Positions 1 to 56,538 of a DNA stretch of 56,538 bases are shown here, in pieces (positions within the stretch are counted from its first letter, which is position 1; each line of letters begins with the position of its first letter). Position numbers and translations under genes: made by a program. The DNA is from Parasporobacterium sp. GTDB lineage: Bacteria > Bacillota > Clostridia > Lachnospirales > Lachnospiraceae. The DNA is taken from positions 1-56,538 of the forward strand of contig JAFUBX010000007.1 in NCBI GenBank assembly GCA_017459985.1, given 5' to 3'. A model generated the notes under the pieces. The model did not search any database. It saw only the letters and a list, made by a program, of their open reading frames with translations, and was not told where the DNA came from.

Positions 1-46
1 TATTTCTTCCATGAAGGAAGATATGATCATTATAGGTTAATAAAAA

Positions 47-142
47 CTGGCCGGTTAATCTGTCTTTCAGTGGCCGGCAATTATGGCTGAGCCTGGCCGC
101 CTAATATGGCCCAGGTGGCCGGATAGCGTGGCAATCTGCACA
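47..142. repeat. GC-rich direct repeat, copy A
   Basis: About 95 bp, rich in GGCC, closely matched by a second copy at 1701-1796 in the same orientation. Shared blocks include CTGTCTTTCAG, GCCGGCAATTATGGCTG, ATATGGCC and GCGTGGCAA. The two copies flank the URO-D gene at 246-1274. Several GGCC/GGCC pairings could fold into a stem. No gene is seen in positions 1-245. The origin could be a mobile cassette scar or a structured RNA; neither is shown. Confidence 0.6.
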
Positions 143-151
143 ATCCACAGT

Positions 152-172
152 AATATTCCAAATCGGAATATT
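152..172. promoter_or_regulatory. Palindrome upstream of URO-D gene, possible LysR operator
   Basis: A perfect 8-bp inverted repeat, AATATTCC and GGAATATT, separated by five bases. It contains the T-N11-A arrangement typical of LysR-type operators. It lies just upstream of the -35 element at 181-186, where a LysR activator would sit. The LysR gene at 1942-2838 is the obvious candidate binder, by inference only. Confidence 0.45.
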
Positions 173-180
173 ATTCAATA

Positions 181-210
181 TTGTACTTTTTCCAAATCCT
201 TCTCTATACT
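181..210 (+). promoter_or_regulatory. Sigma-70 type promoter for URO-D gene
   Basis: The -35 is TTGTAC (181-186) and the -10 is TATACT (205-210), with an 18-bp spacer. The start codon lies 36 bp downstream of the -10, preceded by the ribosome binding site AGAGGAA. Confidence 0.5.
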
Positions 211-245
211 CTCTTTAAATACACTTATATTTTTAGAGGAATACC

Positions 246-1274
246 ATGAACGGAAAAGACAATTTAAAACTTATGCTTAAAGGCGAACAACCGGAGAGAG
301 TACTTGTAGCACAGGTCCGTCCTCCTGCAAAGATTAGACAGAGAGGACCTATTGATATGCTAAGAACGCCTATTATCGGTACCGGGCCTGACATACCCGT
401 TGACATCTGGGGGATAAGATACCGAGCTACAGACAGCACCAACGGCGCAATGATCCATGACCACAGTGGAAAACGGGTATTGGATCTGGATGATATTGAA
501 CATTGGCAAGACTATGTAAAAGCACCTGATCTAAGCAACGTCGACTGGGAAAGTGTCATATCAGCACAGCTTACAAATGCAACCAGGCATGGAATGGTAG
601 ACAGATCGCAGAGCGCACTCATGGTGATGTTAAATACTGGATATTTCATGCTTCTGGTTGGTTTGATGGGATTCGAGGAGGCTTTAATTGCAATCGGCGA
701 ATACCCTGAAGAAGTAAAAGCAATCGTCGAGTACACTTCCGAGTTTTATTTGGATATTCAAAAAAAGGTTTTCCCTATATATAATTGTGATCTGATATAT
801 CCCGGTGAAGACTGTGCTTCAAATGGAGGGCCGCTTATTTCCCTTAAAACATTCAAAGAAATCTTTCTTCCTGCCAGTAAAAAGCATATTGACCTGGCAA
901 AGGAGATGGGTTGTGCAGTTTCCATGCATTGCTGTGGCAAAGGAGAAGCATTTATAGACGAATGGGTAAAAGCCGGAATCAACATCTGGAGTTGTGTCTA
1001 TCCGACAAACGACATGAAAGCACTAAAAGAAAAATATGGAAATAGTCTTATTCTTGAAGGTGGATGGGATGCTCCCATTAGTCTTCCCCAGTTTAACCCG
1101 ACAGACGAAGAAATAAGGGAAAGTGCGAAAAAGACAATCGATGAATATGCAGATGGTGGCGGATTTATCTTCGCAGGGTTCTTCTTAGGATCGACCGGTG
1201 ATATGGAAATTGCAAGGAAAAATCAGATTCTTGTAAGTGCTGCCGAAGATTATGGAGATACTTTTTACAAGTAA
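246..1274 (+). CDS. Uroporphyrinogen decarboxylase superfamily protein
   Basis: A 342-residue TIM-barrel protein of the URO-D superfamily, which includes HemE and the cobamide-dependent methyltransferases MtaA, MtbA and CmuA. The family N-terminal block is at residues 4-20, the GFEEAL block near 142-147, and an H228-C229-C230-G motif sits where methyltransferase members hold zinc. HemE catalytic arginine motifs are not apparent, so heme synthesis is unlikely. AGAGGAA supports the ATG. It stands alone on the plus strand between two direct-repeat copies, while its three paralogs lie in the opposing gene trains. No corrinoid protein gene is present in the window, so a classical methyltransferase role is unproven and the substrate is unknown. 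Confidence 0.85.
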   Translation: MNGKDNLKLMLKGEQPERVLVAQVRPPAKIRQRGPIDMLRTPIIGTGPDIPVDIWGIRYRATDSTNGAMIHDHSGKRVLDLDDIEHWQDYVKAPDLSNVDWESVISAQLTNATRHGMVDRSQSALMVMLNTGYFMLLVGLMGFEEALIAIGEYPEEVKAIVEYTSEFYLDIQKKVFPIYNCDLIYPGEDCASNGGPLISLKTFKEIFLPASKKHIDLAKEMGCAVSMHCCGKGEAFIDEWVKAGINIWSCVYPTNDMKALKEKYGNSLILEGGWDAPISLPQFNPTDEEIRESAKKTIDEYADGGGFIFAGFFLGSTGDMEIARKNQILVSAAEDYGDTFYK

Positions 1275-1377
1275 GCTCATATCAGGTGATCAGCAGAACT
1301 CCGTTGTAAGGGTCAAACGGAAGAATCTTTTATAAACGAAGCCATTATGACAATGGAAAATATCTTTGAAAAAAATG

Positions 1378-1672
1378 ATTGGGTGATCTCTACAATAACT
1401 GCCAATTGCTATCCCTGCGCTGATCCTGAAAACAGGGATGATAAAAGACGTTTTTTTCATATATAGTCCAATTTGCGATGTGAGAGAGGGCCAAACTGGA
1501 CCATCTATGAGATAATTGAAAATTCGTATCCCTGTTTCAATGTAAAAAAGTGGGATAGCAAATTGCAATTTCTCAAAATATGGTCCAATATGAAGGCCTG
1601 AATTGGACTGTGTATGAAATTATTTGGAAATCGTATCCCTGTTTTCGCAAAAATCACAGGGATAGTAAATGG
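1378..1672. repeat. Degenerate tandem repeats of about 100 bp with CAGGGATA hairpins
   Basis: Three diverged units at about 1378-1447, 1468-1567 and 1581-1672. The best-matched pair share GTCCAAT at the start and CGTATCCCTGTTTT in the middle. TATCCCTG pairs with a downstream CAGGGATA in the last unit, giving an 8-bp stem. The short ORFs crossing the region look like chance. With the repeat at 1701-1796, this fills the gap between the URO-D and LysR genes; no gene is seen in 1275-1941. Confidence 0.5.
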
Positions 1673-1700
1673 TTATTATTCCCTGAGTGGTCCAAATGGC

Positions 1701-1796
1701 TTGGATAAACTGTCTTTCAGCAGCCGGCAATTATGGCTGGCCCGGCCGACGGATATGGCCAGGCAGCCGGACAGCGTGGCAAGCTGCAATCTTCCA
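1701..1796. repeat. GC-rich direct repeat, copy B
   Basis: Second copy of the element at 47-142, same orientation, about 1.65 kb away. Differences from copy A are mostly substitutions scattered through conserved blocks, so the copies are old or under structural constraint. It sits about 145 bp upstream of the LysR start. Confidence 0.6.
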
Positions 1797-1941
1797 GGCT
1801 TCTTCCTAAAAATTCTCATATAGCATAATTGCAACACTCACTATAGATAAAAACTATAATAATCCTTGCGTCTGTTCCTACCCTTTGATAAAATACAGGC
1901 AACAGACAAATTCATACCACTTCCGCAGATGGCAAGCAGCT

Positions 1942-2838
1942 ATGGAGTTTCGACAGATCAATTATTTTTTGGCGGTGGCAAATCACAGGAACTTTTCCCA
2001 TGCTGCCGCACATCTTCATATCACACAGCCCACCCTAAGCCAGCAGATTCACGAACTGGAATCCGAACTGGGCGTCACATTATTTACCCGGACCAACCGG
2101 GTTACGGAGCTGACTCCCGCAGGACAGGCGTTTTTCAAGGAGGCCACCCTACTGAAGCAGCAATACTCCCGGTGCCTTCAGAGTATCTCCCCCTATATCC
2201 ACAACGCCTCCCTGGTGCTGGGAAGGGTGCGTTCTTTCGAGCCGGAAAATCTGCTGTCCCTGATCCATCAGTTTATGGACAAATATCCGCAGATCGATCT
2301 GCGCTTTAATTCCTATGAATTTGATGATCTGATTGACCGTGTGATCCGCCGGGAGGTCGATGCCGCATTTGTAGTTCTTCCGGATCGGATCCGGTTTCCG
2401 AATGTGGAACACGCGCTGGTCGGACATGACCGGCTCAGTGTGATCGTTCCGAAGAAGAGTGAATTCGGAGATATCAAATCTGTCCGGGATCCCCGGTTCC
2501 GGGAGCTGCTTTCCTCCCCGATGTTTCTGGACGCCCACGGATACTATTACCGGGAGGTTCTGGACTATCTGAAGGATTTTTCCCCGGCTCTGAATATCAA
2601 ATACGCGGAAAATGCCTCCTCTATTTCGATCAATATGTCTTCCTATGGCGGGTTTTCCATTCTTCATGAGAAGTGGTTTTTCCGCTACCTGCCCCGGGAC
2701 CAGTACACAACGATCGAGCTTCCGGACGAAATCGGACTGCTGCAGGTCAGCTTCATCTACAGCAAAGACAATACGAACCCCTGCATCCATTCCTTTATTC
2801 CGGAGGTCATCCGGAATTTCCGGCCGGCCAGGTCTTAA
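1942..2838 (+). CDS. LysR-family transcriptional regulator
   Basis: A 298-residue regulator with an N-terminal winged helix-turn-helix (roughly residues 1-60, beginning MEFRQINYFLAV, with the HLHITQPTLSQQI recognition region) and a C-terminal periplasmic-binding-protein-like effector domain. An in-frame ATG at 1885 would add 19 residues that do not match the family, so 1942 is chosen; its ribosome binding site is weak. It is followed after 24 bp by the acyl-adenylate/LuxR fusion gene, so the two regulators are probably co-transcribed. Likely targets are the URO-D gene upstream and the opposing catabolic operons. The effector is unknown. Confidence 0.9.
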   Translation: MEFRQINYFLAVANHRNFSHAAAHLHITQPTLSQQIHELESELGVTLFTRTNRVTELTPAGQAFFKEATLLKQQYSRCLQSISPYIHNASLVLGRVRSFEPENLLSLIHQFMDKYPQIDLRFNSYEFDDLIDRVIRREVDAAFVVLPDRIRFPNVEHALVGHDRLSVIVPKKSEFGDIKSVRDPRFRELLSSPMFLDAHGYYYREVLDYLKDFSPALNIKYAENASSISINMSSYGGFSILHEKWFFRYLPRDQYTTIELPDEIGLLQVSFIYSKDNTNPCIHSFIPEVIRNFRPARS

Positions 2839-2862
2839 CATTCCAAAGGACAGGACGGATAT

Positions 2863-5292
2863 ATGAATACAAATATCTTTTTGGAAAACGCTGTCAATAA
2901 TGCTCCCAGCCAGACCGGTCTGATCTTTGAAGACCGGCGGCTGACTTATAAGGAGATCTTTCAGGAGGTCAATAAGCTGACCAATGTCCTGCTGCAGATC
3001 GGCTGTACCCAGGGAACCCGGATCGGGACTCTCTGCCGGAACTGCCCGGAAATGGTATTTCTGTATTACGCTGCCTCCCGGATCGGGGCGATCTTCGTAC
3101 CCTTTGATTATAAAGAAAGTTCCCAGGCGATCCTGTCTATGATCGGGATCATTCAGCCGGAATACCTCTTTGTGGACAACGACTGCATCAACCTGTGCAT
3201 CGCGATCCACCATTCACTGCCCAGTGTCCGGAATATCATCTCCTTCCAGAAGCAGCACGCCTCCTACCTCAGCTACCGCAGTCTGATGGCCCGGGCTTCC
3301 TCCGACTATTACAGTTTCAATACGGCGGATAATGATCCGACGGCGATTTTGTTTACCAGCGGCGCCACCTCTTCCCGTAAGGCTGTGGCTTTTTCCCATA
3401 TCAATTTCATCCGCCATGTGCTGAACACCTGCAAGGATTTTGATAACGGAACCCATATTTCCATCAGCTGCACGCCCTTCACCCATATTCTGGGACTGCA
3501 GTGTATCTTCTCGGCCTTCTACGCCCGGCACACCCTGGTGATGATGAAACAGTTCGATCCGGATCTGTGCCTCCGGCTGATCGAGAAGGAACATGTCTCC
3601 AAAACAGTTCTTTCCCCCAGCCGGCTGGCGGATCTGCTGCACTGCAGCTCCTTCGGAAAAACGGATCTGTCATCCTTTGTCAATATCCGCTACAGCGGGG
3701 ATCTGGCCCATTCCGCGCTGGTCCTGGAAGCCATCCGCAGGCTTCCGGCCAACACCCGGCTGGAAAATCTGTACGGAACAACGGAAACCACCTATGACAT
3801 TACGGCTCTTTCAGAGGAAGACCATGATCTTGACTGTGAGGAGTCAGAAAAGGCCAGAAAGATCGTGCGTCTGGGATCCATCGGCCGCCCGATCTCCAAT
3901 GTGAAGGTCATCATTGCCAATGAGAAGGAAGAACCTCTGCCCCCGGGAGAGATCGGGGAGATCCTGGTCCATACAGACCGATATATGATCGGTTACGTAT
4001 CCCCTGAGACCCACGAGATCGAAGAGATGGACGACTACTGGTTCCATACGGATGATATCGGCTATACCGACGAAGACGGATATATCTTTCCCCTGGGGCA
4101 TAAGATCAATTCCCTTCCGGTGCAGGGAGATACCCATTCCCCCCGGCTGTCTTCGGATTTCATCGTATACCCTTGCGTTACGCAGAATAATCTGAAGCTG
4201 TCGGAAGAGACCCCTCCGGTGGATTTTGTCCGCAGTACGATCAACCAGCATACCTACCGGTATTTCCTCCATTTTCTGCGGCAGCTGTATGAAGCCTCCG
4301 GACTTGATGAGATCATCCGGTGTTATCTGGAATCCCTGCCCCGGTTTCTGGAGGGTTCCATGTTCGGCATCCATCTGCTGCCCATCGAGCAGATGACGCT
4401 CCTTGGCTCCGATAACATGGATCTTTTGAAATGGGATATGCCGTATTTTGATACCCTGCCGGTCAATGCGGCCCGGACGAACATTCAGGATGTCAAGGAA
4501 ACCCTGTATCAGAATTCCCTGACCAAATATACAACCATTCAGGATTATATTGAGAAAATCAAACCGGACCACCTGATCTGCACCCCGCTGTTTTCCCAGA
4601 GCCGGAAACTGATGGGGGTTCTTTCCTTTGGACGGATCGGCACCAACTGGACCTTTAACAGTTTCGAGCAGAATCTGATCGTGCAGATCTCCAATCATCT
4701 GTGCATCGCGCTTTCCAAGGAACTGGAGCGGGAGACTCTGATCCGGAAGACCAGGCTGTTGGAAGGGATCGTGCAGGTATCCGGCATCGCTGTGGTCATT
4801 ACGGATCCGGAGAATCATCTTCTGTATAAGAATCAGCATGCCCACATTATCCTGGAGCGTGAAAAACTCTCCGGCAGAACCGGTACGATCCTGGATACCA
4901 TCGCCGCCCATACGAAGAAGCTGTTAAGCGAAGGAAGATCCAGCATCACCAGCCAGGTTACCACCTATTTTCTGGATGACCCCCAGAGCTATGTCCTGAA
5001 AACTTCTCTGATCGAGGATTCTCCCAGAGCCCTGATCACTGTGATCTCCGGGGATGACACGGAAATGAGTTTCGATTTTCTGGAAGATCTGCTGACCGGC
5101 CAGGAGATCAATGTGATCACCCAGGTCGCCCTGGGACTGAACAATGCGGAAATTGCCCGGAAGCTGAACATCAGTGTCAATACGGTGAAGTATCATCTGA
5201 AACAGATCTTCCAGAAAATGGAGGTCAGCACCCGGGCGGAACTTCTGACAAAGGCCTATGCCGGAAAGAAGGATTACGTTTCCATAGATTAA
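2863..5292 (+). CDS. Acyl-adenylate domain / GAF-like / LuxR fusion regulator
   Basis: 809 residues with an unusual architecture. Residues 1 to about 420 form an ANL-superfamily N-domain: P-loop TSGATSSRK (165-173) for the usual TSGTTGxPK, the A5 motif YGTTET (304-309), and HTDD (395-398) for the usual HTGD. The following hinge reads GHKIN instead of the common DRKKD. The C-terminal lid with its catalytic lysine is absent. Residues about 480-615 look like a GAF domain, about 630-730 are PAS-like, and 740-800 are a clear GerE/LuxR helix-turn-helix (LTGQE, NAEIARKLNI, TVKYHL). I infer a cytosolic regulator that senses a carboxylic acid, its adenylate or a CoA ester. It lies 24 bp after the LysR gene and ends 3 bp from the stop of the opposing URO-D gene. 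Confidence 0.85.
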   Translation: MNTNIFLENAVNNAPSQTGLIFEDRRLTYKEIFQEVNKLTNVLLQIGCTQGTRIGTLCRNCPEMVFLYYAASRIGAIFVPFDYKESSQAILSMIGIIQPEYLFVDNDCINLCIAIHHSLPSVRNIISFQKQHASYLSYRSLMARASSDYYSFNTADNDPTAILFTSGATSSRKAVAFSHINFIRHVLNTCKDFDNGTHISISCTPFTHILGLQCIFSAFYARHTLVMMKQFDPDLCLRLIEKEHVSKTVLSPSRLADLLHCSSFGKTDLSSFVNIRYSGDLAHSALVLEAIRRLPANTRLENLYGTTETTYDITALSEEDHDLDCEESEKARKIVRLGSIGRPISNVKVIIANEKEEPLPPGEIGEILVHTDRYMIGYVSPETHEIEEMDDYWFHTDDIGYTDEDGYIFPLGHKINSLPVQGDTHSPRLSSDFIVYPCVTQNNLKLSEETPPVDFVRSTINQHTYRYFLHFLRQLYEASGLDEIIRCYLESLPRFLEGSMFGIHLLPIEQMTLLGSDNMDLLKWDMPYFDTLPVNAARTNIQDVKETLYQNSLTKYTTIQDYIEKIKPDHLICTPLFSQSRKLMGVLSFGRIGTNWTFNSFEQNLIVQISNHLCIALSKELERETLIRKTRLLEGIVQVSGIAVVITDPENHLLYKNQHAHIILEREKLSGRTGTILDTIAAHTKKLLSEGRSSITSQVTTYFLDDPQSYVLKTSLIEDSPRALITVISGDDTEMSFDFLEDLLTGQEINVITQVALGLNNAEIARKLNISVNTVKYHLKQIFQKMEVSTRAELLTKAYAGKKDYVSID

Positions 5293-5295
5293 AGA

Positions 5296-6273
5296 TCAGG
5301 GCCGGCTGCAGAACGTGCGGCCATAGGAGCGGACCTCGGACGCCAGCCATTCCACCTTGCGTCTGGCATCTTCGGAGGGTCCCACCGGATCCCCGTCCCA
5401 GAACACATAGCGGGCTGCGCCCGCATACTTGTCAATGGCATCCCGGGCGGAACGCCGGACCTCTTCTTCCGGGGCTCCGGGCCGTTCCGCGGCGCATCCC
5501 TGCCAGCAGCCTTCAAACACCAGCCGGTCTTTATATTTCGCCATCAGCGCAGGCAGATCATTCAGATCTTGGGCCGGCTGCCAGATATCCACGCCCATCT
5601 GTACAAAATCCTCCACCACCGCTTCGCATTTTCCGCAGCAGTGCCATTCCACGGGAAATCCCGCCTCTTTGCCCGCGGCTATGATCTTCTGATAACCGTC
5701 CCGGAACAGTTCCTCAAAGGTGGGCTTTGACATAAACAGGGACAAGGAGGAGGCGATGTCGTCTCCCACCTGGATCATATCCGGTTTAAAATATTCGATG
5801 ACCTTCTTCGCGATCCGGACATCATAATCCGCCAGATAGTCCACGAATTCCGGGACCTCCTCCGGCTCCTCCAGAAGCGCCACCAATGCATCCTCAAACC
5901 CCATCATATTGACCAGCGGGATAAAGAAGGTCCCGCTGCGGGCCGCTGTGATGATCACGTTCATGATCTTCTCCGGATCATGGCGCTTCAGGCTGTCCCG
6001 GGCAATCTGTTCCCAGTCCATGGCGTCAAGGTCCGGAAGCCTGACAAGGTCCCGCCATCGGGTGATATCCTCCATAACATGGTAGGAACTGTCCGCCATC
6101 CTTCCGTCCGGAGAAACGATCCAGCGGACTCCGAACAGATCCGTCTTGTCCTCCCGGGCCATATGGGCCACCACAAAATCCGGAAAGATCCATTCCACCG
6201 CATCCCGGTAATAGGGGATCCAGGCAGCTTCCTTCCCCTGTACAATCCGCATGAAGTTCTCTTTTTCGGTCAT
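5296..6273 (-). CDS. Uroporphyrinogen decarboxylase superfamily protein
   Basis: 325 residues, full length for the family. The block TEKENFMRIVQGKEAAWIP opens the barrel, GFEDAL lies at about 125-130, and H211-C212-C213-G is the putative metal motif, followed by a second cysteine (KCEA). It resembles the methyltransferase-like branch more than HemE. It is the last gene of train A, 15 bp after the metallo-beta-lactamase-fold gene, with AGGAAAGGA upstream of the ATG. No partner corrinoid protein is present, so the reaction is unknown. Confidence 0.85.
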   Translation of the reverse strand: MTEKENFMRIVQGKEAAWIPYYRDAVEWIFPDFVVAHMAREDKTDLFGVRWIVSPDGRMADSSYHVMEDITRWRDLVRLPDLDAMDWEQIARDSLKRHDPEKIMNVIITAARSGTFFIPLVNMMGFEDALVALLEEPEEVPEFVDYLADYDVRIAKKVIEYFKPDMIQVGDDIASSLSLFMSKPTFEELFRDGYQKIIAAGKEAGFPVEWHCCGKCEAVVEDFVQMGVDIWQPAQDLNDLPALMAKYKDRLVFEGCWQGCAAERPGAPEEEVRRSARDAIDKYAGAARYVFWDGDPVGPSEDARRKVEWLASEVRSYGRTFCSRP

Positions 6274-6288
6274 AGGGCGGGTCCTTTC

Positions 6289-7044
6289 CTACTCATGGAT
6301 CTCGGCAGCTTCCAGTTCCTGCACCGTATAGTACATTTCCTTTCCGGCGAGTTCCTCTTCCAGAGCCTGACGGACATAGACATCATCCCGGGGATTGCCG
6401 TGTCCCGGCCAGAATTTCTTTACTCCCAGATCCAGGAGTTTCTGAACACTTTGCTGGGGCTGCTCATAGGGAGCTCCTTCGTACTGGAAATAGGTCATAC
6501 CCACCAGATCCGTGAAGGCCGGCGCTGTGAAAAGATCCCCTACAATAGCTTCCTCCCCGACGATCACGCAGCTGCAGCTTCTGGAATGCCCCGGCGTATA
6601 AACGATAGTTCCGTCAATACCCCATTCCTTCAGATCACAGCCCTCATCCCCGAAGGTCAGATCCACAGGCCCTGTGGGGGCATGGTCCACGGGATTGCCC
6701 TTCTTCTGCTGGGCCGCCCACATTTCCTTTCCCATCTTCGTGCGGCCTTCAAAATCCACATCCGGCAGAAGGCCTTCCACAATAAACCTTCTGGCTTTCT
6801 CGTGGCACATCACCTTCGCCCCGGTGACATCCGCGAAGGCCTGCACATTCATAAAATGATCCACATGTCCATGGGTGATCACGATCAGACGGATGTCCTC
6901 CGGCCTGAGGCCGGCCTCCGCAAGATGCCGCAGGACCGGTTCCGGTCCCATCTCCGCGCCGGTATCCACGGCAATGGCTCCCTGCTCTCCTTTTACAAAA
7001 TATCCGTTGGACATACCCGAACGGTAACGAATGATTTCCGACAT
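6289..7044 (-). CDS. Metallo-beta-lactamase-fold hydrolase
   Basis: 251 residues with the signature T57-H58-G59-H60-V61-D62-H63 that binds the dinuclear metal centre, and later ligands in TPGHSRS and GHGNP. The length fits stand-alone glyoxalase II-like or lactonase-like hydrolases. The start follows AAGGAGAAAGAA. It lies between a TRAP permease gene and a URO-D gene in train A, suggesting it hydrolyses a thioester, ester or lactone intermediate; the exact substrate cannot be read from sequence. Confidence 0.88.
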   Translation of the reverse strand: MSEIIRYRSGMSNGYFVKGEQGAIAVDTGAEMGPEPVLRHLAEAGLRPEDIRLIVITHGHVDHFMNVQAFADVTGAKVMCHEKARRFIVEGLLPDVDFEGRTKMGKEMWAAQQKKGNPVDHAPTGPVDLTFGDEGCDLKEWGIDGTIVYTPGHSRSCSCVIVGEEAIVGDLFTAPAFTDLVGMTYFQYEGAPYEQPQQSVQKLLDLGVKKFWPGHGNPRDDVYVRQALEEELAGKEMYYTVQELEAAEIHE

Positions 7045-7080
7045 TTCTTTCTCCTTCTGTGTGTGTCTGCGAACCTTCTT

Positions 7081-8976
7081 CTATGCTGCGAACAGCAGGT
7101 TCGGAAGCCAGGTTACGATCTGGGGAATAAAGATCATAAGAATGATCAGCGCCAGTGTAACAAAGGCAAAGGGCAGCGATCCCCGGTAGATGGTGCCGAT
7201 CGGCACATCCCGGGCGACGCCCTTCAGGGTGAACAGGTTGATTCCCACCGGCGGGGTAATGGTTCCGATCCCGATCACGATGGACAGAATGATCGTAAAC
7301 CAGGTGGGATCAAATCCCAGGGCAACCATGGCCGGATGCACCACCGGAACGCCGATCAGGATCAGCGGCATGATATCAATAAAGAATCCCAGAGCGAAGA
7401 AGATCAGCAGAATGATCACCAGCGTCAGGTACGGATTCATGGACAGGGCTTCGATCAGACCGGAAAGCATCTGAGGAAGTCTTGCCAGGGTGATGACCTT
7501 GCCCAGCATGTTGGCTCCGATCAGGATCATGAAGATCATGGCGGTTCCCTTGCCGGTCTCCAGAAGGGCGTTGATCAGTTTCTTCCAGGTCATCCGCCGC
7601 ATGATCAGGGCCATGATCAGGGCCAGACCGCAGCCGATGGCGCCGGCCTCCGTCGCGCTGAAGATACCCAGATAGATGCCTCCGATGACCACCAGGAAGA
7701 TGATCAGCACCGGCAGCCCTTTGACCAGAGATTTCCCCTTCTCCCGGGCGGTAAATTTCTCTCCTTTTGGTCCCATGTTGGGCCGGATCTTACAGATCAC
7801 CAGGATATAAACCGCGAATAAAAGCCACAGCACGATCCCGGGAACCAGGCTGGCGATAAAAAGCCGTCCCACGGACTGCATGGTCAGCATGGCGTAGATG
7901 ATCAGGGGCTGGCTGGGAGGAATGATGGGCCCTAAGCTGGTGCCTCCGATGATGGTGCCTGTGGACAGCCGTTCATCGTATTTGTAGCGTCTCATCTCCG
8001 GCAGGGCCACCGCGCCCATGGTGATACAGGGGGCGGACCCGTTTCCGACGATGGCGGCAAAGGCGGCGCAGGCGGTCACCGTGGCAATCGCCAGACCTCC
8101 GGGAAGACGCCCCAGCCATTTGTAGGCCGCGTCATACAGATCCTTTCCGAACTCTGCTTCATACACCAGATATCCCATAAACAGGAAGAAAGGAATCACC
8201 GTCCAGGAATAGGACGAGGTGGTGGAGAACATATTGTTGGAAAGCAGCTGAAAGGCGGTCTTCGGATTCTTGATGATGGAGATGAAGATCAGGGATGCCG
8301 CAATAAAGGAAATACTGATGGGCATTCCCGCAAACATGAACAGAAGGGAGACAATGATTCCGATCACGCCCACTGCCGTGGCGTCCCAGCTGTGTTTGGT
8401 ATACATGATGATCACAGACACCGCGATCAGGACGACCGGGATCAGAAGTCCCAGGATCCACCGTTTTGCTTCAATCCTCTGCTCCTTCCCATCCTGAATG
8501 CATTTCAAGATATCCCGCAGGAAGATCAGGGCGAACAGGATACTTCCCAGGATCATGGCAAATCCGAAGGGGGTCGCCGGGATCTTGATGACCTGATCCG
8601 CAGCCACATGATCCTCGATAAAATAAATGGTTTCTTCGACGGCCCGCCATACCATCAGGCAGGCGATCACAAATCCGATGATGTTGTTCCCCAGGTCGTT
8701 GATGGTATGATTCTTCGGCGACAGCTTCTGGGTGAACAGATCCACACAGATGTGGCCCTTCTCATTTAATGTATAGGCAATACTGAAAAAGACCGCCAGC
8801 ACCAGGCAGGCTGCCGTGCATTCATATACTCCGGTGATAGGATTTTTAAACACATACCGGCAGAACACGTCGCAGCAGGTGGCGGCCACCATCAGAAATA
8901 CCGCGATGACGCCAACGGCATTCACCCAGCTGCTGAACACTCCGATCTTATCCAGTCCTTTGATTACTCGTTTCAT
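7081..8976 (-). CDS. TRAP transporter fused QM permease
   Basis: 631 residues joining both membrane subunits of a tripartite ATP-independent periplasmic (TRAP) transporter. Residues 1 to about 165 are the small DctQ-like part with four membrane helices. A linker helix near 170-190 leads into the large DctM-like part (about 195-631) with the characteristic GNGSAPCITMGA, GTSLGPIIPPSQP and IGTITPPVGINLF segments. It imports organic acids with sodium, using the binding protein encoded just upstream. The other TRAP system in this locus keeps Q and M separate. Confidence 0.93.
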   Translation of the reverse strand: MKRVIKGLDKIGVFSSWVNAVGVIAVFLMVAATCCDVFCRYVFKNPITGVYECTAACLVLAVFFSIAYTLNEKGHICVDLFTQKLSPKNHTINDLGNNIIGFVIACLMVWRAVEETIYFIEDHVAADQVIKIPATPFGFAMILGSILFALIFLRDILKCIQDGKEQRIEAKRWILGLLIPVVLIAVSVIIMYTKHSWDATAVGVIGIIVSLLFMFAGMPISISFIAASLIFISIIKNPKTAFQLLSNNMFSTTSSYSWTVIPFFLFMGYLVYEAEFGKDLYDAAYKWLGRLPGGLAIATVTACAAFAAIVGNGSAPCITMGAVALPEMRRYKYDERLSTGTIIGGTSLGPIIPPSQPLIIYAMLTMQSVGRLFIASLVPGIVLWLLFAVYILVICKIRPNMGPKGEKFTAREKGKSLVKGLPVLIIFLVVIGGIYLGIFSATEAGAIGCGLALIMALIMRRMTWKKLINALLETGKGTAMIFMILIGANMLGKVITLARLPQMLSGLIEALSMNPYLTLVIILLIFFALGFFIDIMPLILIGVPVVHPAMVALGFDPTWFTIILSIVIGIGTITPPVGINLFTLKGVARDVPIGTIYRGSLPFAFVTLALIILMIFIPQIVTWLPNLLFAA

Positions 8977-9006
8977 GGATCTTTCCTTCTGAAATTATAA
9001 GACATG

Positions 9007-9029
9007 GGGCAGGAGAAGTCCTCCTGCCC
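9007..9029 (-). promoter_or_regulatory. Intercistronic hairpin between TRAP P and QM genes
   Basis: A 9-bp GGGCAGGAG/CTCCTGCCC stem with a 5-nt loop lies between the binding-protein gene and the permease gene. No T-tract follows on the minus strand, so it may stabilise the upstream mRNA or partly attenuate transcription rather than terminate it. Confidence 0.5.
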
Positions 9030-9057
9030 GTTTGTTTTTCTGCTTTTCCCCGGTCGG

Positions 9058-10104
9058 TCAGTCGGCCTGCTCCGCAACCAGCTCACGCATCCGCTCGATC
9101 AGTTTGCTTCCCGGAAGTCCGTTTGCATCCGATGCAGCGGCCCATTCATCAGCGGCTTCATCCACGGCTGCCTGGAACTTCTCGATCTCAGCCTGATCCA
9201 GATTGACGATCTCCATTCCCAGCTGCGGCTCGATCTCTTCCTCGCATTTCGCGATCTGCTCATCATACCACTGGCCGATATTGAATTCTCCGCCGGATCC
9301 GTAATACGTAAAGACTTCCTGTACTTCTTCCGGAAGATCATTCCAGACATCCTCGTTCATAACGATGGATACCATCTGATTGACCACATCCAGATTGGTG
9401 TAACGATACTTGGTGACCTCATTCCAGTGATTGGAGATAATGGATTTGGAAGTACCGCCGGTTCCGTCGATCAGTCCTCTTTCCAGTGCGGAGTACACTT
9501 CATCCGGAAGAGTGGATACCGGTGACCAGTTGAATTTGGCAAAGATCGTTGCGGAGATTTCGCCCAGTCCGGATACCAGCATTCCCATGTTCTGCGCTTC
9601 CTCGAAGGTTGCGAACTGCTTGTTGGAGTTATACTGCTGTCCGCCTTCCACCAGCGTTGCCAGCACGTGGGTTCCCTTGTACTCTTCCTGAATCTCGGGA
9701 AACTCCTGGTATAAGGTTTCATAGATCAGGGACGGATTCTTGATATTGACTCCGTTCCAGGGGTACTGCAGTCCCAGCTCGGTTACGAAGTTGCCCGGCA
9801 TACCGGTCAGGAACAACGTGATATCCGCGGTTCCGTCCTGGGCAGCCTTGAAGGCTTCCACGACAGAGCACAGAGATCCGCCCCAGTAGCATTCAAATTC
9901 CACATTGTATCCTTTTTCTGCGCAGGCCTGGGAGATCATATCCATCCAGGGTTTTGCGAAGATCTCGGAATCCGTCTCATTCTCCATCCAGAACGTTGCA
10001 AAGCTGAGAGTGATATCCTCATCTGCCTTTGCAGTCGTACGGATCATGGTACAAAGACTCAGGATCATAACTGCAGCGATCATAACAGCAACTACTTTTT
10101 TCAT
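9058..10104 (-). CDS. TRAP transporter substrate-binding protein (DctP family)
   Basis: 348 residues with a Sec signal peptide (MKKVVAVMIAAVMILSL, cleavage probably near TAKA-DE) and a DctP/TAXI-type mature domain that should capture a carboxylate outside the membrane. The family GLIDGTGGTSKS region and the DVWNDLPEEVQ segment are recognisable. The ATG follows TTAGGAGGGATTGTC. It precedes the fused QM permease, separated by a hairpin that probably favours high binding-protein expression. The ligand is unknown. Confidence 0.92.
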   Translation of the reverse strand: MKKVVAVMIAAVMILSLCTMIRTTAKADEDITLSFATFWMENETDSEIFAKPWMDMISQACAEKGYNVEFECYWGGSLCSVVEAFKAAQDGTADITLFLTGMPGNFVTELGLQYPWNGVNIKNPSLIYETLYQEFPEIQEEYKGTHVLATLVEGGQQYNSNKQFATFEEAQNMGMLVSGLGEISATIFAKFNWSPVSTLPDEVYSALERGLIDGTGGTSKSIISNHWNEVTKYRYTNLDVVNQMVSIVMNEDVWNDLPEEVQEVFTYYGSGGEFNIGQWYDEQIAKCEEEIEPQLGMEIVNLDQAEIEKFQAAVDEAADEWAAASDANGLPGSKLIERMRELVAEQAD

Positions 10105-10129
10105 GACAATCCCTCCTAAATAATGATAT

Positions 10130-11107
10130 TTATCGCAAACGGCTGTAAAATTCCCTGCCGTATCTGCGCGCTTCCTCCATACTTCGCTTCTGGTTCTCCG
10201 GAAGCAGTTTGTTGCTGACGCGGGATTCGATGATCACATTCTGATACGGGGCAAAGATATCTATAGCCCGGTGAACATCGGAAAGGATCTGCTCCGGTGC
10301 CGCGTCAAAATAATTGGCGTAATGAGACAGGTTCACGTTAAAGCTCACCTGGTCTGCATACTGTTTTTCGATCATTTCCCAGTCATTCATATACTGGACG
10401 GGGTTGATCATATCCACCCCGTTTTCGATCAGACAGGGAATGAACTCCTGCATATGGCCGCAGCTGTGATGGGTATACAGCACGCCCTTTTGGTGGACGG
10501 CTGCCACCATGCGTTTGTGGGCCGGCTGGATCAGCTCCCGGTAACTGCCCACAGAGATCAGCGGACCATGGGCGCTTCCAAGATCATCATGACAGATCAT
10601 TTCATCCGGGTGATACGCATCGATCAGTCTGCCGAACAGATCGATCTTCCAGTCGGCGATGGTATCAATGAGGGCCTGATACTCCTCCGGTTCCGTCAGC
10701 ATGGAGGCAAATGCCTCCTCAAATCCCATCAGGGCGCTGATCCGCTCAAAAGGTCCCTTCTCACAGAACAGGCGCAGGATCTTTCCCTCCCGGTCCGCAT
10801 GCTCCAGATCTTTTTCGGCGCAGGCCTGAAAATCAATGGCATCCAGATCCGGGAACTTCACGACTTCCCGCCACATGGTGATATCCTCCAGCAGATATTT
10901 CTGCCGGATATCCGGCGCATGGCCGAAGCAGGTGGGATCCCAGCACCAGCGGCATCCGAACCAGTCAGCTCCGTCCTTTCCGAATTCCGCCTGCTCCTTC
11001 ATGGCGCTGGGCATCACGACCTGATAGCAGTCCTCCGCCAACGGGACCCAGGCAAGGTCTTTGGATCTTCGATATGCCCGGAGCGCGTTTTCCCTTTCTG
11101 TCAACAT
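10130..11107 (-). CDS. Uroporphyrinogen decarboxylase superfamily protein
   Basis: 325 residues from the ATG at 11107, chosen because AAGGAG lies 8 bp upstream; an in-frame ATG nine codons earlier has no such site. The N-terminal block is LTERENALRAYRRSKDLAW, GFEEAF lies near 128-133, and the putative metal motif is H213-H214-S215-C216-G, differing from the HCCG seen in the paralogs. This divergence suggests a different metal site or substrate. It sits in train A between the PhlG-like gene and the second TRAP system. Confidence 0.85.
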   Translation of the reverse strand: MLTERENALRAYRRSKDLAWVPLAEDCYQVVMPSAMKEQAEFGKDGADWFGCRWCWDPTCFGHAPDIRQKYLLEDITMWREVVKFPDLDAIDFQACAEKDLEHADREGKILRLFCEKGPFERISALMGFEEAFASMLTEPEEYQALIDTIADWKIDLFGRLIDAYHPDEMICHDDLGSAHGPLISVGSYRELIQPAHKRMVAAVHQKGVLYTHHSCGHMQEFIPCLIENGVDMINPVQYMNDWEMIEKQYADQVSFNVNLSHYANYFDAAPEQILSDVHRAIDIFAPYQNVIIESRVSNKLLPENQKRSMEEARRYGREFYSRLR

Positions 11108-11143
11108 CTCGGTCTCCTTGTACATTCCCTGCACGCTTTATGC

Positions 11144-11968
11144 TTACTGATTCGGCCGGGCATTCCAGAAATCCCGGATATTCCGGGCGTTGGTGGCGTA
11201 TTCCGTAAAGCAGTGACGGGCCATGCCCCTGGCAACATCCTCCCGGACTGCGCCGAAGAAGGGCAGGGAGATATCACTCTTTCCGGTCTCCCGGTTGATG
11301 TTGAGTCCCATCCAGAACCGGGAGCAGATAAATTTTCCTTTTCCCATTTTCCGGTAAAAATGAAGCAGCGTCACATCCAGATGTTCCTTTCCTTCCCGGT
11401 CTGTGATCTTCATGATCTGGGAATTACCTCCCCGGATATTCAGGAAATTGGGGTCCACTTCCTTCACATTTTCCGGAAATCCCATTTTGGTCCATTCCGG
11501 TGCCCGGCTGACCCGCAGGATCTCCGGTTCTCTTCCCACTGCCTCAATGGCGGCATTTGCATAGTGTCTCACATGCTGTCCCGGATACCAGGCCTTATAG
11601 AACATATCGCCGTCATTCGGCGTGTTGTCGTCAAAATATGCCTCCATCTCATCGGTAATATCGGACATATCGCACCAGGTGGCTCCGAATCCGATTCCGT
11701 TGGGAAGAATGCAGTAACCCCCCAGGAACAGATCCACATTGGGACCCATCATATGCATGGCCATATCCTCCGGCATGAACGCCCGGGAGGGATCCATGGG
11801 TTTCAAAAGCGCGGCTTCCTGCTCCGGCCGGAGCTCAACAGGGCCCTTCTTCCAGATCTCATAGGCGTAGGACTTCTTCTCTTCCTCTGTGGGTTCCGTC
11901 GTCAGGGACAGATAATCGGACTCCGGAACATCGTCGATACTCACTGTAAATCGTTCAATAATCTTCAT
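11144..11968 (-). CDS. DAPG/phloretin hydrolase-like protein (PhlG family)
   Basis: 274 residues. Motifs recalled for zinc-dependent C-C hydrolases that cleave acylphloroglucinols (PhlG, phloretin hydrolase) can be matched by eye: a YKAWYPGQH segment (H132), LLHFYR (H203) leading into SRFWMG, and the C-terminal H252-x3-E256 pair. An expected His/Trp position before YKAW appears to be replaced by acidic residues (near 113-114). It would cleave an aryl ketone or related C-C bond in the cytosol. It follows TRAP permease 1 by 77 bp with an intervening hairpin. The assignment rests on remembered family motifs, not an alignment. Confidence 0.6.
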   Translation of the reverse strand: MKIIERFTVSIDDVPESDYLSLTTEPTEEEKKSYAYEIWKKGPVELRPEQEAALLKPMDPSRAFMPEDMAMHMMGPNVDLFLGGYCILPNGIGFGATWCDMSDITDEMEAYFDDNTPNDGDMFYKAWYPGQHVRHYANAAIEAVGREPEILRVSRAPEWTKMGFPENVKEVDPNFLNIRGGNSQIMKITDREGKEHLDVTLLHFYRKMGKGKFICSRFWMGLNINRETGKSDISLPFFGAVREDVARGMARHCFTEYATNARNIRDFWNARPNQ

Positions 11969-12006
11969 GTACTTGCAGCTCCTTTATACTGCTGTGATTG
12001 CAAACA

Positions 12007-12026
12007 GCGGGCCCTTCGCGGCCCGC
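12007..12026 (-). promoter_or_regulatory. Intercistronic GC hairpin
   Basis: A perfect 7-bp GCGGGCC/GGCCCGC stem with a 6-nt loop between the DctM stop and the PhlG-like gene. There is no T-run on the minus strand, so it is more likely an mRNA-processing or stability element than a terminator. Confidence 0.5.
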
Positions 12027-12045
12027 CGTTCCATCTGATTCTTTA

Positions 12046-13347
12046 TTATTTCATGAGACTCGGAAGCCATGTGGACAGGGCCGGGATGTACATGACCAGA
12101 ACAGTGGCCGCAAAGGTTGCGATCACGTAGGGCCATACACCGGACATCAGTTCCGACAGCTTGCAGTCTTTGATCCTCGCCGCGATAACGAACAGGCAGA
12201 TGCCCACCGGCGGTGTGATGGATCCCAGAGCCACGGTCATGGTGGAGAGAATACCGAACCATACTAGGTCGAATCCCAGGGCTGAAACAGCTGGTGCGAA
12301 TAACGGGATGGTCAGCATCATGATGACCGGGGTATCAATAAAGCATCCCAGGATCAGGTACAGGATGACGATGCACCAGATGATGACCATCGGAGGAACG
12401 TCCAGTCCTGTGATGAAAGCAGCCAGCTTGGCGGGAAGCCGGGTCATTCCCAGGAAGGAGTTGAAGACCTGGATTCCGACGAAAATGAAGAACAGTCCGG
12501 ATGCCACCGTTGCACAGTTTTTAACTGTACGGAGCATCTGCTTCACATTCAGTCTCCGCTTGATAAATGTGATGATCATGGCAACCAGCACGGCCAGACC
12601 TGCAGCTTCATTGACTGTGGTGATTCCGCCCCAGATGAAGACCATGATAACGATGATCAGCACCAGGATCGGCCATGCTTGGGAAAGGGAATGGAGTTTC
12701 TCTTTCCGGGAGGTCTTGTCAGCCAGCGGAGCCAGCTTCGGATTGATCCGGCAGCGGACATAGGTGGTCAGGCACAAAATGATAGTCAGCATGATGCCCG
12801 GGATCCAGCCTGCCATAAACAGCTTGCTGATGGAGGTCTCGGCCAGGATACCATAGGTGATCAACGGAGTGCTGGGTGGGATCAGGATGGCCAGAGGACC
12901 TGCAGCTGCGATGGAGCAAAGGCCCAGACGGCGGTCATAATGATACCGTTTCATTTCCGGCCATGCGATCTGGCTCATCACGGCTGCAGTGGCCTGGCCG
13001 GAACCGCAGATAGCGCCGAAAATGGCTGATGCCACGGTGCTGGTGATCGCCAGTCCGCCGTGCATTCTGCCAAGGAAATTCCGGGCAGCCCCGTACGCAT
13101 CCGTCGTCAGCCTTCCGTCCACAGAGATATCACCCATTAACATAAACATCGGGATTACCGATAAGGAATAGGTCATAGCAGTTGTAACCGGAATCGTCTG
13201 CAGGAAAGTTAAAGCTCCGTTAAATCCCAGCATCAGCCACAATCCGATAAACCCGGTAACGATAAAGGAAAAAGCAAGGTTAAAGTTGGCAAACATTAAC
13301 ACCAGCATAATTCCGAGGCCGATAAGGCCTGCTGTTGTACCTGACAT
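12046..13347 (-). CDS. TRAP transporter large permease (DctM family)
   Basis: 433 residues, the usual length for the large TRAP membrane subunit, with about twelve hydrophobic segments. Family segments include GSGQATAAVMSQ, LIPPSTPLITYG and LGSITPPVGICLF. The ATG directly follows the TAA of the DctQ gene with no gap, implying translational coupling. With its neighbours it forms the first TRAP system of train A. Confidence 0.94.
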   Translation of the reverse strand: MSGTTAGLIGLGIMLVLMFANFNLAFSFIVTGFIGLWLMLGFNGALTFLQTIPVTTAMTYSLSVIPMFMLMGDISVDGRLTTDAYGAARNFLGRMHGGLAITSTVASAIFGAICGSGQATAAVMSQIAWPEMKRYHYDRRLGLCSIAAAGPLAILIPPSTPLITYGILAETSISKLFMAGWIPGIMLTIILCLTTYVRCRINPKLAPLADKTSRKEKLHSLSQAWPILVLIIVIMVFIWGGITTVNEAAGLAVLVAMIITFIKRRLNVKQMLRTVKNCATVASGLFFIFVGIQVFNSFLGMTRLPAKLAAFITGLDVPPMVIIWCIVILYLILGCFIDTPVIMMLTIPLFAPAVSALGFDLVWFGILSTMTVALGSITPPVGICLFVIAARIKDCKLSELMSGVWPYVIATFAATVLVMYIPALSTWLPSLMK

Positions 13348-13893
13348 TTAATTCACCTCGCTTTCTGCCTGTTCCGGCATCTTGTTTTCTTCCGTCGGAT
13401 GCACTGCTTCCATAATCTGATCAATTCCTTTCATGAGGAGTTCGATCGTAATCAACACATAGCAGATGATGACCAGAAGATAAATATAGGCTTCCGGGAT
13501 CCGCAATATCGTGGTTGCATACCGCTTCAGATTGGATATTTTAGTGGAGAGCGAAATCGTAAGCTCATACATAACAAAGGAAGCGATAATCGCACAGGCA
13601 AAATTGCCGATGGCGTTCATGATATTCCTCGGGCGGGGTTTCAGCTTCTCGGCAATGACCGGAACGCTGGTCATGGTTCCCTTCCGTATCGCCAGACTCA
13701 AGGCGGCATATACAAAGACCGCCAGCGAAACCTGCACAATTTCCTCTGCACCGGTCCAGGGACTCTTCAGGACATAACGCATAAACACGTTGATGCCGCT
13801 GACCAGAGACATGGCAATCATAGCCGCTGCAGATACCCAGCATAAAGCATTACTGATATGGCCAATGATGGCATGTATTTTTTTATAAACCAT
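13348..13893 (-). CDS. TRAP transporter small permease (DctQ family)
   Basis: 181 residues with four predicted membrane helices and the family motifs VFMRYVLKSPWTGAEEI near the second helix. It is the small membrane subunit that docks with DctM. GAGGTGAAATA precedes the ATG. A strong hairpin lies between it and the upstream binding-protein gene. Confidence 0.93.
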   Translation of the reverse strand: MVYKKIHAIIGHISNALCWVSAAAMIAMSLVSGINVFMRYVLKSPWTGAEEIVQVSLAVFVYAALSLAIRKGTMTSVPVIAEKLKPRPRNIMNAIGNFACAIIASFVMYELTISLSTKISNLKRYATTILRIPEAYIYLLVIICYVLITIELLMKGIDQIMEAVHPTEENKMPEQAESEVN

Positions 13894-13907
13894 TATTTCA
13901 CCTCATA

Positions 13908-13952
13908 AAAATTCCTGCTGCCTTGTCAGAAACAAAAGACAGCAGGAATTTT
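13908..13952 (-). terminator. Terminator-like hairpin between TRAP P and Q genes
   Basis: A perfect 13-bp stem (AAAATTCCTGCTG with CAGCAGGAATTTT), immediately followed by T residues in the minus-strand transcript and then the ribosome binding site of DctQ. Partial termination here would leave the binding protein in excess over the membrane subunits. Confidence 0.7.
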
Positions 13953-13961
13953 AATCACAAG

Positions 13962-14963
13962 TTATCGGCCGATTACTTCGTCTGTGATGGCAAAGATTGC
14001 TTCTGCATCATATCCCTGCTGGTCAAGGCTTGCCTTTTCAGCTTCTACAAGTGTATCGGTAGCTGCCTGCAGATCTGCTACGAACTCGTCGGAAGGAGTG
14101 TATCTTTCCAGTCCTGCTGCTTCCATAGCGTCCCAGTACTCCAGCAGCTGTTCTTCCTGAATCTCCAGGAAATGCTGCTGCATGGTCTTTCCGACTTCCT
14201 TCACTGCTTCCTGCAGTTCCGGTGACAGGCTGTCATAGACGTTCTTGTTCATAACCCAAAGAGCCGGTCCATTGAATACGGAAAGATCCAGGGTGTATTT
14301 CAGGCATTCTTCCATGTGGTTCGGGTACATCATGATCGGAGAGGTCATAACGCCGTCGATGGTTCCTTTTTCCAGAGCCGGTACAACCTCTGCGAATCCC
14401 ATGGTAACCACGTTTGCGCCAAACTCCTGAAGCATCTGTACGGAGATTCCGGATACGGCACGGATATTCATACCATTAAAATCAGCAAGGGATTCCACCT
14501 TCTTCGATGCAAAGGAAAGCATCTGGGGATCTGTTGCCATATAGCACAGTGGTTCAAATCCATCGTGGGTCTCTTCCAGTAATCCGGCTTCATCCAGTGC
14601 TTCCATACAGGCGATGACATTATCAATATTGCCTGTATAGAACGGGATCTGCAGAAGATCCAGTACCGGGAAGAAAGCAGGAGTCTGTGCCGGAGAGTTC
14701 ATGTACATGGCGACAGCACCATTCTGAACCATACGAAGGGCATCCTCAGAAGTTCCAAGACTGGTCATATCCACCAGTTCCACTTCGATCTGACCGTTGG
14801 TGGCTTCCTTCATAACATCCGGAAGAATGTCAAACTGTGCCATATTTGCGGTGGCAATTGCCAGCTGCATATGGATCACATCGCCGCCCTCACCGGCCAT
14901 TGCGAATCCTGCAAAGCTGACGGTCATGACAGCTGCGATCAACAATGCTACTAATTTTTTCAT
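13962..14963 (-). CDS. TRAP transporter substrate-binding protein (DctP family)
   Basis: 333 residues with a signal peptide (MKKLVALLIAAVMTVSFAG, probable cleavage after AMA) and a DctP-type domain containing VVPALEKGTIDGVMTSP. It is the first gene of train A, with a strong AAGGAGG ribosome binding site 8 bp from the ATG. Its promoter region carries the palindrome that also heads train B. The ligand is unknown but is probably a carboxylate processed by the downstream enzymes. Confidence 0.93.
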   Translation of the reverse strand: MKKLVALLIAAVMTVSFAGFAMAGEGGDVIHMQLAIATANMAQFDILPDVMKEATNGQIEVELVDMTSLGTSEDALRMVQNGAVAMYMNSPAQTPAFFPVLDLLQIPFYTGNIDNVIACMEALDEAGLLEETHDGFEPLCYMATDPQMLSFASKKVESLADFNGMNIRAVSGISVQMLQEFGANVVTMGFAEVVPALEKGTIDGVMTSPIMMYPNHMEECLKYTLDLSVFNGPALWVMNKNVYDSLSPELQEAVKEVGKTMQQHFLEIQEEQLLEYWDAMEAAGLERYTPSDEFVADLQAATDTLVEAEKASLDQQGYDAEAIFAITDEVIGR

Positions 14964-15026
14964 TTTGCAAAACCTCCTTAAATAAGATAGTTATTAATAA
15001 TACTTTACCTTATGCGTTGTCAGTCT

Positions 15027-15066
15027 ATCATATCCCGTGGAATGTCCGTCCCACCCATAAGGGTAG
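15027..15066 (-). promoter_or_regulatory. Promoter and shared operator of train A
   Basis: On the minus strand a -10 TATGAT (15027-15032) lies downstream of the palindrome ACCC-N4-GGGT (15053-15064), which occupies the -35 position where no good -35 hexamer is visible. That is the layout of an activator-dependent promoter. The flanking 17 bases match the site at 32787-32803 at 16 positions. Confidence 0.6.
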
Positions 15067-15068
15067 TT

Positions 15069-15834
15069 TCAGTCACAATCCCGGAATGCGATCCGGCTGT
15101 ATTTATAAACGCCCGCCACGAAACGGGGATCCGCAGGTTTTCCGGTTCCCAGGTCCAGCATCCGCAGCGCCACATGGCAGTCCTTAAATTCCTCCACCCA
15201 GTTCCGGGCTGCGGTATCGATTTCCTCCTCCGTCACATCCGGTCCGAAGGACGGAGCGGAGACGCAGAAAACGAAATTTTCATCCTTATACTGATGGGCG
15301 TAGGCCGCAAAGTCATTGGTGGTTTCCTGTCCTCCCCACATGTCCGCTCCCATCTCGATAAAGACCGGGATCAGCTGGCTGCAGTCGCCGCAGCAGTGGA
15401 TCTCATAGGAAAGGCCTCTGGCATGGCAATGGTCAATGATCCGTCTGGTATAAGGAACCAGCATTTCTCTGGCAGTACCCGGAGAGAAGAAGGGGCCTCT
15501 CTGATGTGCCCAGTCATCATGGATCAGAACTCCGTCCAGCTCCGGCAGCAGATCCGCCACCCGGTCAATGTAGGAAATCAGAAAATCCGCATACCAGTCG
15601 AAAAAGTCCCGGACGCCTTCCTCCTGTTCCTCGTCGATCAGAGCGACGCAGGCCTCCTCCACATCCATCAGGGCCATCAGCCGTTCCCAGAAGGAGTTTG
15701 AAATTTTCCTTTGGTGTGATCGGAGTATTGCGCACCGGATCATAGATCTTCTCACTGTCAAATTTGGAGGATGGCACAACCAGGTGCCGCTTCCCGGTCT
15801 CTTCCAGCTCCTTCGGATCAAACGCTGGTCTCAT
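15069..15834 (-). pseudogene. Broken URO-D superfamily gene (internal deletion plus frameshift)
   Basis: The N-terminus begins at the ATG 15834 with a good AAGGAGAACCAAG site and reads through TPKENFKLLLG, the usual start of the barrel. The next codons are nonsense, and the family sequence resumes in another frame at WERLMALMDVEEA, continuing through IHCCGDC to the end at 15069. Roughly 100-120 expected residues are missing between these points, near 15685-15700. The junction TTCTGGGAA fits both sides, suggesting a deletion at a short repeat. The intact form would have been a fourth URO-D paralog. It is the last member of train B. Confidence 0.75.
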
Positions 15835-15870
15835 CTTGGTTCTCCTTATTTCCTGCCTGATACCAGGTTA

Positions 15871-16085
15871 CCGCAATGCTTGATGTTTTTGGCAAGGGCT
15901 GACGAAAAATTGCAGCAATGCGTGAGATTTTCGGCAGACGCTCCTCAAAGACTACGATTTTGCCGAAAAAATGCAGCAATGCGTGAGTTTTTCGGCAGAA
16001 ATGACTCTGGAAGCTCTATTGCCGAAAAATTGCAGCATTGCGTGAGATTTTCGGCAGCACTTGACGAAAAATTGCAGCATTGCGG
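15871..16085. repeat. Palindromic repeat array, reverse orientation (about 60-bp period)
   Basis: Three clear 37-bp units at 15901-15937, 15962-15998 and 16021-16057, plus degenerate partial units at about 15871-15893 and 16062-16085. Each unit is bounded by GCCGAAAA and TTTTCGGC and contains TTGCAGCAATGCGTGAG or a near copy. Separators are 22-24 bp. It is the reverse complement of the array at 46130-46507. It fills the gap 15835-16161, which has no gene. Confidence 0.85.
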
Positions 16086-16161
16086 TGACTTGCCATTGCG
16101 GCTTGCCTCCTGCATTACTATTCCACCGGAATGCCATGCATTATTCAACGCGCGGAGGCCG

Positions 16162-17115
16162 CTACTCGATATGGGCCACCTGACAGGGCTCCACCAGGAT
16201 GGGGTCCATGCCGATCCGGCGGTTGTGGTTCAGTGCACGGATCTTTTCATAGTCTTCCTCTTCCAGTACAAAATCGAAGATTCGGATGTTCTCCCGGATC
16301 CGGGAAGGGGTTTTGGACTTGGGTACTGCGGAAATTCCGGACTGGATCTCCCAGCGCAGAATGATCTGGGCCGGGGAGCGATGATATTTTTCTGCAACCT
16401 GACCGATAACCGGATCTTCCATCAGCACCTCCTCCGGCGGATCAAATCCTTCCACATCCTTCGGGCCGCCCAGGGGAAAGAACGCCTGTGGCTGAATCCC
16501 TTTCGCCCGGCAGTAAAACCTCAGAGCCTCTTCTGTAATATAGGGGTTACACTCAAACTGATTGACCGCAGGCGCCACCTTGCAGTTTGCGAAAATCTGT
16601 TCCAGACAGTAGACGTCAAAATTGGAGACGCCTAGAACCCGCACGAGTCCCTCTTCATACAGCCGTTCCATGGCTTTCCAGGATTCCAGGAATTTCCCGT
16701 CCCGGGGACAGGGAAAATGGATCATCAGCATATCCAGATAATCGATGCCCATCGATTCGGTAATATAATCAAATTCCCGGAGGGTATCCTCGTAGGCATG
16801 CATTTTGTTGCGGATCTTGGAGGTGAGGAACAGTTCCTTCCGGGGAACTTTGCATTCCCGGATCACCTCCCGGATCTCATCGCCGTTCCGGTAATTGGCA
16901 GCACCGTCAAAAAGACGGTATCCGCAGTCCACTGCCGTTTCAAATGCGGTCACAAGCTCTTCCCCGGCAAGACCGTGAAGCCCCAGTCCCAGAAGGGGCA
17001 TCGAAACTCCGTTATTCAGTATGACATTCTGGGGCTTTGCAGTCCCGACAGCTGCAGACAAAATTGCAGGCGGAGTTTCCCCCGCCTGCGCTGCATTGTA
17101 ATTATTCTGCTTCAT
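16162..17115 (-). CDS. Aldo/keto reductase
   Basis: 317 residues if started at the ATG 17115. This is an NAD(P)H-dependent cytosolic reductase of the AKR superfamily: NNGVSMPLLGLG strand, FDGAANY (catalytic Asp and Tyr), LTSKI (Lys), MLMIHFP (His), and a C-terminal AVPKSKTPSRIREN cofactor motif. The start is uncertain: the first 30 codons overlap the ABC binding-protein stop by 14 bp and run through a hairpin, and AKRs usually begin close to QNVILNNG. A TTG downstream of the hairpin is an alternative. The substrate is probably a carbonyl intermediate of the locus. Confidence 0.88.
   Translation of the reverse strand: MKQNNYNAAQAGETPPAILSAAVGTAKPQNVILNNGVSMPLLGLGLHGLAGEELVTAFETAVDCGYRLFDGAANYRNGDEIREVIRECKVPRKELFLTSKIRNKMHAYEDTLREFDYITESMGIDYLDMLMIHFPCPRDGKFLESWKAMERLYEEGLVRVLGVSNFDVYCLEQIFANCKVAPAVNQFECNPYITEEALRFYCRAKGIQPQAFFPLGGPKDVEGFDPPEEVLMEDPVIGQVAEKYHRSPAQIILRWEIQSGISAVPKSKTPSRIRENIRIFDFVLEEEDYEKIRALNHNRRIGMDPILVEPCQVAHIE
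17066..17089 (-). terminator. Hairpin after ABC binding-protein gene
   Basis: An 8-bp stem GCAGGCGG/CCGCCTGC, followed on the minus strand by AATTTTG, only 13 bp after the stop of the binding-protein gene. It would partly terminate the ABC transcript and lies inside the proposed 5' end of the reductase gene. Confidence 0.45.
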
Positions 17116-18190
17116 ACCAGTTCTTGTAGGAAGGATCGATCTCCTTGATCGTGGTGTAGTAGGACAGTTCATGCAGAGAATAATACGGTTTTTCGATCTG
17201 TCCGGTCGCCAGTCCGTAAGAAACCGCGAAAAGGTCCTCGCCGAAATCCAGCTTGCCTTCCACGATGGTTCCCCGGAATGCGCTCTCATTGTTTGCGGAT
17301 GCGTCGATGGAAGCGCAGGTGGAATCAGAGGTGCAGCCTGCGATAATGCAGTATTCGCTCAGATCCACATTCTTGCTCTTCAATACACTGTCAGCCGGAA
17401 TGCCGTGGGTGTCAGACCAGCAGACGATCAAACGGATATCCGGATCCACGGTCAGCATATCTTCGGTCGCTGCGATGCTGTCATCCGTGAACATACATCC
17501 GTCATTGTCATAGGTCAGCGCAATTCTCGGATCCGCAGCCAACGTATCCAGGATGCCGGCGGTACGGTTTGCGATGTACTCGATTCCGATATTGGTCAGG
17601 GTACCGCAGTGAACGCTGCCTTCCGGAGCGTCTTTGCCGTATTTTTCATCCACCCAGGACAGAGCCAGTTTGGCGATCTCCACGCCGTACTGATAAGCAT
17701 CTGCTGCCATGCCGGCGCTGATGTGCTGTTTGACATCATCGGTGACATTGGTGATCCAGATCACATCGATGCCTGCAGCGATTGCCTTGTCGCAGGATTC
17801 GAACAGGACGCCCGGCTCGAAGGGGATGATGATGATCTGATCCACGCCCATGGTGATGAAATTCTCCACCTGCTCGATCTGGGTGACGGAATTGGCGTCA
17901 CAGGAAAGAGCCTGCACCTTTACGCCATACTCTTCATACTGTTTCCCCAGGCTGGTAAGGAATCCTTCCACCCAGGGCTCTGCCAGATTGGCAACCGTAG
18001 CGCCGATCATCTTGATGCCCGGCTCATAGGATTTGTCGATAACATCTGCCAGCAGTGTACTGTTGGCTGCATCCAGAACGGTCACTTCACCCGGGGCTTC
18101 CTCTTCCGCATACACGGTGAATGCAGAGGCCATCAGACTTACTACCATTGCTGCCACCAGGACCAGGGCGGCCCATTTGATTTTCTTCAT
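17102..18190 (-). CDS. ABC transporter substrate-binding protein, sugar type
   Basis: 362 residues with a signal peptide (MKKIKWAALVLVAAMVVSL...) and a periplasmic-binding-protein domain of the ribose/galactose (Peripla_BP_4) class. Recognisable parts are the first strand KMIGATVANLAEPW and ITMGVDQIIIIPFEP. The ATG follows TAGGAGGTTTGAAAC. It lies after the permease and ATPase genes, an unusual last position. No lipobox is evident. Despite the sugar-type fold, the ligand could be a glycoside or an aromatic. Confidence 0.9.
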   Translation of the reverse strand: MKKIKWAALVLVAAMVVSLMASAFTVYAEEEAPGEVTVLDAANSTLLADVIDKSYEPGIKMIGATVANLAEPWVEGFLTSLGKQYEEYGVKVQALSCDANSVTQIEQVENFITMGVDQIIIIPFEPGVLFESCDKAIAAGIDVIWITNVTDDVKQHISAGMAADAYQYGVEIAKLALSWVDEKYGKDAPEGSVHCGTLTNIGIEYIANRTAGILDTLAADPRIALTYDNDGCMFTDDSIAATEDMLTVDPDIRLIVCWSDTHGIPADSVLKSKNVDLSEYCIIAGCTSDSTCASIDASANNESAFRGTIVEGKLDFGEDLFAVSYGLATGQIEKPYYSLHELSYYTTIKEIDPSYKNWYEAE

Positions 18191-18212
18191 GTTTCAAACC
18201 TCCTATATCATT

Positions 18213-19232
18213 TTATTTTTGCTTTTCTGCCTGTGCCAGCCTCTGGGATGGGGTCAGTTTTTCCGCCTTCAGCTTGGCCTTTTTCTGCATGCTGTCAAAT
18301 GCCACGGCCGCCACAAGGACAATGCCTTTGACCACATACTGCGGATAGGTTCCCATTCCCATCAGCTGCATTCCGTTGCTGAGAACCTGCAGCAGCAGGA
18401 TTCCCAGTACCATACCCGTAACTTTTCCTTCTCCTCCCCGGAACGAGATGCCTCCCAGAATGCCTGCCGTCATACAGGTAAATTCCAGTCCGCTTCCCAT
18501 GCCGGCATAGATCGATCCGGTCCGTCCGATCAGGACCAGACAGCCAAGTCCGACAAACAGGCCGGAAATGGTATAGATCAGCAGCCTCATCCGCTCCACA
18601 TTTACGCCGGCCAGTTTGATGGCCTCCTCGTTTCCTCCGACGCCATAGATATACCGGCCGAAATAGGTCCGGTTCATGACAAAGGCCATGACGATCACTG
18701 CAATCACCATGATCACAATTGCCAGGGGGACCACACCGGCAATATAGGTTTTCCCCAGGAATGTGACGCTGGCCGGAAGATTGATGAAGGTCCGGCTCTT
18801 CGACAGAATAAAGGACAATCCCTGATATGCGTAGGAAGTTCCCAGGGTGATAATGAGGGCGTTGACATTGAAACGAACCATCAGAAACCCATTCAGGAAG
18901 CCCATCAGCATTCCCAGTAAAATGATCACCAGGATCCCCAGGAAGGAACTCTGCCCCAGATCCTGGACCAGGACCGCATAGACCACCGACATGAAGGAGA
19001 CCTGATATCCGATGGACAGATCGATGGCGCCGGAGATCATGATCATGGAAACACCCATGCCGATGATGATCGCGTAAGTGGACTGCATCAGGACATTCAG
19101 CAGATTTCCCGTAGTAAAGAAATTATTGGCAATAAAGGAGAATACGATGATCACCAGGATCAGCACAAACAGCATCAGCTGATTCCTGATAAATTCTCCC
19201 GGATGAAATGTTTTTTTCATATTTGTTTCCAT
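18213..19232 (-). CDS. ABC transporter permease, RbsC-like
   Basis: 339 residues with eight to ten membrane segments and the BPD_transp_2 family signature seen as SGAIDLSIGYQVSF and GGEGKVTGMVLG. It forms the membrane channel with the adjacent ATPase, from which it is separated by one base pair. GGAGAGCGTAGT precedes the ATG. Confidence 0.93.
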   Translation of the reverse strand: METNMKKTFHPGEFIRNQLMLFVLILVIIVFSFIANNFFTTGNLLNVLMQSTYAIIIGMGVSMIMISGAIDLSIGYQVSFMSVVYAVLVQDLGQSSFLGILVIILLGMLMGFLNGFLMVRFNVNALIITLGTSYAYQGLSFILSKSRTFINLPASVTFLGKTYIAGVVPLAIVIMVIAVIVMAFVMNRTYFGRYIYGVGGNEEAIKLAGVNVERMRLLIYTISGLFVGLGCLVLIGRTGSIYAGMGSGLEFTCMTAGILGGISFRGGEGKVTGMVLGILLLQVLSNGMQLMGMGTYPQYVVKGIVLVAAVAFDSMQKKAKLKAEKLTPSQRLAQAEKQK

Positions 19233-19233
19233 A

Positions 19234-20748
19234 CTACGCTCTCCTTGTCATCCACTCCGGCTTATCTGTCCCGCCGGAAGCCAGTTCCAGGACATTCTGC
19301 TGACTGAACTCTTCTTTTTTCAGTTCTCCCGCGAAGGTATTCTCGCTCAGGACAATGATCCGGTCTGACATTCCCAAAAGCTCCTCCATATCCGAAGAGA
19401 TCATGAGAATGGATTTGCCCTGCGCCACCAGTTCGTTCATCAGCAAGTAGATCTCATGCTTGGCATTCACGTCAATTCCCCGGGTCGGTTCATCGAAAAT
19501 AATGATGTCCGAGTCCGCCGCCAGGGTCTTGGCAATGACGACTTTCTGCTGATTTCCGCCGGACAGGTTTTTCACTTTCTGTTCCAGAGACGGGGTCTTG
19601 ATATTCATGGCGTTCCGGTAATAGGTGGCTGCTTCTTTTTCCTTTTTCCGGTCCACGACGGTTCCCCTGCTGATGTTCTTGATATTATTAATCGAAACAT
19701 TCCAGTTGATACTCATCTCAAGGAAACATCCCTGCCGCTTCCGGTCCTCCGGGATCAGCCCGATCCCGTGAGCAATGGCATCCTTCGGGGATTTGATATG
19801 CACCTCCTGCCCGTTCAGGAAGATCCGTCCGGAATCGATGCGGGCCGCGCCGTACAGCATCATGGCCATTTCCGTTCTGCCGCACCCTACCAGGCCTCCG
19901 ACCCCCAGGATCTCTCCTTTATATAAAGAGAAGGAGATATGCTCGTCTCCGTTGCCGCACAGATCCTCCACCCGCAGAATTTCTTCCCCGGGCCGGGTCT
20001 CCCGCTGCGGATGTCCTTCATTGATCTCCCGTCCGACCATCAGACTGATCAGCTCTTTCCGGGTCACGTCCTGAATTTCCCGGGTTTCGATATACTGACC
20101 GTCCCGCATGATGGTGACCCGGTCCGCAATCGCAAAGATCTCGTCCAGCCGGTGGGAAATATAAAGAATCGAGACGCCCTGTTCCTTCAGCCGGTTGATG
20201 ATTTCCATCAGGATATCCACTTCCCGGATCGTCAGCGGCGCCGTCGGCTCGTCCATGATCAGCACCCGGACGTTTTTCGAAATAGCCTTTGCGATCTCCA
20301 CGATCTGCATCTGGGCGCTGGACAGTTTATAAACCACCGTGGAGGGATCAATCTCAATGTTGAACTGACGGAAAATATCTCCGGCCGTCTTCTCCATGGC
20401 TTTGTAATTGACCAGTCTGCCGTGCTGATCTCCCAGACAGATGTTCTCCGCCGCAGATAGGGTGGGGACCAGGTTGTATTCCTGATAAATGACCTCGATG
20501 CCCTTCTCCCGGGAAAGCTTCGGCGTCATATATCCATAGGTCTCGCCATCGATCTCGATGGAGCCTTCCTCCGGCCGGATCACACCGGCAAGCACCTTGA
20601 TCAGGGTGGATTTGCCCGCCCCGTTCTCTCCGACGATCGCGTGGATCTCCGCTTCTTTTAATTCAAAATCGACCTGGTCCAGAGCCCGGACTCCCGGGTA
20701 GACCTTGGTGATCCTGGATAGCTTTACTAATGTGTCTCCTCTGGCCAT
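19234..20748 (-). CDS. Sugar-type ABC transporter ATPase with two nucleotide-binding domains
   Basis: 504 residues of the RbsA/MglA class. The first domain has Walker A GENGAGKST and Walker B VLIMDEPTA, with a degenerate signature LSSAQMQ. The second has a divergent Walker A (GLVGCGRTE) but a good signature LSGGNQQK and Walker B IIFDEPTRG. This asymmetry is normal for the family. It powers the importer with the permease and binding protein downstream. Confidence 0.95.
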   Translation of the reverse strand: MARGDTLVKLSRITKVYPGVRALDQVDFELKEAEIHAIVGENGAGKSTLIKVLAGVIRPEEGSIEIDGETYGYMTPKLSREKGIEVIYQEYNLVPTLSAAENICLGDQHGRLVNYKAMEKTAGDIFRQFNIEIDPSTVVYKLSSAQMQIVEIAKAISKNVRVLIMDEPTAPLTIREVDILMEIINRLKEQGVSILYISHRLDEIFAIADRVTIMRDGQYIETREIQDVTRKELISLMVGREINEGHPQRETRPGEEILRVEDLCGNGDEHISFSLYKGEILGVGGLVGCGRTEMAMMLYGAARIDSGRIFLNGQEVHIKSPKDAIAHGIGLIPEDRKRQGCFLEMSINWNVSINNIKNISRGTVVDRKKEKEAATYYRNAMNIKTPSLEQKVKNLSGGNQQKVVIAKTLAADSDIIIFDEPTRGIDVNAKHEIYLLMNELVAQGKSILMISSDMEELLGMSDRIIVLSENTFAGELKKEEFSQQNVLELASGGTDKPEWMTRRA

Positions 20749-20782
20749 AAATCTGCCTTTCCTTTATTCAACGGGAAAGCCT

Positions 20783-22168
20783 TCAGGGCGTGACTCCCCC
20801 TGCTTCTCTGCCGTCCGCGCCCCGGATCTTCTTGACCCATTTGCCGCTCCGGATCCTTAACAGGAACAGGATCAGCTTGATCAGATGATCCAGCTTCAGG
20901 AAAATGAATACGATGAACGCGGACCATCCCCAGACGACCCCGGCCAGATATCCCAGCGGCACGCTGACGACCCACAGGAACAATACATCCGCCATCATCA
21001 GGTACCGGGTATCCCCGCCGCCCCGTAAGATTCCCTTTCCGCCCACGGAGGAGGGGATCATGATCACCGCCATCAGCGCCTGGGCCTTCAGAAGCTGCAG
21101 GGACACTTCATAGGTTCCTGCAGACAGGTTGTATCCGGCAAGAATCGCCGGAGCAAAGACAAAGATCAGCGCTCCCGCCACCAGTCCCAGTCCGAAGGCA
21201 ATGATCATAAAGGTGCAGGCCTGGGTCTGAGTCTCCTTACGCTTTCCTTCCCCCAGGGTATTTCCGATGATCATCTGGGAGGACTGCCCCATGGCGGAAG
21301 TAAAGATGATGATGCCCTGCTGCACCACCGCTGTAATGGAATTGCCGCTCATAAACGCCTGGCTGATCCGGCCGCCCACTGCGGTGGTCAGACTGGCTCC
21401 CAGTCCCAGGAGCACATCGCTGACGATGGAAGGAACCGTGATCTTAACGAATTCCTGCAGCAGGTCGGAGCATTTCCCGAACAGATCCCGGATCCGGTAG
21501 GCCAGGTTCTGATCCTTAAAGAACATATATCCGCAGATCACCGCAAATTCGAATATCCGGCTGATCAGCGTCCCCAGCGCAGCCCCTGCGATCCCCATGG
21601 CCGGCGCCCCGAGCTTTCCGAAAATGAATACCCAGTTGAAGAAAATATTGATAAAGAAAGCTCCGATGGAGGAATACAGCGGCAGCCGCACATGCCCCAC
21701 ATTCCGGATAATGCAGGTGGCCACCGTGGTAATGCCCAGAAGCAGATAACAGGGAACCGACCAGTTCAGATATTTGACCCCCTCGGTAATGATCACCTCA
21801 TCGTTGGTCAGGATCCGCAGGACCCCATGGGGAAAGAATCCCACCAGCAGCGTATAGAGGATCCCAATCAGAACGATGAACCGGAACGCCAGGGTGCTGG
21901 CCTTTTTCAGGCTGTTCATATCCTTGGCGCCCCAGTATCTGGCCACCATCGTACTCACTCCCGTTCCGGTTCCGAGACTGATATAGGTAAACATGATGTG
22001 GACCTGGGTTCCGAGATTGGCCGCTGCCAGGGCAATCTCACTGACCTGCCCCAGCATGATGGTATCCATCATGTTGACGCCGGCGGTGATGACCTGCTGC
22101 CCGGCCAGCGGCAGAGCGATCGACAGGACTTTCCGATAAAATTCTTTATTTCTGACCAGTATTCCCAT
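20783..22168 (-). CDS. MATE family multidrug/toxin exporter
   Basis: 461 residues with twelve hydrophobic segments, divided into two MatE repeats (about 12-170 and 235-395). The start is set at the ATG 22168 after CAGGAAATT; an upstream in-frame TTG has no ribosome binding site. Cation-antiporting exporters of this family expel organic cations, drugs or flavonoid-like compounds. Its place inside the catabolic train suggests export of substrate or a dead-end product. Confidence 0.92.
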   Translation of the reverse strand: MGILVRNKEFYRKVLSIALPLAGQQVITAGVNMMDTIMLGQVSEIALAAANLGTQVHIMFTYISLGTGTGVSTMVARYWGAKDMNSLKKASTLAFRFIVLIGILYTLLVGFFPHGVLRILTNDEVIITEGVKYLNWSVPCYLLLGITTVATCIIRNVGHVRLPLYSSIGAFFINIFFNWVFIFGKLGAPAMGIAGAALGTLISRIFEFAVICGYMFFKDQNLAYRIRDLFGKCSDLLQEFVKITVPSIVSDVLLGLGASLTTAVGGRISQAFMSGNSITAVVQQGIIIFTSAMGQSSQMIIGNTLGEGKRKETQTQACTFMIIAFGLGLVAGALIFVFAPAILAGYNLSAGTYEVSLQLLKAQALMAVIMIPSSVGGKGILRGGGDTRYLMMADVLFLWVVSVPLGYLAGVVWGWSAFIVFIFLKLDHLIKLILFLLRIRSGKWVKKIRGADGREAGGVTP

Positions 22169-22202
22169 AATTTCCTGCCCGGTGCTCAAGTGTGCATCTG
22201 TA

Positions 22203-23429
22203 TCAGATATAGCGGCCTTCCTTGGTCACCAGCTTCACAATGGCGTCGCCCGGCATGAAGACGATGCCATCCTGGTTCTCCGCCCAGACCTTCAGGGCCA
22301 CCACGTGGTCGCCGTCCTCGTCCACATACTTCCTGTCGACTTTTCCCTTGATCCAGTTCAGATCGCCGATCACGTTGATCCGGCGGGCCTGGCAGTACAG
22401 ATATTTCAGGAATCCGTCATCTCCCATCCAGTTGCAGATCATATGGCAGATGTTGCCTTCGGTCTGTGCACCGAAATCGATGGCATAGGGCATTCCCTGC
22501 TGCTGCGCGTGACGATCGCTGATATGGATCAGAGACGGCGGGCAGGCGGCTCCCGTATCCGGATCCGGAATATTCAGATGCGGATGGGCTTTTATAAACA
22601 TATCCTTGACCTTGAAGGCACTGCAATAGCCTACGCCGGCGAAAAATGCCAGTGCGTCCTCCACCGTGATCGGTCCCTTGGCCAGGGTCGGCAGTTCCTC
22701 GCCTTCCTGTACATTCTCCCAGAACAGTACCTCGCGGCCTCTGCGGAATTCATGTTCGTAATTATCATAGATCGCCTGCAGTTCCTCTTCCGTAAAATGA
22801 TGTCTGGTGATGCCGTCGAAGGGATTCTTGAGATCCTTCGCATCGGCACCTTCCGGCAGATAATTGAAGGGGCAGATGATATTGCCGCCGGAAATGGCCA
22901 CGACCTCATCTCTCTGATTGATATAGTATCTGTCGGATTTGATATTGAACATCCTGCGGTCGACCCAGTTCGGCTTGGTGGTTTCCACACATCCCGCGAA
23001 CTTGTCGATGACCGAGAACCGGTCTCCGATCCGGATCGGTTTGAACCATTTCACACTGTTTCCGCCGTTCAGCGGGATCATTCCGGGAATATCACAGAAG
23101 GGGATCGGAATTCCGCCATAGGAGGGGGAGATAAAGTCCAGGAATCTGGGGGGTGCGATGATCTCGCCCCAGCGGGTGGTTCTGGCATAATTTTCATCTC
23201 TCCACAGCGGATTGGTATCTCCGGTTGCGTCGGCGTAATGCCGGATCAGGTCCTTCGTGACCAGGGTATTCATATATCCCGTTTCGTCCACGTTCAGATC
23301 CTCCTGCACAGGGGGATAGAAACCGATGGCATTCTTGGTGATCATGCCGATGTTCTTATTGTAATTGGCCTGCCATTTGTCAATGGCTGCATTCCATTCT
23401 TCCCGGTTATGAATCTTTTGCATTTCCAT
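22203..23429 (-). CDS. MaoC-like double-hotdog acyl-CoA dehydratase
   Basis: 408 residues with an N-terminal FAS1-like dehydratase hotdog (TKDLIRHYADATGDTNPLW...WGEIIAPP, about 70-125) and a second hotdog in the C-terminal half (FFAGVGYCSAF, then IDFGAQTEGNICHMICNWMGD). The first hotdog has Trp where single-domain hydratases have the catalytic His (GDTNPLW). It is a paralog of the protein at 31520-32701. It should hydrate or dehydrate a CoA ester made by the neighbouring CoA-transferases. Confidence 0.82.
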   Translation of the reverse strand: MEMQKIHNREEWNAAIDKWQANYNKNIGMITKNAIGFYPPVQEDLNVDETGYMNTLVTKDLIRHYADATGDTNPLWRDENYARTTRWGEIIAPPRFLDFISPSYGGIPIPFCDIPGMIPLNGGNSVKWFKPIRIGDRFSVIDKFAGCVETTKPNWVDRRMFNIKSDRYYINQRDEVVAISGGNIICPFNYLPEGADAKDLKNPFDGITRHHFTEEELQAIYDNYEHEFRRGREVLFWENVQEGEELPTLAKGPITVEDALAFFAGVGYCSAFKVKDMFIKAHPHLNIPDPDTGAACPPSLIHISDRHAQQQGMPYAIDFGAQTEGNICHMICNWMGDDGFLKYLYCQARRINVIGDLNWIKGKVDRKYVDEDGDHVVALKVWAENQDGIVFMPGDAIVKLVTKEGRYI

Positions 23430-23450
23430 ACTCTGCTTCTCCTTTTCTCT

Positions 23451-24701
23451 TTATATAAATGCGCCGTCTTCCTGTGCTTCCCGGATCTCCTCGTCGGTCA
23501 GATGCAGCAGTTCCTTCAGAATATACTCGTTATCCTGCCCCAGTGTCGGAGCCGGACGGAAATGCCTCTCCTCCCTCGGGATCGTCTTCGGGACATCCGC
23601 AGAGATCAGGAAATCCGGCTGTCTCGGATCCGTCACCGGCAGATTGGCAGGCTGCCAGTATCCTCTGGCATTCAGATGCTCGTCCGCCAGCATTTCAAAG
23701 GCCCGGTTCACCGGTGCGGCACTGACGCCGGCTTCCTGCAGCTTCTGGGTCAGGACCCGGTTGTTATGCTTTGCGGTAAAGCGGCTGACCAGCGCATCCA
23801 GTTCCTTTTCATTTGCCTTGCGGCCTTCATAGGTCCCAAACCGCTCCTCCTGCAGCTCCGGGACTTCCCCGGCCGCAATCTTCAACAGGTTCCGGTATTC
23901 CTCATCGCTTCCGCAGGAGATGGCGATCCACTGGTCCGGTCCCGCGCTGGGATACGCATTGTGGGGGCAGCACCAGCCATAGTACTGATGATCGCCCACA
24001 GGGCCCGTCTGGGACTGGTTGTATCCCCATTCCAGCAGTGTAGCTCCGGTAACGCCCAGCATGTTTTCGGCTTCAGACAGATCGATGAACTGGCCTTCCC
24101 CGGTGCGGTCCCTGGCCTCCAGGGCTTCCAGGATGCTGAAGGCGATCATGGCGCCGCCGATATTATCCGCCGTGGAAACTGCCAGACCAAAGCCCTGCTC
24201 TCCTTCATAACCAACGGTATAGCTGAGTCCCGTGATACAGTTCAGGGCAGCGGCAAAGATCATGGTATCCTTCTTGCATCCGTAATCACCCAGACCCGAG
24301 GCATTGATGGTCACGATCCGGGGATTGATCTTACTGAGGGATTCGAAATCGATTCCCATGCTGCGGACGGCCTTCGGCGTCACATTGGATACCACCACGT
24401 CACCGATCTCCACCAGTTTGTGATAGATGGCCTTTCCCTTCTCCGACTTCATATTGAGCTGAAGTCCCAGGGCATCCCGGTTGTTTTCCTGGAATACCCA
24501 GCCGCCTTCTTCAAATGCATTCTTAACGCCCAGACGGGTATGGTCAAACCGGATATTATCTCTTTTTTTCGAGGATTCGATACGGATAACCGTTGCTCCC
24601 AGATCGGACAGCATCCGGGTTCCGTGAGGGCCTGCAATGACCCAGGAATTATCAATGATCAGTATGCCTTCCAGAGGAAGAGCTGTTTTTTTCTTTTCCA
24701 T
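23451..24701 (-). CDS. Type III CoA-transferase (CaiB/BaiF), C-half homolog
   Basis: 416 residues of the formyl-CoA transferase/CaiB family. The N-terminal Rossmann part has VIAGPHGTRMLSDLGATVIRIE, and the catalytic aspartate lies in GEGQFIDLSEAE. It matches the second half of the 819-residue fusion protein upstream. Fourteen base pairs separate it from the partner gene at 24716-25891, so the two products probably form a heteromer. It moves CoA between carboxylates. Confidence 0.9.
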   Translation of the reverse strand: MEKKKTALPLEGILIIDNSWVIAGPHGTRMLSDLGATVIRIESSKKRDNIRFDHTRLGVKNAFEEGGWVFQENNRDALGLQLNMKSEKGKAIYHKLVEIGDVVVSNVTPKAVRSMGIDFESLSKINPRIVTINASGLGDYGCKKDTMIFAAALNCITGLSYTVGYEGEQGFGLAVSTADNIGGAMIAFSILEALEARDRTGEGQFIDLSEAENMLGVTGATLLEWGYNQSQTGPVGDHQYYGWCCPHNAYPSAGPDQWIAISCGSDEEYRNLLKIAAGEVPELQEERFGTYEGRKANEKELDALVSRFTAKHNNRVLTQKLQEAGVSAAPVNRAFEMLADEHLNARGYWQPANLPVTDPRQPDFLISADVPKTIPREERHFRPAPTLGQDNEYILKELLHLTDEEIREAQEDGAFI

Positions 24702-24715
24702 GCCTTCGCCCCTTT

Positions 24716-25891
24716 CTACAGATTCCCTAAGATCGCTTCATTATCCGCTCCCAGCAAAGGAGCCACGCCGGTCACGTCCATCGGAGTCCGGGTCAGCTTG
24801 GCCGGAGCCCCCGGATACATCGCCTTTCCGGCAACCGGGTGTTCCAGTTCCACGAAATATTCCCGTTCCTGATAATGGGGCTCTTCGCAGACTTCCTGGG
24901 GGGAATTCATCGGGACCACAGGAATATGCCGGCGGATCCCTTCTTCATAGAGTTCCTTCTTGGTATACTGGACCGTGACCTGGCTCAGAAGGGCCCGGAT
25001 CTCATCGCCGTGGGCGACCACATGGGGGTTGTCGTTTTCCGCGACACGGTATTCCGGATTTCCGAATTCCCCCACATCAACGCCTTTTTCAATGCACCAG
25101 TCGCACAGATCAGACCAACGGGCCATTCCGACCACATAGGCGCTTCCATCTGAGCACTGATACAGTCCGTCCGGCGGGAACGGCCCGTTGGATCCGGCTT
25201 TTCTTCTGTCCGGCAGATAGGGGAACCGCTGGGGATTTGCCGTGGATTCATTTTTCCACAGGCCGCAGGCCTCGATCACTGCCGCGTCGATATAGGTTCC
25301 TTCTCCGGTCAGCTTGGCTTTTCTGAGTCCGGCCAGGATCGCGGTGGCCGCATAAACGCAGGTTCCGTTGTAGATCACATTTCTTCCGAAGGAAAGGGGC
25401 TCATAATTGAATCCCGGTTTTCCGGACTCTCCCATATTGCCGGCGATGGCAAAGGGAATCATTTCCGAAGACGCATTCCAGTGGGCATAGGGACCGTCCT
25501 GGCCGAAATTCGTAATGGAGCACATGACCAGTCCGGCATTTTCTTTGGTCAGATCCTCGTAGGAAAGTCCATACTCCGCCATTTTGCCGGGTTCCAGGGT
25601 CTCCAGGACCACATCCGCTGTCTTTGCCAGTTTCCGGAACGTCTCCTGGCCTTCCGAAGAAGTAATGTCCAGAGTCACGCTCTTCTTCCCGGCATTATTG
25701 CATAACCAGAAAATGCTCCGCTCCCTGTCTTTGATCCCGCCTGCAAACGGGGGACAAAGGCGCATGGGATCTCCTTCCGGGGATTCGATCTTGATGACCT
25801 CCATGCCTGCCTGGGCCAGAAGCTTTCCGCAGTACATTCCCTTTTCATCAGAGATCTCAAGAACTCTGATTCCTTCATAAATTTTACTCAC
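24716..25891 (-). CDS. Type III CoA-transferase (CaiB/BaiF), N-half homolog
   Basis: 391 residues from a GTG start at 25891, chosen for the AGGAGGT site seven to eight bases upstream; an in-frame ATG 30 codons earlier encodes a non-family extension. The family start KIYEGIRVLEIS, the segment YCGKLLAQAGMEVIKIE and the catalytic aspartate in GEGTYIDAAVIE are present. It matches the first half of the fused protein at 25932-28391 and probably pairs with the downstream gene. Confidence 0.9.
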   Translation of the reverse strand: MSKIYEGIRVLEISDEKGMYCGKLLAQAGMEVIKIESPEGDPMRLCPPFAGGIKDRERSIFWLCNNAGKKSVTLDITSSEGQETFRKLAKTADVVLETLEPGKMAEYGLSYEDLTKENAGLVMCSITNFGQDGPYAHWNASSEMIPFAIAGNMGESGKPGFNYEPLSFGRNVIYNGTCVYAATAILAGLRKAKLTGEGTYIDAAVIEACGLWKNESTANPQRFPYLPDRRKAGSNGPFPPDGLYQCSDGSAYVVGMARWSDLCDWCIEKGVDVGEFGNPEYRVAENDNPHVVAHGDEIRALLSQVTVQYTKKELYEEGIRRHIPVVPMNSPQEVCEEPHYQEREYFVELEHPVAGKAMYPGAPAKLTRTPMDVTGVAPLLGADNEAILGNL

Positions 25892-25931
25892 TCTTTCCAC
25901 CTCCTGTATCGGTTCCGTTCGGCTCCCGGAC

Positions 25932-28391
25932 TCAGATAAATGCCCGGTCCGCTTCCGCTTGTTTGATGTAGGAATCCTCATAACACAGCAGTTCCTTCAG
26001 GATCTGCTCATTGTCCTGACCGCAGGCCGGCCCCGGTCTGTAGGTCCGTTCCGGGACACCCCCCAGATGGATCAGCGGTCCCGTGATCAGAAAATGATCC
26101 GGCACCAGAGTGCTGTCAGGAAATACCAGTTTCCGGAAATAATGAAGGGCTTCTGCCTGTGGATTGTCATACAGGGTATCCCGGGTATTGTGGACCTTCG
26201 ATGCCGAGACTCCCCGTGACTGTAAAAGCTGCGCGATGTCCGATGCTTCATAATTCCGGAAGATCCCGGCCATCAGCGCATCCAGCTGCGCTTCCTTTTC
26301 TTTCCGGCCTTCTGTGGTCTGATAGGCGGGATCCTCGATCTCCGGAAACTCCTTTTGGAACAACCGGACAACCTGATCCCATTCGCCGTCATTTTGTACC
26401 GCGATTACCGCCCAGGTATTGTCCGTGCGGCATTCGTAGGCATTATGCGGGCACTGCTGCCGGAAGGTGTCATGATTCCCCAGGCAGACCGGCAGTTTAT
26501 GATTCAGCTGCCAGTTCAGCAGAATCGGCCCCAGTCCCTGCATCAGTGCTTCTGACTGGGCCAGATCCACAAACTGGCCTTTTCCTGTTTTGTTTCTGGA
26601 ATACAGTGCCGCGCAGGCCGCTGCCGCCATGGCGATCCCTCCGGTATAGTCCGCCAGGATCCCCGGATAGCCATAGGGCTCTTCTCCCTCGTATCCGATC
26701 AGGCTGATGACTCCCGTCATGCAGGAGAGTACCGGAGCAAAGGTCATATAGGTACTGTAAGGGCCGTCATTTCCGAGGCCGGAAGCGTTGATCACGATGA
26801 TATCCTTCCTGATCTTGCTCAGGGATTCATAATCCAGTCCCATCCGTGCAAATCCTGCAGGGGCGAAATTACAGACAACAAGATCCGCTTTCTTCACCAG
26901 ATCCGCGAAGATCTCTTTTCCGAAGGCGGATTTCATATTCAGGCACAGGCCCTTCTTATTCCGGTTGTTCTCCTGAAAGCACCATCCGCCTTCCTGGAGG
27001 GATCCTTCTTCTGTTATTCCCAGTCTTCTGGCGTCGATCCGCATGGGATCCAATCGGGTGGAACTCTCGATCCGGATCACGGTTGCTCCCAGTTCCTCCA
27101 GGATCCGTCCCGCATGGGGGCCTGCAACGACCCAGCCCAGATCCAGCACCAGAGTGCCTTCCAGGGGACGTTCCTTTTTCTTCGCTGTCGGGGCTTTGCG
27201 GTTATATTCCTCCCCGGACAGCTGCCCAAGGATCTCCTTCGTATGCTGTCCCAGCAGCGGGGCCGGTCCCTTTGTGCACATAGTATCGGCGGTAAATCCA
27301 AATGCCCGTCCCGGGTATCTGGCCGTTCCGTAGACGGGATGCTCAATGTCTTTAAAATAATTTCTTGCCAGATAATGGGGATTTTCCAGAACCGTCTGCG
27401 CCGTTTCTTCAGGCCCGACGGGAATTCTTCGTTTCTGTCCCTCCTCCATCAGTTCCTTCTTGGTGTACCGGCTGGTGAGTTCATTTACCATGGCGTTGAT
27501 TTCATCGATCTCTTCCCACAGATATTTGTTGAATCCCTGATCCGCCAGATACTTGGGGTCATCCTTCCCTTTCACATCCATGCCCACATCTTTCATCCAA
27601 TTGATGACTTCCGTCCAGCGGCCAGAGGCCATGATAAAGGCATGTCCGTCCTTGCATTTATAAAAATTCGCAGGCACCATGATCCCCTGGCTTCCCTTCC
27701 GCATGGACACCTTGTAGTCCGGTGCCTGCTGCTGGAATCCCAGCTCGGACCCCCTCCAGGCTCCCGCAATCTCAAACAGGGAAACGTCGATCCGGTTTCC
27801 TTCTCCCGACTCCCGCCGGGACACCAGTTCCGCCAGGATCCCGGACAGGGCGTACAGATTGGCCCCGTTGGTCAGGAGATTGTATCCGATCTGGATCGGA
27901 GGTTTCTCAGGTTCCCCATGTTCATACATGGCACCGCAGGCGGCGTATGCAATCGTATCCGTCGATGCATTCCAGTCCGCCCACGGTCCATGCTGTCCGA
28001 AAGCAGTGATGGAACAGTAAATGAGGGAGGGGTTTACTGCTTTCAGCTCCTGATAGGACAATCCCATAGATTCCATCGTACCGGGTTTTGCGGTTTCGAT
28101 CAGGACATCCGCGGTTCTGATCAGCCGGGTCAGGTTTTCCTTCCCGCTGTCTGTACGGTAATCCAGTACCACACTTTTCTTTCCCGCATTATAGAAGCCG
28201 TGAAAGAAGCTGGTCTCTGTTCCCGGAGTATCCTGATAGAACGGTGCGATCCTTCTGGTGGAGTCTCCTTCCGGCAGCTCCACCTTGATCACTTCCGCTC
28301 CCATATCCGCCATCAGCTTGCCGCAGTAAACGCCTTTGAAATCGGCCAGATCGATGACGCGAAGTCCCTGTAAGATGTTCTCTTTTTCCAT
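25932..28391 (-). CDS. Fused tandem type III CoA-transferase (two CaiB/BaiF domains)
   Basis: 819 residues, about double the family length. Domain 1 (1 to about 395) has its aspartate at D202 in NRIDVSLFE; domain 2 (about 408-819) has its aspartate at D609 in QFVDLAQSE. Both domains therefore look active. A Lys-rich linker near 399-408 joins them. Domain 1 matches the 391-residue gene and domain 2 the 416-residue gene just downstream, in the same order, so one arrangement arose from the other by duplication and fusion or fission. Confidence 0.92.
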   Translation of the reverse strand: MEKENILQGLRVIDLADFKGVYCGKLMADMGAEVIKVELPEGDSTRRIAPFYQDTPGTETSFFHGFYNAGKKSVVLDYRTDSGKENLTRLIRTADVLIETAKPGTMESMGLSYQELKAVNPSLIYCSITAFGQHGPWADWNASTDTIAYAACGAMYEHGEPEKPPIQIGYNLLTNGANLYALSGILAELVSRRESGEGNRIDVSLFEIAGAWRGSELGFQQQAPDYKVSMRKGSQGIMVPANFYKCKDGHAFIMASGRWTEVINWMKDVGMDVKGKDDPKYLADQGFNKYLWEEIDEINAMVNELTSRYTKKELMEEGQKRRIPVGPEETAQTVLENPHYLARNYFKDIEHPVYGTARYPGRAFGFTADTMCTKGPAPLLGQHTKEILGQLSGEEYNRKAPTAKKKERPLEGTLVLDLGWVVAGPHAGRILEELGATVIRIESSTRLDPMRIDARRLGITEEGSLQEGGWCFQENNRNKKGLCLNMKSAFGKEIFADLVKKADLVVCNFAPAGFARMGLDYESLSKIRKDIIVINASGLGNDGPYSTYMTFAPVLSCMTGVISLIGYEGEEPYGYPGILADYTGGIAMAAAACAALYSRNKTGKGQFVDLAQSEALMQGLGPILLNWQLNHKLPVCLGNHDTFRQQCPHNAYECRTDNTWAVIAVQNDGEWDQVVRLFQKEFPEIEDPAYQTTEGRKEKEAQLDALMAGIFRNYEASDIAQLLQSRGVSASKVHNTRDTLYDNPQAEALHYFRKLVFPDSTLVPDHFLITGPLIHLGGVPERTYRPGPACGQDNEQILKELLCYEDSYIKQAEADRAFI

Positions 28392-28406
28392 TGTTCTGAT
28401 CCTTGT

Positions 28407-29507
28407 TTATTTTGCTGCTTTGATCGCAGTGATCATTTCCGGCACCACTTTGAACAGATCCCCGACCAGACCGTAATCGGCAACTTCGAAGATCGGTTCG
28501 GAACCATTCTTATTCACGGCAATGATCAGCTCGGAGTTCTGCATTCCGGCTTTGTGCTGGATCGCGCCGGAGATTCCGAGGGCCACATAGACCTTCGGAT
28601 GAACGGTCTTGCCGGTCTGTCCGACCTGCCGGTCCGCGCTCATGAGTCCGGCATCCACCAGAGCTCTGGAGGATCCGACCACACCACCGCCCAGGGCGTC
28701 TGCCAGCTCCTGCGCCAAGGCTTTGGCCTTCTCCACATCTTTGGAAGCGCCGTTTCCGATGGAAACCACCACATCGGCTCCCACGAGATCCACCAGTTCC
28801 TTTGCTTCCTTTACGACTTCCAGCACCTTTTCATGAAGCTCTTTCTCGTCAATGCCCGGCTTCACGACTTCCACTGCGCACTTCTGCGCTGCGGCGGAAT
28901 CGTATTCATTTTTCTTCATCACGCCGGGGCGTACCGTGGACATGCAGGGACGGAATCTCGGGCAGATAATGGTGGCCATCAGATGGCCGCCGAATGCCGG
29001 ACGGGTCATCTTCAGATTGACATCTTCCATTTTGAATTTTTCATTTGCCACATCCACGTTGGAGTTCTTGTCCAGGAAATCCACATAGGTATTCATGTCA
29101 ATATCCAGGTGGGTGCAGTCTGCGGTCAGTCCGGTATGCAGCCGGGCGGCGCATCTCGGCGCCAGATCGCGGCCGATATTGGAAGCTCCGAAAAGAAGCA
29201 CTTCGGGCTTGCGCTCCTTCACCATGTCGCAGACCACATTGGTATAGGCTTCATTGGTATAGACCTTCAGCGCGGGGTCGTCGCATACGATCACCTTATC
29301 GGCGCCGTATCCGCCCAGCTCCGCGGCAATTCCTTCCACATCGGATCCCAGCAGGAGTCCCGTCAGTTCACAGCCTCTCTGGTCGGCGATCTTCCGGCCC
29401 TCCGAAATCAGTTCAAAATCCGTCGGCATCAGCTTGCCGTCTCTTTGCTCACAGAACACCCAGATCCCTGAGAATTCTTCGATCGCACTGCTATTATATT
29501 CACTCAT
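28407..29507 (-). CDS. etfA: Electron transfer flavoprotein alpha subunit
   Basis: 366 residues from the ATG at 29507, which has a better distance from AGGAGGAAA than the ATG at 29513. The C-terminal FAD-binding region is clear: VGSSRALVDAGLM, QVGQTGKTVHPKVY and GISGAIQHKAGM. It pairs with the beta subunit 14 bp upstream to carry electrons to or from the acyl-CoA dehydrogenase. Whether this ETF can bifurcate electrons is not decided here. Confidence 0.96.
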   Translation of the reverse strand: MSEYNSSAIEEFSGIWVFCEQRDGKLMPTDFELISEGRKIADQRGCELTGLLLGSDVEGIAAELGGYGADKVIVCDDPALKVYTNEAYTNVVCDMVKERKPEVLLFGASNIGRDLAPRCAARLHTGLTADCTHLDIDMNTYVDFLDKNSNVDVANEKFKMEDVNLKMTRPAFGGHLMATIICPRFRPCMSTVRPGVMKKNEYDSAAAQKCAVEVVKPGIDEKELHEKVLEVVKEAKELVDLVGADVVVSIGNGASKDVEKAKALAQELADALGGGVVGSSRALVDAGLMSADRQVGQTGKTVHPKVYVALGISGAIQHKAGMQNSELIIAVNKNGSEPIFEVADYGLVGDLFKVVPEMITAIKAAK

Positions 29508-29521
29508 TCTCATTTTCCTCC

Positions 29522-30325
29522 TTAGATCACGTGTTTTTCTGCAAGCCTTGCGGCCAGATCATTTGCCATTTCCTTCTCTGTGCCTTCCAGCATCATTCCG
29601 ACGCCCTTGACCGGAGGATTGAAGGACTTGAAGATATTGGTCGGAGATCCCTTGAGACCGATAGTATCAGCTTCAATCAGCGGTTCATCCTTCAGGGCTT
29701 CATAGTCCAGGATCGTAAAGGGCATTTCGTCGCATTCCAGAACGCCCTTGACCGTCATATACCGGGGCTCGTTCAGTTCCTTGATGCAGGTGATGAGGCA
29801 CGGCGTCTGAACCTGAATCTTCATATAACCGTCTTCAAGAGCCCGTCTGACCGTCAGGGTGTCCCCGTCTTTCTGAATATCCACGGCATAGGTGACCTGG
29901 GGAAGATGCAGCTTCTCCGCGATCTGGGGGCCCACCTGGGCGGTATCTCCGTCGATGGCCTGCCGGCCGCAGAAGATCATGTCTTCTTTCTCCAGTCCCA
30001 TATGATGGATGCCGGCCGCCACGATCTGGCTGGTGGCAAAGGTATCGGAACCGCCGAACTCCCGCCCGGAGATCAGCACCGCTTCATCCGCGCCCATAGC
30101 CAGAAGTTCCCGCATCATTTCCGCAGCCTGGGGAGGTCCCATACTGATCGCCACGACCTTGCAGTCTTCGTTCTGATCCTTAAAGGTCAGGGCTGCTTCC
30201 ATTGCATTGAGATCATCCGGGTTGATGATCGTCGGCATCTTCGAACGGTTCATGGTTCCGTCCGGATTGACTGCCACGACACCGGAGGTGTCCGGAACCT
30301 GTTTCACGCATACATATATTTTCAT
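29522..30325 (-). CDS. etfB: Electron transfer flavoprotein beta subunit
   Basis: 267 residues beginning with the family signature KIYVCVKQVPDTSGVV. It includes NPDDLNAMEAAL and the nucleotide-binding FCGRQAIDGDTAQVGPQIAE. The order acyl-CoA dehydrogenase, etfB, etfA matches carnitine-, acrylate- and butyrate-type clusters, pointing to electron exchange with the dehydrogenase encoded 15 bp upstream. Confidence 0.96.
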   Translation of the reverse strand: MKIYVCVKQVPDTSGVVAVNPDGTMNRSKMPTIINPDDLNAMEAALTFKDQNEDCKVVAISMGPPQAAEMMRELLAMGADEAVLISGREFGGSDTFATSQIVAAGIHHMGLEKEDMIFCGRQAIDGDTAQVGPQIAEKLHLPQVTYAVDIQKDGDTLTVRRALEDGYMKIQVQTPCLITCIKELNEPRYMTVKGVLECDEMPFTILDYEALKDEPLIEADTIGLKGSPTNIFKSFNPPVKGVGMMLEGTEKEMANDLAARLAEKHVI

Positions 30326-30340
30326 CTTCCTTATTCCTCC

Positions 30341-31483
30341 TTATTTCAGTAATGTCCCGGCGATAACCATCTGCTGTACCTGGCTGGTACCTTCATAGAT
30401 CGGCACGATTCTCGCATCCCTGTAGAACCGCTCCACCTTATATTCATTGATGTATCCGTATCCGCCATGGATCTGAACAGCCTTATAAGCCACATGGTTT
30501 GCAGCTTCCGCTGCAAAATACTTGGCCATAGAGCAGGCCTGGCCGGCATCTTTTCCTGCATCCTTCAGCTGAGCGGCATGGTATACCAGCTGACGGGCTG
30601 CTTCCGTCTCAGTTGCCATATCGGCCAGCATGAAGCTGATGGCCTGGAAATTGGCGATCGGTTTTCCGAATTGCTTACGCTCCTTGGCGTACCGGATGGC
30701 TTCTTCCAGACAGCCCTGGGCGATTCCGACGCCCTGGGCAGCCATTCCCAGACGTCCGCCATCCAGTGTCTGCATGGCATAACCAAATCCCTTGTCCTTC
30801 CTGCCCACCAGAGCACTTGCCGGAACATGGACATCCTCCAGGACCAGATCGCAGGTCGGATAGCCTTTGATTCCCATCTTGTGCTCCGGCTTGCCGCAGG
30901 AGACTCCCGGTAGTTTCATATCCAGTACGAACATGGAAATGCCGCGGCTTCCCTTCTGGGTGGGATCTGTCTTGGCGAAAAGGATGCACCAGTCGGCCAT
31001 CGGGGCTCCGGAGATGAAGGTCTTTCTTCCGTTAATGATGAAGCTGCCATCCGGCTGCTCCTCAGCGCGGGTCGTCGTTCCGCCGGCGTCCGATCCGGCA
31101 CCGGGCTCCGTCAGGGCAAAGACCATGATCTTCTCGCCTCTTGCCACCGGCGGAAGATACGTCTGTTTCTGCTCTTCCGAGCCGGCCAGCATCAGAGGGC
31201 CGCCGCCCAGAGAGTTTGAGGTATTAGCATAAATCGACAGCACCGGTGATACCCGGGCAAATTCCTCCACCAGAAGGGCGTAAGCCAGGTAGTCTCCGCC
31301 TGCTCCGCCGTATTCCTTCGGGATCTTCACTCCGCAGAATCCGTATCTGGCCATTTTGCGGAAAATGTCCCACTCGAATTCGCCTGTCTCATCCAGTCTG
31401 TCCAGAATCTCTTTGGTAAATTCCGTCTCGGCAAACTGCCGGAACAGTTTCTGGAGCCTTGCATGTTTCTGATCTAAAATCAT
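30341..31483 (-). CDS. Acyl-CoA dehydrogenase
   Basis: 380 residues, the standard length. FAD-binding and active-site segments are FALTEPGAGSDAGG, the C-terminal QIHGGYGYINEY and the catalytic base E364 in IYEGTSQVQ. It oxidises a saturated acyl-CoA, or run in reverse reduces an enoyl-CoA, using the adjacent ETF. AGGAGGAAACT precedes the ATG. With CoA-transferases and dehydratases nearby, the set resembles the logic of the carnitine (cai/fix) and benzylsuccinate (bbs) pathways, but the substrate is unknown. Confidence 0.95.
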   Translation of the reverse strand: MILDQKHARLQKLFRQFAETEFTKEILDRLDETGEFEWDIFRKMARYGFCGVKIPKEYGGAGGDYLAYALLVEEFARVSPVLSIYANTSNSLGGGPLMLAGSEEQKQTYLPPVARGEKIMVFALTEPGAGSDAGGTTTRAEEQPDGSFIINGRKTFISGAPMADWCILFAKTDPTQKGSRGISMFVLDMKLPGVSCGKPEHKMGIKGYPTCDLVLEDVHVPASALVGRKDKGFGYAMQTLDGGRLGMAAQGVGIAQGCLEEAIRYAKERKQFGKPIANFQAISFMLADMATETEAARQLVYHAAQLKDAGKDAGQACSMAKYFAAEAANHVAYKAVQIHGGYGYINEYKVERFYRDARIVPIYEGTSQVQQMVIAGTLLK

Positions 31484-31519
31484 AGTTTCCTCCTAAATAC
31501 AATGTCTGTCTTTTCTATC

Positions 31520-32701
31520 TTACAGTTCCACGATGGCGTAGCCGGTTGCACTGACTATATCGGTTCCGTATTTTTCTGCCCAAAGCTCGAACTTCACCAG
31601 TTTCTTTCCGTCTTCTTCGTATTTGTCCGCCACTTTTCCTTTGCAGATAAATACATCTCCCATGAAGATCATCTTGCGGATCTGGCTGGAGACCACGGCG
31701 ACCCTTGCCTCGTCTCCCATCCAGTTGGTGACCCCTTCCAGCATACTGGCTTCAATATGGGTTCCGAAGATCGGCGCAAAGGGAACTCCCCGCTTCCGGG
31801 CGATCTCATCATCGAAATGCCATTCCGGGCCGCAGGTGTATTCATTGGTCTCGCTGTTTTTATAGAAAGCGTTCAGGTTGCCCCGCATGGTATACCATTT
31901 CTTCGCAAAGGCCATGGAAAATCCTGTGACCGCAAAGAAGGAGACCGCATCCGCGTAATCATAGGGTCCTTTGTAAACCGGAACCAGTTCATCGCCGATG
32001 TTGACGCTGTCCCAGTCTCTCTTTCCCTTTCCGAAGCGGTTGGTTCCCTGGATCTCCTCGTCATAGGACTGATGGAAGATTTCCAGCTCCTCGTCGGTAT
32101 AGCAGCGGCGTTTTTCCTGGCTGAAGTCCAATGCCTTCTGTCCCTTCCCCGGTTCCGGGTAACGGGCAACGATCATGATATTGGAAGTGATCGTAAGGAC
32201 CAGCTCATCCCTCTGATTGATGATTTCCCGTTCTCCCGTGGTAATGAACAGGCGGTAGGGCTTTGCAGGATTGGTCTTATCCACAACGGCTTTGAATGTA
32301 TCGTAGGCCCTGAACTCATCCCCCGGGCGGATCGGATTGTAATACTTTCTGGTGGAACCGCCATTCATATAGGACAGTCCCGGAATCTCCAGCGGAGGCG
32401 GCACTGCGGCTGCTTCCGCGATCATGACTTCACACATGGGCGGCGCGATGATGCCTCCCCATTTGGTCTGTTTCGCATATTCTTCATTCACCCATAACGG
32501 ATTGAAATCGCCAAGCGCGGATGCATAGAGCCGGATCATGTCCTTCGTGATCACACGGTTGCACAGAGGCATTTCATTGGTATGGAAATCGCCTTCTCCC
32601 ATGATCGGCGCTTCCTTGCGGATCCCGATCTGTTTCTTCAGGCCTTCCATACCATCTTCCAGCTGTCTCGTCCATTCTTCTCTGGTAAGAGTCTCTCCCA
32701 T
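31520..32701 (-). CDS. MaoC-like double-hotdog acyl-CoA dehydratase
   Basis: 393 residues, first gene of train B. The first hotdog contains TKDMIRLYASALGDFNPLW and WGGIIAPP; the second contains FFAVTGFSMAFA and PEWHFDDEIARKRGVPF. As in its paralog at 22203, Trp replaces the catalytic His in the first domain, so activity would rest on the second. AAAGGAGAACTTTT precedes the ATG. It probably acts on the CoA ester handled by the neighbouring dehydrogenase. Confidence 0.82.
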   Translation of the reverse strand: MGETLTREEWTRQLEDGMEGLKKQIGIRKEAPIMGEGDFHTNEMPLCNRVITKDMIRLYASALGDFNPLWVNEEYAKQTKWGGIIAPPMCEVMIAEAAAVPPPLEIPGLSYMNGGSTRKYYNPIRPGDEFRAYDTFKAVVDKTNPAKPYRLFITTGEREIINQRDELVLTITSNIMIVARYPEPGKGQKALDFSQEKRRCYTDEELEIFHQSYDEEIQGTNRFGKGKRDWDSVNIGDELVPVYKGPYDYADAVSFFAVTGFSMAFAKKWYTMRGNLNAFYKNSETNEYTCGPEWHFDDEIARKRGVPFAPIFGTHIEASMLEGVTNWMGDEARVAVVSSQIRKMIFMGDVFICKGKVADKYEEDGKKLVKFELWAEKYGTDIVSATGYAIVEL

Positions 32702-32759
32702 AAAAGTTCTCCTTTCCCCATCTTTCTGCGGCAGATCATTCTATAGCTTTCCACGGTTT

Positions 32760-32803
32760 ATTTTACCCTGAAGCCCGGATTCCTCCACCACCCATACGGG
32801 TAG
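32760..32803 (-). promoter_or_regulatory. Promoter region and shared operator of train B
   Basis: The palindrome ACCC-ATAC-GGGT (32790-32801) within CCACCCATACGGGTAGT is nearly identical to the site heading train A at 15050-15066. A possible -10 TAAAAT (minus strand) lies at 32760-32765, about four bases further from the palindrome than in train A, so the exact promoter is less certain than the operator. The gap 32702-33014 otherwise holds only the terminator of the flavoprotein gene. Confidence 0.55.
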
Positions 32804-32920
32804 TCATGTTATCCGCTTTCCGGCGGGCTCCGTGCCCTGTGTCTGAGCCGGATCTTCCCGGCTGCCCCCTCGGAGGCCCGGACGAGCCGCGCGGGCAGAA
32901 TCTCCTGCTGCGGGATACAT

Positions 32921-32951
32921 TAAAAGAAGCTGCCCCGAAGGACAGCTTCTT
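32921..32951 (-). terminator. Rho-independent terminator of flavoprotein gene
   Basis: AAGAAGCTG (32924-32932) pairs with CAGCTTCTT (32943-32951) across a 10-nt loop. On the minus strand the stem is followed by TTTTAATG. It lies about 65 bp after the stop at 33015 and separates that gene from train B. Confidence 0.75.
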
Positions 32952-33014
32952 GCATCTATTGTATTCATCATTTGCGGAACGATATCGGATCCGCAGTCAT
33001 TTCCCGATGAGGAA

Positions 33015-34001
33015 TTATTTGCCCGGTGCAGGAGTCGGAGCGATGATATCGGTAAATGCCTGCTTGCGTGCCTTGTACTCCGGATCCTTGTTCAGGTTCA
33101 TCAGACGGCTCTCATTCTCAAAGATGTCATCTCCATGCATCTTCTTTCCGGAAACAATATCATGGGCATGCTCTACCAGTCCGTTCGGAACGATGCTCGG
33201 ATCGTTCTTAAACTTGAACGCACCGTCCACCAGCTCCAGGGTACCTTCCAGTCCGCACAGCTCGCAGACGCAGTGGGTCGTTCCCGGGGTAATATAGAAG
33301 TTATTGCCGTGGCAATGCGGACATGCGCCTTCTTTGCCCTTCCACAGATCCACATCCTCGGATCCTGCGATCATGACGTTATTGTCAATCAGATACTGCG
33401 CAGCCTCCACCAGGTTCCGTCCGATCTCTTTCATTCTTTCGACTTTGTCATCCTGATTGATGATATCCTTGCACCAGGAGAAGTACTCATTGTTGACAAC
33501 CTTCCAGCCCGGGCTCATAGCCAGCATTGCATGATCGGTCTCCACACGGACACCCCAGTCGGATCCGCCGATTCCGATGAAGGAGATTGCTTTCTGTCTG
33601 AAGTACTTCGGATCCAGTCCGGCTTCGCCTTTGCTCTTCAGAATTCCGTCTGCCATCAGCAGCATACCGGTGTCATGTCCCGGACCCATACGGTCGCAGA
33701 CAACATGGAACAGGCCGGATCCGCCGGACTCATAGATCGGATCCACGATCAGAACGCCGTCGGCGTCCGACATCTTCTCATACAGTGCGCTGTAGTCATC
33801 CTTCTGGGTGCAGATCATGCCTTTTCCCATAACCAGTCCTCTGGAACAAGCAACACAGCCGGAGCAGTACTTGATATCCCAGTCAAACACATGGATAAAC
33901 TCGATCTCTGCGCCCATTTCCTTTGCTGCTCCGAGAGCAACGCGGCACATGGTATCGTTATTTCCATTCTTGGTACCGAAAGATAAGCCTAAAATCTTCA
34001 T
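33015..34001 (-). CDS. Iron-sulfur flavoprotein-like NAD(P)H:FMN reductase with zinc ribbon
   Basis: 328 residues. The N-terminal flavodoxin-like fold (1 to about 210) begins KILGLSFGTKNGNND. Cysteines C46, C49, C52 and C64 resemble the compact Fe-S motif of iron-sulfur flavoproteins. An added C-terminal region (about 222-328) carries a zinc-ribbon-like set C227-x2-C230 and C244-x-C246-x2-C249. It probably transfers electrons to an acceptor of the adjacent pathway. It has its own promoter (34077-34105) and terminator, so it is a single-gene unit. Confidence 0.8.
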   Translation of the reverse strand: MKILGLSFGTKNGNNDTMCRVALGAAKEMGAEIEFIHVFDWDIKYCSGCVACSRGLVMGKGMICTQKDDYSALYEKMSDADGVLIVDPIYESGGSGLFHVVCDRMGPGHDTGMLLMADGILKSKGEAGLDPKYFRQKAISFIGIGGSDWGVRVETDHAMLAMSPGWKVVNNEYFSWCKDIINQDDKVERMKEIGRNLVEAAQYLIDNNVMIAGSEDVDLWKGKEGACPHCHGNNFYITPGTTHCVCELCGLEGTLELVDGAFKFKNDPSIVPNGLVEHAHDIVSGKKMHGDDIFENESRLMNLNKDPEYKARKQAFTDIIAPTPAPGK

Positions 34002-34076
34002 TTGTTCCCTCCTACTCTTTTATAAACCGCTAAAAAGAAACACTTCCGCGCTCTCATTAGCAAAAATTACATAATT

Positions 34077-34105
34077 ATCATATCATCCCGCAAAAAATTT
34101 GTCAC
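34077..34105 (-). promoter_or_regulatory. Sigma-70 type promoter for flavoprotein gene
   Basis: Minus-strand -35 GTGACA (34100-34105) and -10 TATGAT (34077-34082), with a 17-bp spacer. The 5' leader is about 70 nt and ends in a GGAGGG ribosome binding site. The palindrome of trains A and B is absent here. Confidence 0.6.
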
Positions 34106-34108
34106 TAA

Positions 34109-34540
34109 TTATATTTCCGACTCGATCCGGTCGCCGGCCTTGATGGTCCCTTCTTCCAGGACGACCGCGAAAATACCTTCCCGGGGCATCACACAGTCTC
34201 CCACCTGCTGACGGATCGCGCAGTCGGCATGGCATTCTTTTCCGATCTGGGTCACCTCCAGAAGGACGTCTCCGATCCGCAGTCTGCTTCCCACCGGGAG
34301 CTTACTGACTTCAATTCCCTTCGTCAGGATGTTTTCGGCAAACGCCCCCACCGGGATATCCGGAAATTTTGCCCGCATCTTGTCCACGCTTTCATCTGCC
34401 AGCAGACTGACCTGTCGATGCCAGTTTCCTGCATGGGCGTCACCGAGGATCCCATGATCCTTCTTCAGCCGGATCTCCTCCACCGGATGCTTTACCGTTC
34501 CTTTTCTCTCACTGATACATACAGCCAGCACTTCAGCCAT
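34109..34540 (-). CDS. MOSC-domain protein
   Basis: 143 residues from the ATG at 34540 (AAAGGAATTCTT upstream); the in-frame upstream ATG lacks support. MOSC domains are beta-rich folds of molybdenum-cofactor sulfurases and related carriers. Visible are GILGDAHAGNWHRQVSLL, PVGAFAENILTKG and the conserved cysteine in GKECHADCAI. Small stand-alone MOSC proteins often act with MoaC or MogA, but no such partner is present. It lies 13 bp after the XRE regulator gene. Confidence 0.88.
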   Translation of the reverse strand: MAEVLAVCISERKGTVKHPVEEIRLKKDHGILGDAHAGNWHRQVSLLADESVDKMRAKFPDIPVGAFAENILTKGIEVSKLPVGSRLRIGDVLLEVTQIGKECHADCAIRQQVGDCVMPREGIFAVVLEEGTIKAGDRIESEI

Positions 34541-34553
34541 AAGAATTCCTTTC

Positions 34554-35030
34554 TTATCTTTTTGTAAAGATATCAATCGCACCTTCAATCAGCGATCCGA
34601 TCGTCCCCTCCAGCTCGGAAACGGGTTCATTCTTCTTCAGGATCTCGATTGCTTTTTTCTTAACGGATGTATCGGCTTCCCGGTAAAGCTCCACCAGTTT
34701 TCGTTCCGTGGCCGTCACTTTCATAGAAGATCCGGTGGTGCCGGTGGTCGCCTTTTTCGTCGTCGACTTCTTTGTTGTGGTGGCCTTTTTAGTAGAAGAC
34801 GAAGAACTCTTGTAGCTGCTGGAGGCTGCCGCGTCCAGCAGCGATTTCTGGGTCACCCCGGTGGCCTTTGCAATCTGCTTCAACGCATCCTGCGACAGCT
34901 TCAGTTCCCCCCGCTCCGCTTTTCCGATGTCGGATGCACTGGTATTTTTCACCTTCTTTGCCAGCTGTTCCTGGGTAAGCCCTGCTTCCGTCCTGGCCTT
35001 CTTTATCAGATTTCCAACTTTGTTTGCCAT
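34554..35030 (-). CDS. XRE-family regulator with Ser/Thr/Lys-rich linker
   Basis: 158 residues from the ATG at 35030 (AAGGAGAAGAGACG upstream). Residues 5-60 form a Cro/CI-type helix-turn-helix (LIKKARTEAGLTQEQLAKKV). About residues 75-105 are a low-complexity Ser/Thr/Lys tract reminiscent of histone-like tails. A helical C-terminal part (about 108-158) may mediate oligomerisation. A longer 223-residue reading starting at 35225 has no ribosome binding site. Its targets are unknown. Confidence 0.85.
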   Translation of the reverse strand: MANKVGNLIKKARTEAGLTQEQLAKKVKNTSASDIGKAERGELKLSQDALKQIAKATGVTQKSLLDAAASSSYKSSSSSTKKATTTKKSTTKKATTGTTGSSMKVTATERKLVELYREADTSVKKKAIEILKKNEPVSELEGTIGSLIEGAIDIFTKR

Positions 35031-35281
35031 CGTCTCTTCTCCTTTTCCATTTGATATTCTGCCGGTCCGGATCGCTGCCGTGGGCGATATCGCAGATCGT
35101 TTTCTTCTATAGAATATCATGTTCTCCGGAAATATGCCATGTCCCGGCGAAATTGTTTTATCCCGTTTCCATTCTGTTCCCATTTTTCTTCTGTTTTGTT
35201 CCATTATTTTGCATTTTGTTTCCATTATTTTGCATTTTTTCCGATTGGAAACAATGCATTTATTTTAGTACCTGCTTTTTG

Positions 35282-35310
35282 TTGACAAAGCATAGAATGG
35301 GTGGTATATA
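35282..35310 (+). promoter_or_regulatory. Consensus-like sigma-70 promoter
   Basis: A perfect -35 TTGACA (35282-35287), a 17-bp spacer and -10 TATATA (35305-35310). This is the strongest promoter seen in the window and drives the 69-residue protein. The rest of the 35031-35371 gap is T-rich, with a repeated TTTCCATTATTTTGCATTTT. Confidence 0.75.
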
Positions 35311-35371
35311 GATACTCGTACACAATCCAATGTGTAATATTACTAAAGAAAAAGGAAGATGATTAGACATT

Positions 35372-35581
35372 ATGGCTAAAGTAATCAAGTGGACGAACAA
35401 GTTCAGCAAAGAAGAAGGTTATGTTAAAGGCATCGTAAGAGCTGAAGGTCATTTTGAAAATACATATGACGCTGCAGAAGCAAAGACATTCTCCAGAGCA
35501 TGTGATGTTTCAAGAGCAATGAACACACTGGAAGCAATCGGCGAGTGCGAGAACAACGAGTTTGAAGTTGTTGAACTGTAA
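35372..35581 (+). CDS. Small protein of unknown function, 69 residues
   Basis: A stand-alone gene with a consensus-like promoter, an AAAGGAAG ribosome binding site and a perfect terminator 17 bp after the stop. The product starts MAKVIKWTNKFSKEEGYV, has balanced charge, no membrane segment and a Glu-rich end. The A-rich, two-fold-preferred codons differ from the GC-rich neighbours and suggest high expression. No family is recognised. Confidence 0.85.
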   Translation: MAKVIKWTNKFSKEEGYVKGIVRAEGHFENTYDAAEAKTFSRACDVSRAMNTLEAIGECENNEFEVVEL

Positions 35582-35598
35582 CATTCCGAACTGAGAGA

Positions 35599-35632
35599 GG
35601 CCGTATCAATTTGACGATTGATACGGCCTTTT
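35599..35632 (+). terminator. Rho-independent terminator
   Basis: A perfect 12-bp stem GGCCGTATCAAT/ATTGATACGGCC with a 6-nt loop, followed by TTTT. It closes the 69-residue protein gene. Confidence 0.95.
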
Positions 35633-35678
35633 CGCATTCTCTGTTAACCGCATTTTTATCAGGAAGGGAGCCTCCATA

Positions 35679-36524
35679 ATGAAATGGATCGATCGGCCGG
35701 AACTGCAGATTCCCTATTACTGTTTTGAAAATCTATTGGAAACAGATCTCGTAATCAATGCCTTTACGACGAAGCTCCATCGGAAAAATGGCAGAATGGA
35801 TGATTTCTGCCAGCTGCTTCTGAGGAGTGATTCCGATCCGGAGGAGGTCCGTCGCTGCACAGATGCCCTGCTGCTTCAGTTCGGAATAGACAGGGAGCAT
35901 CTGGTTCCCTCGGCTCAGAAGCATACCGCCAATCTCCATATCGTAACCGGAGCGGATCTCGGTCCTTTATCATCCCGTCCGAAACTGGAATCTGTGGATG
36001 GTCTGATCACGGACATTCCCGGCGTCATGCTCCAGACCTTCGGTGCGGACTGCCCGTCTGTGTATCTGCTGGATCCCATGAAGAAAGTCATCGGCCTGTG
36101 CCACTCCGGCCGCAAAGGAACGCAGCAGCACATCGCGTCTTTGATGCTGAAGCAAATGGAAGAATCCTTCGGAACGGATCCCGGAACGGTTCTGGCCGCC
36201 ATCTCCCCGGGAATCTGCGTTTCCTGTTATGAGGTCGGAGAGGACGTCGCAATGGATTTTGCGGACGATTATCTGACAGGTCCTGTATCCGGACAGACAA
36301 AGAACGAAGAACTGCTCCGCTCTATTCTGATAAAGAAAGCAGGCCGATATTATATCGACCTGCCCTGTGCGATTTCTATTTCTCTGATTCATTCCGGCAT
36401 CCGGAAGGACCATCTTGAAGTGTCGCCTCTATGCACCAGATGCCGTTCCGACCGGTTCTTCTCCTTCCGGGCGGAAGGCCGGATTTCAAACGAGAACTGC
36501 GCGTTTCTGATGCTGAAGGCCTGA
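35679..36524 (+). CDS. pgeF: Peptidoglycan editing factor / YfiH-type purine-handling enzyme
   Basis: 281 residues of the YfiH (Cu-oxidase_4, laccase-domain) family. Members remove wrongly inserted residues from peptidoglycan precursors and have adenosine-phosphorylase-like activity. The conserved metal ligands are seen as H82 (AQKHTANL), C125 (GADCPSV) and H142 (GLCHSGRKG), with SPGICVSCYEVGEDV further on. AGGAAGGGAGCC precedes the ATG. It is monocistronic and converges on the SH3-domain gene. Confidence 0.92.
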   Translation: MKWIDRPELQIPYYCFENLLETDLVINAFTTKLHRKNGRMDDFCQLLLRSDSDPEEVRRCTDALLLQFGIDREHLVPSAQKHTANLHIVTGADLGPLSSRPKLESVDGLITDIPGVMLQTFGADCPSVYLLDPMKKVIGLCHSGRKGTQQHIASLMLKQMEESFGTDPGTVLAAISPGICVSCYEVGEDVAMDFADDYLTGPVSGQTKNEELLRSILIKKAGRYYIDLPCAISISLIHSGIRKDHLEVSPLCTRCRSDRFFSFRAEGRISNENCAFLMLKA

Positions 36525-36575
36525 GCCGGATTCCTTTTGGCTGTTCCGGGATCCATTCCAGGCAGACAGCCGGTA

Positions 36576-37853
36576 CTACCGGGCCTCAACGGTCTCATCC
36601 AGCGCGATCCATCCGTGTTTGCCATTGTAGGCGGTATAGCCCCAGATCCGGCCATCCTCCGAAGAAGCGGTATTGGTGATATACACCTTCTGTCCGTACC
36701 AGATCTGTTCCAGAGCCGTTCTGTCATTGCCGGGCTCCGGATACAGTGCTGCAGATCCATTCCCGGAAATGATCCGTACATAATTGTTTCCATTGGTGGT
36801 ATCCGGCGTCGGATTTGCCAGGCAGATCTCCGACCAGGAAGTGGAATTCTGGGTTCCCACAAGACCAATCTCCGCAATGACGCACAACTGGCCATCTCCA
36901 TTCAGATACGGCATGACTGCCTCCAGATTCTCAGAACTCATGGTAAAGTCGAGACTCTTATCATACCAGTCCGGTGCCATGTCCTTCCTCTCATCATTGC
37001 TTGCATGGAACCGCTGTTCCATGGCTCTTGCGGCAGTCTCCAGAAAACTGTCCTGTGTATATCCGCCCGCATTGATCACGGACCGGTTCTCCAGGATTCT
37101 CTGTTCCGAAACGGAAATATTATACACCTCATACTCGTGCCAGGGTCCTGAAAATCTTTTATAAATGAGAAGAGACAGGGTATCGCCGTTCAGATTCCAG
37201 GTATAAGTAGAGTCCGTCAGTTCCTCCCAGGGAGTCTCGTCAGACAGCGCGCTCTGGATCATGGGATAAAATTCCTCATAAATCCGGACGTTGAGATCCA
37301 GGATCTCACTGCTTTCCAGATTGATTACCGGGATGGTATAAAGATAAGGACCATCCTCCTGATAGAAGGCGTCCTCCACCAGATACCCGGTATTCCGGAT
37401 TCCCGTGATCACAGTTCCGGCCGGATCCGCAAAGTCCAGTGCCTGAGTCACCGGTTCCTGGGTGACCGGCTCCGGGGGAAGGGTCTCCGGTTCCGGCTCC
37501 GGCTCCGGCTGCGGAGTTTCATAGGGATCATCGATCATACTGGTCTGGCTGATGGAAATCCAGCCGTATTCCCCATTGTAATCGACCTGGCCCCACCACA
37601 GGCCATCATAATAATTATCCGCTGTGGTATTGATGAAAAGAATCTCTCCATTATAAATCGGAAAATTGATTCCATACTCCAGTCCCGGACCGTACCGGAA
37701 ATTCACGTATCCGTCCGGCGCGTCCACGACTACGTAAAATCCCCCCGGCTGATAATTGTAATCCCCGGTGATAGCAGCGTCCGCCATGGCCGTACCCGGC
37801 ATCAGCAGGAAAATGAGACATATAAGCGCAATGATTCGTTTTGCCAGTTTCAT
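36576..37853 (-). CDS. Secreted protein with two bacterial SH3-like domains
   Basis: 425 residues with a signal peptide (MKLAKRIIALICLIFLL, cleavage after AMA). A first SH3-like repeat is at about 38-105 (VNFRYGPGLEYG, GEYGWIS); a Pro/Glu-rich spacer follows at about 110-135; a middle domain of unknown type (about 140-345) comes next; and a second SH3-like repeat is at about 358-420 (GKHGWIALDE). Such repeats often bind cell wall. It is the last gene of the putP-led operon, with GGGAGGTGGAGTT before the ATG. Function unknown. Confidence 0.8.
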   Translation of the reverse strand: MKLAKRIIALICLIFLLMPGTAMADAAITGDYNYQPGGFYVVVDAPDGYVNFRYGPGLEYGINFPIYNGEILFINTTADNYYDGLWWGQVDYNGEYGWISISQTSMIDDPYETPQPEPEPEPETLPPEPVTQEPVTQALDFADPAGTVITGIRNTGYLVEDAFYQEDGPYLYTIPVINLESSEILDLNVRIYEEFYPMIQSALSDETPWEELTDSTYTWNLNGDTLSLLIYKRFSGPWHEYEVYNISVSEQRILENRSVINAGGYTQDSFLETAARAMEQRFHASNDERKDMAPDWYDKSLDFTMSSENLEAVMPYLNGDGQLCVIAEIGLVGTQNSTSWSEICLANPTPDTTNGNNYVRIISGNGSAALYPEPGNDRTALEQIWYGQKVYITNTASSEDGRIWGYTAYNGKHGWIALDETVEAR

Positions 37854-37884
37854 AACTCCACCTCCCGAAAATAAGCAGTTTTTC

Positions 37885-38256
37885 TTACCTGGTCCCTGTA
37901 TGGATCAGCTGCAGGATCACCGGAATCAGGAGACCCGCTCCGAAGGATCCGGCATTCATGACCAGTGAGAACAGAAGAAAATACTGTCCTTTCCCCATAT
38001 GTTTTTTGAACAGACACCATTCCGCCAGAACGACTGCCGCTTCCAGAAAGATCAGGATCCCCGTTCGCAGGGTCCCGGACCCGATCCATTGACCGGACAG
38101 ATAACGAAGCGCCGTTACCGGCAGATTGGTGAGCGCATTGACCCAGAGCACTGTAAGGATCTGTTTCCGGCTCCGGTACCCCCACAGAAGGGAAATGAAC
38201 TCCTCCGCCAGGACCGTTGCCAGATAAGGAATCAAAAACAGTCTTACATAAAACAT
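37885..38256 (-). CDS. Small four-helix membrane protein
   Basis: 123 residues from the ATG at 38256; a GTG one codon earlier is possible. Four hydrophobic segments are visible (about 3-20, 35-55, 65-85 and 95-118). It begins 7 bp after the MFS-like gene stop and is 31 bp from the SH3-domain gene, so it is part of the same operon. No family is recognised with certainty. Confidence 0.75.
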   Translation of the reverse strand: MFYVRLFLIPYLATVLAEEFISLLWGYRSRKQILTVLWVNALTNLPVTALRYLSGQWIGSGTLRTGILIFLEAAVVLAEWCLFKKHMGKGQYFLLFSLVMNAGSFGAGLLIPVILQLIHTGTR

Positions 38257-38262
38257 CACAGT

Positions 38263-39402
38263 TTACCCGGAAGCGCCCGTTTCCCCGGACCTTTCTTTCA
38301 TATAGATCGCCGCCAGCAAAAGCACCAGTGAAAGGATGCAGAGTCCCAGCTGTCCCGCGGCAGAGGACATCCAGCGAACCTTCCACACCATGCTGGGCAG
38401 GGTTCCCAGAAACAGCGCCAGCATCAGCACCCCGAAGGCAAACCCCGGCAGTTCCTTCCACAGATCTGTCAGCAATGTCAGGGTGATCGGCATCGTCATG
38501 TTAAACAGCAGTATGGAGATGCATCCTGCTGCCGGACTGCCGCCGGCAAACAATGCCAGGATCCCCGCCCCCATGAGGGAGATCAGAGACGCTGCTGTCA
38601 CCCCGATCCAGTCCGCCGCGATTCCACCGATAAATTTACCTGCTACAATGCAAAATGTAAAGAGCAGCCCCGTCAGGAAGGTCCGGTTCCATGAATAGAC
38701 CGCCACGAACCCGTAATAGGAGCGCAGGATCACTACAAGAAAGATCAACAGGGAGCCTGCCAGCATTCCCCGGGACAGCTTCTGCCGGGACAGCCGGGAC
38801 CGGATGGAATCCTTCCACTGCAGTACCCCCAGCCAGGCCAGGAGCACCACGCAGACAGCCAGAAGGATCCACAGCGAAACATAAAACACCTGCTTAAACA
38901 TTCCGGACAGGGTTCTTCCCAGATAAACGCCAAAGGCGCCGGAGGAGATAAAGATCCCCGACGGCGCATATTGAAATCCTGATTTTGTTTTTATCCGCAG
39001 TCGGGATCCGGGTTCCGCAGCTGCCCCCTCCGGGCGGACGGAATCCATCAGGATCTGCCTTCCCCCTCCGATGTGAAACAGGCCGTTTCCGACTCCGATC
39101 AGTACAACTGCGGTCCAGGGAGCCGGAATGAACAGGTAGCTGATCAGGATGAGCAAACACCCCAGACTGGAAACCAGCGCATTTTTCCCTGCAATATCCG
39201 CGATCAGTCCCAGTACCGCCGGCAGCGCAAATGCGAACAGATTATACAGTACCGCCGCTCTGGTCCAGTCTTCATATCCCGGCAGCCGCACATAGATCAT
39301 CCCCATCAGATAGAAGATACAGGACAGATCCACCAGAAAATGCATCACCGTATAGAGGATCAGATGGACATTATGATTGCCGGAAACTGCTGTTAATTTC
39401 AT
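38263..39402 (-). CDS. Major facilitator superfamily-like transporter
   Basis: 379 residues with about twelve hydrophobic segments, including the FALPAVLGLIADIAGK loop typical of MFS helices 2-3 and a central basic loop. The start overlaps the putP-type stop in an ATGA, indicating translational coupling. The substrate is not evident. Confidence 0.8.
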   Translation of the reverse strand: MKLTAVSGNHNVHLILYTVMHFLVDLSCIFYLMGMIYVRLPGYEDWTRAAVLYNLFAFALPAVLGLIADIAGKNALVSSLGCLLILISYLFIPAPWTAVVLIGVGNGLFHIGGGRQILMDSVRPEGAAAEPGSRLRIKTKSGFQYAPSGIFISSGAFGVYLGRTLSGMFKQVFYVSLWILLAVCVVLLAWLGVLQWKDSIRSRLSRQKLSRGMLAGSLLIFLVVILRSYYGFVAVYSWNRTFLTGLLFTFCIVAGKFIGGIAADWIGVTAASLISLMGAGILALFAGGSPAAGCISILLFNMTMPITLTLLTDLWKELPGFAFGVLMLALFLGTLPSMVWKVRWMSSAAGQLGLCILSLVLLLAAIYMKERSGETGASG

Positions 39403-40943
39403 TTTTTCACTCTGGCCTTTACCCGCTCGAAGGTGTCCACAACCGACTGTTCCGGTGCCGGGGTGATCAATGATACAACAATTATGAAAATGAATGCTAC
39501 AATGAATGCAGGCAGAAGTTCATAAATGTTCCAGGCTCCTCCGATCGGCCGGACAAGATATTTCCATACAAAGATCATGATAGCACCTGCGAGCATTCCT
39601 GCAAGGGATCCCCATTTATTTGCCCGTTTCCAGAACAGTCCGCACAGAACCACAGGCGCAAAGGTGGCGCCGAATCCGGCCCAGGCAAAGGAAACGATTC
39701 CGAAGATCGAACTGTTGGGATCTGTGGCAAAGATCACTGCGATAATGGCAATGATGATCACGGAGACTCTGGCGACCCACATGGTGGCCTTCTTGCTCAG
39801 GTTGAATTTGAACACTCCGTTCAGGATATCCTCGGAAACGCTGGAGGAAGCTGCCAGCAGCTGGGAATCTGCGGTGGACATGGTCGCTGCCAGGATTCCC
39901 GAGAGCACCAGTCCGGCGATGATGATCGCGATCACCCCGTGATTGCTGAGAACATCCGCGATCTTGACGATGACAGACTCCGCTGCGGAGGAGGTTTCAA
40001 AGGTCTCGATAAACCCTGCTTTGGAAAGCGCGTATCCCATGATTCCGATGCAGACGGCGATGCCCATGGAGATCACGACCCAGATAGAAGCGATCCGTCT
40101 GGAGACCTTGATGGATCCGGGATTCTTGGTTCCCATGAACCGGAGAAGGATATGGGGCATTCCGAAATAGCCAAGTCCCCAGGCCAGAGTCGAAATCACG
40201 GAAATAAATCCATAGGAGCCGGACTCGCCGGTGGCCACATTGGCGGTCCGGAAGAAATCCAGATATCCTTCAACACCGGAAGCGGTATCGATCACGGCTC
40301 CGGTTCCGCCGCAGAGGCTGATGCCGAACCACAGGATCACGATCAGGGCGATCGTCATGACGATACTCTGAATCAGGTCTGTGGTGGACACGGCCAGGAA
40401 TCCGCCGAGAATGGTATAAATAATGATTACCAGGGCTCCGACAAGCACACAGGTCATATAATCAAATCCGAACAGACTGTTGAACAGCTTTCCGACTGCC
40501 GCGAATCCGGAGGCCGTATAAGGGATAAAGAAGATGATAATGATGATTGCCGCCAGACAGGACAGGATATTCTTATCATCATTGAACCGTTTCGAGAAGA
40601 ATCCCGGAACGGTGAACGCGCCGATCTCTTCCGAATAGATCCGGATCCTTTTTGCAACCAGCAGCCAGTTCAGGTAGGTGCCTGCAGCCAGTCCGATCAC
40701 GGTCCAGCCTACGTCAGCCACGCCTGTAAAATACGCCAGTCCCGGAAGGCCCATCAGAAGATAGGAACTCATGTCACTGGCCTCCGCGCTCATCGCGGTA
40801 ACCAGCGGTCCCAGCCGCCGGCCGCCCAGATAGAAATCACTGGTGGAACTGCTGCCTTTTTTCGAGTAATAAACGCCGATAACGACCATGCCTGCAAGAT
40901 ACACAAACATTACGATCGCCATGATGATCTGCGATGTTGTCAT
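39399..40943 (-). CDS. Sodium:solute symporter, PutP-like
   Basis: 514 residues from the ATG at 40943 (GGAGGGAAATTT upstream) with about thirteen membrane segments. The SSS-family core AEASDMSSYLLMGLPG and the GGFLAVSTTDLIQ segment closely resemble the sodium/proline symporter PutP. It opens a four-gene operon (symporter, MFS-like, small membrane protein, SH3 protein), divergent from a TetR gene. Confidence 0.92.
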   Translation of the reverse strand: MTTSQIIMAIVMFVYLAGMVVIGVYYSKKGSSSTSDFYLGGRRLGPLVTAMSAEASDMSSYLLMGLPGLAYFTGVADVGWTVIGLAAGTYLNWLLVAKRIRIYSEEIGAFTVPGFFSKRFNDDKNILSCLAAIIIIIFFIPYTASGFAAVGKLFNSLFGFDYMTCVLVGALVIIIYTILGGFLAVSTTDLIQSIVMTIALIVILWFGISLCGGTGAVIDTASGVEGYLDFFRTANVATGESGSYGFISVISTLAWGLGYFGMPHILLRFMGTKNPGSIKVSRRIASIWVVISMGIAVCIGIMGYALSKAGFIETFETSSAAESVIVKIADVLSNHGVIAIIIAGLVLSGILAATMSTADSQLLAASSSVSEDILNGVFKFNLSKKATMWVARVSVIIIAIIAVIFATDPNSSIFGIVSFAWAGFGATFAPVVLCGLFWKRANKWGSLAGMLAGAIMIFVWKYLVRPIGGAWNIYELLPAFIVAFIFIIVVSLITPAPEQSVVDTFERVKARVKK

Positions 40944-41008
40944 AAATTTCCCTCCTGTTATTACTTTTAACAATCGGAAATAATAGCACAGGAAAGAAAA
41001 GAATAAAA

Positions 41009-41026
41009 TATGAACTTCATTTCATA
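41009..41026. promoter_or_regulatory. Palindrome between putP-like and TetR genes
   Basis: TATGAA and TTCATA form a perfect 6-bp inverted repeat with a 6-bp centre, in the 202-bp divergent intergenic region. It lies on the symporter side. It is a likely operator for the adjacent TetR protein, by position only. Confidence 0.45.
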
Positions 41027-41145
41027 CTGTTTCTCATATTTATTTCCATTATTTTCAAATATTTATTGAATATTCAGCCTGATTTTATTAAACTGAAGTC
41101 TGTACGATTTTTATTATTCGAATTAATACCATAAGGAATTACGCA

Positions 41146-41739
41146 ATGAGAAAGAACAGCAGCCAGACAAAAAGCCGTATCGTAACTGCCGCTTGGAAGC
41201 TTTTCTATCAATACGGATACGAGGATACGACCATCGATGATATCGTGGAGGCCTCCCAGACCTCCAAGGGATCCTTTTACCATTACTTTGACTCCAAGGA
41301 CGCCCTTCTGGGCTCCCTCTCTTACCTGTTTGACGAGAAATACAACGAGCTGGAAGAGACTATGGAAGCACAGATGGATCCCATCGAGAAGCTGATTCTG
41401 ATGAACCAGGAACTGTTCCTGATGATTGAGAACACGGTATCTGTCTCACTCCTGAGCCAGCTGTTCAGTACACAGCTGACAACAAAAGGGGAAAAGCACC
41501 TGCTCAATCCGGACCGGACGTATTACCGCCTTCTCCGGCAGATCGCCATCGAAGGGAAGGAACAGGGGATCTTCCGGGAAGAACTGACCGTAACGGATAT
41601 CACTAAGGCCTATGCGGTCTTTGAGCGGGGGATCATGTATGACTGGTGCATTTCCGGGGGCAATTACTCGATCTGCCAGTATTCCCGTACCATGCTCCCC
41701 CTGTTCATTTCCGGGCTGACCCGGAAGGGTCCGGAATAA
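41146..41739 (+). CDS. TetR-family transcriptional regulator
   Basis: 197 residues with an N-terminal helix-turn-helix (about 8-55: RIVTAAWKLFYQYGYEDTTIDDIV then TSKGSFYHYFDSKD) and a helical ligand domain. It is divergent from the symporter operon and probably represses it. AAGGAAT precedes the ATG. The ligand is unknown. Confidence 0.92.
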   Translation: MRKNSSQTKSRIVTAAWKLFYQYGYEDTTIDDIVEASQTSKGSFYHYFDSKDALLGSLSYLFDEKYNELEETMEAQMDPIEKLILMNQELFLMIENTVSVSLLSQLFSTQLTTKGEKHLLNPDRTYYRLLRQIAIEGKEQGIFREELTVTDITKAYAVFERGIMYDWCISGGNYSICQYSRTMLPLFISGLTRKGPE

Positions 41740-41821
41740 CTGCTTTGTTTCGTTTGAGTTTAGGTTTCTCTGTTAACATATGCCGCAGACTGTCATAAAA
41801 TAGCTTCGGAGGAATGATCCC

Positions 41822-42496
41822 ATGTTCCACATCCTGGTGGTTGACGACGACAAAAATACCCGCAGATATCTGAAAGCAGTTCTGGAAGACGCCGGCTACA
41901 GCGTTTCTTCCGCCTGCAATGGGGAAGAAGCCCTGCAGTTGATGGACAGGGAATATATTGATCTGGTAGTTCTGGATATTATGATGCCGAAAATGGACGG
42001 ATATCAGTTTACGGAGGTTCTCCGGAAGACCAACAATGATCTTCCGATCCTGATGGTATCCGCCAAACAGCTTCCCCAGGACCGGCACCGGGGCTTCCTG
42101 GTAGGGACGGATGACTACATTACCAAACCGATCGACGAGAAGGAGATGCTTCTGCGCATCAAGGCCCTGCTCCGCCGGGCACGGATCGCCAGCGAACGCC
42201 GGATCGTGATTGATGATGTGGTTCTGGACTACGACAGCCTGACAGTCTCCCGGAATGGTTCCGTGCAGGAGCTTCCCCAGAAGGAATTCCTGCTGCTGTA
42301 CAAGCTGCTCTCCTACCCCGGCAAGATTTTTACCAGGATCCAGCTGATGGATGAGATCTGGGGCAGCGAAAGCGAGACCGGATGGGAAACGGTGACCGTC
42401 CATGTCGGCCGGCTCCGCAAGCGTTTTGAAGGATGGCAGGAATTCCAGATCGAATCGGTCCGGGGACTGGGTTATAAGGCGGTCAGAAATCTATGA
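41822..42496 (+). CDS. OmpR-type response regulator
   Basis: 224 residues. The receiver domain (1 to about 118) has acidic pocket D8-D10, phospho-acceptor D52 (VVLDIMMP) and K102; a winged-helix output domain follows (about 125-222, VTVHVGRLRKRF). It is co-transcribed with the histidine kinase, overlapping it by 4 bp. GGAGGAATGATCCC precedes the ATG. Confidence 0.95.
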   Translation: MFHILVVDDDKNTRRYLKAVLEDAGYSVSSACNGEEALQLMDREYIDLVVLDIMMPKMDGYQFTEVLRKTNNDLPILMVSAKQLPQDRHRGFLVGTDDYITKPIDEKEMLLRIKALLRRARIASERRIVIDDVVLDYDSLTVSRNGSVQELPQKEFLLLYKLLSYPGKIFTRIQLMDEIWGSESETGWETVTVHVGRLRKRFEGWQEFQIESVRGLGYKAVRNL

Positions 42497-43566
42497 AAAA
42501 AAGAACCAGCCGTAATCAGCGCGTTTCCTTAATACTTGCCTTTACCGGGCTCATTATGATCCTTCTGCTGGGGATCACCGTGATCGCCGCCATCATTGTG
42601 TTTATTCTGGTCAACAGCGGATCTCTGCAGATCGGAGGAACGATCACTTCCCTTAATCTCGGCTCCTTCATTTTAACGCTGCTGATCCTTAATGCCATCA
42701 TCGGAGCGATCCTGGCAGCCCTTACCACCAATATTATTCTGAAACCGATCAATAAGATCTTTCACTCTCTGAACCGGCTTGCCTCCGGCGACTACTCCGC
42801 CAGGCTGAATTTTCAGGGGCCGGTCAGCCGCATCTCCACCATCCGGGAACTGACGGACAGTTTCAATACCATGGCCCGGGAGCTGGAACAGACGGAGATG
42901 CTGCGGTCAGATTTCATCAATAATTTTTCCCATGAATTTAAGACTCCCATCGTATCGATTGCCGGATTTGCCCAGCTTCTGAAGCGGGGAAATCCCACTC
43001 CGGAAGAGCAGGCGGAGTATCTGGATGTGATCGAGAAGGAGTCTCTCCGGCTTGCCCGGATGGCGACCAATGTTCTGGACCTTACCCGGATCGAAAATCA
43101 GAACATTCTGACGGATCAGGTCTCTTTCAATGTTTCCGAACAGCTGCGGACCTGCATGCTTCTTCTGGAGGGCAAATGGACCGAGAAACAGATCGAACCG
43201 GTCCTTCCGGTGGAAGAGCATTATATTGTCGGCAACGAAGACCTGATGAAACAGGTGTGGAATAATCTGTTTGACAATGCGATCAAATTTTCCTCCGCCT
43301 ACGGCAGTGTGGAAGCTCTCATTGAAGAAAAGGAAGGCCGCACCGACATCACGATCTCCAATTACGGGGATCCGATTCCGGAAGAAAGCATTGACAAGAT
43401 CTTCAGCAAGTTCTATCAGGCCGACGAATCCCACGCTTCCGAAGGCAATGGGGTCGGACTGGCGGTCGTAAAGAAGATTGTGGAACTGCACCGGGGTTCC
43501 GTCAGGGTCCTCTGCCAGAACGGAAAAACCAGTTTTATCGTCTCTCTTCCGCAGAAAACCGCATGA
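42493..43566 (+). CDS. Sensor histidine kinase
   Basis: 357 residues with two membrane helices (about 12-40 and 57-80) and almost no extracellular loop, a HAMP domain (about 82-135), a DHp domain with H147 in FSHEFKTP, and an ATPase domain with NLFDNAIKFS and GNGVGLAVVKKI. The very short external loop suggests it senses a membrane or internal signal, as in cell-envelope stress kinases. It pairs with the upstream response regulator. Confidence 0.95.
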   Translation: MKKRTSRNQRVSLILAFTGLIMILLLGITVIAAIIVFILVNSGSLQIGGTITSLNLGSFILTLLILNAIIGAILAALTTNIILKPINKIFHSLNRLASGDYSARLNFQGPVSRISTIRELTDSFNTMARELEQTEMLRSDFINNFSHEFKTPIVSIAGFAQLLKRGNPTPEEQAEYLDVIEKESLRLARMATNVLDLTRIENQNILTDQVSFNVSEQLRTCMLLLEGKWTEKQIEPVLPVEEHYIVGNEDLMKQVWNNLFDNAIKFSSAYGSVEALIEEKEGRTDITISNYGDPIPEESIDKIFSKFYQADESHASEGNGVGLAVVKKIVELHRGSVRVLCQNGKTSFIVSLPQKTA

Positions 43567-43647
43567 TTGTTTATTTTCGGTTTAGAAAACCGATGTATAA
43601 TTTCGCCGATTTATTATGAACGATTCAGATAAGAAGGAGCGTATTAC

Positions 43648-45018
43648 ATGAAAAACAATGTCATTAACAGAACGATTGTCAGACAGACTCTCCGCGCTGC
43701 AATCAAGGATCCCGACAAAGTGATTCCGCGTGTCATCAACATGGTCGAGAAATTCGATACCAAGAACATGAACGCGCATACGTTTGCCAACCTCAGAAAG
43801 AGTCTGGAAGATCCCAACAACAACTGGAATATCCTGATCCACAATCTGATCAAGAATACGGATCCCGATTATCTGGAAAAGCTGGTTATGTCCCTTGGCT
43901 TCCATTCCGCCATTGCCAGTGCCAATGAGCGTATGGACAACATCAAGAAATACGGCTGCAACATCCCGTGGGCAGTCCTTATGGATCCGACCGCAGCCTG
44001 CAATCTGCACTGTACCGGCTGCTGGGCTGCAGAATACGGCAAGAACACGTTCCTTACCTATGAAACCCTGGATCGGATTATCAATGAGGGAACCGAGCTG
44101 GGAACTTATACCTATATTTTCTCCGGCGGAGAGCCGACCATGAGAAAGAAGGACCTGATCCGCCTTGCGGAGTCTCATCCGGACTGCGCTTTCCTGGCAT
44201 TCACCAACGGAACCTTGGTGGATGAGGAATTTGCAGACGAACTGAAGCGGGTCGGCAACTTCGGGCTTGCCTTCTCTATCGAAGGCAGTGAGGAAGATAC
44301 GGATTTCCGGAGAGGCAGCGGCACCTATCAGGCCGTAATCCGCGCTATGGATATCCTGAGAGAGCGGGGCGTGGTGTTCGGATTTTCCGCCTGCTACACC
44401 AGCAAAAACCTGGGCACCATCGGATCGGATGAATTTGTCGATCTGATGATTGAGAAGGGCGCCATGTTCGGATGGTATTTCACCTATATTCCCGTGGGCA
44501 AGGATGCTGTTACGGAACTGATGGCCGATGCAGAACAACGTGCCTATATGTATCACAAGATCCGCGAGTGGCGTGAGACGAAGCCCTGCTTCCTGCTGGA
44601 TTTCTGGAACGACGGAGAATATGTATACGGATGCATCGCCGGCGGCCGTCATTATCTGCATATCAACGCCAACGGAGATGTGGAGCCCTGCGCATTTATC
44701 CATTACAGCAATGTGAATATCAATGACTGCAGTTTCCTGGAGGCGCTCCAGAGTCCTCTGTTTATGGAATACCACAAGAACCAGCCCTTCAATGATAATA
44801 TGCTCCGCCCCTGCCCGATGCTGGATAACCCGGAGAAGCTCAGAGAGATGGTTCACAATTCCGGCGCGCATTCCACAGATTTCCTGGCACCGGAAAGCGC
44901 AGAAGAACTCACCAGCAAGACAGCGCCCTTCGCCGAGAAATGGGCAGAAAAAGCCGAGCAGCTGTGGACCGATCCGAACGAAGCACGTCATCCATGCAGC
45001 ACAAGAATGTATGAGTAA
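43648..45018 (+). CDS. Radical SAM protein
   Basis: 456 residues. After about 105 residues of helical N-terminus, the radical SAM barrel opens with C118-x3-C122-x2-C125 (CNLHCTGC) and continues through FSGGEPTMRK. The C-terminal part has cysteines in a SPASM-like spacing (CIAGGRHYL, VEPCAFIH, RPCPML). Such proteins modify peptides or small molecules, but no precursor peptide is obvious next to it. A TATAAT lies at 43596-43601 and AAGGAG precedes the ATG. Its link to the two-component genes is only positional. Confidence 0.88.
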   Translation: MKNNVINRTIVRQTLRAAIKDPDKVIPRVINMVEKFDTKNMNAHTFANLRKSLEDPNNNWNILIHNLIKNTDPDYLEKLVMSLGFHSAIASANERMDNIKKYGCNIPWAVLMDPTAACNLHCTGCWAAEYGKNTFLTYETLDRIINEGTELGTYTYIFSGGEPTMRKKDLIRLAESHPDCAFLAFTNGTLVDEEFADELKRVGNFGLAFSIEGSEEDTDFRRGSGTYQAVIRAMDILRERGVVFGFSACYTSKNLGTIGSDEFVDLMIEKGAMFGWYFTYIPVGKDAVTELMADAEQRAYMYHKIREWRETKPCFLLDFWNDGEYVYGCIAGGRHYLHINANGDVEPCAFIHYSNVNINDCSFLEALQSPLFMEYHKNQPFNDNMLRPCPMLDNPEKLREMVHNSGAHSTDFLAPESAEELTSKTAPFAEKWAEKAEQLWTDPNEARHPCSTRMYE

Positions 45019-45077
45019 GTTATTCAGGTAATACAGACTACGTACTACAGTTCAGGTAATACAGGCTACTGAAGTCA

Positions 45078-45114
45078 ACGGCGCACCCGCGAATCCGGGG
45101 TGCGCCGTTTTTTC
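45078..45114 (+). terminator. Rho-independent terminator after radical SAM gene
   Basis: An 11-bp stem ACGGCGCACCC/GGGTGCGCCGT with a 9-nt loop, followed by TTTTTT. It also lies just after the convergent membrane-protein gene. Confidence 0.93.
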
Positions 45115-45124
45115 GCAGTTTTCA

Positions 45125-46018
45125 TTATTCTGCTGTCTTTATCCTCCGGAAACGCCTGAGAAGACGCGGCACGAGATTCAGCGCCAGAACCGCAATTCCG
45201 GCAGCCAGCATGATCAGGTACTTGTACCTGGTATAATTTGTCCAGATCAGCGGCAGCAGAAGATCCAGAAGTTTCAGAATGGCTGCTCCGATCAACAGGA
45301 AGATCAGATTCCTTTTGCTCAGGATCTTTTTCAACGGCATATGCGGGAGGATGCTTTTCATGGTTACCGCAAAGACAGCGATCAGAGCTGCCGCCAGAAG
45401 TACAAATCCCAGAATATGAGACAGTACCGGTGACAGCACCAGGGTATACAATCCCGAAAGCAAATGTATAATCCCATAGCCAATGGCCCACAAGGGCACT
45501 CCAACAACTGCCCTTACGGGGGCCGGAACTTTCAGAACCAGTTTTTTTGCCGCATCAGCCAGTCTCCGGAAAAATCCCTTCCCCGCAGGCTCTGTTTCCA
45601 TTTTCTTCCGGCTGTCCTCTTCTGACCCCGGATCTTCCTCATCCAGAACCAGTTCTACTGCCATCGGATCATGTAGCTGATTAATAGTCTGCTGCCGGAT
45701 CAGTTCCTCCGGCGTTCCGAATAATCCCGCGACTGTAATACTGAGTCCCAACACGGAAGCAGCTCCCCCTCTGGCGAGCCTTTTCCGCAGGGTGGACTTC
45801 TCTCCGCTCTGCTTCCGATCCGTCAGCTTCCGCCGCCGGATTACCAGCGAACGAAGAACTCGGTGATTCTTCAGCGCTGAAGTCTGCGGTTTTTCCAAAA
45901 GCTCCGGATGCCTTCGCACCTGCTCCGGCTGTCTTCGCATCGGGATCAGCGACAGTTCCTTGTGTCCGGACTCCCTGCCTGTTATATTTTTATCTGATGT
46001 CGTACGTTCCAAAGTCAT
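45125..46018 (-). CDS. Membrane protein of unknown function
   Basis: 297 residues from the ATG at 46018. A basic cytoplasmic N-terminus (about 1-90) precedes one hydrophobic helix, an acidic stretch (LDEEDPGSEED), and four to five membrane helices in the C-terminal half. Both upstream ATGs (46018 and 46069) lie inside copies of a 51/52-bp repeat, and neither has a good ribosome binding site. A start at 45943 or later cannot be excluded. No family is recognised. Confidence 0.6.
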   Translation of the reverse strand: MTLERTTSDKNITGRESGHKELSLIPMRRQPEQVRRHPELLEKPQTSALKNHRVLRSLVIRRRKLTDRKQSGEKSTLRKRLARGGAASVLGLSITVAGLFGTPEELIRQQTINQLHDPMAVELVLDEEDPGSEEDSRKKMETEPAGKGFFRRLADAAKKLVLKVPAPVRAVVGVPLWAIGYGIIHLLSGLYTLVLSPVLSHILGFVLLAAALIAVFAVTMKSILPHMPLKKILSKRNLIFLLIGAAILKLLDLLLPLIWTNYTRYKYLIMLAAGIAVLALNLVPRLLRRFRRIKTAE

Positions 46019-46100
46019 GTGTTTTTTCGACTTTCCATTTTCCGCATGACTATTTCTGCCGGAAGTCATGCGTTTTTCGGGTTTTCCATTTTCTGCATGA
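46014..46100. repeat. Two copies of the 52-bp palindromic repeat
   Basis: GTCATGYG and a matching CGCATGAC-type arm recur with a 51-bp step (46014 and 46065). They are diverged copies of the tandem array at 56275-56538. They form the 5' end of the membrane-protein gene at 45125 and lie immediately before the 61-bp array. Confidence 0.8.
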
Positions 46101-46129
46101 TCGTTGTATTGCGATGAACCTGTGATTTA

Positions 46130-46507
46130 CCGCAATGCTGCATTTTTTCGGCACGCTTGCCGAAAATCTCACGCATTGCTGCAATTTTTCGTCAAAGAGG
46201 CTCGCCGGAGTTCATTTCTGCCAAAAATCTCACGCAATGCTGCATTTTTTCGGCAAAAATCGGGCTAATGAGCGGCATCTGCCGAAAATCTCACGCAATG
46301 CTGCAATTTTTCGTCAATGCAGTGCTCTGAGAGCCATTTCTGCCAAAAAACTCACGCATTGCTGCATTTTTTCGGCAAAATCCATGTTCTGGAAAGCAGT
46401 CTGCCGAAAATCTCACGCATTGCTGCAATTTTTCGGCAGCCACTGTCAAAAACGTCGAGCATTGCGGTATCGCTGTCACATTTATCGAGCATTGCGGTAT
46501 CGCTGTC
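46130..46507. repeat. Palindromic repeat array with exact 61-bp period
   Basis: Five 35-36-bp units start at 46159, 46220, 46281, 46342 and 46403, exactly 61 bp apart. Units alternate between two forms, one ending AATTTTTCGTC or similar and one ending ATTTTTTCGGC, so the true repeat is about 122 bp. Ends GCCGAAAA and TTTTCGGC can pair. A partial unit precedes and two ATCGAGCATTGCGGTATCGCTG units follow. Separators are 25-26 bp and loosely similar to one another. No cas genes are near. The 46070-46808 gap has no gene; short ORFs here are repeat translations. Confidence 0.88.
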
Positions 46508-46619
46508 CCTAACCCAGGTCGGACATTGCGGCGCTCAACCCCGGTATTTCCATCGAACGGTCATGCGTCATCAAGCAAATGAATGCTCCGATTTGTTTAT
46601 TATACCACTTGTCAGACAT

Positions 46620-46666
46620 GAAAAAAAGCTGCCGCCCGGAAACTCGAAATTGCCGGTGCGGCAGCT
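46620..46666 (-). terminator. Rho-independent terminator of zinc-ribbon gene
   Basis: AGCTGCCGC (46628-46636) pairs with GCGGCAGCT (46658-46666); on the minus strand the stem is followed by eight T residues. Between it and the gene lies a loose tandem of 23-28-bp units (46705-46800, CAATTC/ATTTCGG motifs) of unknown meaning. Confidence 0.85.
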
Positions 46667-46808
46667 GCCAATTTTCTATTTTCTGTTTCTGTTTCAGTCC
46701 CGTAAAGCCCTGACGATTCAGCGGTTCAGAACCCTAACAATTCAGTATTTCGGAGCCCGGGCAAATCAACATTTCGGGCCCTGGGCAATTCTCGGCCCTA
46801 TATCCTGA

Positions 46809-46958
46809 TTAATCCATGGGGTAGTCGTTCATCCGGGTCAGTCTGCATCCGCAATGGGGGCAAACCGGCAGATTTGCACTTACTACATGGCCGCAGCTGC
46901 AATATCTTTTGGCTCCTGCATTTGCAATTCTTTCAAAAAATCTTCTGATCATCTTCAT
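46809..46958 (-). CDS. Small zinc-ribbon protein, 49 residues
   Basis: A short gene with an ideal AAAGGAGG ribosome binding site seven bases before the ATG. The product is basic at its start (MKMIRRFFERI) and carries C20-x-C22 and C33-x2-C36 (YCSCGH and CPHCGC), a compact zinc ribbon. It is divergent from the LysR gene at 47086, with overlapping palindromic promoter arms, and has its own terminator. Function unknown. Confidence 0.8.
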   Translation of the reverse strand: MKMIRRFFERIANAGAKRYCSCGHVVSANLPVCPHCGCRLTRMNDYPMD

Positions 46959-47003
46959 GGCTTAACCTCCTTTAATTTGTATCTCTGTCTTCTTTCTGTC
47001 TGT

Positions 47004-47079
47004 ATTATAGGAGATGATTAATTAAATTTCCAATGATATAAATAAATGTATTGATTTGCTTTTTTAATTAATCTATAAT
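47004..47079. promoter_or_regulatory. Divergent promoters with 11-bp inverted repeat
   Basis: GATTAATTAAA (47016-47026) and TTTAATTAATC (47063-47073) are inverted arms 36 bp apart. On the plus strand TTGATT (47051-47056), a 17-bp spacer and TATAAT (47074-47079) form a strong promoter for the LysR gene. On the minus strand TATAAT (47004-47009) with TGGAAA 17 bp upstream serves the zinc-ribbon gene. Each arm falls inside one promoter spacer, as expected for a regulator controlling both. Confidence 0.6.
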
Positions 47080-47085
47080 CAGGAT

Positions 47086-47973
47086 ATGAATCAGAAACAA
47101 CTGGAGATCTTTATCACATTAGCGCAGAATCTGAACTTCACCAGGACGGCGGAGCAGCTGTATCTTTCCCAGACGACGGTGACCCTGCAGATCCGCAGTC
47201 TGGAAGAAGAGCTGCATGCGAAGCTCTTTGAAAGGACCAGCCGTTCTGTACGGCTCACCTATGCGGGAACGGTATTTCTGGATGGAGCTGTTGAAATTCT
47301 GGAGAAGATGCAGCGCACGATCGATCTGACCGGCGCGGCTGCAAGAGGATATACCGGGCAGCTGCGGATCGGATTCGCTGACGATGTCAATGCCACCGGG
47401 ATCTCTGTGATGCTGCGGAATTTCACCGAGCAGCATCCTCAGATCCGGCTTCATGTGCAGGGCGGTTACCCCGCTGAACTGCTTTCACGGCTGCTGGCTG
47501 ACGAGTACGATCTCATCTTCACCCCATCCTTCCGCAGGCTGCGGAATGAGCATTTGTCCCGCTATGTGGTCGGAACCTATCAGACCATTGCCGCCTTTCA
47601 CAAGGATCACCGGTTTGCCGAACGCAAGTCCGTCGGATATTCCGATTTTGCCGAGGAGAACTTCATTTATATCTCCGGGGAATCGGAAGACCTTGATTTC
47701 TCCGGTCTGTTTTATCATCAGCTGCTCTCCCGCAATATCCATGTGAATCTGCTGGATCGGACCGATAATATCGATACGGTATTTCTGATGCTGGATGCCG
47801 ATATGGGAATTACGGTGCTGCCGGACTATTTCACAGGAAGATTTGCCGGGACCTCTCAGATCCGGACCTGCCCCATCGCGGAGTCCCTGAAACCAACAGA
47901 TTACCTGGCGGTATGGAAGCCGCAGAAACATGAGCGGGAACTGGAACTGTTCCTTAAAATACTCCGGCAGTAA
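47086..47973 (+). CDS. LysR-family transcriptional regulator
   Basis: 295 residues with the N-terminal winged helix (MNQKQLEIFITLAQ, LYLSQTTVTLQIRSLEEEL) and a LysR effector domain (about 90-290). The -10 TATAAT ends only seven bases before the ATG, so the transcript may be leaderless or nearly so. It likely controls itself and the divergent zinc-ribbon gene. Confidence 0.92.
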   Translation: MNQKQLEIFITLAQNLNFTRTAEQLYLSQTTVTLQIRSLEEELHAKLFERTSRSVRLTYAGTVFLDGAVEILEKMQRTIDLTGAAARGYTGQLRIGFADDVNATGISVMLRNFTEQHPQIRLHVQGGYPAELLSRLLADEYDLIFTPSFRRLRNEHLSRYVVGTYQTIAAFHKDHRFAERKSVGYSDFAEENFIYISGESEDLDFSGLFYHQLLSRNIHVNLLDRTDNIDTVFLMLDADMGITVLPDYFTGRFAGTSQIRTCPIAESLKPTDYLAVWKPQKHERELELFLKILRQ

Positions 47974-48029
47974 CGCTCCGCAGGCAAGACCTCTCCTGCT
48001 TCGTTCTGAAAGAAAACACAGAACCTGAT

Positions 48030-48800
48030 CTACTCCTGCCACAAGAAAGGCATGAAAATCCCCAGCTGTTTTTCCCAGTCCTCTTCACAATGCCTTCCCC
48101 CGACCTGGCAGTACAACCGGGCTGCCCCGCCGGCACGGAGAATCTTGTCACCGGTTGCTTTGCAGGTTTTATACAGCCAGCTGGAATGATCCTCTTCCTC
48201 CGGGTTTTTGATTTTGCCATACCCTTCCTTCGTTCCCCAGGAAAGATAGATCCGGGTGTCCGGGCTCAGATCCGATGCATTCATGTCATGCCAGAGTTTT
48301 CCGCTGACACTTCCGATTGAAGGAGACAGACAGGCGGCTTTGGAGATGTATTGATTGTATTTCACAAGAGCATACGCAGCCATAAGTCCGCCCATGCTGG
48401 AACCGCCGATGCCGGTGCATTCCCGGAACGGGATGGTCGGAAATGCGGAGTCGATATAGGGCTTCAATTCGTAGATCAGTCCCTGCATGGTCGCCTCTCC
48501 CAGGGCGTCAATCCCCTTCAGCCAGCCGAATCCGACCGGATAAGGCAGATATTCCGACAGCCGGAGATTGCCTTCATGGGCACATTCCACGCCGACAATC
48601 ATCATCGGTTTGTTCCATGCATTCAGATACCGGTCCAACCCCCAGGACCTGCCATAGGTTGCGTCTTCATCCCGGAACAGATTATGTCCGTCAAAAAAAT
48701 ACATCACCGGATAGGGCGGTTCCCCCTGATCCGGCACACGGATATGCAGCGGGCGGCTGGCCCCGATAGAGTGAAAATAAAAATCCTGTTTTAATAACAT
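48030..48800 (-). CDS. Alpha/beta hydrolase, esterase family
   Basis: 256 residues of the putative-esterase (D-like, PF00756 type) family. The nucleophile is S135 in GSSMG, with the oxyanion strand PVMYFFDGHNLF and likely acid/base residues near WGTKEG and GGRHCEEDW. It acts on acyl esters in the cytosol. It follows the M20 hydrolase gene after 14 bp, so the pair is co-transcribed. Confidence 0.88.
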   Translation of the reverse strand: MLLKQDFYFHSIGASRPLHIRVPDQGEPPYPVMYFFDGHNLFRDEDATYGRSWGLDRYLNAWNKPMMIVGVECAHEGNLRLSEYLPYPVGFGWLKGIDALGEATMQGLIYELKPYIDSAFPTIPFRECTGIGGSSMGGLMAAYALVKYNQYISKAACLSPSIGSVSGKLWHDMNASDLSPDTRIYLSWGTKEGYGKIKNPEEEDHSSWLYKTCKATGDKILRAGGAARLYCQVGGRHCEEDWEKQLGIFMPFLWQE

Positions 48801-48814
48801 ATACTTCCTCGTAA

Positions 48815-49933
48815 TTACATGAGATCAATAAGATTCCTGAATACCGTCACTGCGGGTTCAAGGATCCTGTCGTTAAAGTCATAGGCGTCTGTGTGAACCG
48901 CAGGATAGTGCCCGCCGTTTCCGATATAGAAGATCGCGCCGGGACACTCCTTCAGATAATAGCCGAAATCCTCTGACGGCCGCCAGAGATCCTCCATTTC
49001 CTTTACGGGAATCCCCGCCAGGGCTGCAGCCTGTTTCACTTTTTCCAGACATGGCAGGTGATTCCGTGTCTCGGGAAACACATCGCTGATCCGATATTCC
49101 ATCGAAAGTCCTGCCTGCGCAGCCTGCTCCCCGGCATATTCCAGAATCCGGCGTTCCAGCTCCTTCATCCGGGATTCCGAGTCTGACCGGATGGTCAGGC
49201 AAATGCTTCCGTCCCCAGGAGAGATTCCGAAATCCCCGGTCCCCGCCTGCATTCCGGTAATGGTACACAAAAGCATTCCTTCCTGCTCTTCAGCCGCAAG
49301 TTTCTGTGAGAACAGCGCAATCGCAGCAAGGGCTCCGGCCGGGTTTCTTCCCTGTTCCGGTTCCGCAGCGTGGGAGGGTTTTCCGGTCAGAACGATCCGG
49401 ATCCCTTCTGACGCAGGCTGGGTAATCCCGGAGCGGAATACCACCATTCCCTCCGGATATCCACTCAGGTTATGGAACGCGTAGATCTCAGAAATGTTCG
49501 CTTCCCGGATCAGCTCCCTGCAGAGCAAAGCTCCCTGGCCGGTCTCCTCTCCGGGCTGGAAAATAAGAATGACCGTGTTCTTCGCAGGATGCTGCTCCAG
49601 TTCCAGCGCGAGGCCGCATAAAGCCGCCATATGACCGTCATGTCCGCATTTATGGGACACTCCGGGGGTGCGGGACTGATGGGGCAATTCCAGAGTTTCC
49701 TCCATCGGAAGCGCATCCATCTCGGCCCGGAACGCGATCACCCGTGCCGATGCAAAATCCGTCTGTTTCACAGCGTAGAACCAGTTTCCCCGGTCCACGA
49801 TCCTGAAGGTGGTATGTTCCCGGAGAAACCGGATCAGCCGGTTCTTTGTTTGATGTTCCTGTAATGATAATTCCGGATCCGCATGCAGCTGCCGGCGCAG
49901 CTGGATCGCACCGTCGAGTATTTCTTTCTTCAT
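48815..49933 (-). CDS. M20-family amidohydrolase
   Basis: 372 residues of the M20D carboxypeptidase/IAA-amino-acid hydrolase class. Metal ligands are visible in RAEMDALP (D73), C96-G-H98-D99-G-H101 and QPGEETGQGA, with an inserted dimerisation domain (about 180-290). It hydrolyses N-acyl amino acids or similar amides. It is the first gene of a pair with the esterase. Confidence 0.92.
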   Translation of the reverse strand: MKKEILDGAIQLRRQLHADPELSLQEHQTKNRLIRFLREHTTFRIVDRGNWFYAVKQTDFASARVIAFRAEMDALPMEETLELPHQSRTPGVSHKCGHDGHMAALCGLALELEQHPAKNTVILIFQPGEETGQGALLCRELIREANISEIYAFHNLSGYPEGMVVFRSGITQPASEGIRIVLTGKPSHAAEPEQGRNPAGALAAIALFSQKLAAEEQEGMLLCTITGMQAGTGDFGISPGDGSICLTIRSDSESRMKELERRILEYAGEQAAQAGLSMEYRISDVFPETRNHLPCLEKVKQAAALAGIPVKEMEDLWRPSEDFGYYLKECPGAIFYIGNGGHYPAVHTDAYDFNDRILEPAVTVFRNLIDLM

Positions 49934-49940
49934 GGTTTAT

Positions 49941-50060
49941 CTATCTCTGTTCGTATGCCGGTTCTTCGGTTTTTACAGATCCCATCGGCGTTCCCACTTC
50001 GATCAGATTTCCATCCGGGTCATAGAACCTGACGGCTCTTTGTCCCCGGCTTTGGGTCAT
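49941..50060 (-). pseudogene. Remnant of a VOC/glyoxalase-type protein
   Basis: A 39-codon open stretch ending eight bases before the M20 ATG. It encodes the C-terminal signature RAVRFYDPDGNLIEVGTPM of vicinal-oxygen-chelate proteins, whose Glu is a metal ligand. The rest of the roughly 120-residue domain is absent upstream. It is a truncated gene that may now serve only as leader for the M20 gene. Confidence 0.7.
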
Positions 50061-50515
50061 CAAAGTATATGTATATTGTAGCACCCGGAATGAAGTTTAT
50101 CATTAAAAATATCAAGTCCTGACTCCGTGATGCGGCCCTCCAATACCGAAAATGTCCAATAATCCTCCCACCATCGAAATGTCATGTCCGGTTTTTCAGA
50201 CACACGTTTGGTTAAAATGCAGGCATCAACAACATGAATGTAAACATATGCAGCTAAACAGCACGGGATCGATATAAGAACCTGTGATATTAATTTTGAA
50301 GAGGCCGCAGCATCCTGCGACGGAAAGGACCGAAATATGAAAACCATCAGAGTCATTACAGACACCGTAGCAATTGTCCTGATTTCTGTTTTCTGCGTGA
50401 AAGCACGGATGGAAGAAACTGCTGATTGATACAGCTGTTCCTTTGGCTGTTCCCGTCTGCAGTTTCTGAAAAGTCCCCCGGCAGACCTGCAGGGGGACAT
50501 TTTATAATCTGGCAA
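50060..50515 (-). CDS. Doubtful membrane-protein ORF or remnant
   Basis: An open frame of 151 codons from a TTG start, with two hydrophobic segments (about 50-63 and 75-95). No ribosome binding site is convincing, and its 5' end runs through the nitroreductase terminator. It abuts the VOC remnant. It may be the decayed end of an older gene; otherwise the 49941-50596 stretch holds only the terminator. Confidence 0.3.
   Translation of the reverse strand: MPDYKMSPCRSAGGLFRNCRREQPKEQLYQSAVSSIRAFTQKTEIRTIATVSVMTLMVFIFRSFPSQDAAASSKLISQVLISIPCCLAAYVYIHVVDACILTKRVSEKPDMTFRWWEDYWTFSVLEGRITESGLDIFNDKLHSGCYNIHIL
50469..50498 (-). terminator. Rho-independent terminator of nitroreductase gene
   Basis: GTCCCCC pairs with GGGGGAC across 12 bases and is followed on the minus strand by TTTT. 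It lies about 100 bp after the nitroreductase stop. Confidence 0.7.
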
Positions 50516-50596
50516 GAAGGCCCCCGCCAGTAAGGGCGGAAAGTTGCCGCCACGATGTCAGTATAACATCACTGTGGCAGGAAGCACAACTCCGGC

Positions 50597-51199
50597 CTAT
50601 ATTCTGTTGACTCCAAACTGCGGATGTTTCATCGTCCGTTCCTCCAGCGGCTCCTCGGGATACCCCAGGGCCAGAGCGATCAAAGGCTCAAAATCTTCCG
50701 GAAGCTGCAGCAGATCTGTATGATCCAGTTCCGGTATCATTCTCATTGATTCCAGCGCACCCCACATATATACGCTTCCAAGTCCCAGGTCGGTTGCGGC
50801 CAGATGCATCTGATTCACAACGGAGGTTACATTGGCCCATTCGATCCCCGGCTGCAGATCCTGCTTTCTGTGAGAGACAAAAATAACCGTAGGCGCCCCG
50901 TAGAACAGATTCGGTTTCTGCGCCCCTGTCTTTATCTCATTTTTGTCTATGGTGTCCCCGGCAATTTCTTCCACATTCTGTCTTTTCGAAAACCGCTGCC
51001 AGGCCGCCTCGCAAAGCTTCAGCAGGATATCCTGGTTCTGCACAACCGTAAGATGCACATCTTTATACAGATTGCTGCCGACAGGAGCCCGGTTCGCTGC
51101 ATCTATGATCCGGGCAAGCTGCTCCTCTGTGATCTGGGTATCCTGGTACTTTCTGGTTGACTGTCGCATATGAATCAGTTTTTCAAATTCCATTTTCAT
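50597..51199 (-). CDS. Nitroreductase-family FMN oxidoreductase
   Basis: 200 residues from the ATG at 51199 (GGGAGGAAC upstream), close to the usual family length. FMN-binding features are RQSTRKY at the start and APVGSNLYK; the C-terminal ALGYPEEPLEER segment is typical. It is likely a cytosolic flavoprotein reducing nitro compounds, quinones or similar acceptors. Monocistronic. Confidence 0.93.
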   Translation of the reverse strand: MKMEFEKLIHMRQSTRKYQDTQITEEQLARIIDAANRAPVGSNLYKDVHLTVVQNQDILLKLCEAAWQRFSKRQNVEEIAGDTIDKNEIKTGAQKPNLFYGAPTVIFVSHRKQDLQPGIEWANVTSVVNQMHLAATDLGLGSVYMWGALESMRMIPELDHTDLLQLPEDFEPLIALALGYPEEPLEERTMKHPQFGVNRI

Positions 51200-51315
51200 G
51201 TTCCTCCCTCTTTTCCTGTTAGCTGAACCAGGAACCATTATATTTCATTTGTGCTTTATGCATCACAATCGCTCCCATGATAAGCCCGTTTCCATTATAA
51301 TAAATCCGCCTTTCT

Positions 51316-51648
51316 TTACAATCCTGCCCGCATATTTTTCCATTCCTCATCATCCCAGTACGGGCCGCCGCAGTGATCACAGGTGGAATGTTTGCTGGTA
51401 TCCACCTTGCTTCCGCAGTAGTCACAGGTGATGATCGTATTTTCGGAACGATTCTCTTCAGTACAGTCCTTCTCTTTTGTTCTGAATTCTTCGTCCGCTC
51501 TCTGGTTTTGTTTTCTCTGGTGTCTGGCCATCGAAATGACGAAAACCATCAGGATGATCGGAGCAAACGGAATGTACCGCACAAACCTGATTGTGACAAG
51601 AATCGCGATCAGCACAATTATGAATTTTACAGGATTAAATCTTCTCAT
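51316..51648 (-). CDS. Membrane-anchored zinc-ribbon protein
   Basis: 110 residues. One or two hydrophobic segments (about 8-20 and 26-40) are followed by a charged linker and a C-terminal ribbon C75-x2-C78 and C90-x2-C93. AAAGGGGAAAAACA precedes the ATG. Proteins of this build occur widely in Clostridia without known function. Confidence 0.78.
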   Translation of the reverse strand: MRRFNPVKFIIVLIAILVTIRFVRYIPFAPIILMVFVISMARHQRKQNQRADEEFRTKEKDCTEENRSENTIITCDYCGSKVDTSKHSTCDHCGGPYWDDEEWKNMRAGL

Positions 51649-51739
51649 TGTTTTTCCCCTTTGCTACGTATTATAAAAACAACCCGGGGACAAAAAACGA
51701 TCATGTAAGGGAACAGATGTTGTCTATCTCGCTTTTTGT

Positions 51740-51788
51740 GGAAAATAGAAAATCCCCGGTCTCATGTACAATTGCATGGGGCCGGGGA
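51740..51788 (-). terminator. Terminator of tocopherol-cyclase-like gene
   Basis: TCCCCGG (51753-51759) pairs with CCGGGGA (51782-51788), with further pairing of CATG-type bases inside; on the minus strand it is followed by ATTTTCTATTTTCC. Confidence 0.75.
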
Positions 51789-51843
51789 AATATTTGGGGG
51801 TCCTCTGCACCATTACTGCCGGATCCGTATCTGGTCATACAGG

Positions 51844-52998
51844 TCAGTTTTTACTTCTGCCATCGTTCAGTTCCTCATCATATTCCCCATACTCACAACC
51901 GATATGGGTCGCTTCCATATCATCAACCAGCACAAGTTCTCCATGGTGTTTGTCATAGATCCTGATTCGTCCGGTTCCATTCCCGCCATTCCATAGCCGG
52001 TTATGAAGCTTCCTGCCATCCGGCGCTTCGTAATTTACAAACAGCATATCTTTTTTATTGCAGGATACCCTGGTTTCCATGACTGCATGAATGCTTTCCT
52101 GGCGCACATACCATTCCACCGTTTCTTCCTTTTCTTCAAAAGAGAAATCCGTCTTTACATTCAGCCAGAAATGGGAGAAATTAAAATCATATTCTTTGCC
52201 TTCGTAGTAAAAGGCGCCCAAAAGTCTCCGGTTCAGGGGGACAAAATAGATTTTCGGCCTGCCTCCGCCTATGTCGAAGACACTGTTCTCCAGTTTCTTC
52301 CCCGACAGTTTGCTGGTCAGGCAGTTCGATGACAGCCATACCCATGGGCTGGTAAAGTCCCTGCCCCAGTTTTTGTCTGCATAACCATAACTGTTTTCCG
52401 GTGTTACGATATATTTTTCTTTATTACAGAGGATTGTACCTTTGTAAGCGGTTTTCATTCCTTCTGCATGCCAGTACATGGCAAATGCCTCGGCGTCCCG
52501 CAATGGTTTACTGGCACCATATCCCACATTAAATGCAATCTGCTTATCCACCTCCAGGTCCCAGGAAATACTGCCGTTATCACACATCCACTCCGGATGC
52601 AGCTGTGCTTCGGATACCGTAATGCTGCCCTGAATACGAGTTTCACTTGCCAGACAATCATCTGTCTCTATCCTGTACGGAACCTCCGGATTCACAGAAA
52701 CATCTTTCCACGCAAAAAAGCGGTGCAGCTGCAAATGGTTTTCCCCCCAGCACCCAGCCTTTACCATCAGGTAGGATGGCCTTTTCCCTGTCCTGCGGTT
52801 TTCTTCCAGCTGCCCAAAGACCGGCATTTCCTCTGCCAGTGCCGGATTACACAGATAATATTCAAAGAAAAACGGTGTTTCCTCTCCTGTCCGCTCATTC
52901 CGCGCAGTCAGAGAATGCCACCACCAGTCATATCCCTGATGGCTGAGTGGTCCGTGTAACATGCAGGAGTCCCTGCTGATATCATGATGATGAAACAT
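51844..52998 (-). CDS. Tocopherol-cyclase-like lipocalin-fold protein
   Basis: 384 residues with no signal peptide. The segment GYADKNWGRDFTSPWVWLSSN matches, by recollection, the core signature of the tocopherol cyclase/CrtC-like family, whose two beta-barrel domains bind hydrophobic ligands. A WWWHSL start and a GGGRPKIYFVPLNRR segment also fit. Tocopherol synthesis is not expected here, so it probably binds or modifies another isoprenoid or lipid. It follows the iron-sulfur flavoprotein-like gene by 42 bp. Confidence 0.65.
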   Translation of the reverse strand: MFHHHDISRDSCMLHGPLSHQGYDWWWHSLTARNERTGEETPFFFEYYLCNPALAEEMPVFGQLEENRRTGKRPSYLMVKAGCWGENHLQLHRFFAWKDVSVNPEVPYRIETDDCLASETRIQGSITVSEAQLHPEWMCDNGSISWDLEVDKQIAFNVGYGASKPLRDAEAFAMYWHAEGMKTAYKGTILCNKEKYIVTPENSYGYADKNWGRDFTSPWVWLSSNCLTSKLSGKKLENSVFDIGGGRPKIYFVPLNRRLLGAFYYEGKEYDFNFSHFWLNVKTDFSFEEKEETVEWYVRQESIHAVMETRVSCNKKDMLFVNYEAPDGRKLHNRLWNGGNGTGRIRIYDKHHGELVLVDDMEATHIGCEYGEYDEELNDGRSKN

Positions 52999-53040
52999 AT
53001 CAATCTCTTTCTTTTTGCCGCCTGCCTAAAAGACGGCCTT

Positions 53041-53700
53041 TCACTTTGTATTTGCTGCCTTCGATTCGGTTATCAAAGCCGCTCCAAGTTCATATGCCTT
53101 TTGGCATTCCTTCGGGAAAACCGTCTCATGGCGTCTTCGCTTTGCCTCCGGATCGAAGATCGACCAATCCCAGTCCATCCTGGAATAGTCCTTCAACTGT
53201 AAGGTCTCGCCGCTGACAAAAACTTCCGTCGGTCCGACAAACCGGCTCAGTGTCTGCTGGTAATTCTGCAAAAGAGGCTGATAGCCATAATCCGGCGCAT
53301 TGCTGGTCATGAGCAAAAGCACGGGAAGCACATTCTGATTGCAGCATGGCGTTTCCGCATTATAGGTCAGATTCTGAAAGATCAGCCGCTCATACAATGC
53401 CCGGAATGATGCTGTCAGCTCTCCAAGATAATTAGGCGATCCGATAATAAGGCCATCTGCCTCTCTGATGGCATCCAACACAGGGGTCAGTCCATCTTTG
53501 CATATACAGTGTCCCTTAAACTTCTCCTTCTTACATCCAAAGCAGGAGATGCAGCCGGTGTATTTCTCCAATCGGAACAAATCAAACTTCTGAACACTTG
53601 CTCCCTGCGACTCTGCTCCTTTTATTGCTTCATTGATCAGCGTATCCGTGTTCCAGCCTTTTCTCGGTCCCGCATTGACCGCTATGATCTTTTTGCTCAT
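53041..53700 (-). CDS. Flavodoxin-fold iron-sulfur flavoprotein-like reductase
   Basis: 219 residues from the ATG at 53700; the ATG two codons earlier is too close to GGGAG. NADPH-dependent FMN reductase fold with the start KKIIAVNAGPRKGWNTDTL and a Cys cluster C50-x2-C53-x2-C56 then C65-x-C67, like iron-sulfur flavoproteins. SPNYLGELTASFRALYERL is the flavin-side segment. Probable role: reduction of oxygen species or small acceptors, controlled by the adjacent MarR protein. Confidence 0.88.
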   Translation of the reverse strand: MSKKIIAVNAGPRKGWNTDTLINEAIKGAESQGASVQKFDLFRLEKYTGCISCFGCKKEKFKGHCICKDGLTPVLDAIREADGLIIGSPNYLGELTASFRALYERLIFQNLTYNAETPCCNQNVLPVLLLMTSNAPDYGYQPLLQNYQQTLSRFVGPTEVFVSGETLQLKDYSRMDWDWSIFDPEAKRRRHETVFPKECQKAYELGAALITESKAANTK

Positions 53701-53728
53701 ACGCATTCTCCCTTCTATATCAGGTACC

Positions 53729-54214
53729 CTACACGTTGGATTTGATGGTATCCTTTAGTGTTACTGTTTCCATGTTGGCAAGCAGGTGGTTCAAAAGTTC
53801 ACGGAGCACCAGAAGGTCCTCCTGCGGCAGAGGTAAACAATTCTGAATCTCCCCCGGCACGCTTTTTGCTTTTTCTTTCAGATCCCGGCCCTCCTGCGTC
53901 AGCGTAACATATAGTTTTCGTACATTTCCGTCCGGCTTGATCCTGTTTATAAGTCCTGATCTCTCCATCCTTTTCAGAAGAGGTGCAAGCGTCCCTGAAT
54001 CAAGATAGACTTTCCTTCCAAGCTGCCCCTCCGTCATGCCACCGTGTTCCCAAAGCACCATCATTACAAGATACTGAGTATAGGTCAGATTTAACGCTTC
54101 AAGAGGTTTTCTATACTGCCTGACTACTTCTTTTGCACAGGCATAGAGTGGGAAACAGAACTGATCTTCAAGGCGCGGGACTTCATCAAGCCGTATTATT
54201 TTTGTATCAGTCAT
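53729..54214 (-). CDS. MarR-family regulator, OhrR type
   Basis: 161 residues from the ATG at 54214 (CGGAG upstream). A winged helix lies in the middle (LTYTQYLVMMVLWEHGG to TLAPLLKRMERSGLI). C20 in EDQFCFPLYA matches the peroxide-sensing cysteine of OhrR. It probably represses the flavoprotein gene 28 bp downstream until oxidised. Confidence 0.9.
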   Translation of the reverse strand: MTDTKIIRLDEVPRLEDQFCFPLYACAKEVVRQYRKPLEALNLTYTQYLVMMVLWEHGGMTEGQLGRKVYLDSGTLAPLLKRMERSGLINRIKPDGNVRKLYVTLTQEGRDLKEKAKSVPGEIQNCLPLPQEDLLVLRELLNHLLANMETVTLKDTIKSNV

Positions 54215-54245
54215 TCCATTACTCCGAATTATGTTACTTTTTTGC

Positions 54246-54279
54246 AAAAAGGCTGGCGTGCATTACCGCAGCGTCAGCC
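54246..54279 (-). terminator. Terminator after PPOX-fold gene
   Basis: GGCTG...CAGCC stem (54251-54258 with 54272-54279, one G-T pair), followed on the minus strand by five T residues. It separates the PPOX/ferritin pair from the MarR gene. Confidence 0.7.
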
Positions 54280-54293
54280 TTGTCATTATTGTT

Positions 54294-54356
54294 TTACTTT
54301 TCTGCCGGCTCCCATTTGCACCTGATCGGTGAAACGATGGAACCTTCCTTCTTCAT
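54294..54356 (-). CDS. Possible 20-residue peptide ORF
   Basis: Directly after the PPOX-fold stop codon, AAGGAGG lies six bases before an ATG that opens a 20-codon frame (MKKEGSIVSPIRCKWEPAEK) ending before the terminator. The ribosome binding site is as good as that of any real gene here. It could be a small protein or the remnant of a longer one. Confidence 0.4.
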   Translation of the reverse strand: MKKEGSIVSPIRCKWEPAEK

Positions 54357-54367
54357 GGCTGGCCTCC

Positions 54368-54769
54368 TTAGAATGTGACTGTTTCCGGTTCCTCTGTAAA
54401 GGAACTGAATGTTGCCACAGCACTCTTAAAATAGAGCATCTGCATGTTGTCATCATCTGCACTGTACATCGCTTTCAGAGAAGGCATCTTTTCGAGCATG
54501 GCGACTTTTACATCATGGCTGTCATCATTCACAAGCTCGCCTGCGATGCGTACCCATTTTCCACCTTTGAATGCGCAGATCTCAACCTTCGGGTTTGCCG
54601 CGATCTGTTTCGAAACAGGCTTTACCTTGCCGGTCTGTATGTACAGTTTTCCATCATAAAGAAGTGCCGTACCGAATGCCCGGACTCTCGGCTGATCGCC
54701 TTCTACAGTTGCCAGATAATAGGTGTTTGCCTCATCCAAAAACTGATAAACTTTCTCAATTCCACTCAT
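54368..54769 (-). CDS. Pyridoxamine 5'-phosphate oxidase-fold flavoprotein
   Basis: 133 residues of the small split-barrel family, matching YYLATVEGDQPRVRAFGTALLYDGKLYI and VEICAFKGGKWVRIAGELV. These proteins bind FMN or F420 and reduce small substrates; they do not make pyridoxal phosphate. It lies 18 bp after the ferritin-like gene. Confidence 0.9.
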   Translation of the reverse strand: MSGIEKVYQFLDEANTYYLATVEGDQPRVRAFGTALLYDGKLYIQTGKVKPVSKQIAANPKVEICAFKGGKWVRIAGELVNDDSHDVKVAMLEKMPSLKAMYSADDDNMQMLYFKSAVATFSSFTEEPETVTF

Positions 54770-54787
54770 AGCAATACCTCCTGTTCA

Positions 54788-55249
54788 TTAACCCAGTTGC
54801 TCGATCAGATAGTTTTCATAGCCGATCTTTTCAATAATGCCCATATGCTGTGCTACCCATGTTCTATGCTCTGCCTCGCATTCTACGAAGCTTTCCACCA
54901 ACTTTCTGGTAATGGAGTCATCCGTCAGAGAGGCCGCGATTTTCTCAAGTTCCTCAACGCCTTTGTACTCTTTGAAACCATCATCCCAGTCTTTCAGGAG
55001 ATCTTTGATCTCACAGAAAATCGGCTGCTCGGTGTATCCGATCACAGGCTGGCCACCGAGTTCAACAACCCTTTTCGTGCAGTTTCTTGCTTCTTCCAGC
55101 TCCTCGTCTCCTTCTTCCTTGCAGCGGTCTGCGAACTTTCCGAAGCCCTGTGCACGGAAAGTCGCTTCATGGATGTAGTCTGCCTGTGAGCTGGAATACC
55201 ATGCAATTGCATAATCATTGAGCATTTTAATCTTTTCATCGAATGTCAT
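54788..55249 (-). CDS. Bacterioferritin-like four-helix protein
   Basis: 153 residues from the ATG at 55249 (GGAGGT upstream). Ferritin-like helices are recognisable: EATFRAQGFGKFAD, EEARNCTKRVVELGG and the C-terminal ECEAEHRTWVAQH. The usual E-x2-H is altered to EEAR in the second helix, so the di-iron site may be modified or lost. Likely iron handling or oxidative-stress protection. Confidence 0.82.
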   Translation of the reverse strand: MTFDEKIKMLNDYAIAWYSSSQADYIHEATFRAQGFGKFADRCKEEGDEELEEARNCTKRVVELGGQPVIGYTEQPIFCEIKDLLKDWDDGFKEYKGVEELEKIAASLTDDSITRKLVESFVECEAEHRTWVAQHMGIIEKIGYENYLIEQLG

Positions 55250-55405
55250 AGAAACAAACCTCCAAATCTTATTTGTGGCTTTTCGCCGTTTGCTTGTTGC
55301 GCACAACTATATGCTAACAGAAGGTCTGCTACAGGTCACGTTATAATCCTTTCCGTTTATAATGCCGCTTTACAAATCGATGAAATTATAAAGTTTTGAT
55401 GCTGC

Positions 55406-55957
55406 TCATTTACAAAGATAGGGTTTCAGCGCCTCCGGAATGCTTCTCTCCATAAGATCCGCGATTTCTTTATAGGAGTATTCCGAATGCTCTGTCAGCC
55501 AGTCATAGAGAAGCTGATTCGTCCCATAACAATATATTTTTACAATAGCAGACAAGTCTCTCGGACATTTCTTGCCGCCTAGTTTCTTTGTTATCTCATT
55601 TTCAATGAACTGTATGTTCATATCAGACATCTGAAACAGAAACGAATCTCTTCCACTTGTGTGATTCAGTGCATTCACCATGAACTTCCGGTTCTCATCA
55701 TAAAAACGCATTCCATCCAAAAGGGTGTCTTTCCATAGGTAGCCCTTTTCACCGATTTTCCCTATCAGTTCGCCGGCCTGTCTGGCATAGATCCATGCAA
55801 TCATATCGTACTTATCCTTGAAATAACGATAAAAAGTGGGCTGTGTCACCTCACAGTTCTCCACAATATTTGCGATGGTTATCTTGTTTATCGGCATCTT
55901 CTCTGCCAATTCCAGAAAGGAATCTGCCAGAAGTTCCTTCGTCGTTTTTTTCTTCAT
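55406..55957 (-). CDS. TetR-family transcriptional regulator
   Basis: 183 residues with a TetR helix-turn-helix (about 5-50: ITIANIVENCEVTQPTFYRYFKDK) and a C-terminal domain of the DhaS/TetR_C type with FYDENRKFMVNAL. It lies upstream of the ferritin-like and PPOX genes on the same strand and may control them. Confidence 0.92.
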   Translation of the reverse strand: MKKKTTKELLADSFLELAEKMPINKITIANIVENCEVTQPTFYRYFKDKYDMIAWIYARQAGELIGKIGEKGYLWKDTLLDGMRFYDENRKFMVNALNHTSGRDSFLFQMSDMNIQFIENEITKKLGGKKCPRDLSAIVKIYCYGTNQLLYDWLTEHSEYSYKEIADLMERSIPEALKPYLCK

Positions 55958-55989
55958 TTTATGATATTCCTGTTTATTGTTCCGTCATG

Positions 55990-56211
55990 TCAGTGATTCT
56001 TATGCCGAATCCATTCCTGTATCTGACAGATGATCTCATCCTTGTCAATCCCCGCCCGGGCACTCAATTCCCCAATTGTCGCATTTCGCAGGAACAGTTT
56101 CCCGACAGGCGTTTTCAGAATCCGGAATTTACTTTCCGTCTTCACAGCTTCATCCAGGATCCAGGGATATTGCGTCAATATGTCGTTTAATTTTGTATCT
56201 TTTGTAAGCAT
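55990..56211 (-). CDS. DUF1858-like small protein
   Basis: 73 residues resembling the short N-terminal helical module (DUF1858 type) of hemerythrin-like and ScdA-related proteins: LNDILTQYPWILD, FRILKTPVGKLFLRNATIGELSARAGID. As a stand-alone protein it may assist iron-sulfur or nitric-oxide stress repair; that is inference. GAAGG lies upstream of the ATG. Confidence 0.7.
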   Translation of the reverse strand: MLTKDTKLNDILTQYPWILDEAVKTESKFRILKTPVGKLFLRNATIGELSARAGIDKDEIICQIQEWIRHKNH

Positions 56212-56274
56212 TATGAATATAACCTTCTATGTGTTCCACCCATCCCATCCAAGATTTTCCACCATATATGAAAT

Positions 56275-56538
56275 GTCATGCGTTTTTCGAAGTTTTCATT
56301 TTCCGCATGACTTTTTCTGTCGGAATGTCATGTGTTTTTCGAAGTTTTCATTTTCCACATGACTTTTTCTGTCGGAATGTCATGCGTTTTTTCAAGTTTT
56401 CATTTTCCGCATGACTTTTTCTGTCGAAATGTCATGCGTTTTTTCAAGTTTTCATTTTCCGCATGACTTTTTCTGTCGAAATGTCATGCGTTTTTTCAAG
56501 TTTTCATTTTCCGCATGACTTTTTCTGTCGAAATGTCA
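56275..56538. repeat. 52-bp tandem palindromic repeats, cut by window end
   Basis: Units begin at 56275, 56327, 56379, 56431, 56483 and 56535, exactly 52 bp apart. Each carries GTCATGCG (GTCATGTG in one unit) and, about 30 bp on, CGCATGAC, which can pair as an 8-bp stem. The last three units are nearly identical, the first two slightly diverged. Related copies lie at 46014-46100. No gene is seen in 56212-56538. Confidence 0.93.

Follow-up and report, generated by a model that had tools for sequence, protein, structure and literature searches.

In the window analysed here (the whole stretch of 56,538 nucleotides), one unbroken reading frame carries both an AMP-binding profile with the N-domain fold and a GerE helix-turn-helix (Table 1). 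The initial annotation had placed an ANL N-domain, a GAF-like region, a PAS-like region and a LuxR helix-turn-helix in a single protein, and this layout was confirmed, with GAF and PAS as tentative assignments for the two middle regions. The protein was folded with two separate alignments as input, and its C-terminal half gave a weak predicted model (pLDDT 57). The best explanation for this combination of domains is that the product acts as a one-component transcription regulator with a DNA-binding domain of the LuxR/GerE class.

The true start of the upstream LysR gene is probably the ATG at 1942. The 3′-end of the regulator gene lies 3 bp from a minus-strand gene run that extends from 14963 down to 5296 and encodes two TRAP transporters, two UroD-type proteins, an MBL-fold protein and a DAPG-hydrolase-like protein. 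The second probable target operon encodes FAS1_DH/MaoC-type proteins, an acyl-CoA dehydrogenase, ETF and CaiB-type CoA transferases, together with MatE, an ABC transporter and an aldo-keto reductase. Other regulators in the window are two TetR proteins (41146-41739 and 55406-55957), a response regulator (41822-42496) and another LysR (47086-47973). Among the window genes given to Pfam, no AMP-binding protein was found besides the regulator.

Table 1. Features of the regulator gene and its surroundings (positions in the window; limits of both operons are inferred).
Feature	Position	Strand	Remark
LysR-type regulator	1885..2838	+	ends 24 bp upstream of the regulator
Regulator, 809 aa	2863..5292	+	lid-less ANL N-domain, GAF-like, PAS-like, LuxR helix-turn-helix
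ANL (AMP-binding) N-domain	2863..4101	+	residues 1-413
Variant P-loop (A3) TSGATSSRK	3355..3381	+	Lys173 kept
A5 motif YGTTE	3772..3786	+	YGLTE in the G159 relative
A7 motif HTDD	4045..4056	+	TGD in most enzymes; Asp398 kept
Degenerate A8/hinge LGHKIN	4093..4110	+	Arg to His at 413
Linker at the place of the enzymes' lid	4111..4221	+	unstructured in model; pLDDT <50 at 416-469
GAF-like region and long connecting helix	4222..4770	+	about residues 454-636
PAS-like region	4780..5046	+	about residues 640-728
LuxR/GerE helix-turn-helix	5089..5250	+	residues 743-796
Probable target operon 1	5296..14963	-	
Candidate operator ACTACCCTTATGGGTGG	15051..15067	-	87 bp before the start codon at 14963
Probable target operon 2	16162..32701	-	
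Candidate operator ACTACCCGTATGGGTGG	32788..32804	-	86 bp before the start codon at 32701

Three further features of the neighbourhood were observed. Three UroD-type (MtaA-like) proteins and the DAPG-hydrolase-like protein, encoded at 246-1274 (+), 5296-6273 (-), 10130-11134 (-) and 11144-11968 (-), surround the regulators and the TRAP transporters. At 25932-28391 (-), an 819-aa protein with two tandem CaiB-type CoA-transferase domains is followed by two single CoA transferases. The 610 bp upstream of the LysR gene (1275-1884) contain imperfect inverted repeats of 46 nt (74% complementary) and a 32-nt direct repeat (72%) around TATCCCTG.

The roles of the motif residues discussed here are those generally known for ANL enzymes. 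When the regulator was aligned with ANL enzymes, the unusual P-loop and the HTDD motif reported in the initial annotation were both borne out, and so was the loss of the hinge motif, which is degenerate. Of the 25 alignment columns at which at least 85% of 18 ANL enzymes share a residue, the regulator keeps that residue in 19, including the P-loop lysine, the YGxTE motif and Asp398. The six changed columns, named by the residue of the enzymes, are Gly170 (Ser), Gly222 (Arg), Gly371 (Thr), Gly397 (Asp), Arg413 (His) and Ile418 (Leu). The Gly-to-Ser change in the P-loop also occurs in a lid-bearing relative, since the ANL enzyme at L025 1288-2967 (genome G148) has the P-loop TSGTTSESK. A relative of the regulator in genome G159 keeps 14 of the 25 columns, a count that is too low because its P-loop lies one residue out of register in the alignment. 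Between the two proteins the motif columns are more alike than the remaining columns, and the same shift makes this comparison err on the strict side.

Complete ANL enzymes carry a C-terminal lid with the A10 lysine, and the lid helps to build the CoA/pantetheine site. In the regulator, AMP-binding_C was not found by Pfam at E<=1, no A10-like lysine motif was found after residue 413 in a motif search, and no lid domain was seen in the predicted structure. A lid hidden after residue 420 is thus rejected, and the earlier claim that the lid and its catalytic lysine are absent holds by all three approaches. As a control, Pfam found AMP-binding_C in four of five enzymes and missed it in one (L004). 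Of the 50 PDB structure matches listed, 22 have ranges that run to 485-498. Since the lid and the hinge are lost, the ANL half should no longer run the full CoA-ligase cycle.

Searching with the window sequence alone identified a 755-aa protein in G159, which belongs to another genus of the same family (E 4.7e-40). This protein has AMP-binding, below-cutoff GAF_2 and GerE matches and no lid match in Pfam, and it is 23% identical overall to the window regulator. The middle part alone (residues 471-735) matches it at 46.5 bits, and the ANL domain of the window regulator reaches up to 102 bits to enzymes compared with 41 bits to that of G159. In G321, a broken third copy with interrupted frames (L089 3489-4699, contig G321:C80) appears by eye to lack a middle stretch and adjoins fragments that resemble, by eye, the gene for the carrier found beside the G159 relative. 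When the ANL parts of the three copies were placed in a tree with 20 enzymes, they grouped together with support of 87/82, which is no more than suggestive, as long branches are involved. Because the window's ANL domain is closer to enzymes than to its G159 counterpart and long branches meet in the tree, the case for a single origin of the fusion depends equally on the middle and DNA-binding parts. Upstream of the G159 gene, and on its strand, are genes for a MatC/CitMHS-type carrier and for an enolase-superfamily enzyme; both intact members therefore have neighbours that appear to serve the import and breakdown of carboxylates. On sequence grounds, the lid-less architecture is a family and not an accident.

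Searches of an estimated 1,200 or so different genomes gave two intact copies and the broken one. They covered the window's own genome, 14 genomes of its genus, 200, 397 and 396 of the family in overlapping draws, 391 of the class and 398 of the phylum, as well as 20 of the genus of G159 and one of the genus of G321; the large searches scored the best four or five candidates per genome. Only the window's own genome among the 14 of the genus has the regulator. The C-terminal profile at E<=1e-12 matched 22 genomes among the 397 of the family and 40 among the 391 of the class, mostly in the helix-turn-helix stretch alone. A script check of the matched loci for the ANL and middle parts, covering all matches given with a locus (13 class-search matches came without one), returned only the window, G159 and the pieces of G321. 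Among 72,556 plasmid records, 1,502 matched, and none had 80% of the query covered at one place. A single-sequence contig search gave four loci, titled Rhodospirillaceae, that match query residues 25 or 26 to 408 only. A paralogue in the window's own genome, the 829-aa reading frame L003, was rejected as a further protein of the regulator's type; it joins an ANL domain to an unrelated N-terminal part, and its C-terminal end is lid-like by eye. Genomes of the same class or phylum also encode LuxR-type proteins of 347-366 aa that align to the regulator's C-terminal half and have no ANL domain (L060, L061 and L094). By Pfam, L094 has PAS above the cutoff, L060 has GAF at E 0.032, and L061 has GerE without GAF or PAS.

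The two places named in the initial annotation contain ACTACCCNTATGGGTGG in front of the two operons, at distances of about 10 and 27 kb from the gene for the regulator. The two candidate operators have the same orientation relative to the operons, and by eye the surrounding stretches differ. In the whole genome, the sequence is found exactly at these two places only, with no match at one or two mismatches. With up to three mismatches there were 17 matches compared with 36 for the reversed control, so that only the two exact sites carry weight. None of 150 shuffles of the two operator stretches had a common 17-mer at one mismatch or fewer. A shorter pattern of the site, with up to two mismatches, gave 10 matches in the window (3.27 expected). 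Of 88 genomes, the window's own included, four had a match at up to one mismatch; the three foreign ones all lie inside long open frames and are taken as chance. No site stands out by the G159 gene (L088, up to three mismatches, 16 matches where 12.0 would be expected). At E<=1e-60, the neighbouring LysR matched nothing in the 87 genomes other than the window's own, so these genomes offer no case of that LysR without the regulator. In promoter scans, neither site had a promoter-like pair on the strand of the operons, and one pair was found on the plus strand; by eye, TATGAT and TAAAAT lie 18 and 22 bp after the candidate sites.

We consider it fairly probable that the ANL half-enzyme is an acid sensor whose state is relayed to the LuxR helix-turn-helix and activates both operons through ACTACCCNTATGGGTGG. 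A carboxylic acid would enter through the neighbouring transporters and bind the half-enzyme with ATP or AMP, or be held there as a tight acyl-adenylate. The GAF-like and PAS-like parts would then relay the binding signal to the helix-turn-helix, and this would bind the sites before the two catabolic operons. The nature of the ligand, activation as the direction of regulation and the regulator as the binder of the site pair are all parts that we infer. The earlier claim that the lid-less ANL domain is the sensor gains partial support from the single reading frame, the divergent second member with the same parts, the missing lid and the retained nucleotide-site residues, as well as from the carboxylate transport and acyl-CoA genes nearby and the genome-unique site pair before two operons. 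Of the possible ligands, a CoA ester would be the weakest candidate, as the protein lacks the lid, which in the enzymes contributes to the CoA/pantetheine site. In a more specific and clearly less probable version, the substrate acid would be slowly converted by the half-enzyme to its acyl-adenylate, which would stay bound and act as the inducing signal, since there is no lid to pass the intermediate on. By this version, a BirA-like adenylate logic would have evolved independently on the ANL fold and be read through the GAF-like and PAS-like parts by the LuxR domain.

Other explanations were weighed against the sensor reading. In one, the ANL domain binds no ligand and is only an inert scaffold or dimerisation part of a real regulator, which would sense through its GAF-like or PAS-like part. 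GAF and PAS domains are the usual sensors, ANL-free proteins of this type exist (L060, L061 and L094), and the P-loop, A7 and hinge have drifted; however, there would be no need for an inert part to retain 19 of the 25 columns conserved in enzymes, or to have motif columns that are more alike than the rest, and we regard this explanation as unlikely. The site pair could instead be a property of the adjacent LysR or of another regulator in the window. Ownership by the upstream LysR, with the regulator acting on other targets, is compatible with the sensor reading and is doubtful, though it keeps some weight, since the LysR gene ends 24 bp before the regulator on the same strand. LysR boxes follow the rule T-N11-A, and by eye no such box lies in register with the dyad of the candidate sites. 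Each half-site agrees by eye at six of seven positions with the NarL heptamer, given as TACYYMT in PMC4886647, which favours a GerE-type binder over LysR.

It is quite improbable that the protein is a bifunctional enzyme whose N-domain adenylates acids for another protein, with DNA binding as a side function. Lys173, YGTTE and Asp398 are kept, and an ANL structure consisting of the N-domain only exists with an inhibitor (5zrn), but no lid or A10 lysine was found, the hinge is degenerate, and CoA transferases for activation are present in the island. The presence of the regulator in one of 14 genomes of the genus would fit a frameshift or misassembly joining an ANL gene to a LuxR gene, an error that had been named as a possible objection. 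This is hardly credible: the frame is unbroken, and the same lid-less architecture in another genus (G159) refutes it in practice.

That an enzyme can be turned into a sensor is a classic idea, but clean examples are few. In the present case, a fold from a very large enzyme superfamily appears to have been severed at the hinge and fused to a regulator, with two divergent intact members and a pair of target sites that is short and testable. If true, the family would supply sensor domains specific for acids and would show, as a natural experiment, how an adenylating N-domain behaves once the lid is lost.

Among known systems, PMC3602430 describes BzdR, a benzoyl-CoA-responsive regulator of anaerobic benzoate degradation in which an enzyme fold, a shikimate-kinase-like domain, has become the effector-binding half. 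In BzdR the DNA-binding domain is N-terminal, whereas the window regulator has the ANL fold first, then the GAF-like and PAS-like parts and a C-terminal LuxR helix-turn-helix. Neither a shikimate-kinase profile nor a biotin-ligase catalytic domain is among the regulator's 17 Pfam matches at E<=1, and an Xre-like helix-turn-helix profile on its GerE region reaches only E 0.15. BoxR is a relative of BzdR. In BirA, the adenylate serves as the signal. BirA-type biotin protein ligase/repressors likewise join an adenylate-forming fold to a DNA-binding domain, but the adenylating fold is another one, the helix-turn-helix is N-terminal, and ligase activity is kept. Compared with ANL acyl-CoA ligases (feruloyl-CoA synthetase, 8wev; FACL13/FadD13 N-domain, 5zrn and 3t5c), a linker and the regulator half replace the lid that complete enzymes carry with its A10 lysine. 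VqmA, a quorum-sensing receptor for DPO according to the title of its structure entry, and other PAS-LuxR or GAF-LuxR regulators are without an ANL domain. Among the open-licence papers listed in literature searches, none was found to describe a LuxR regulator that senses through an ANL N-domain. The use of an enzyme fold as a regulator's sensor is in itself already documented for BzdR.
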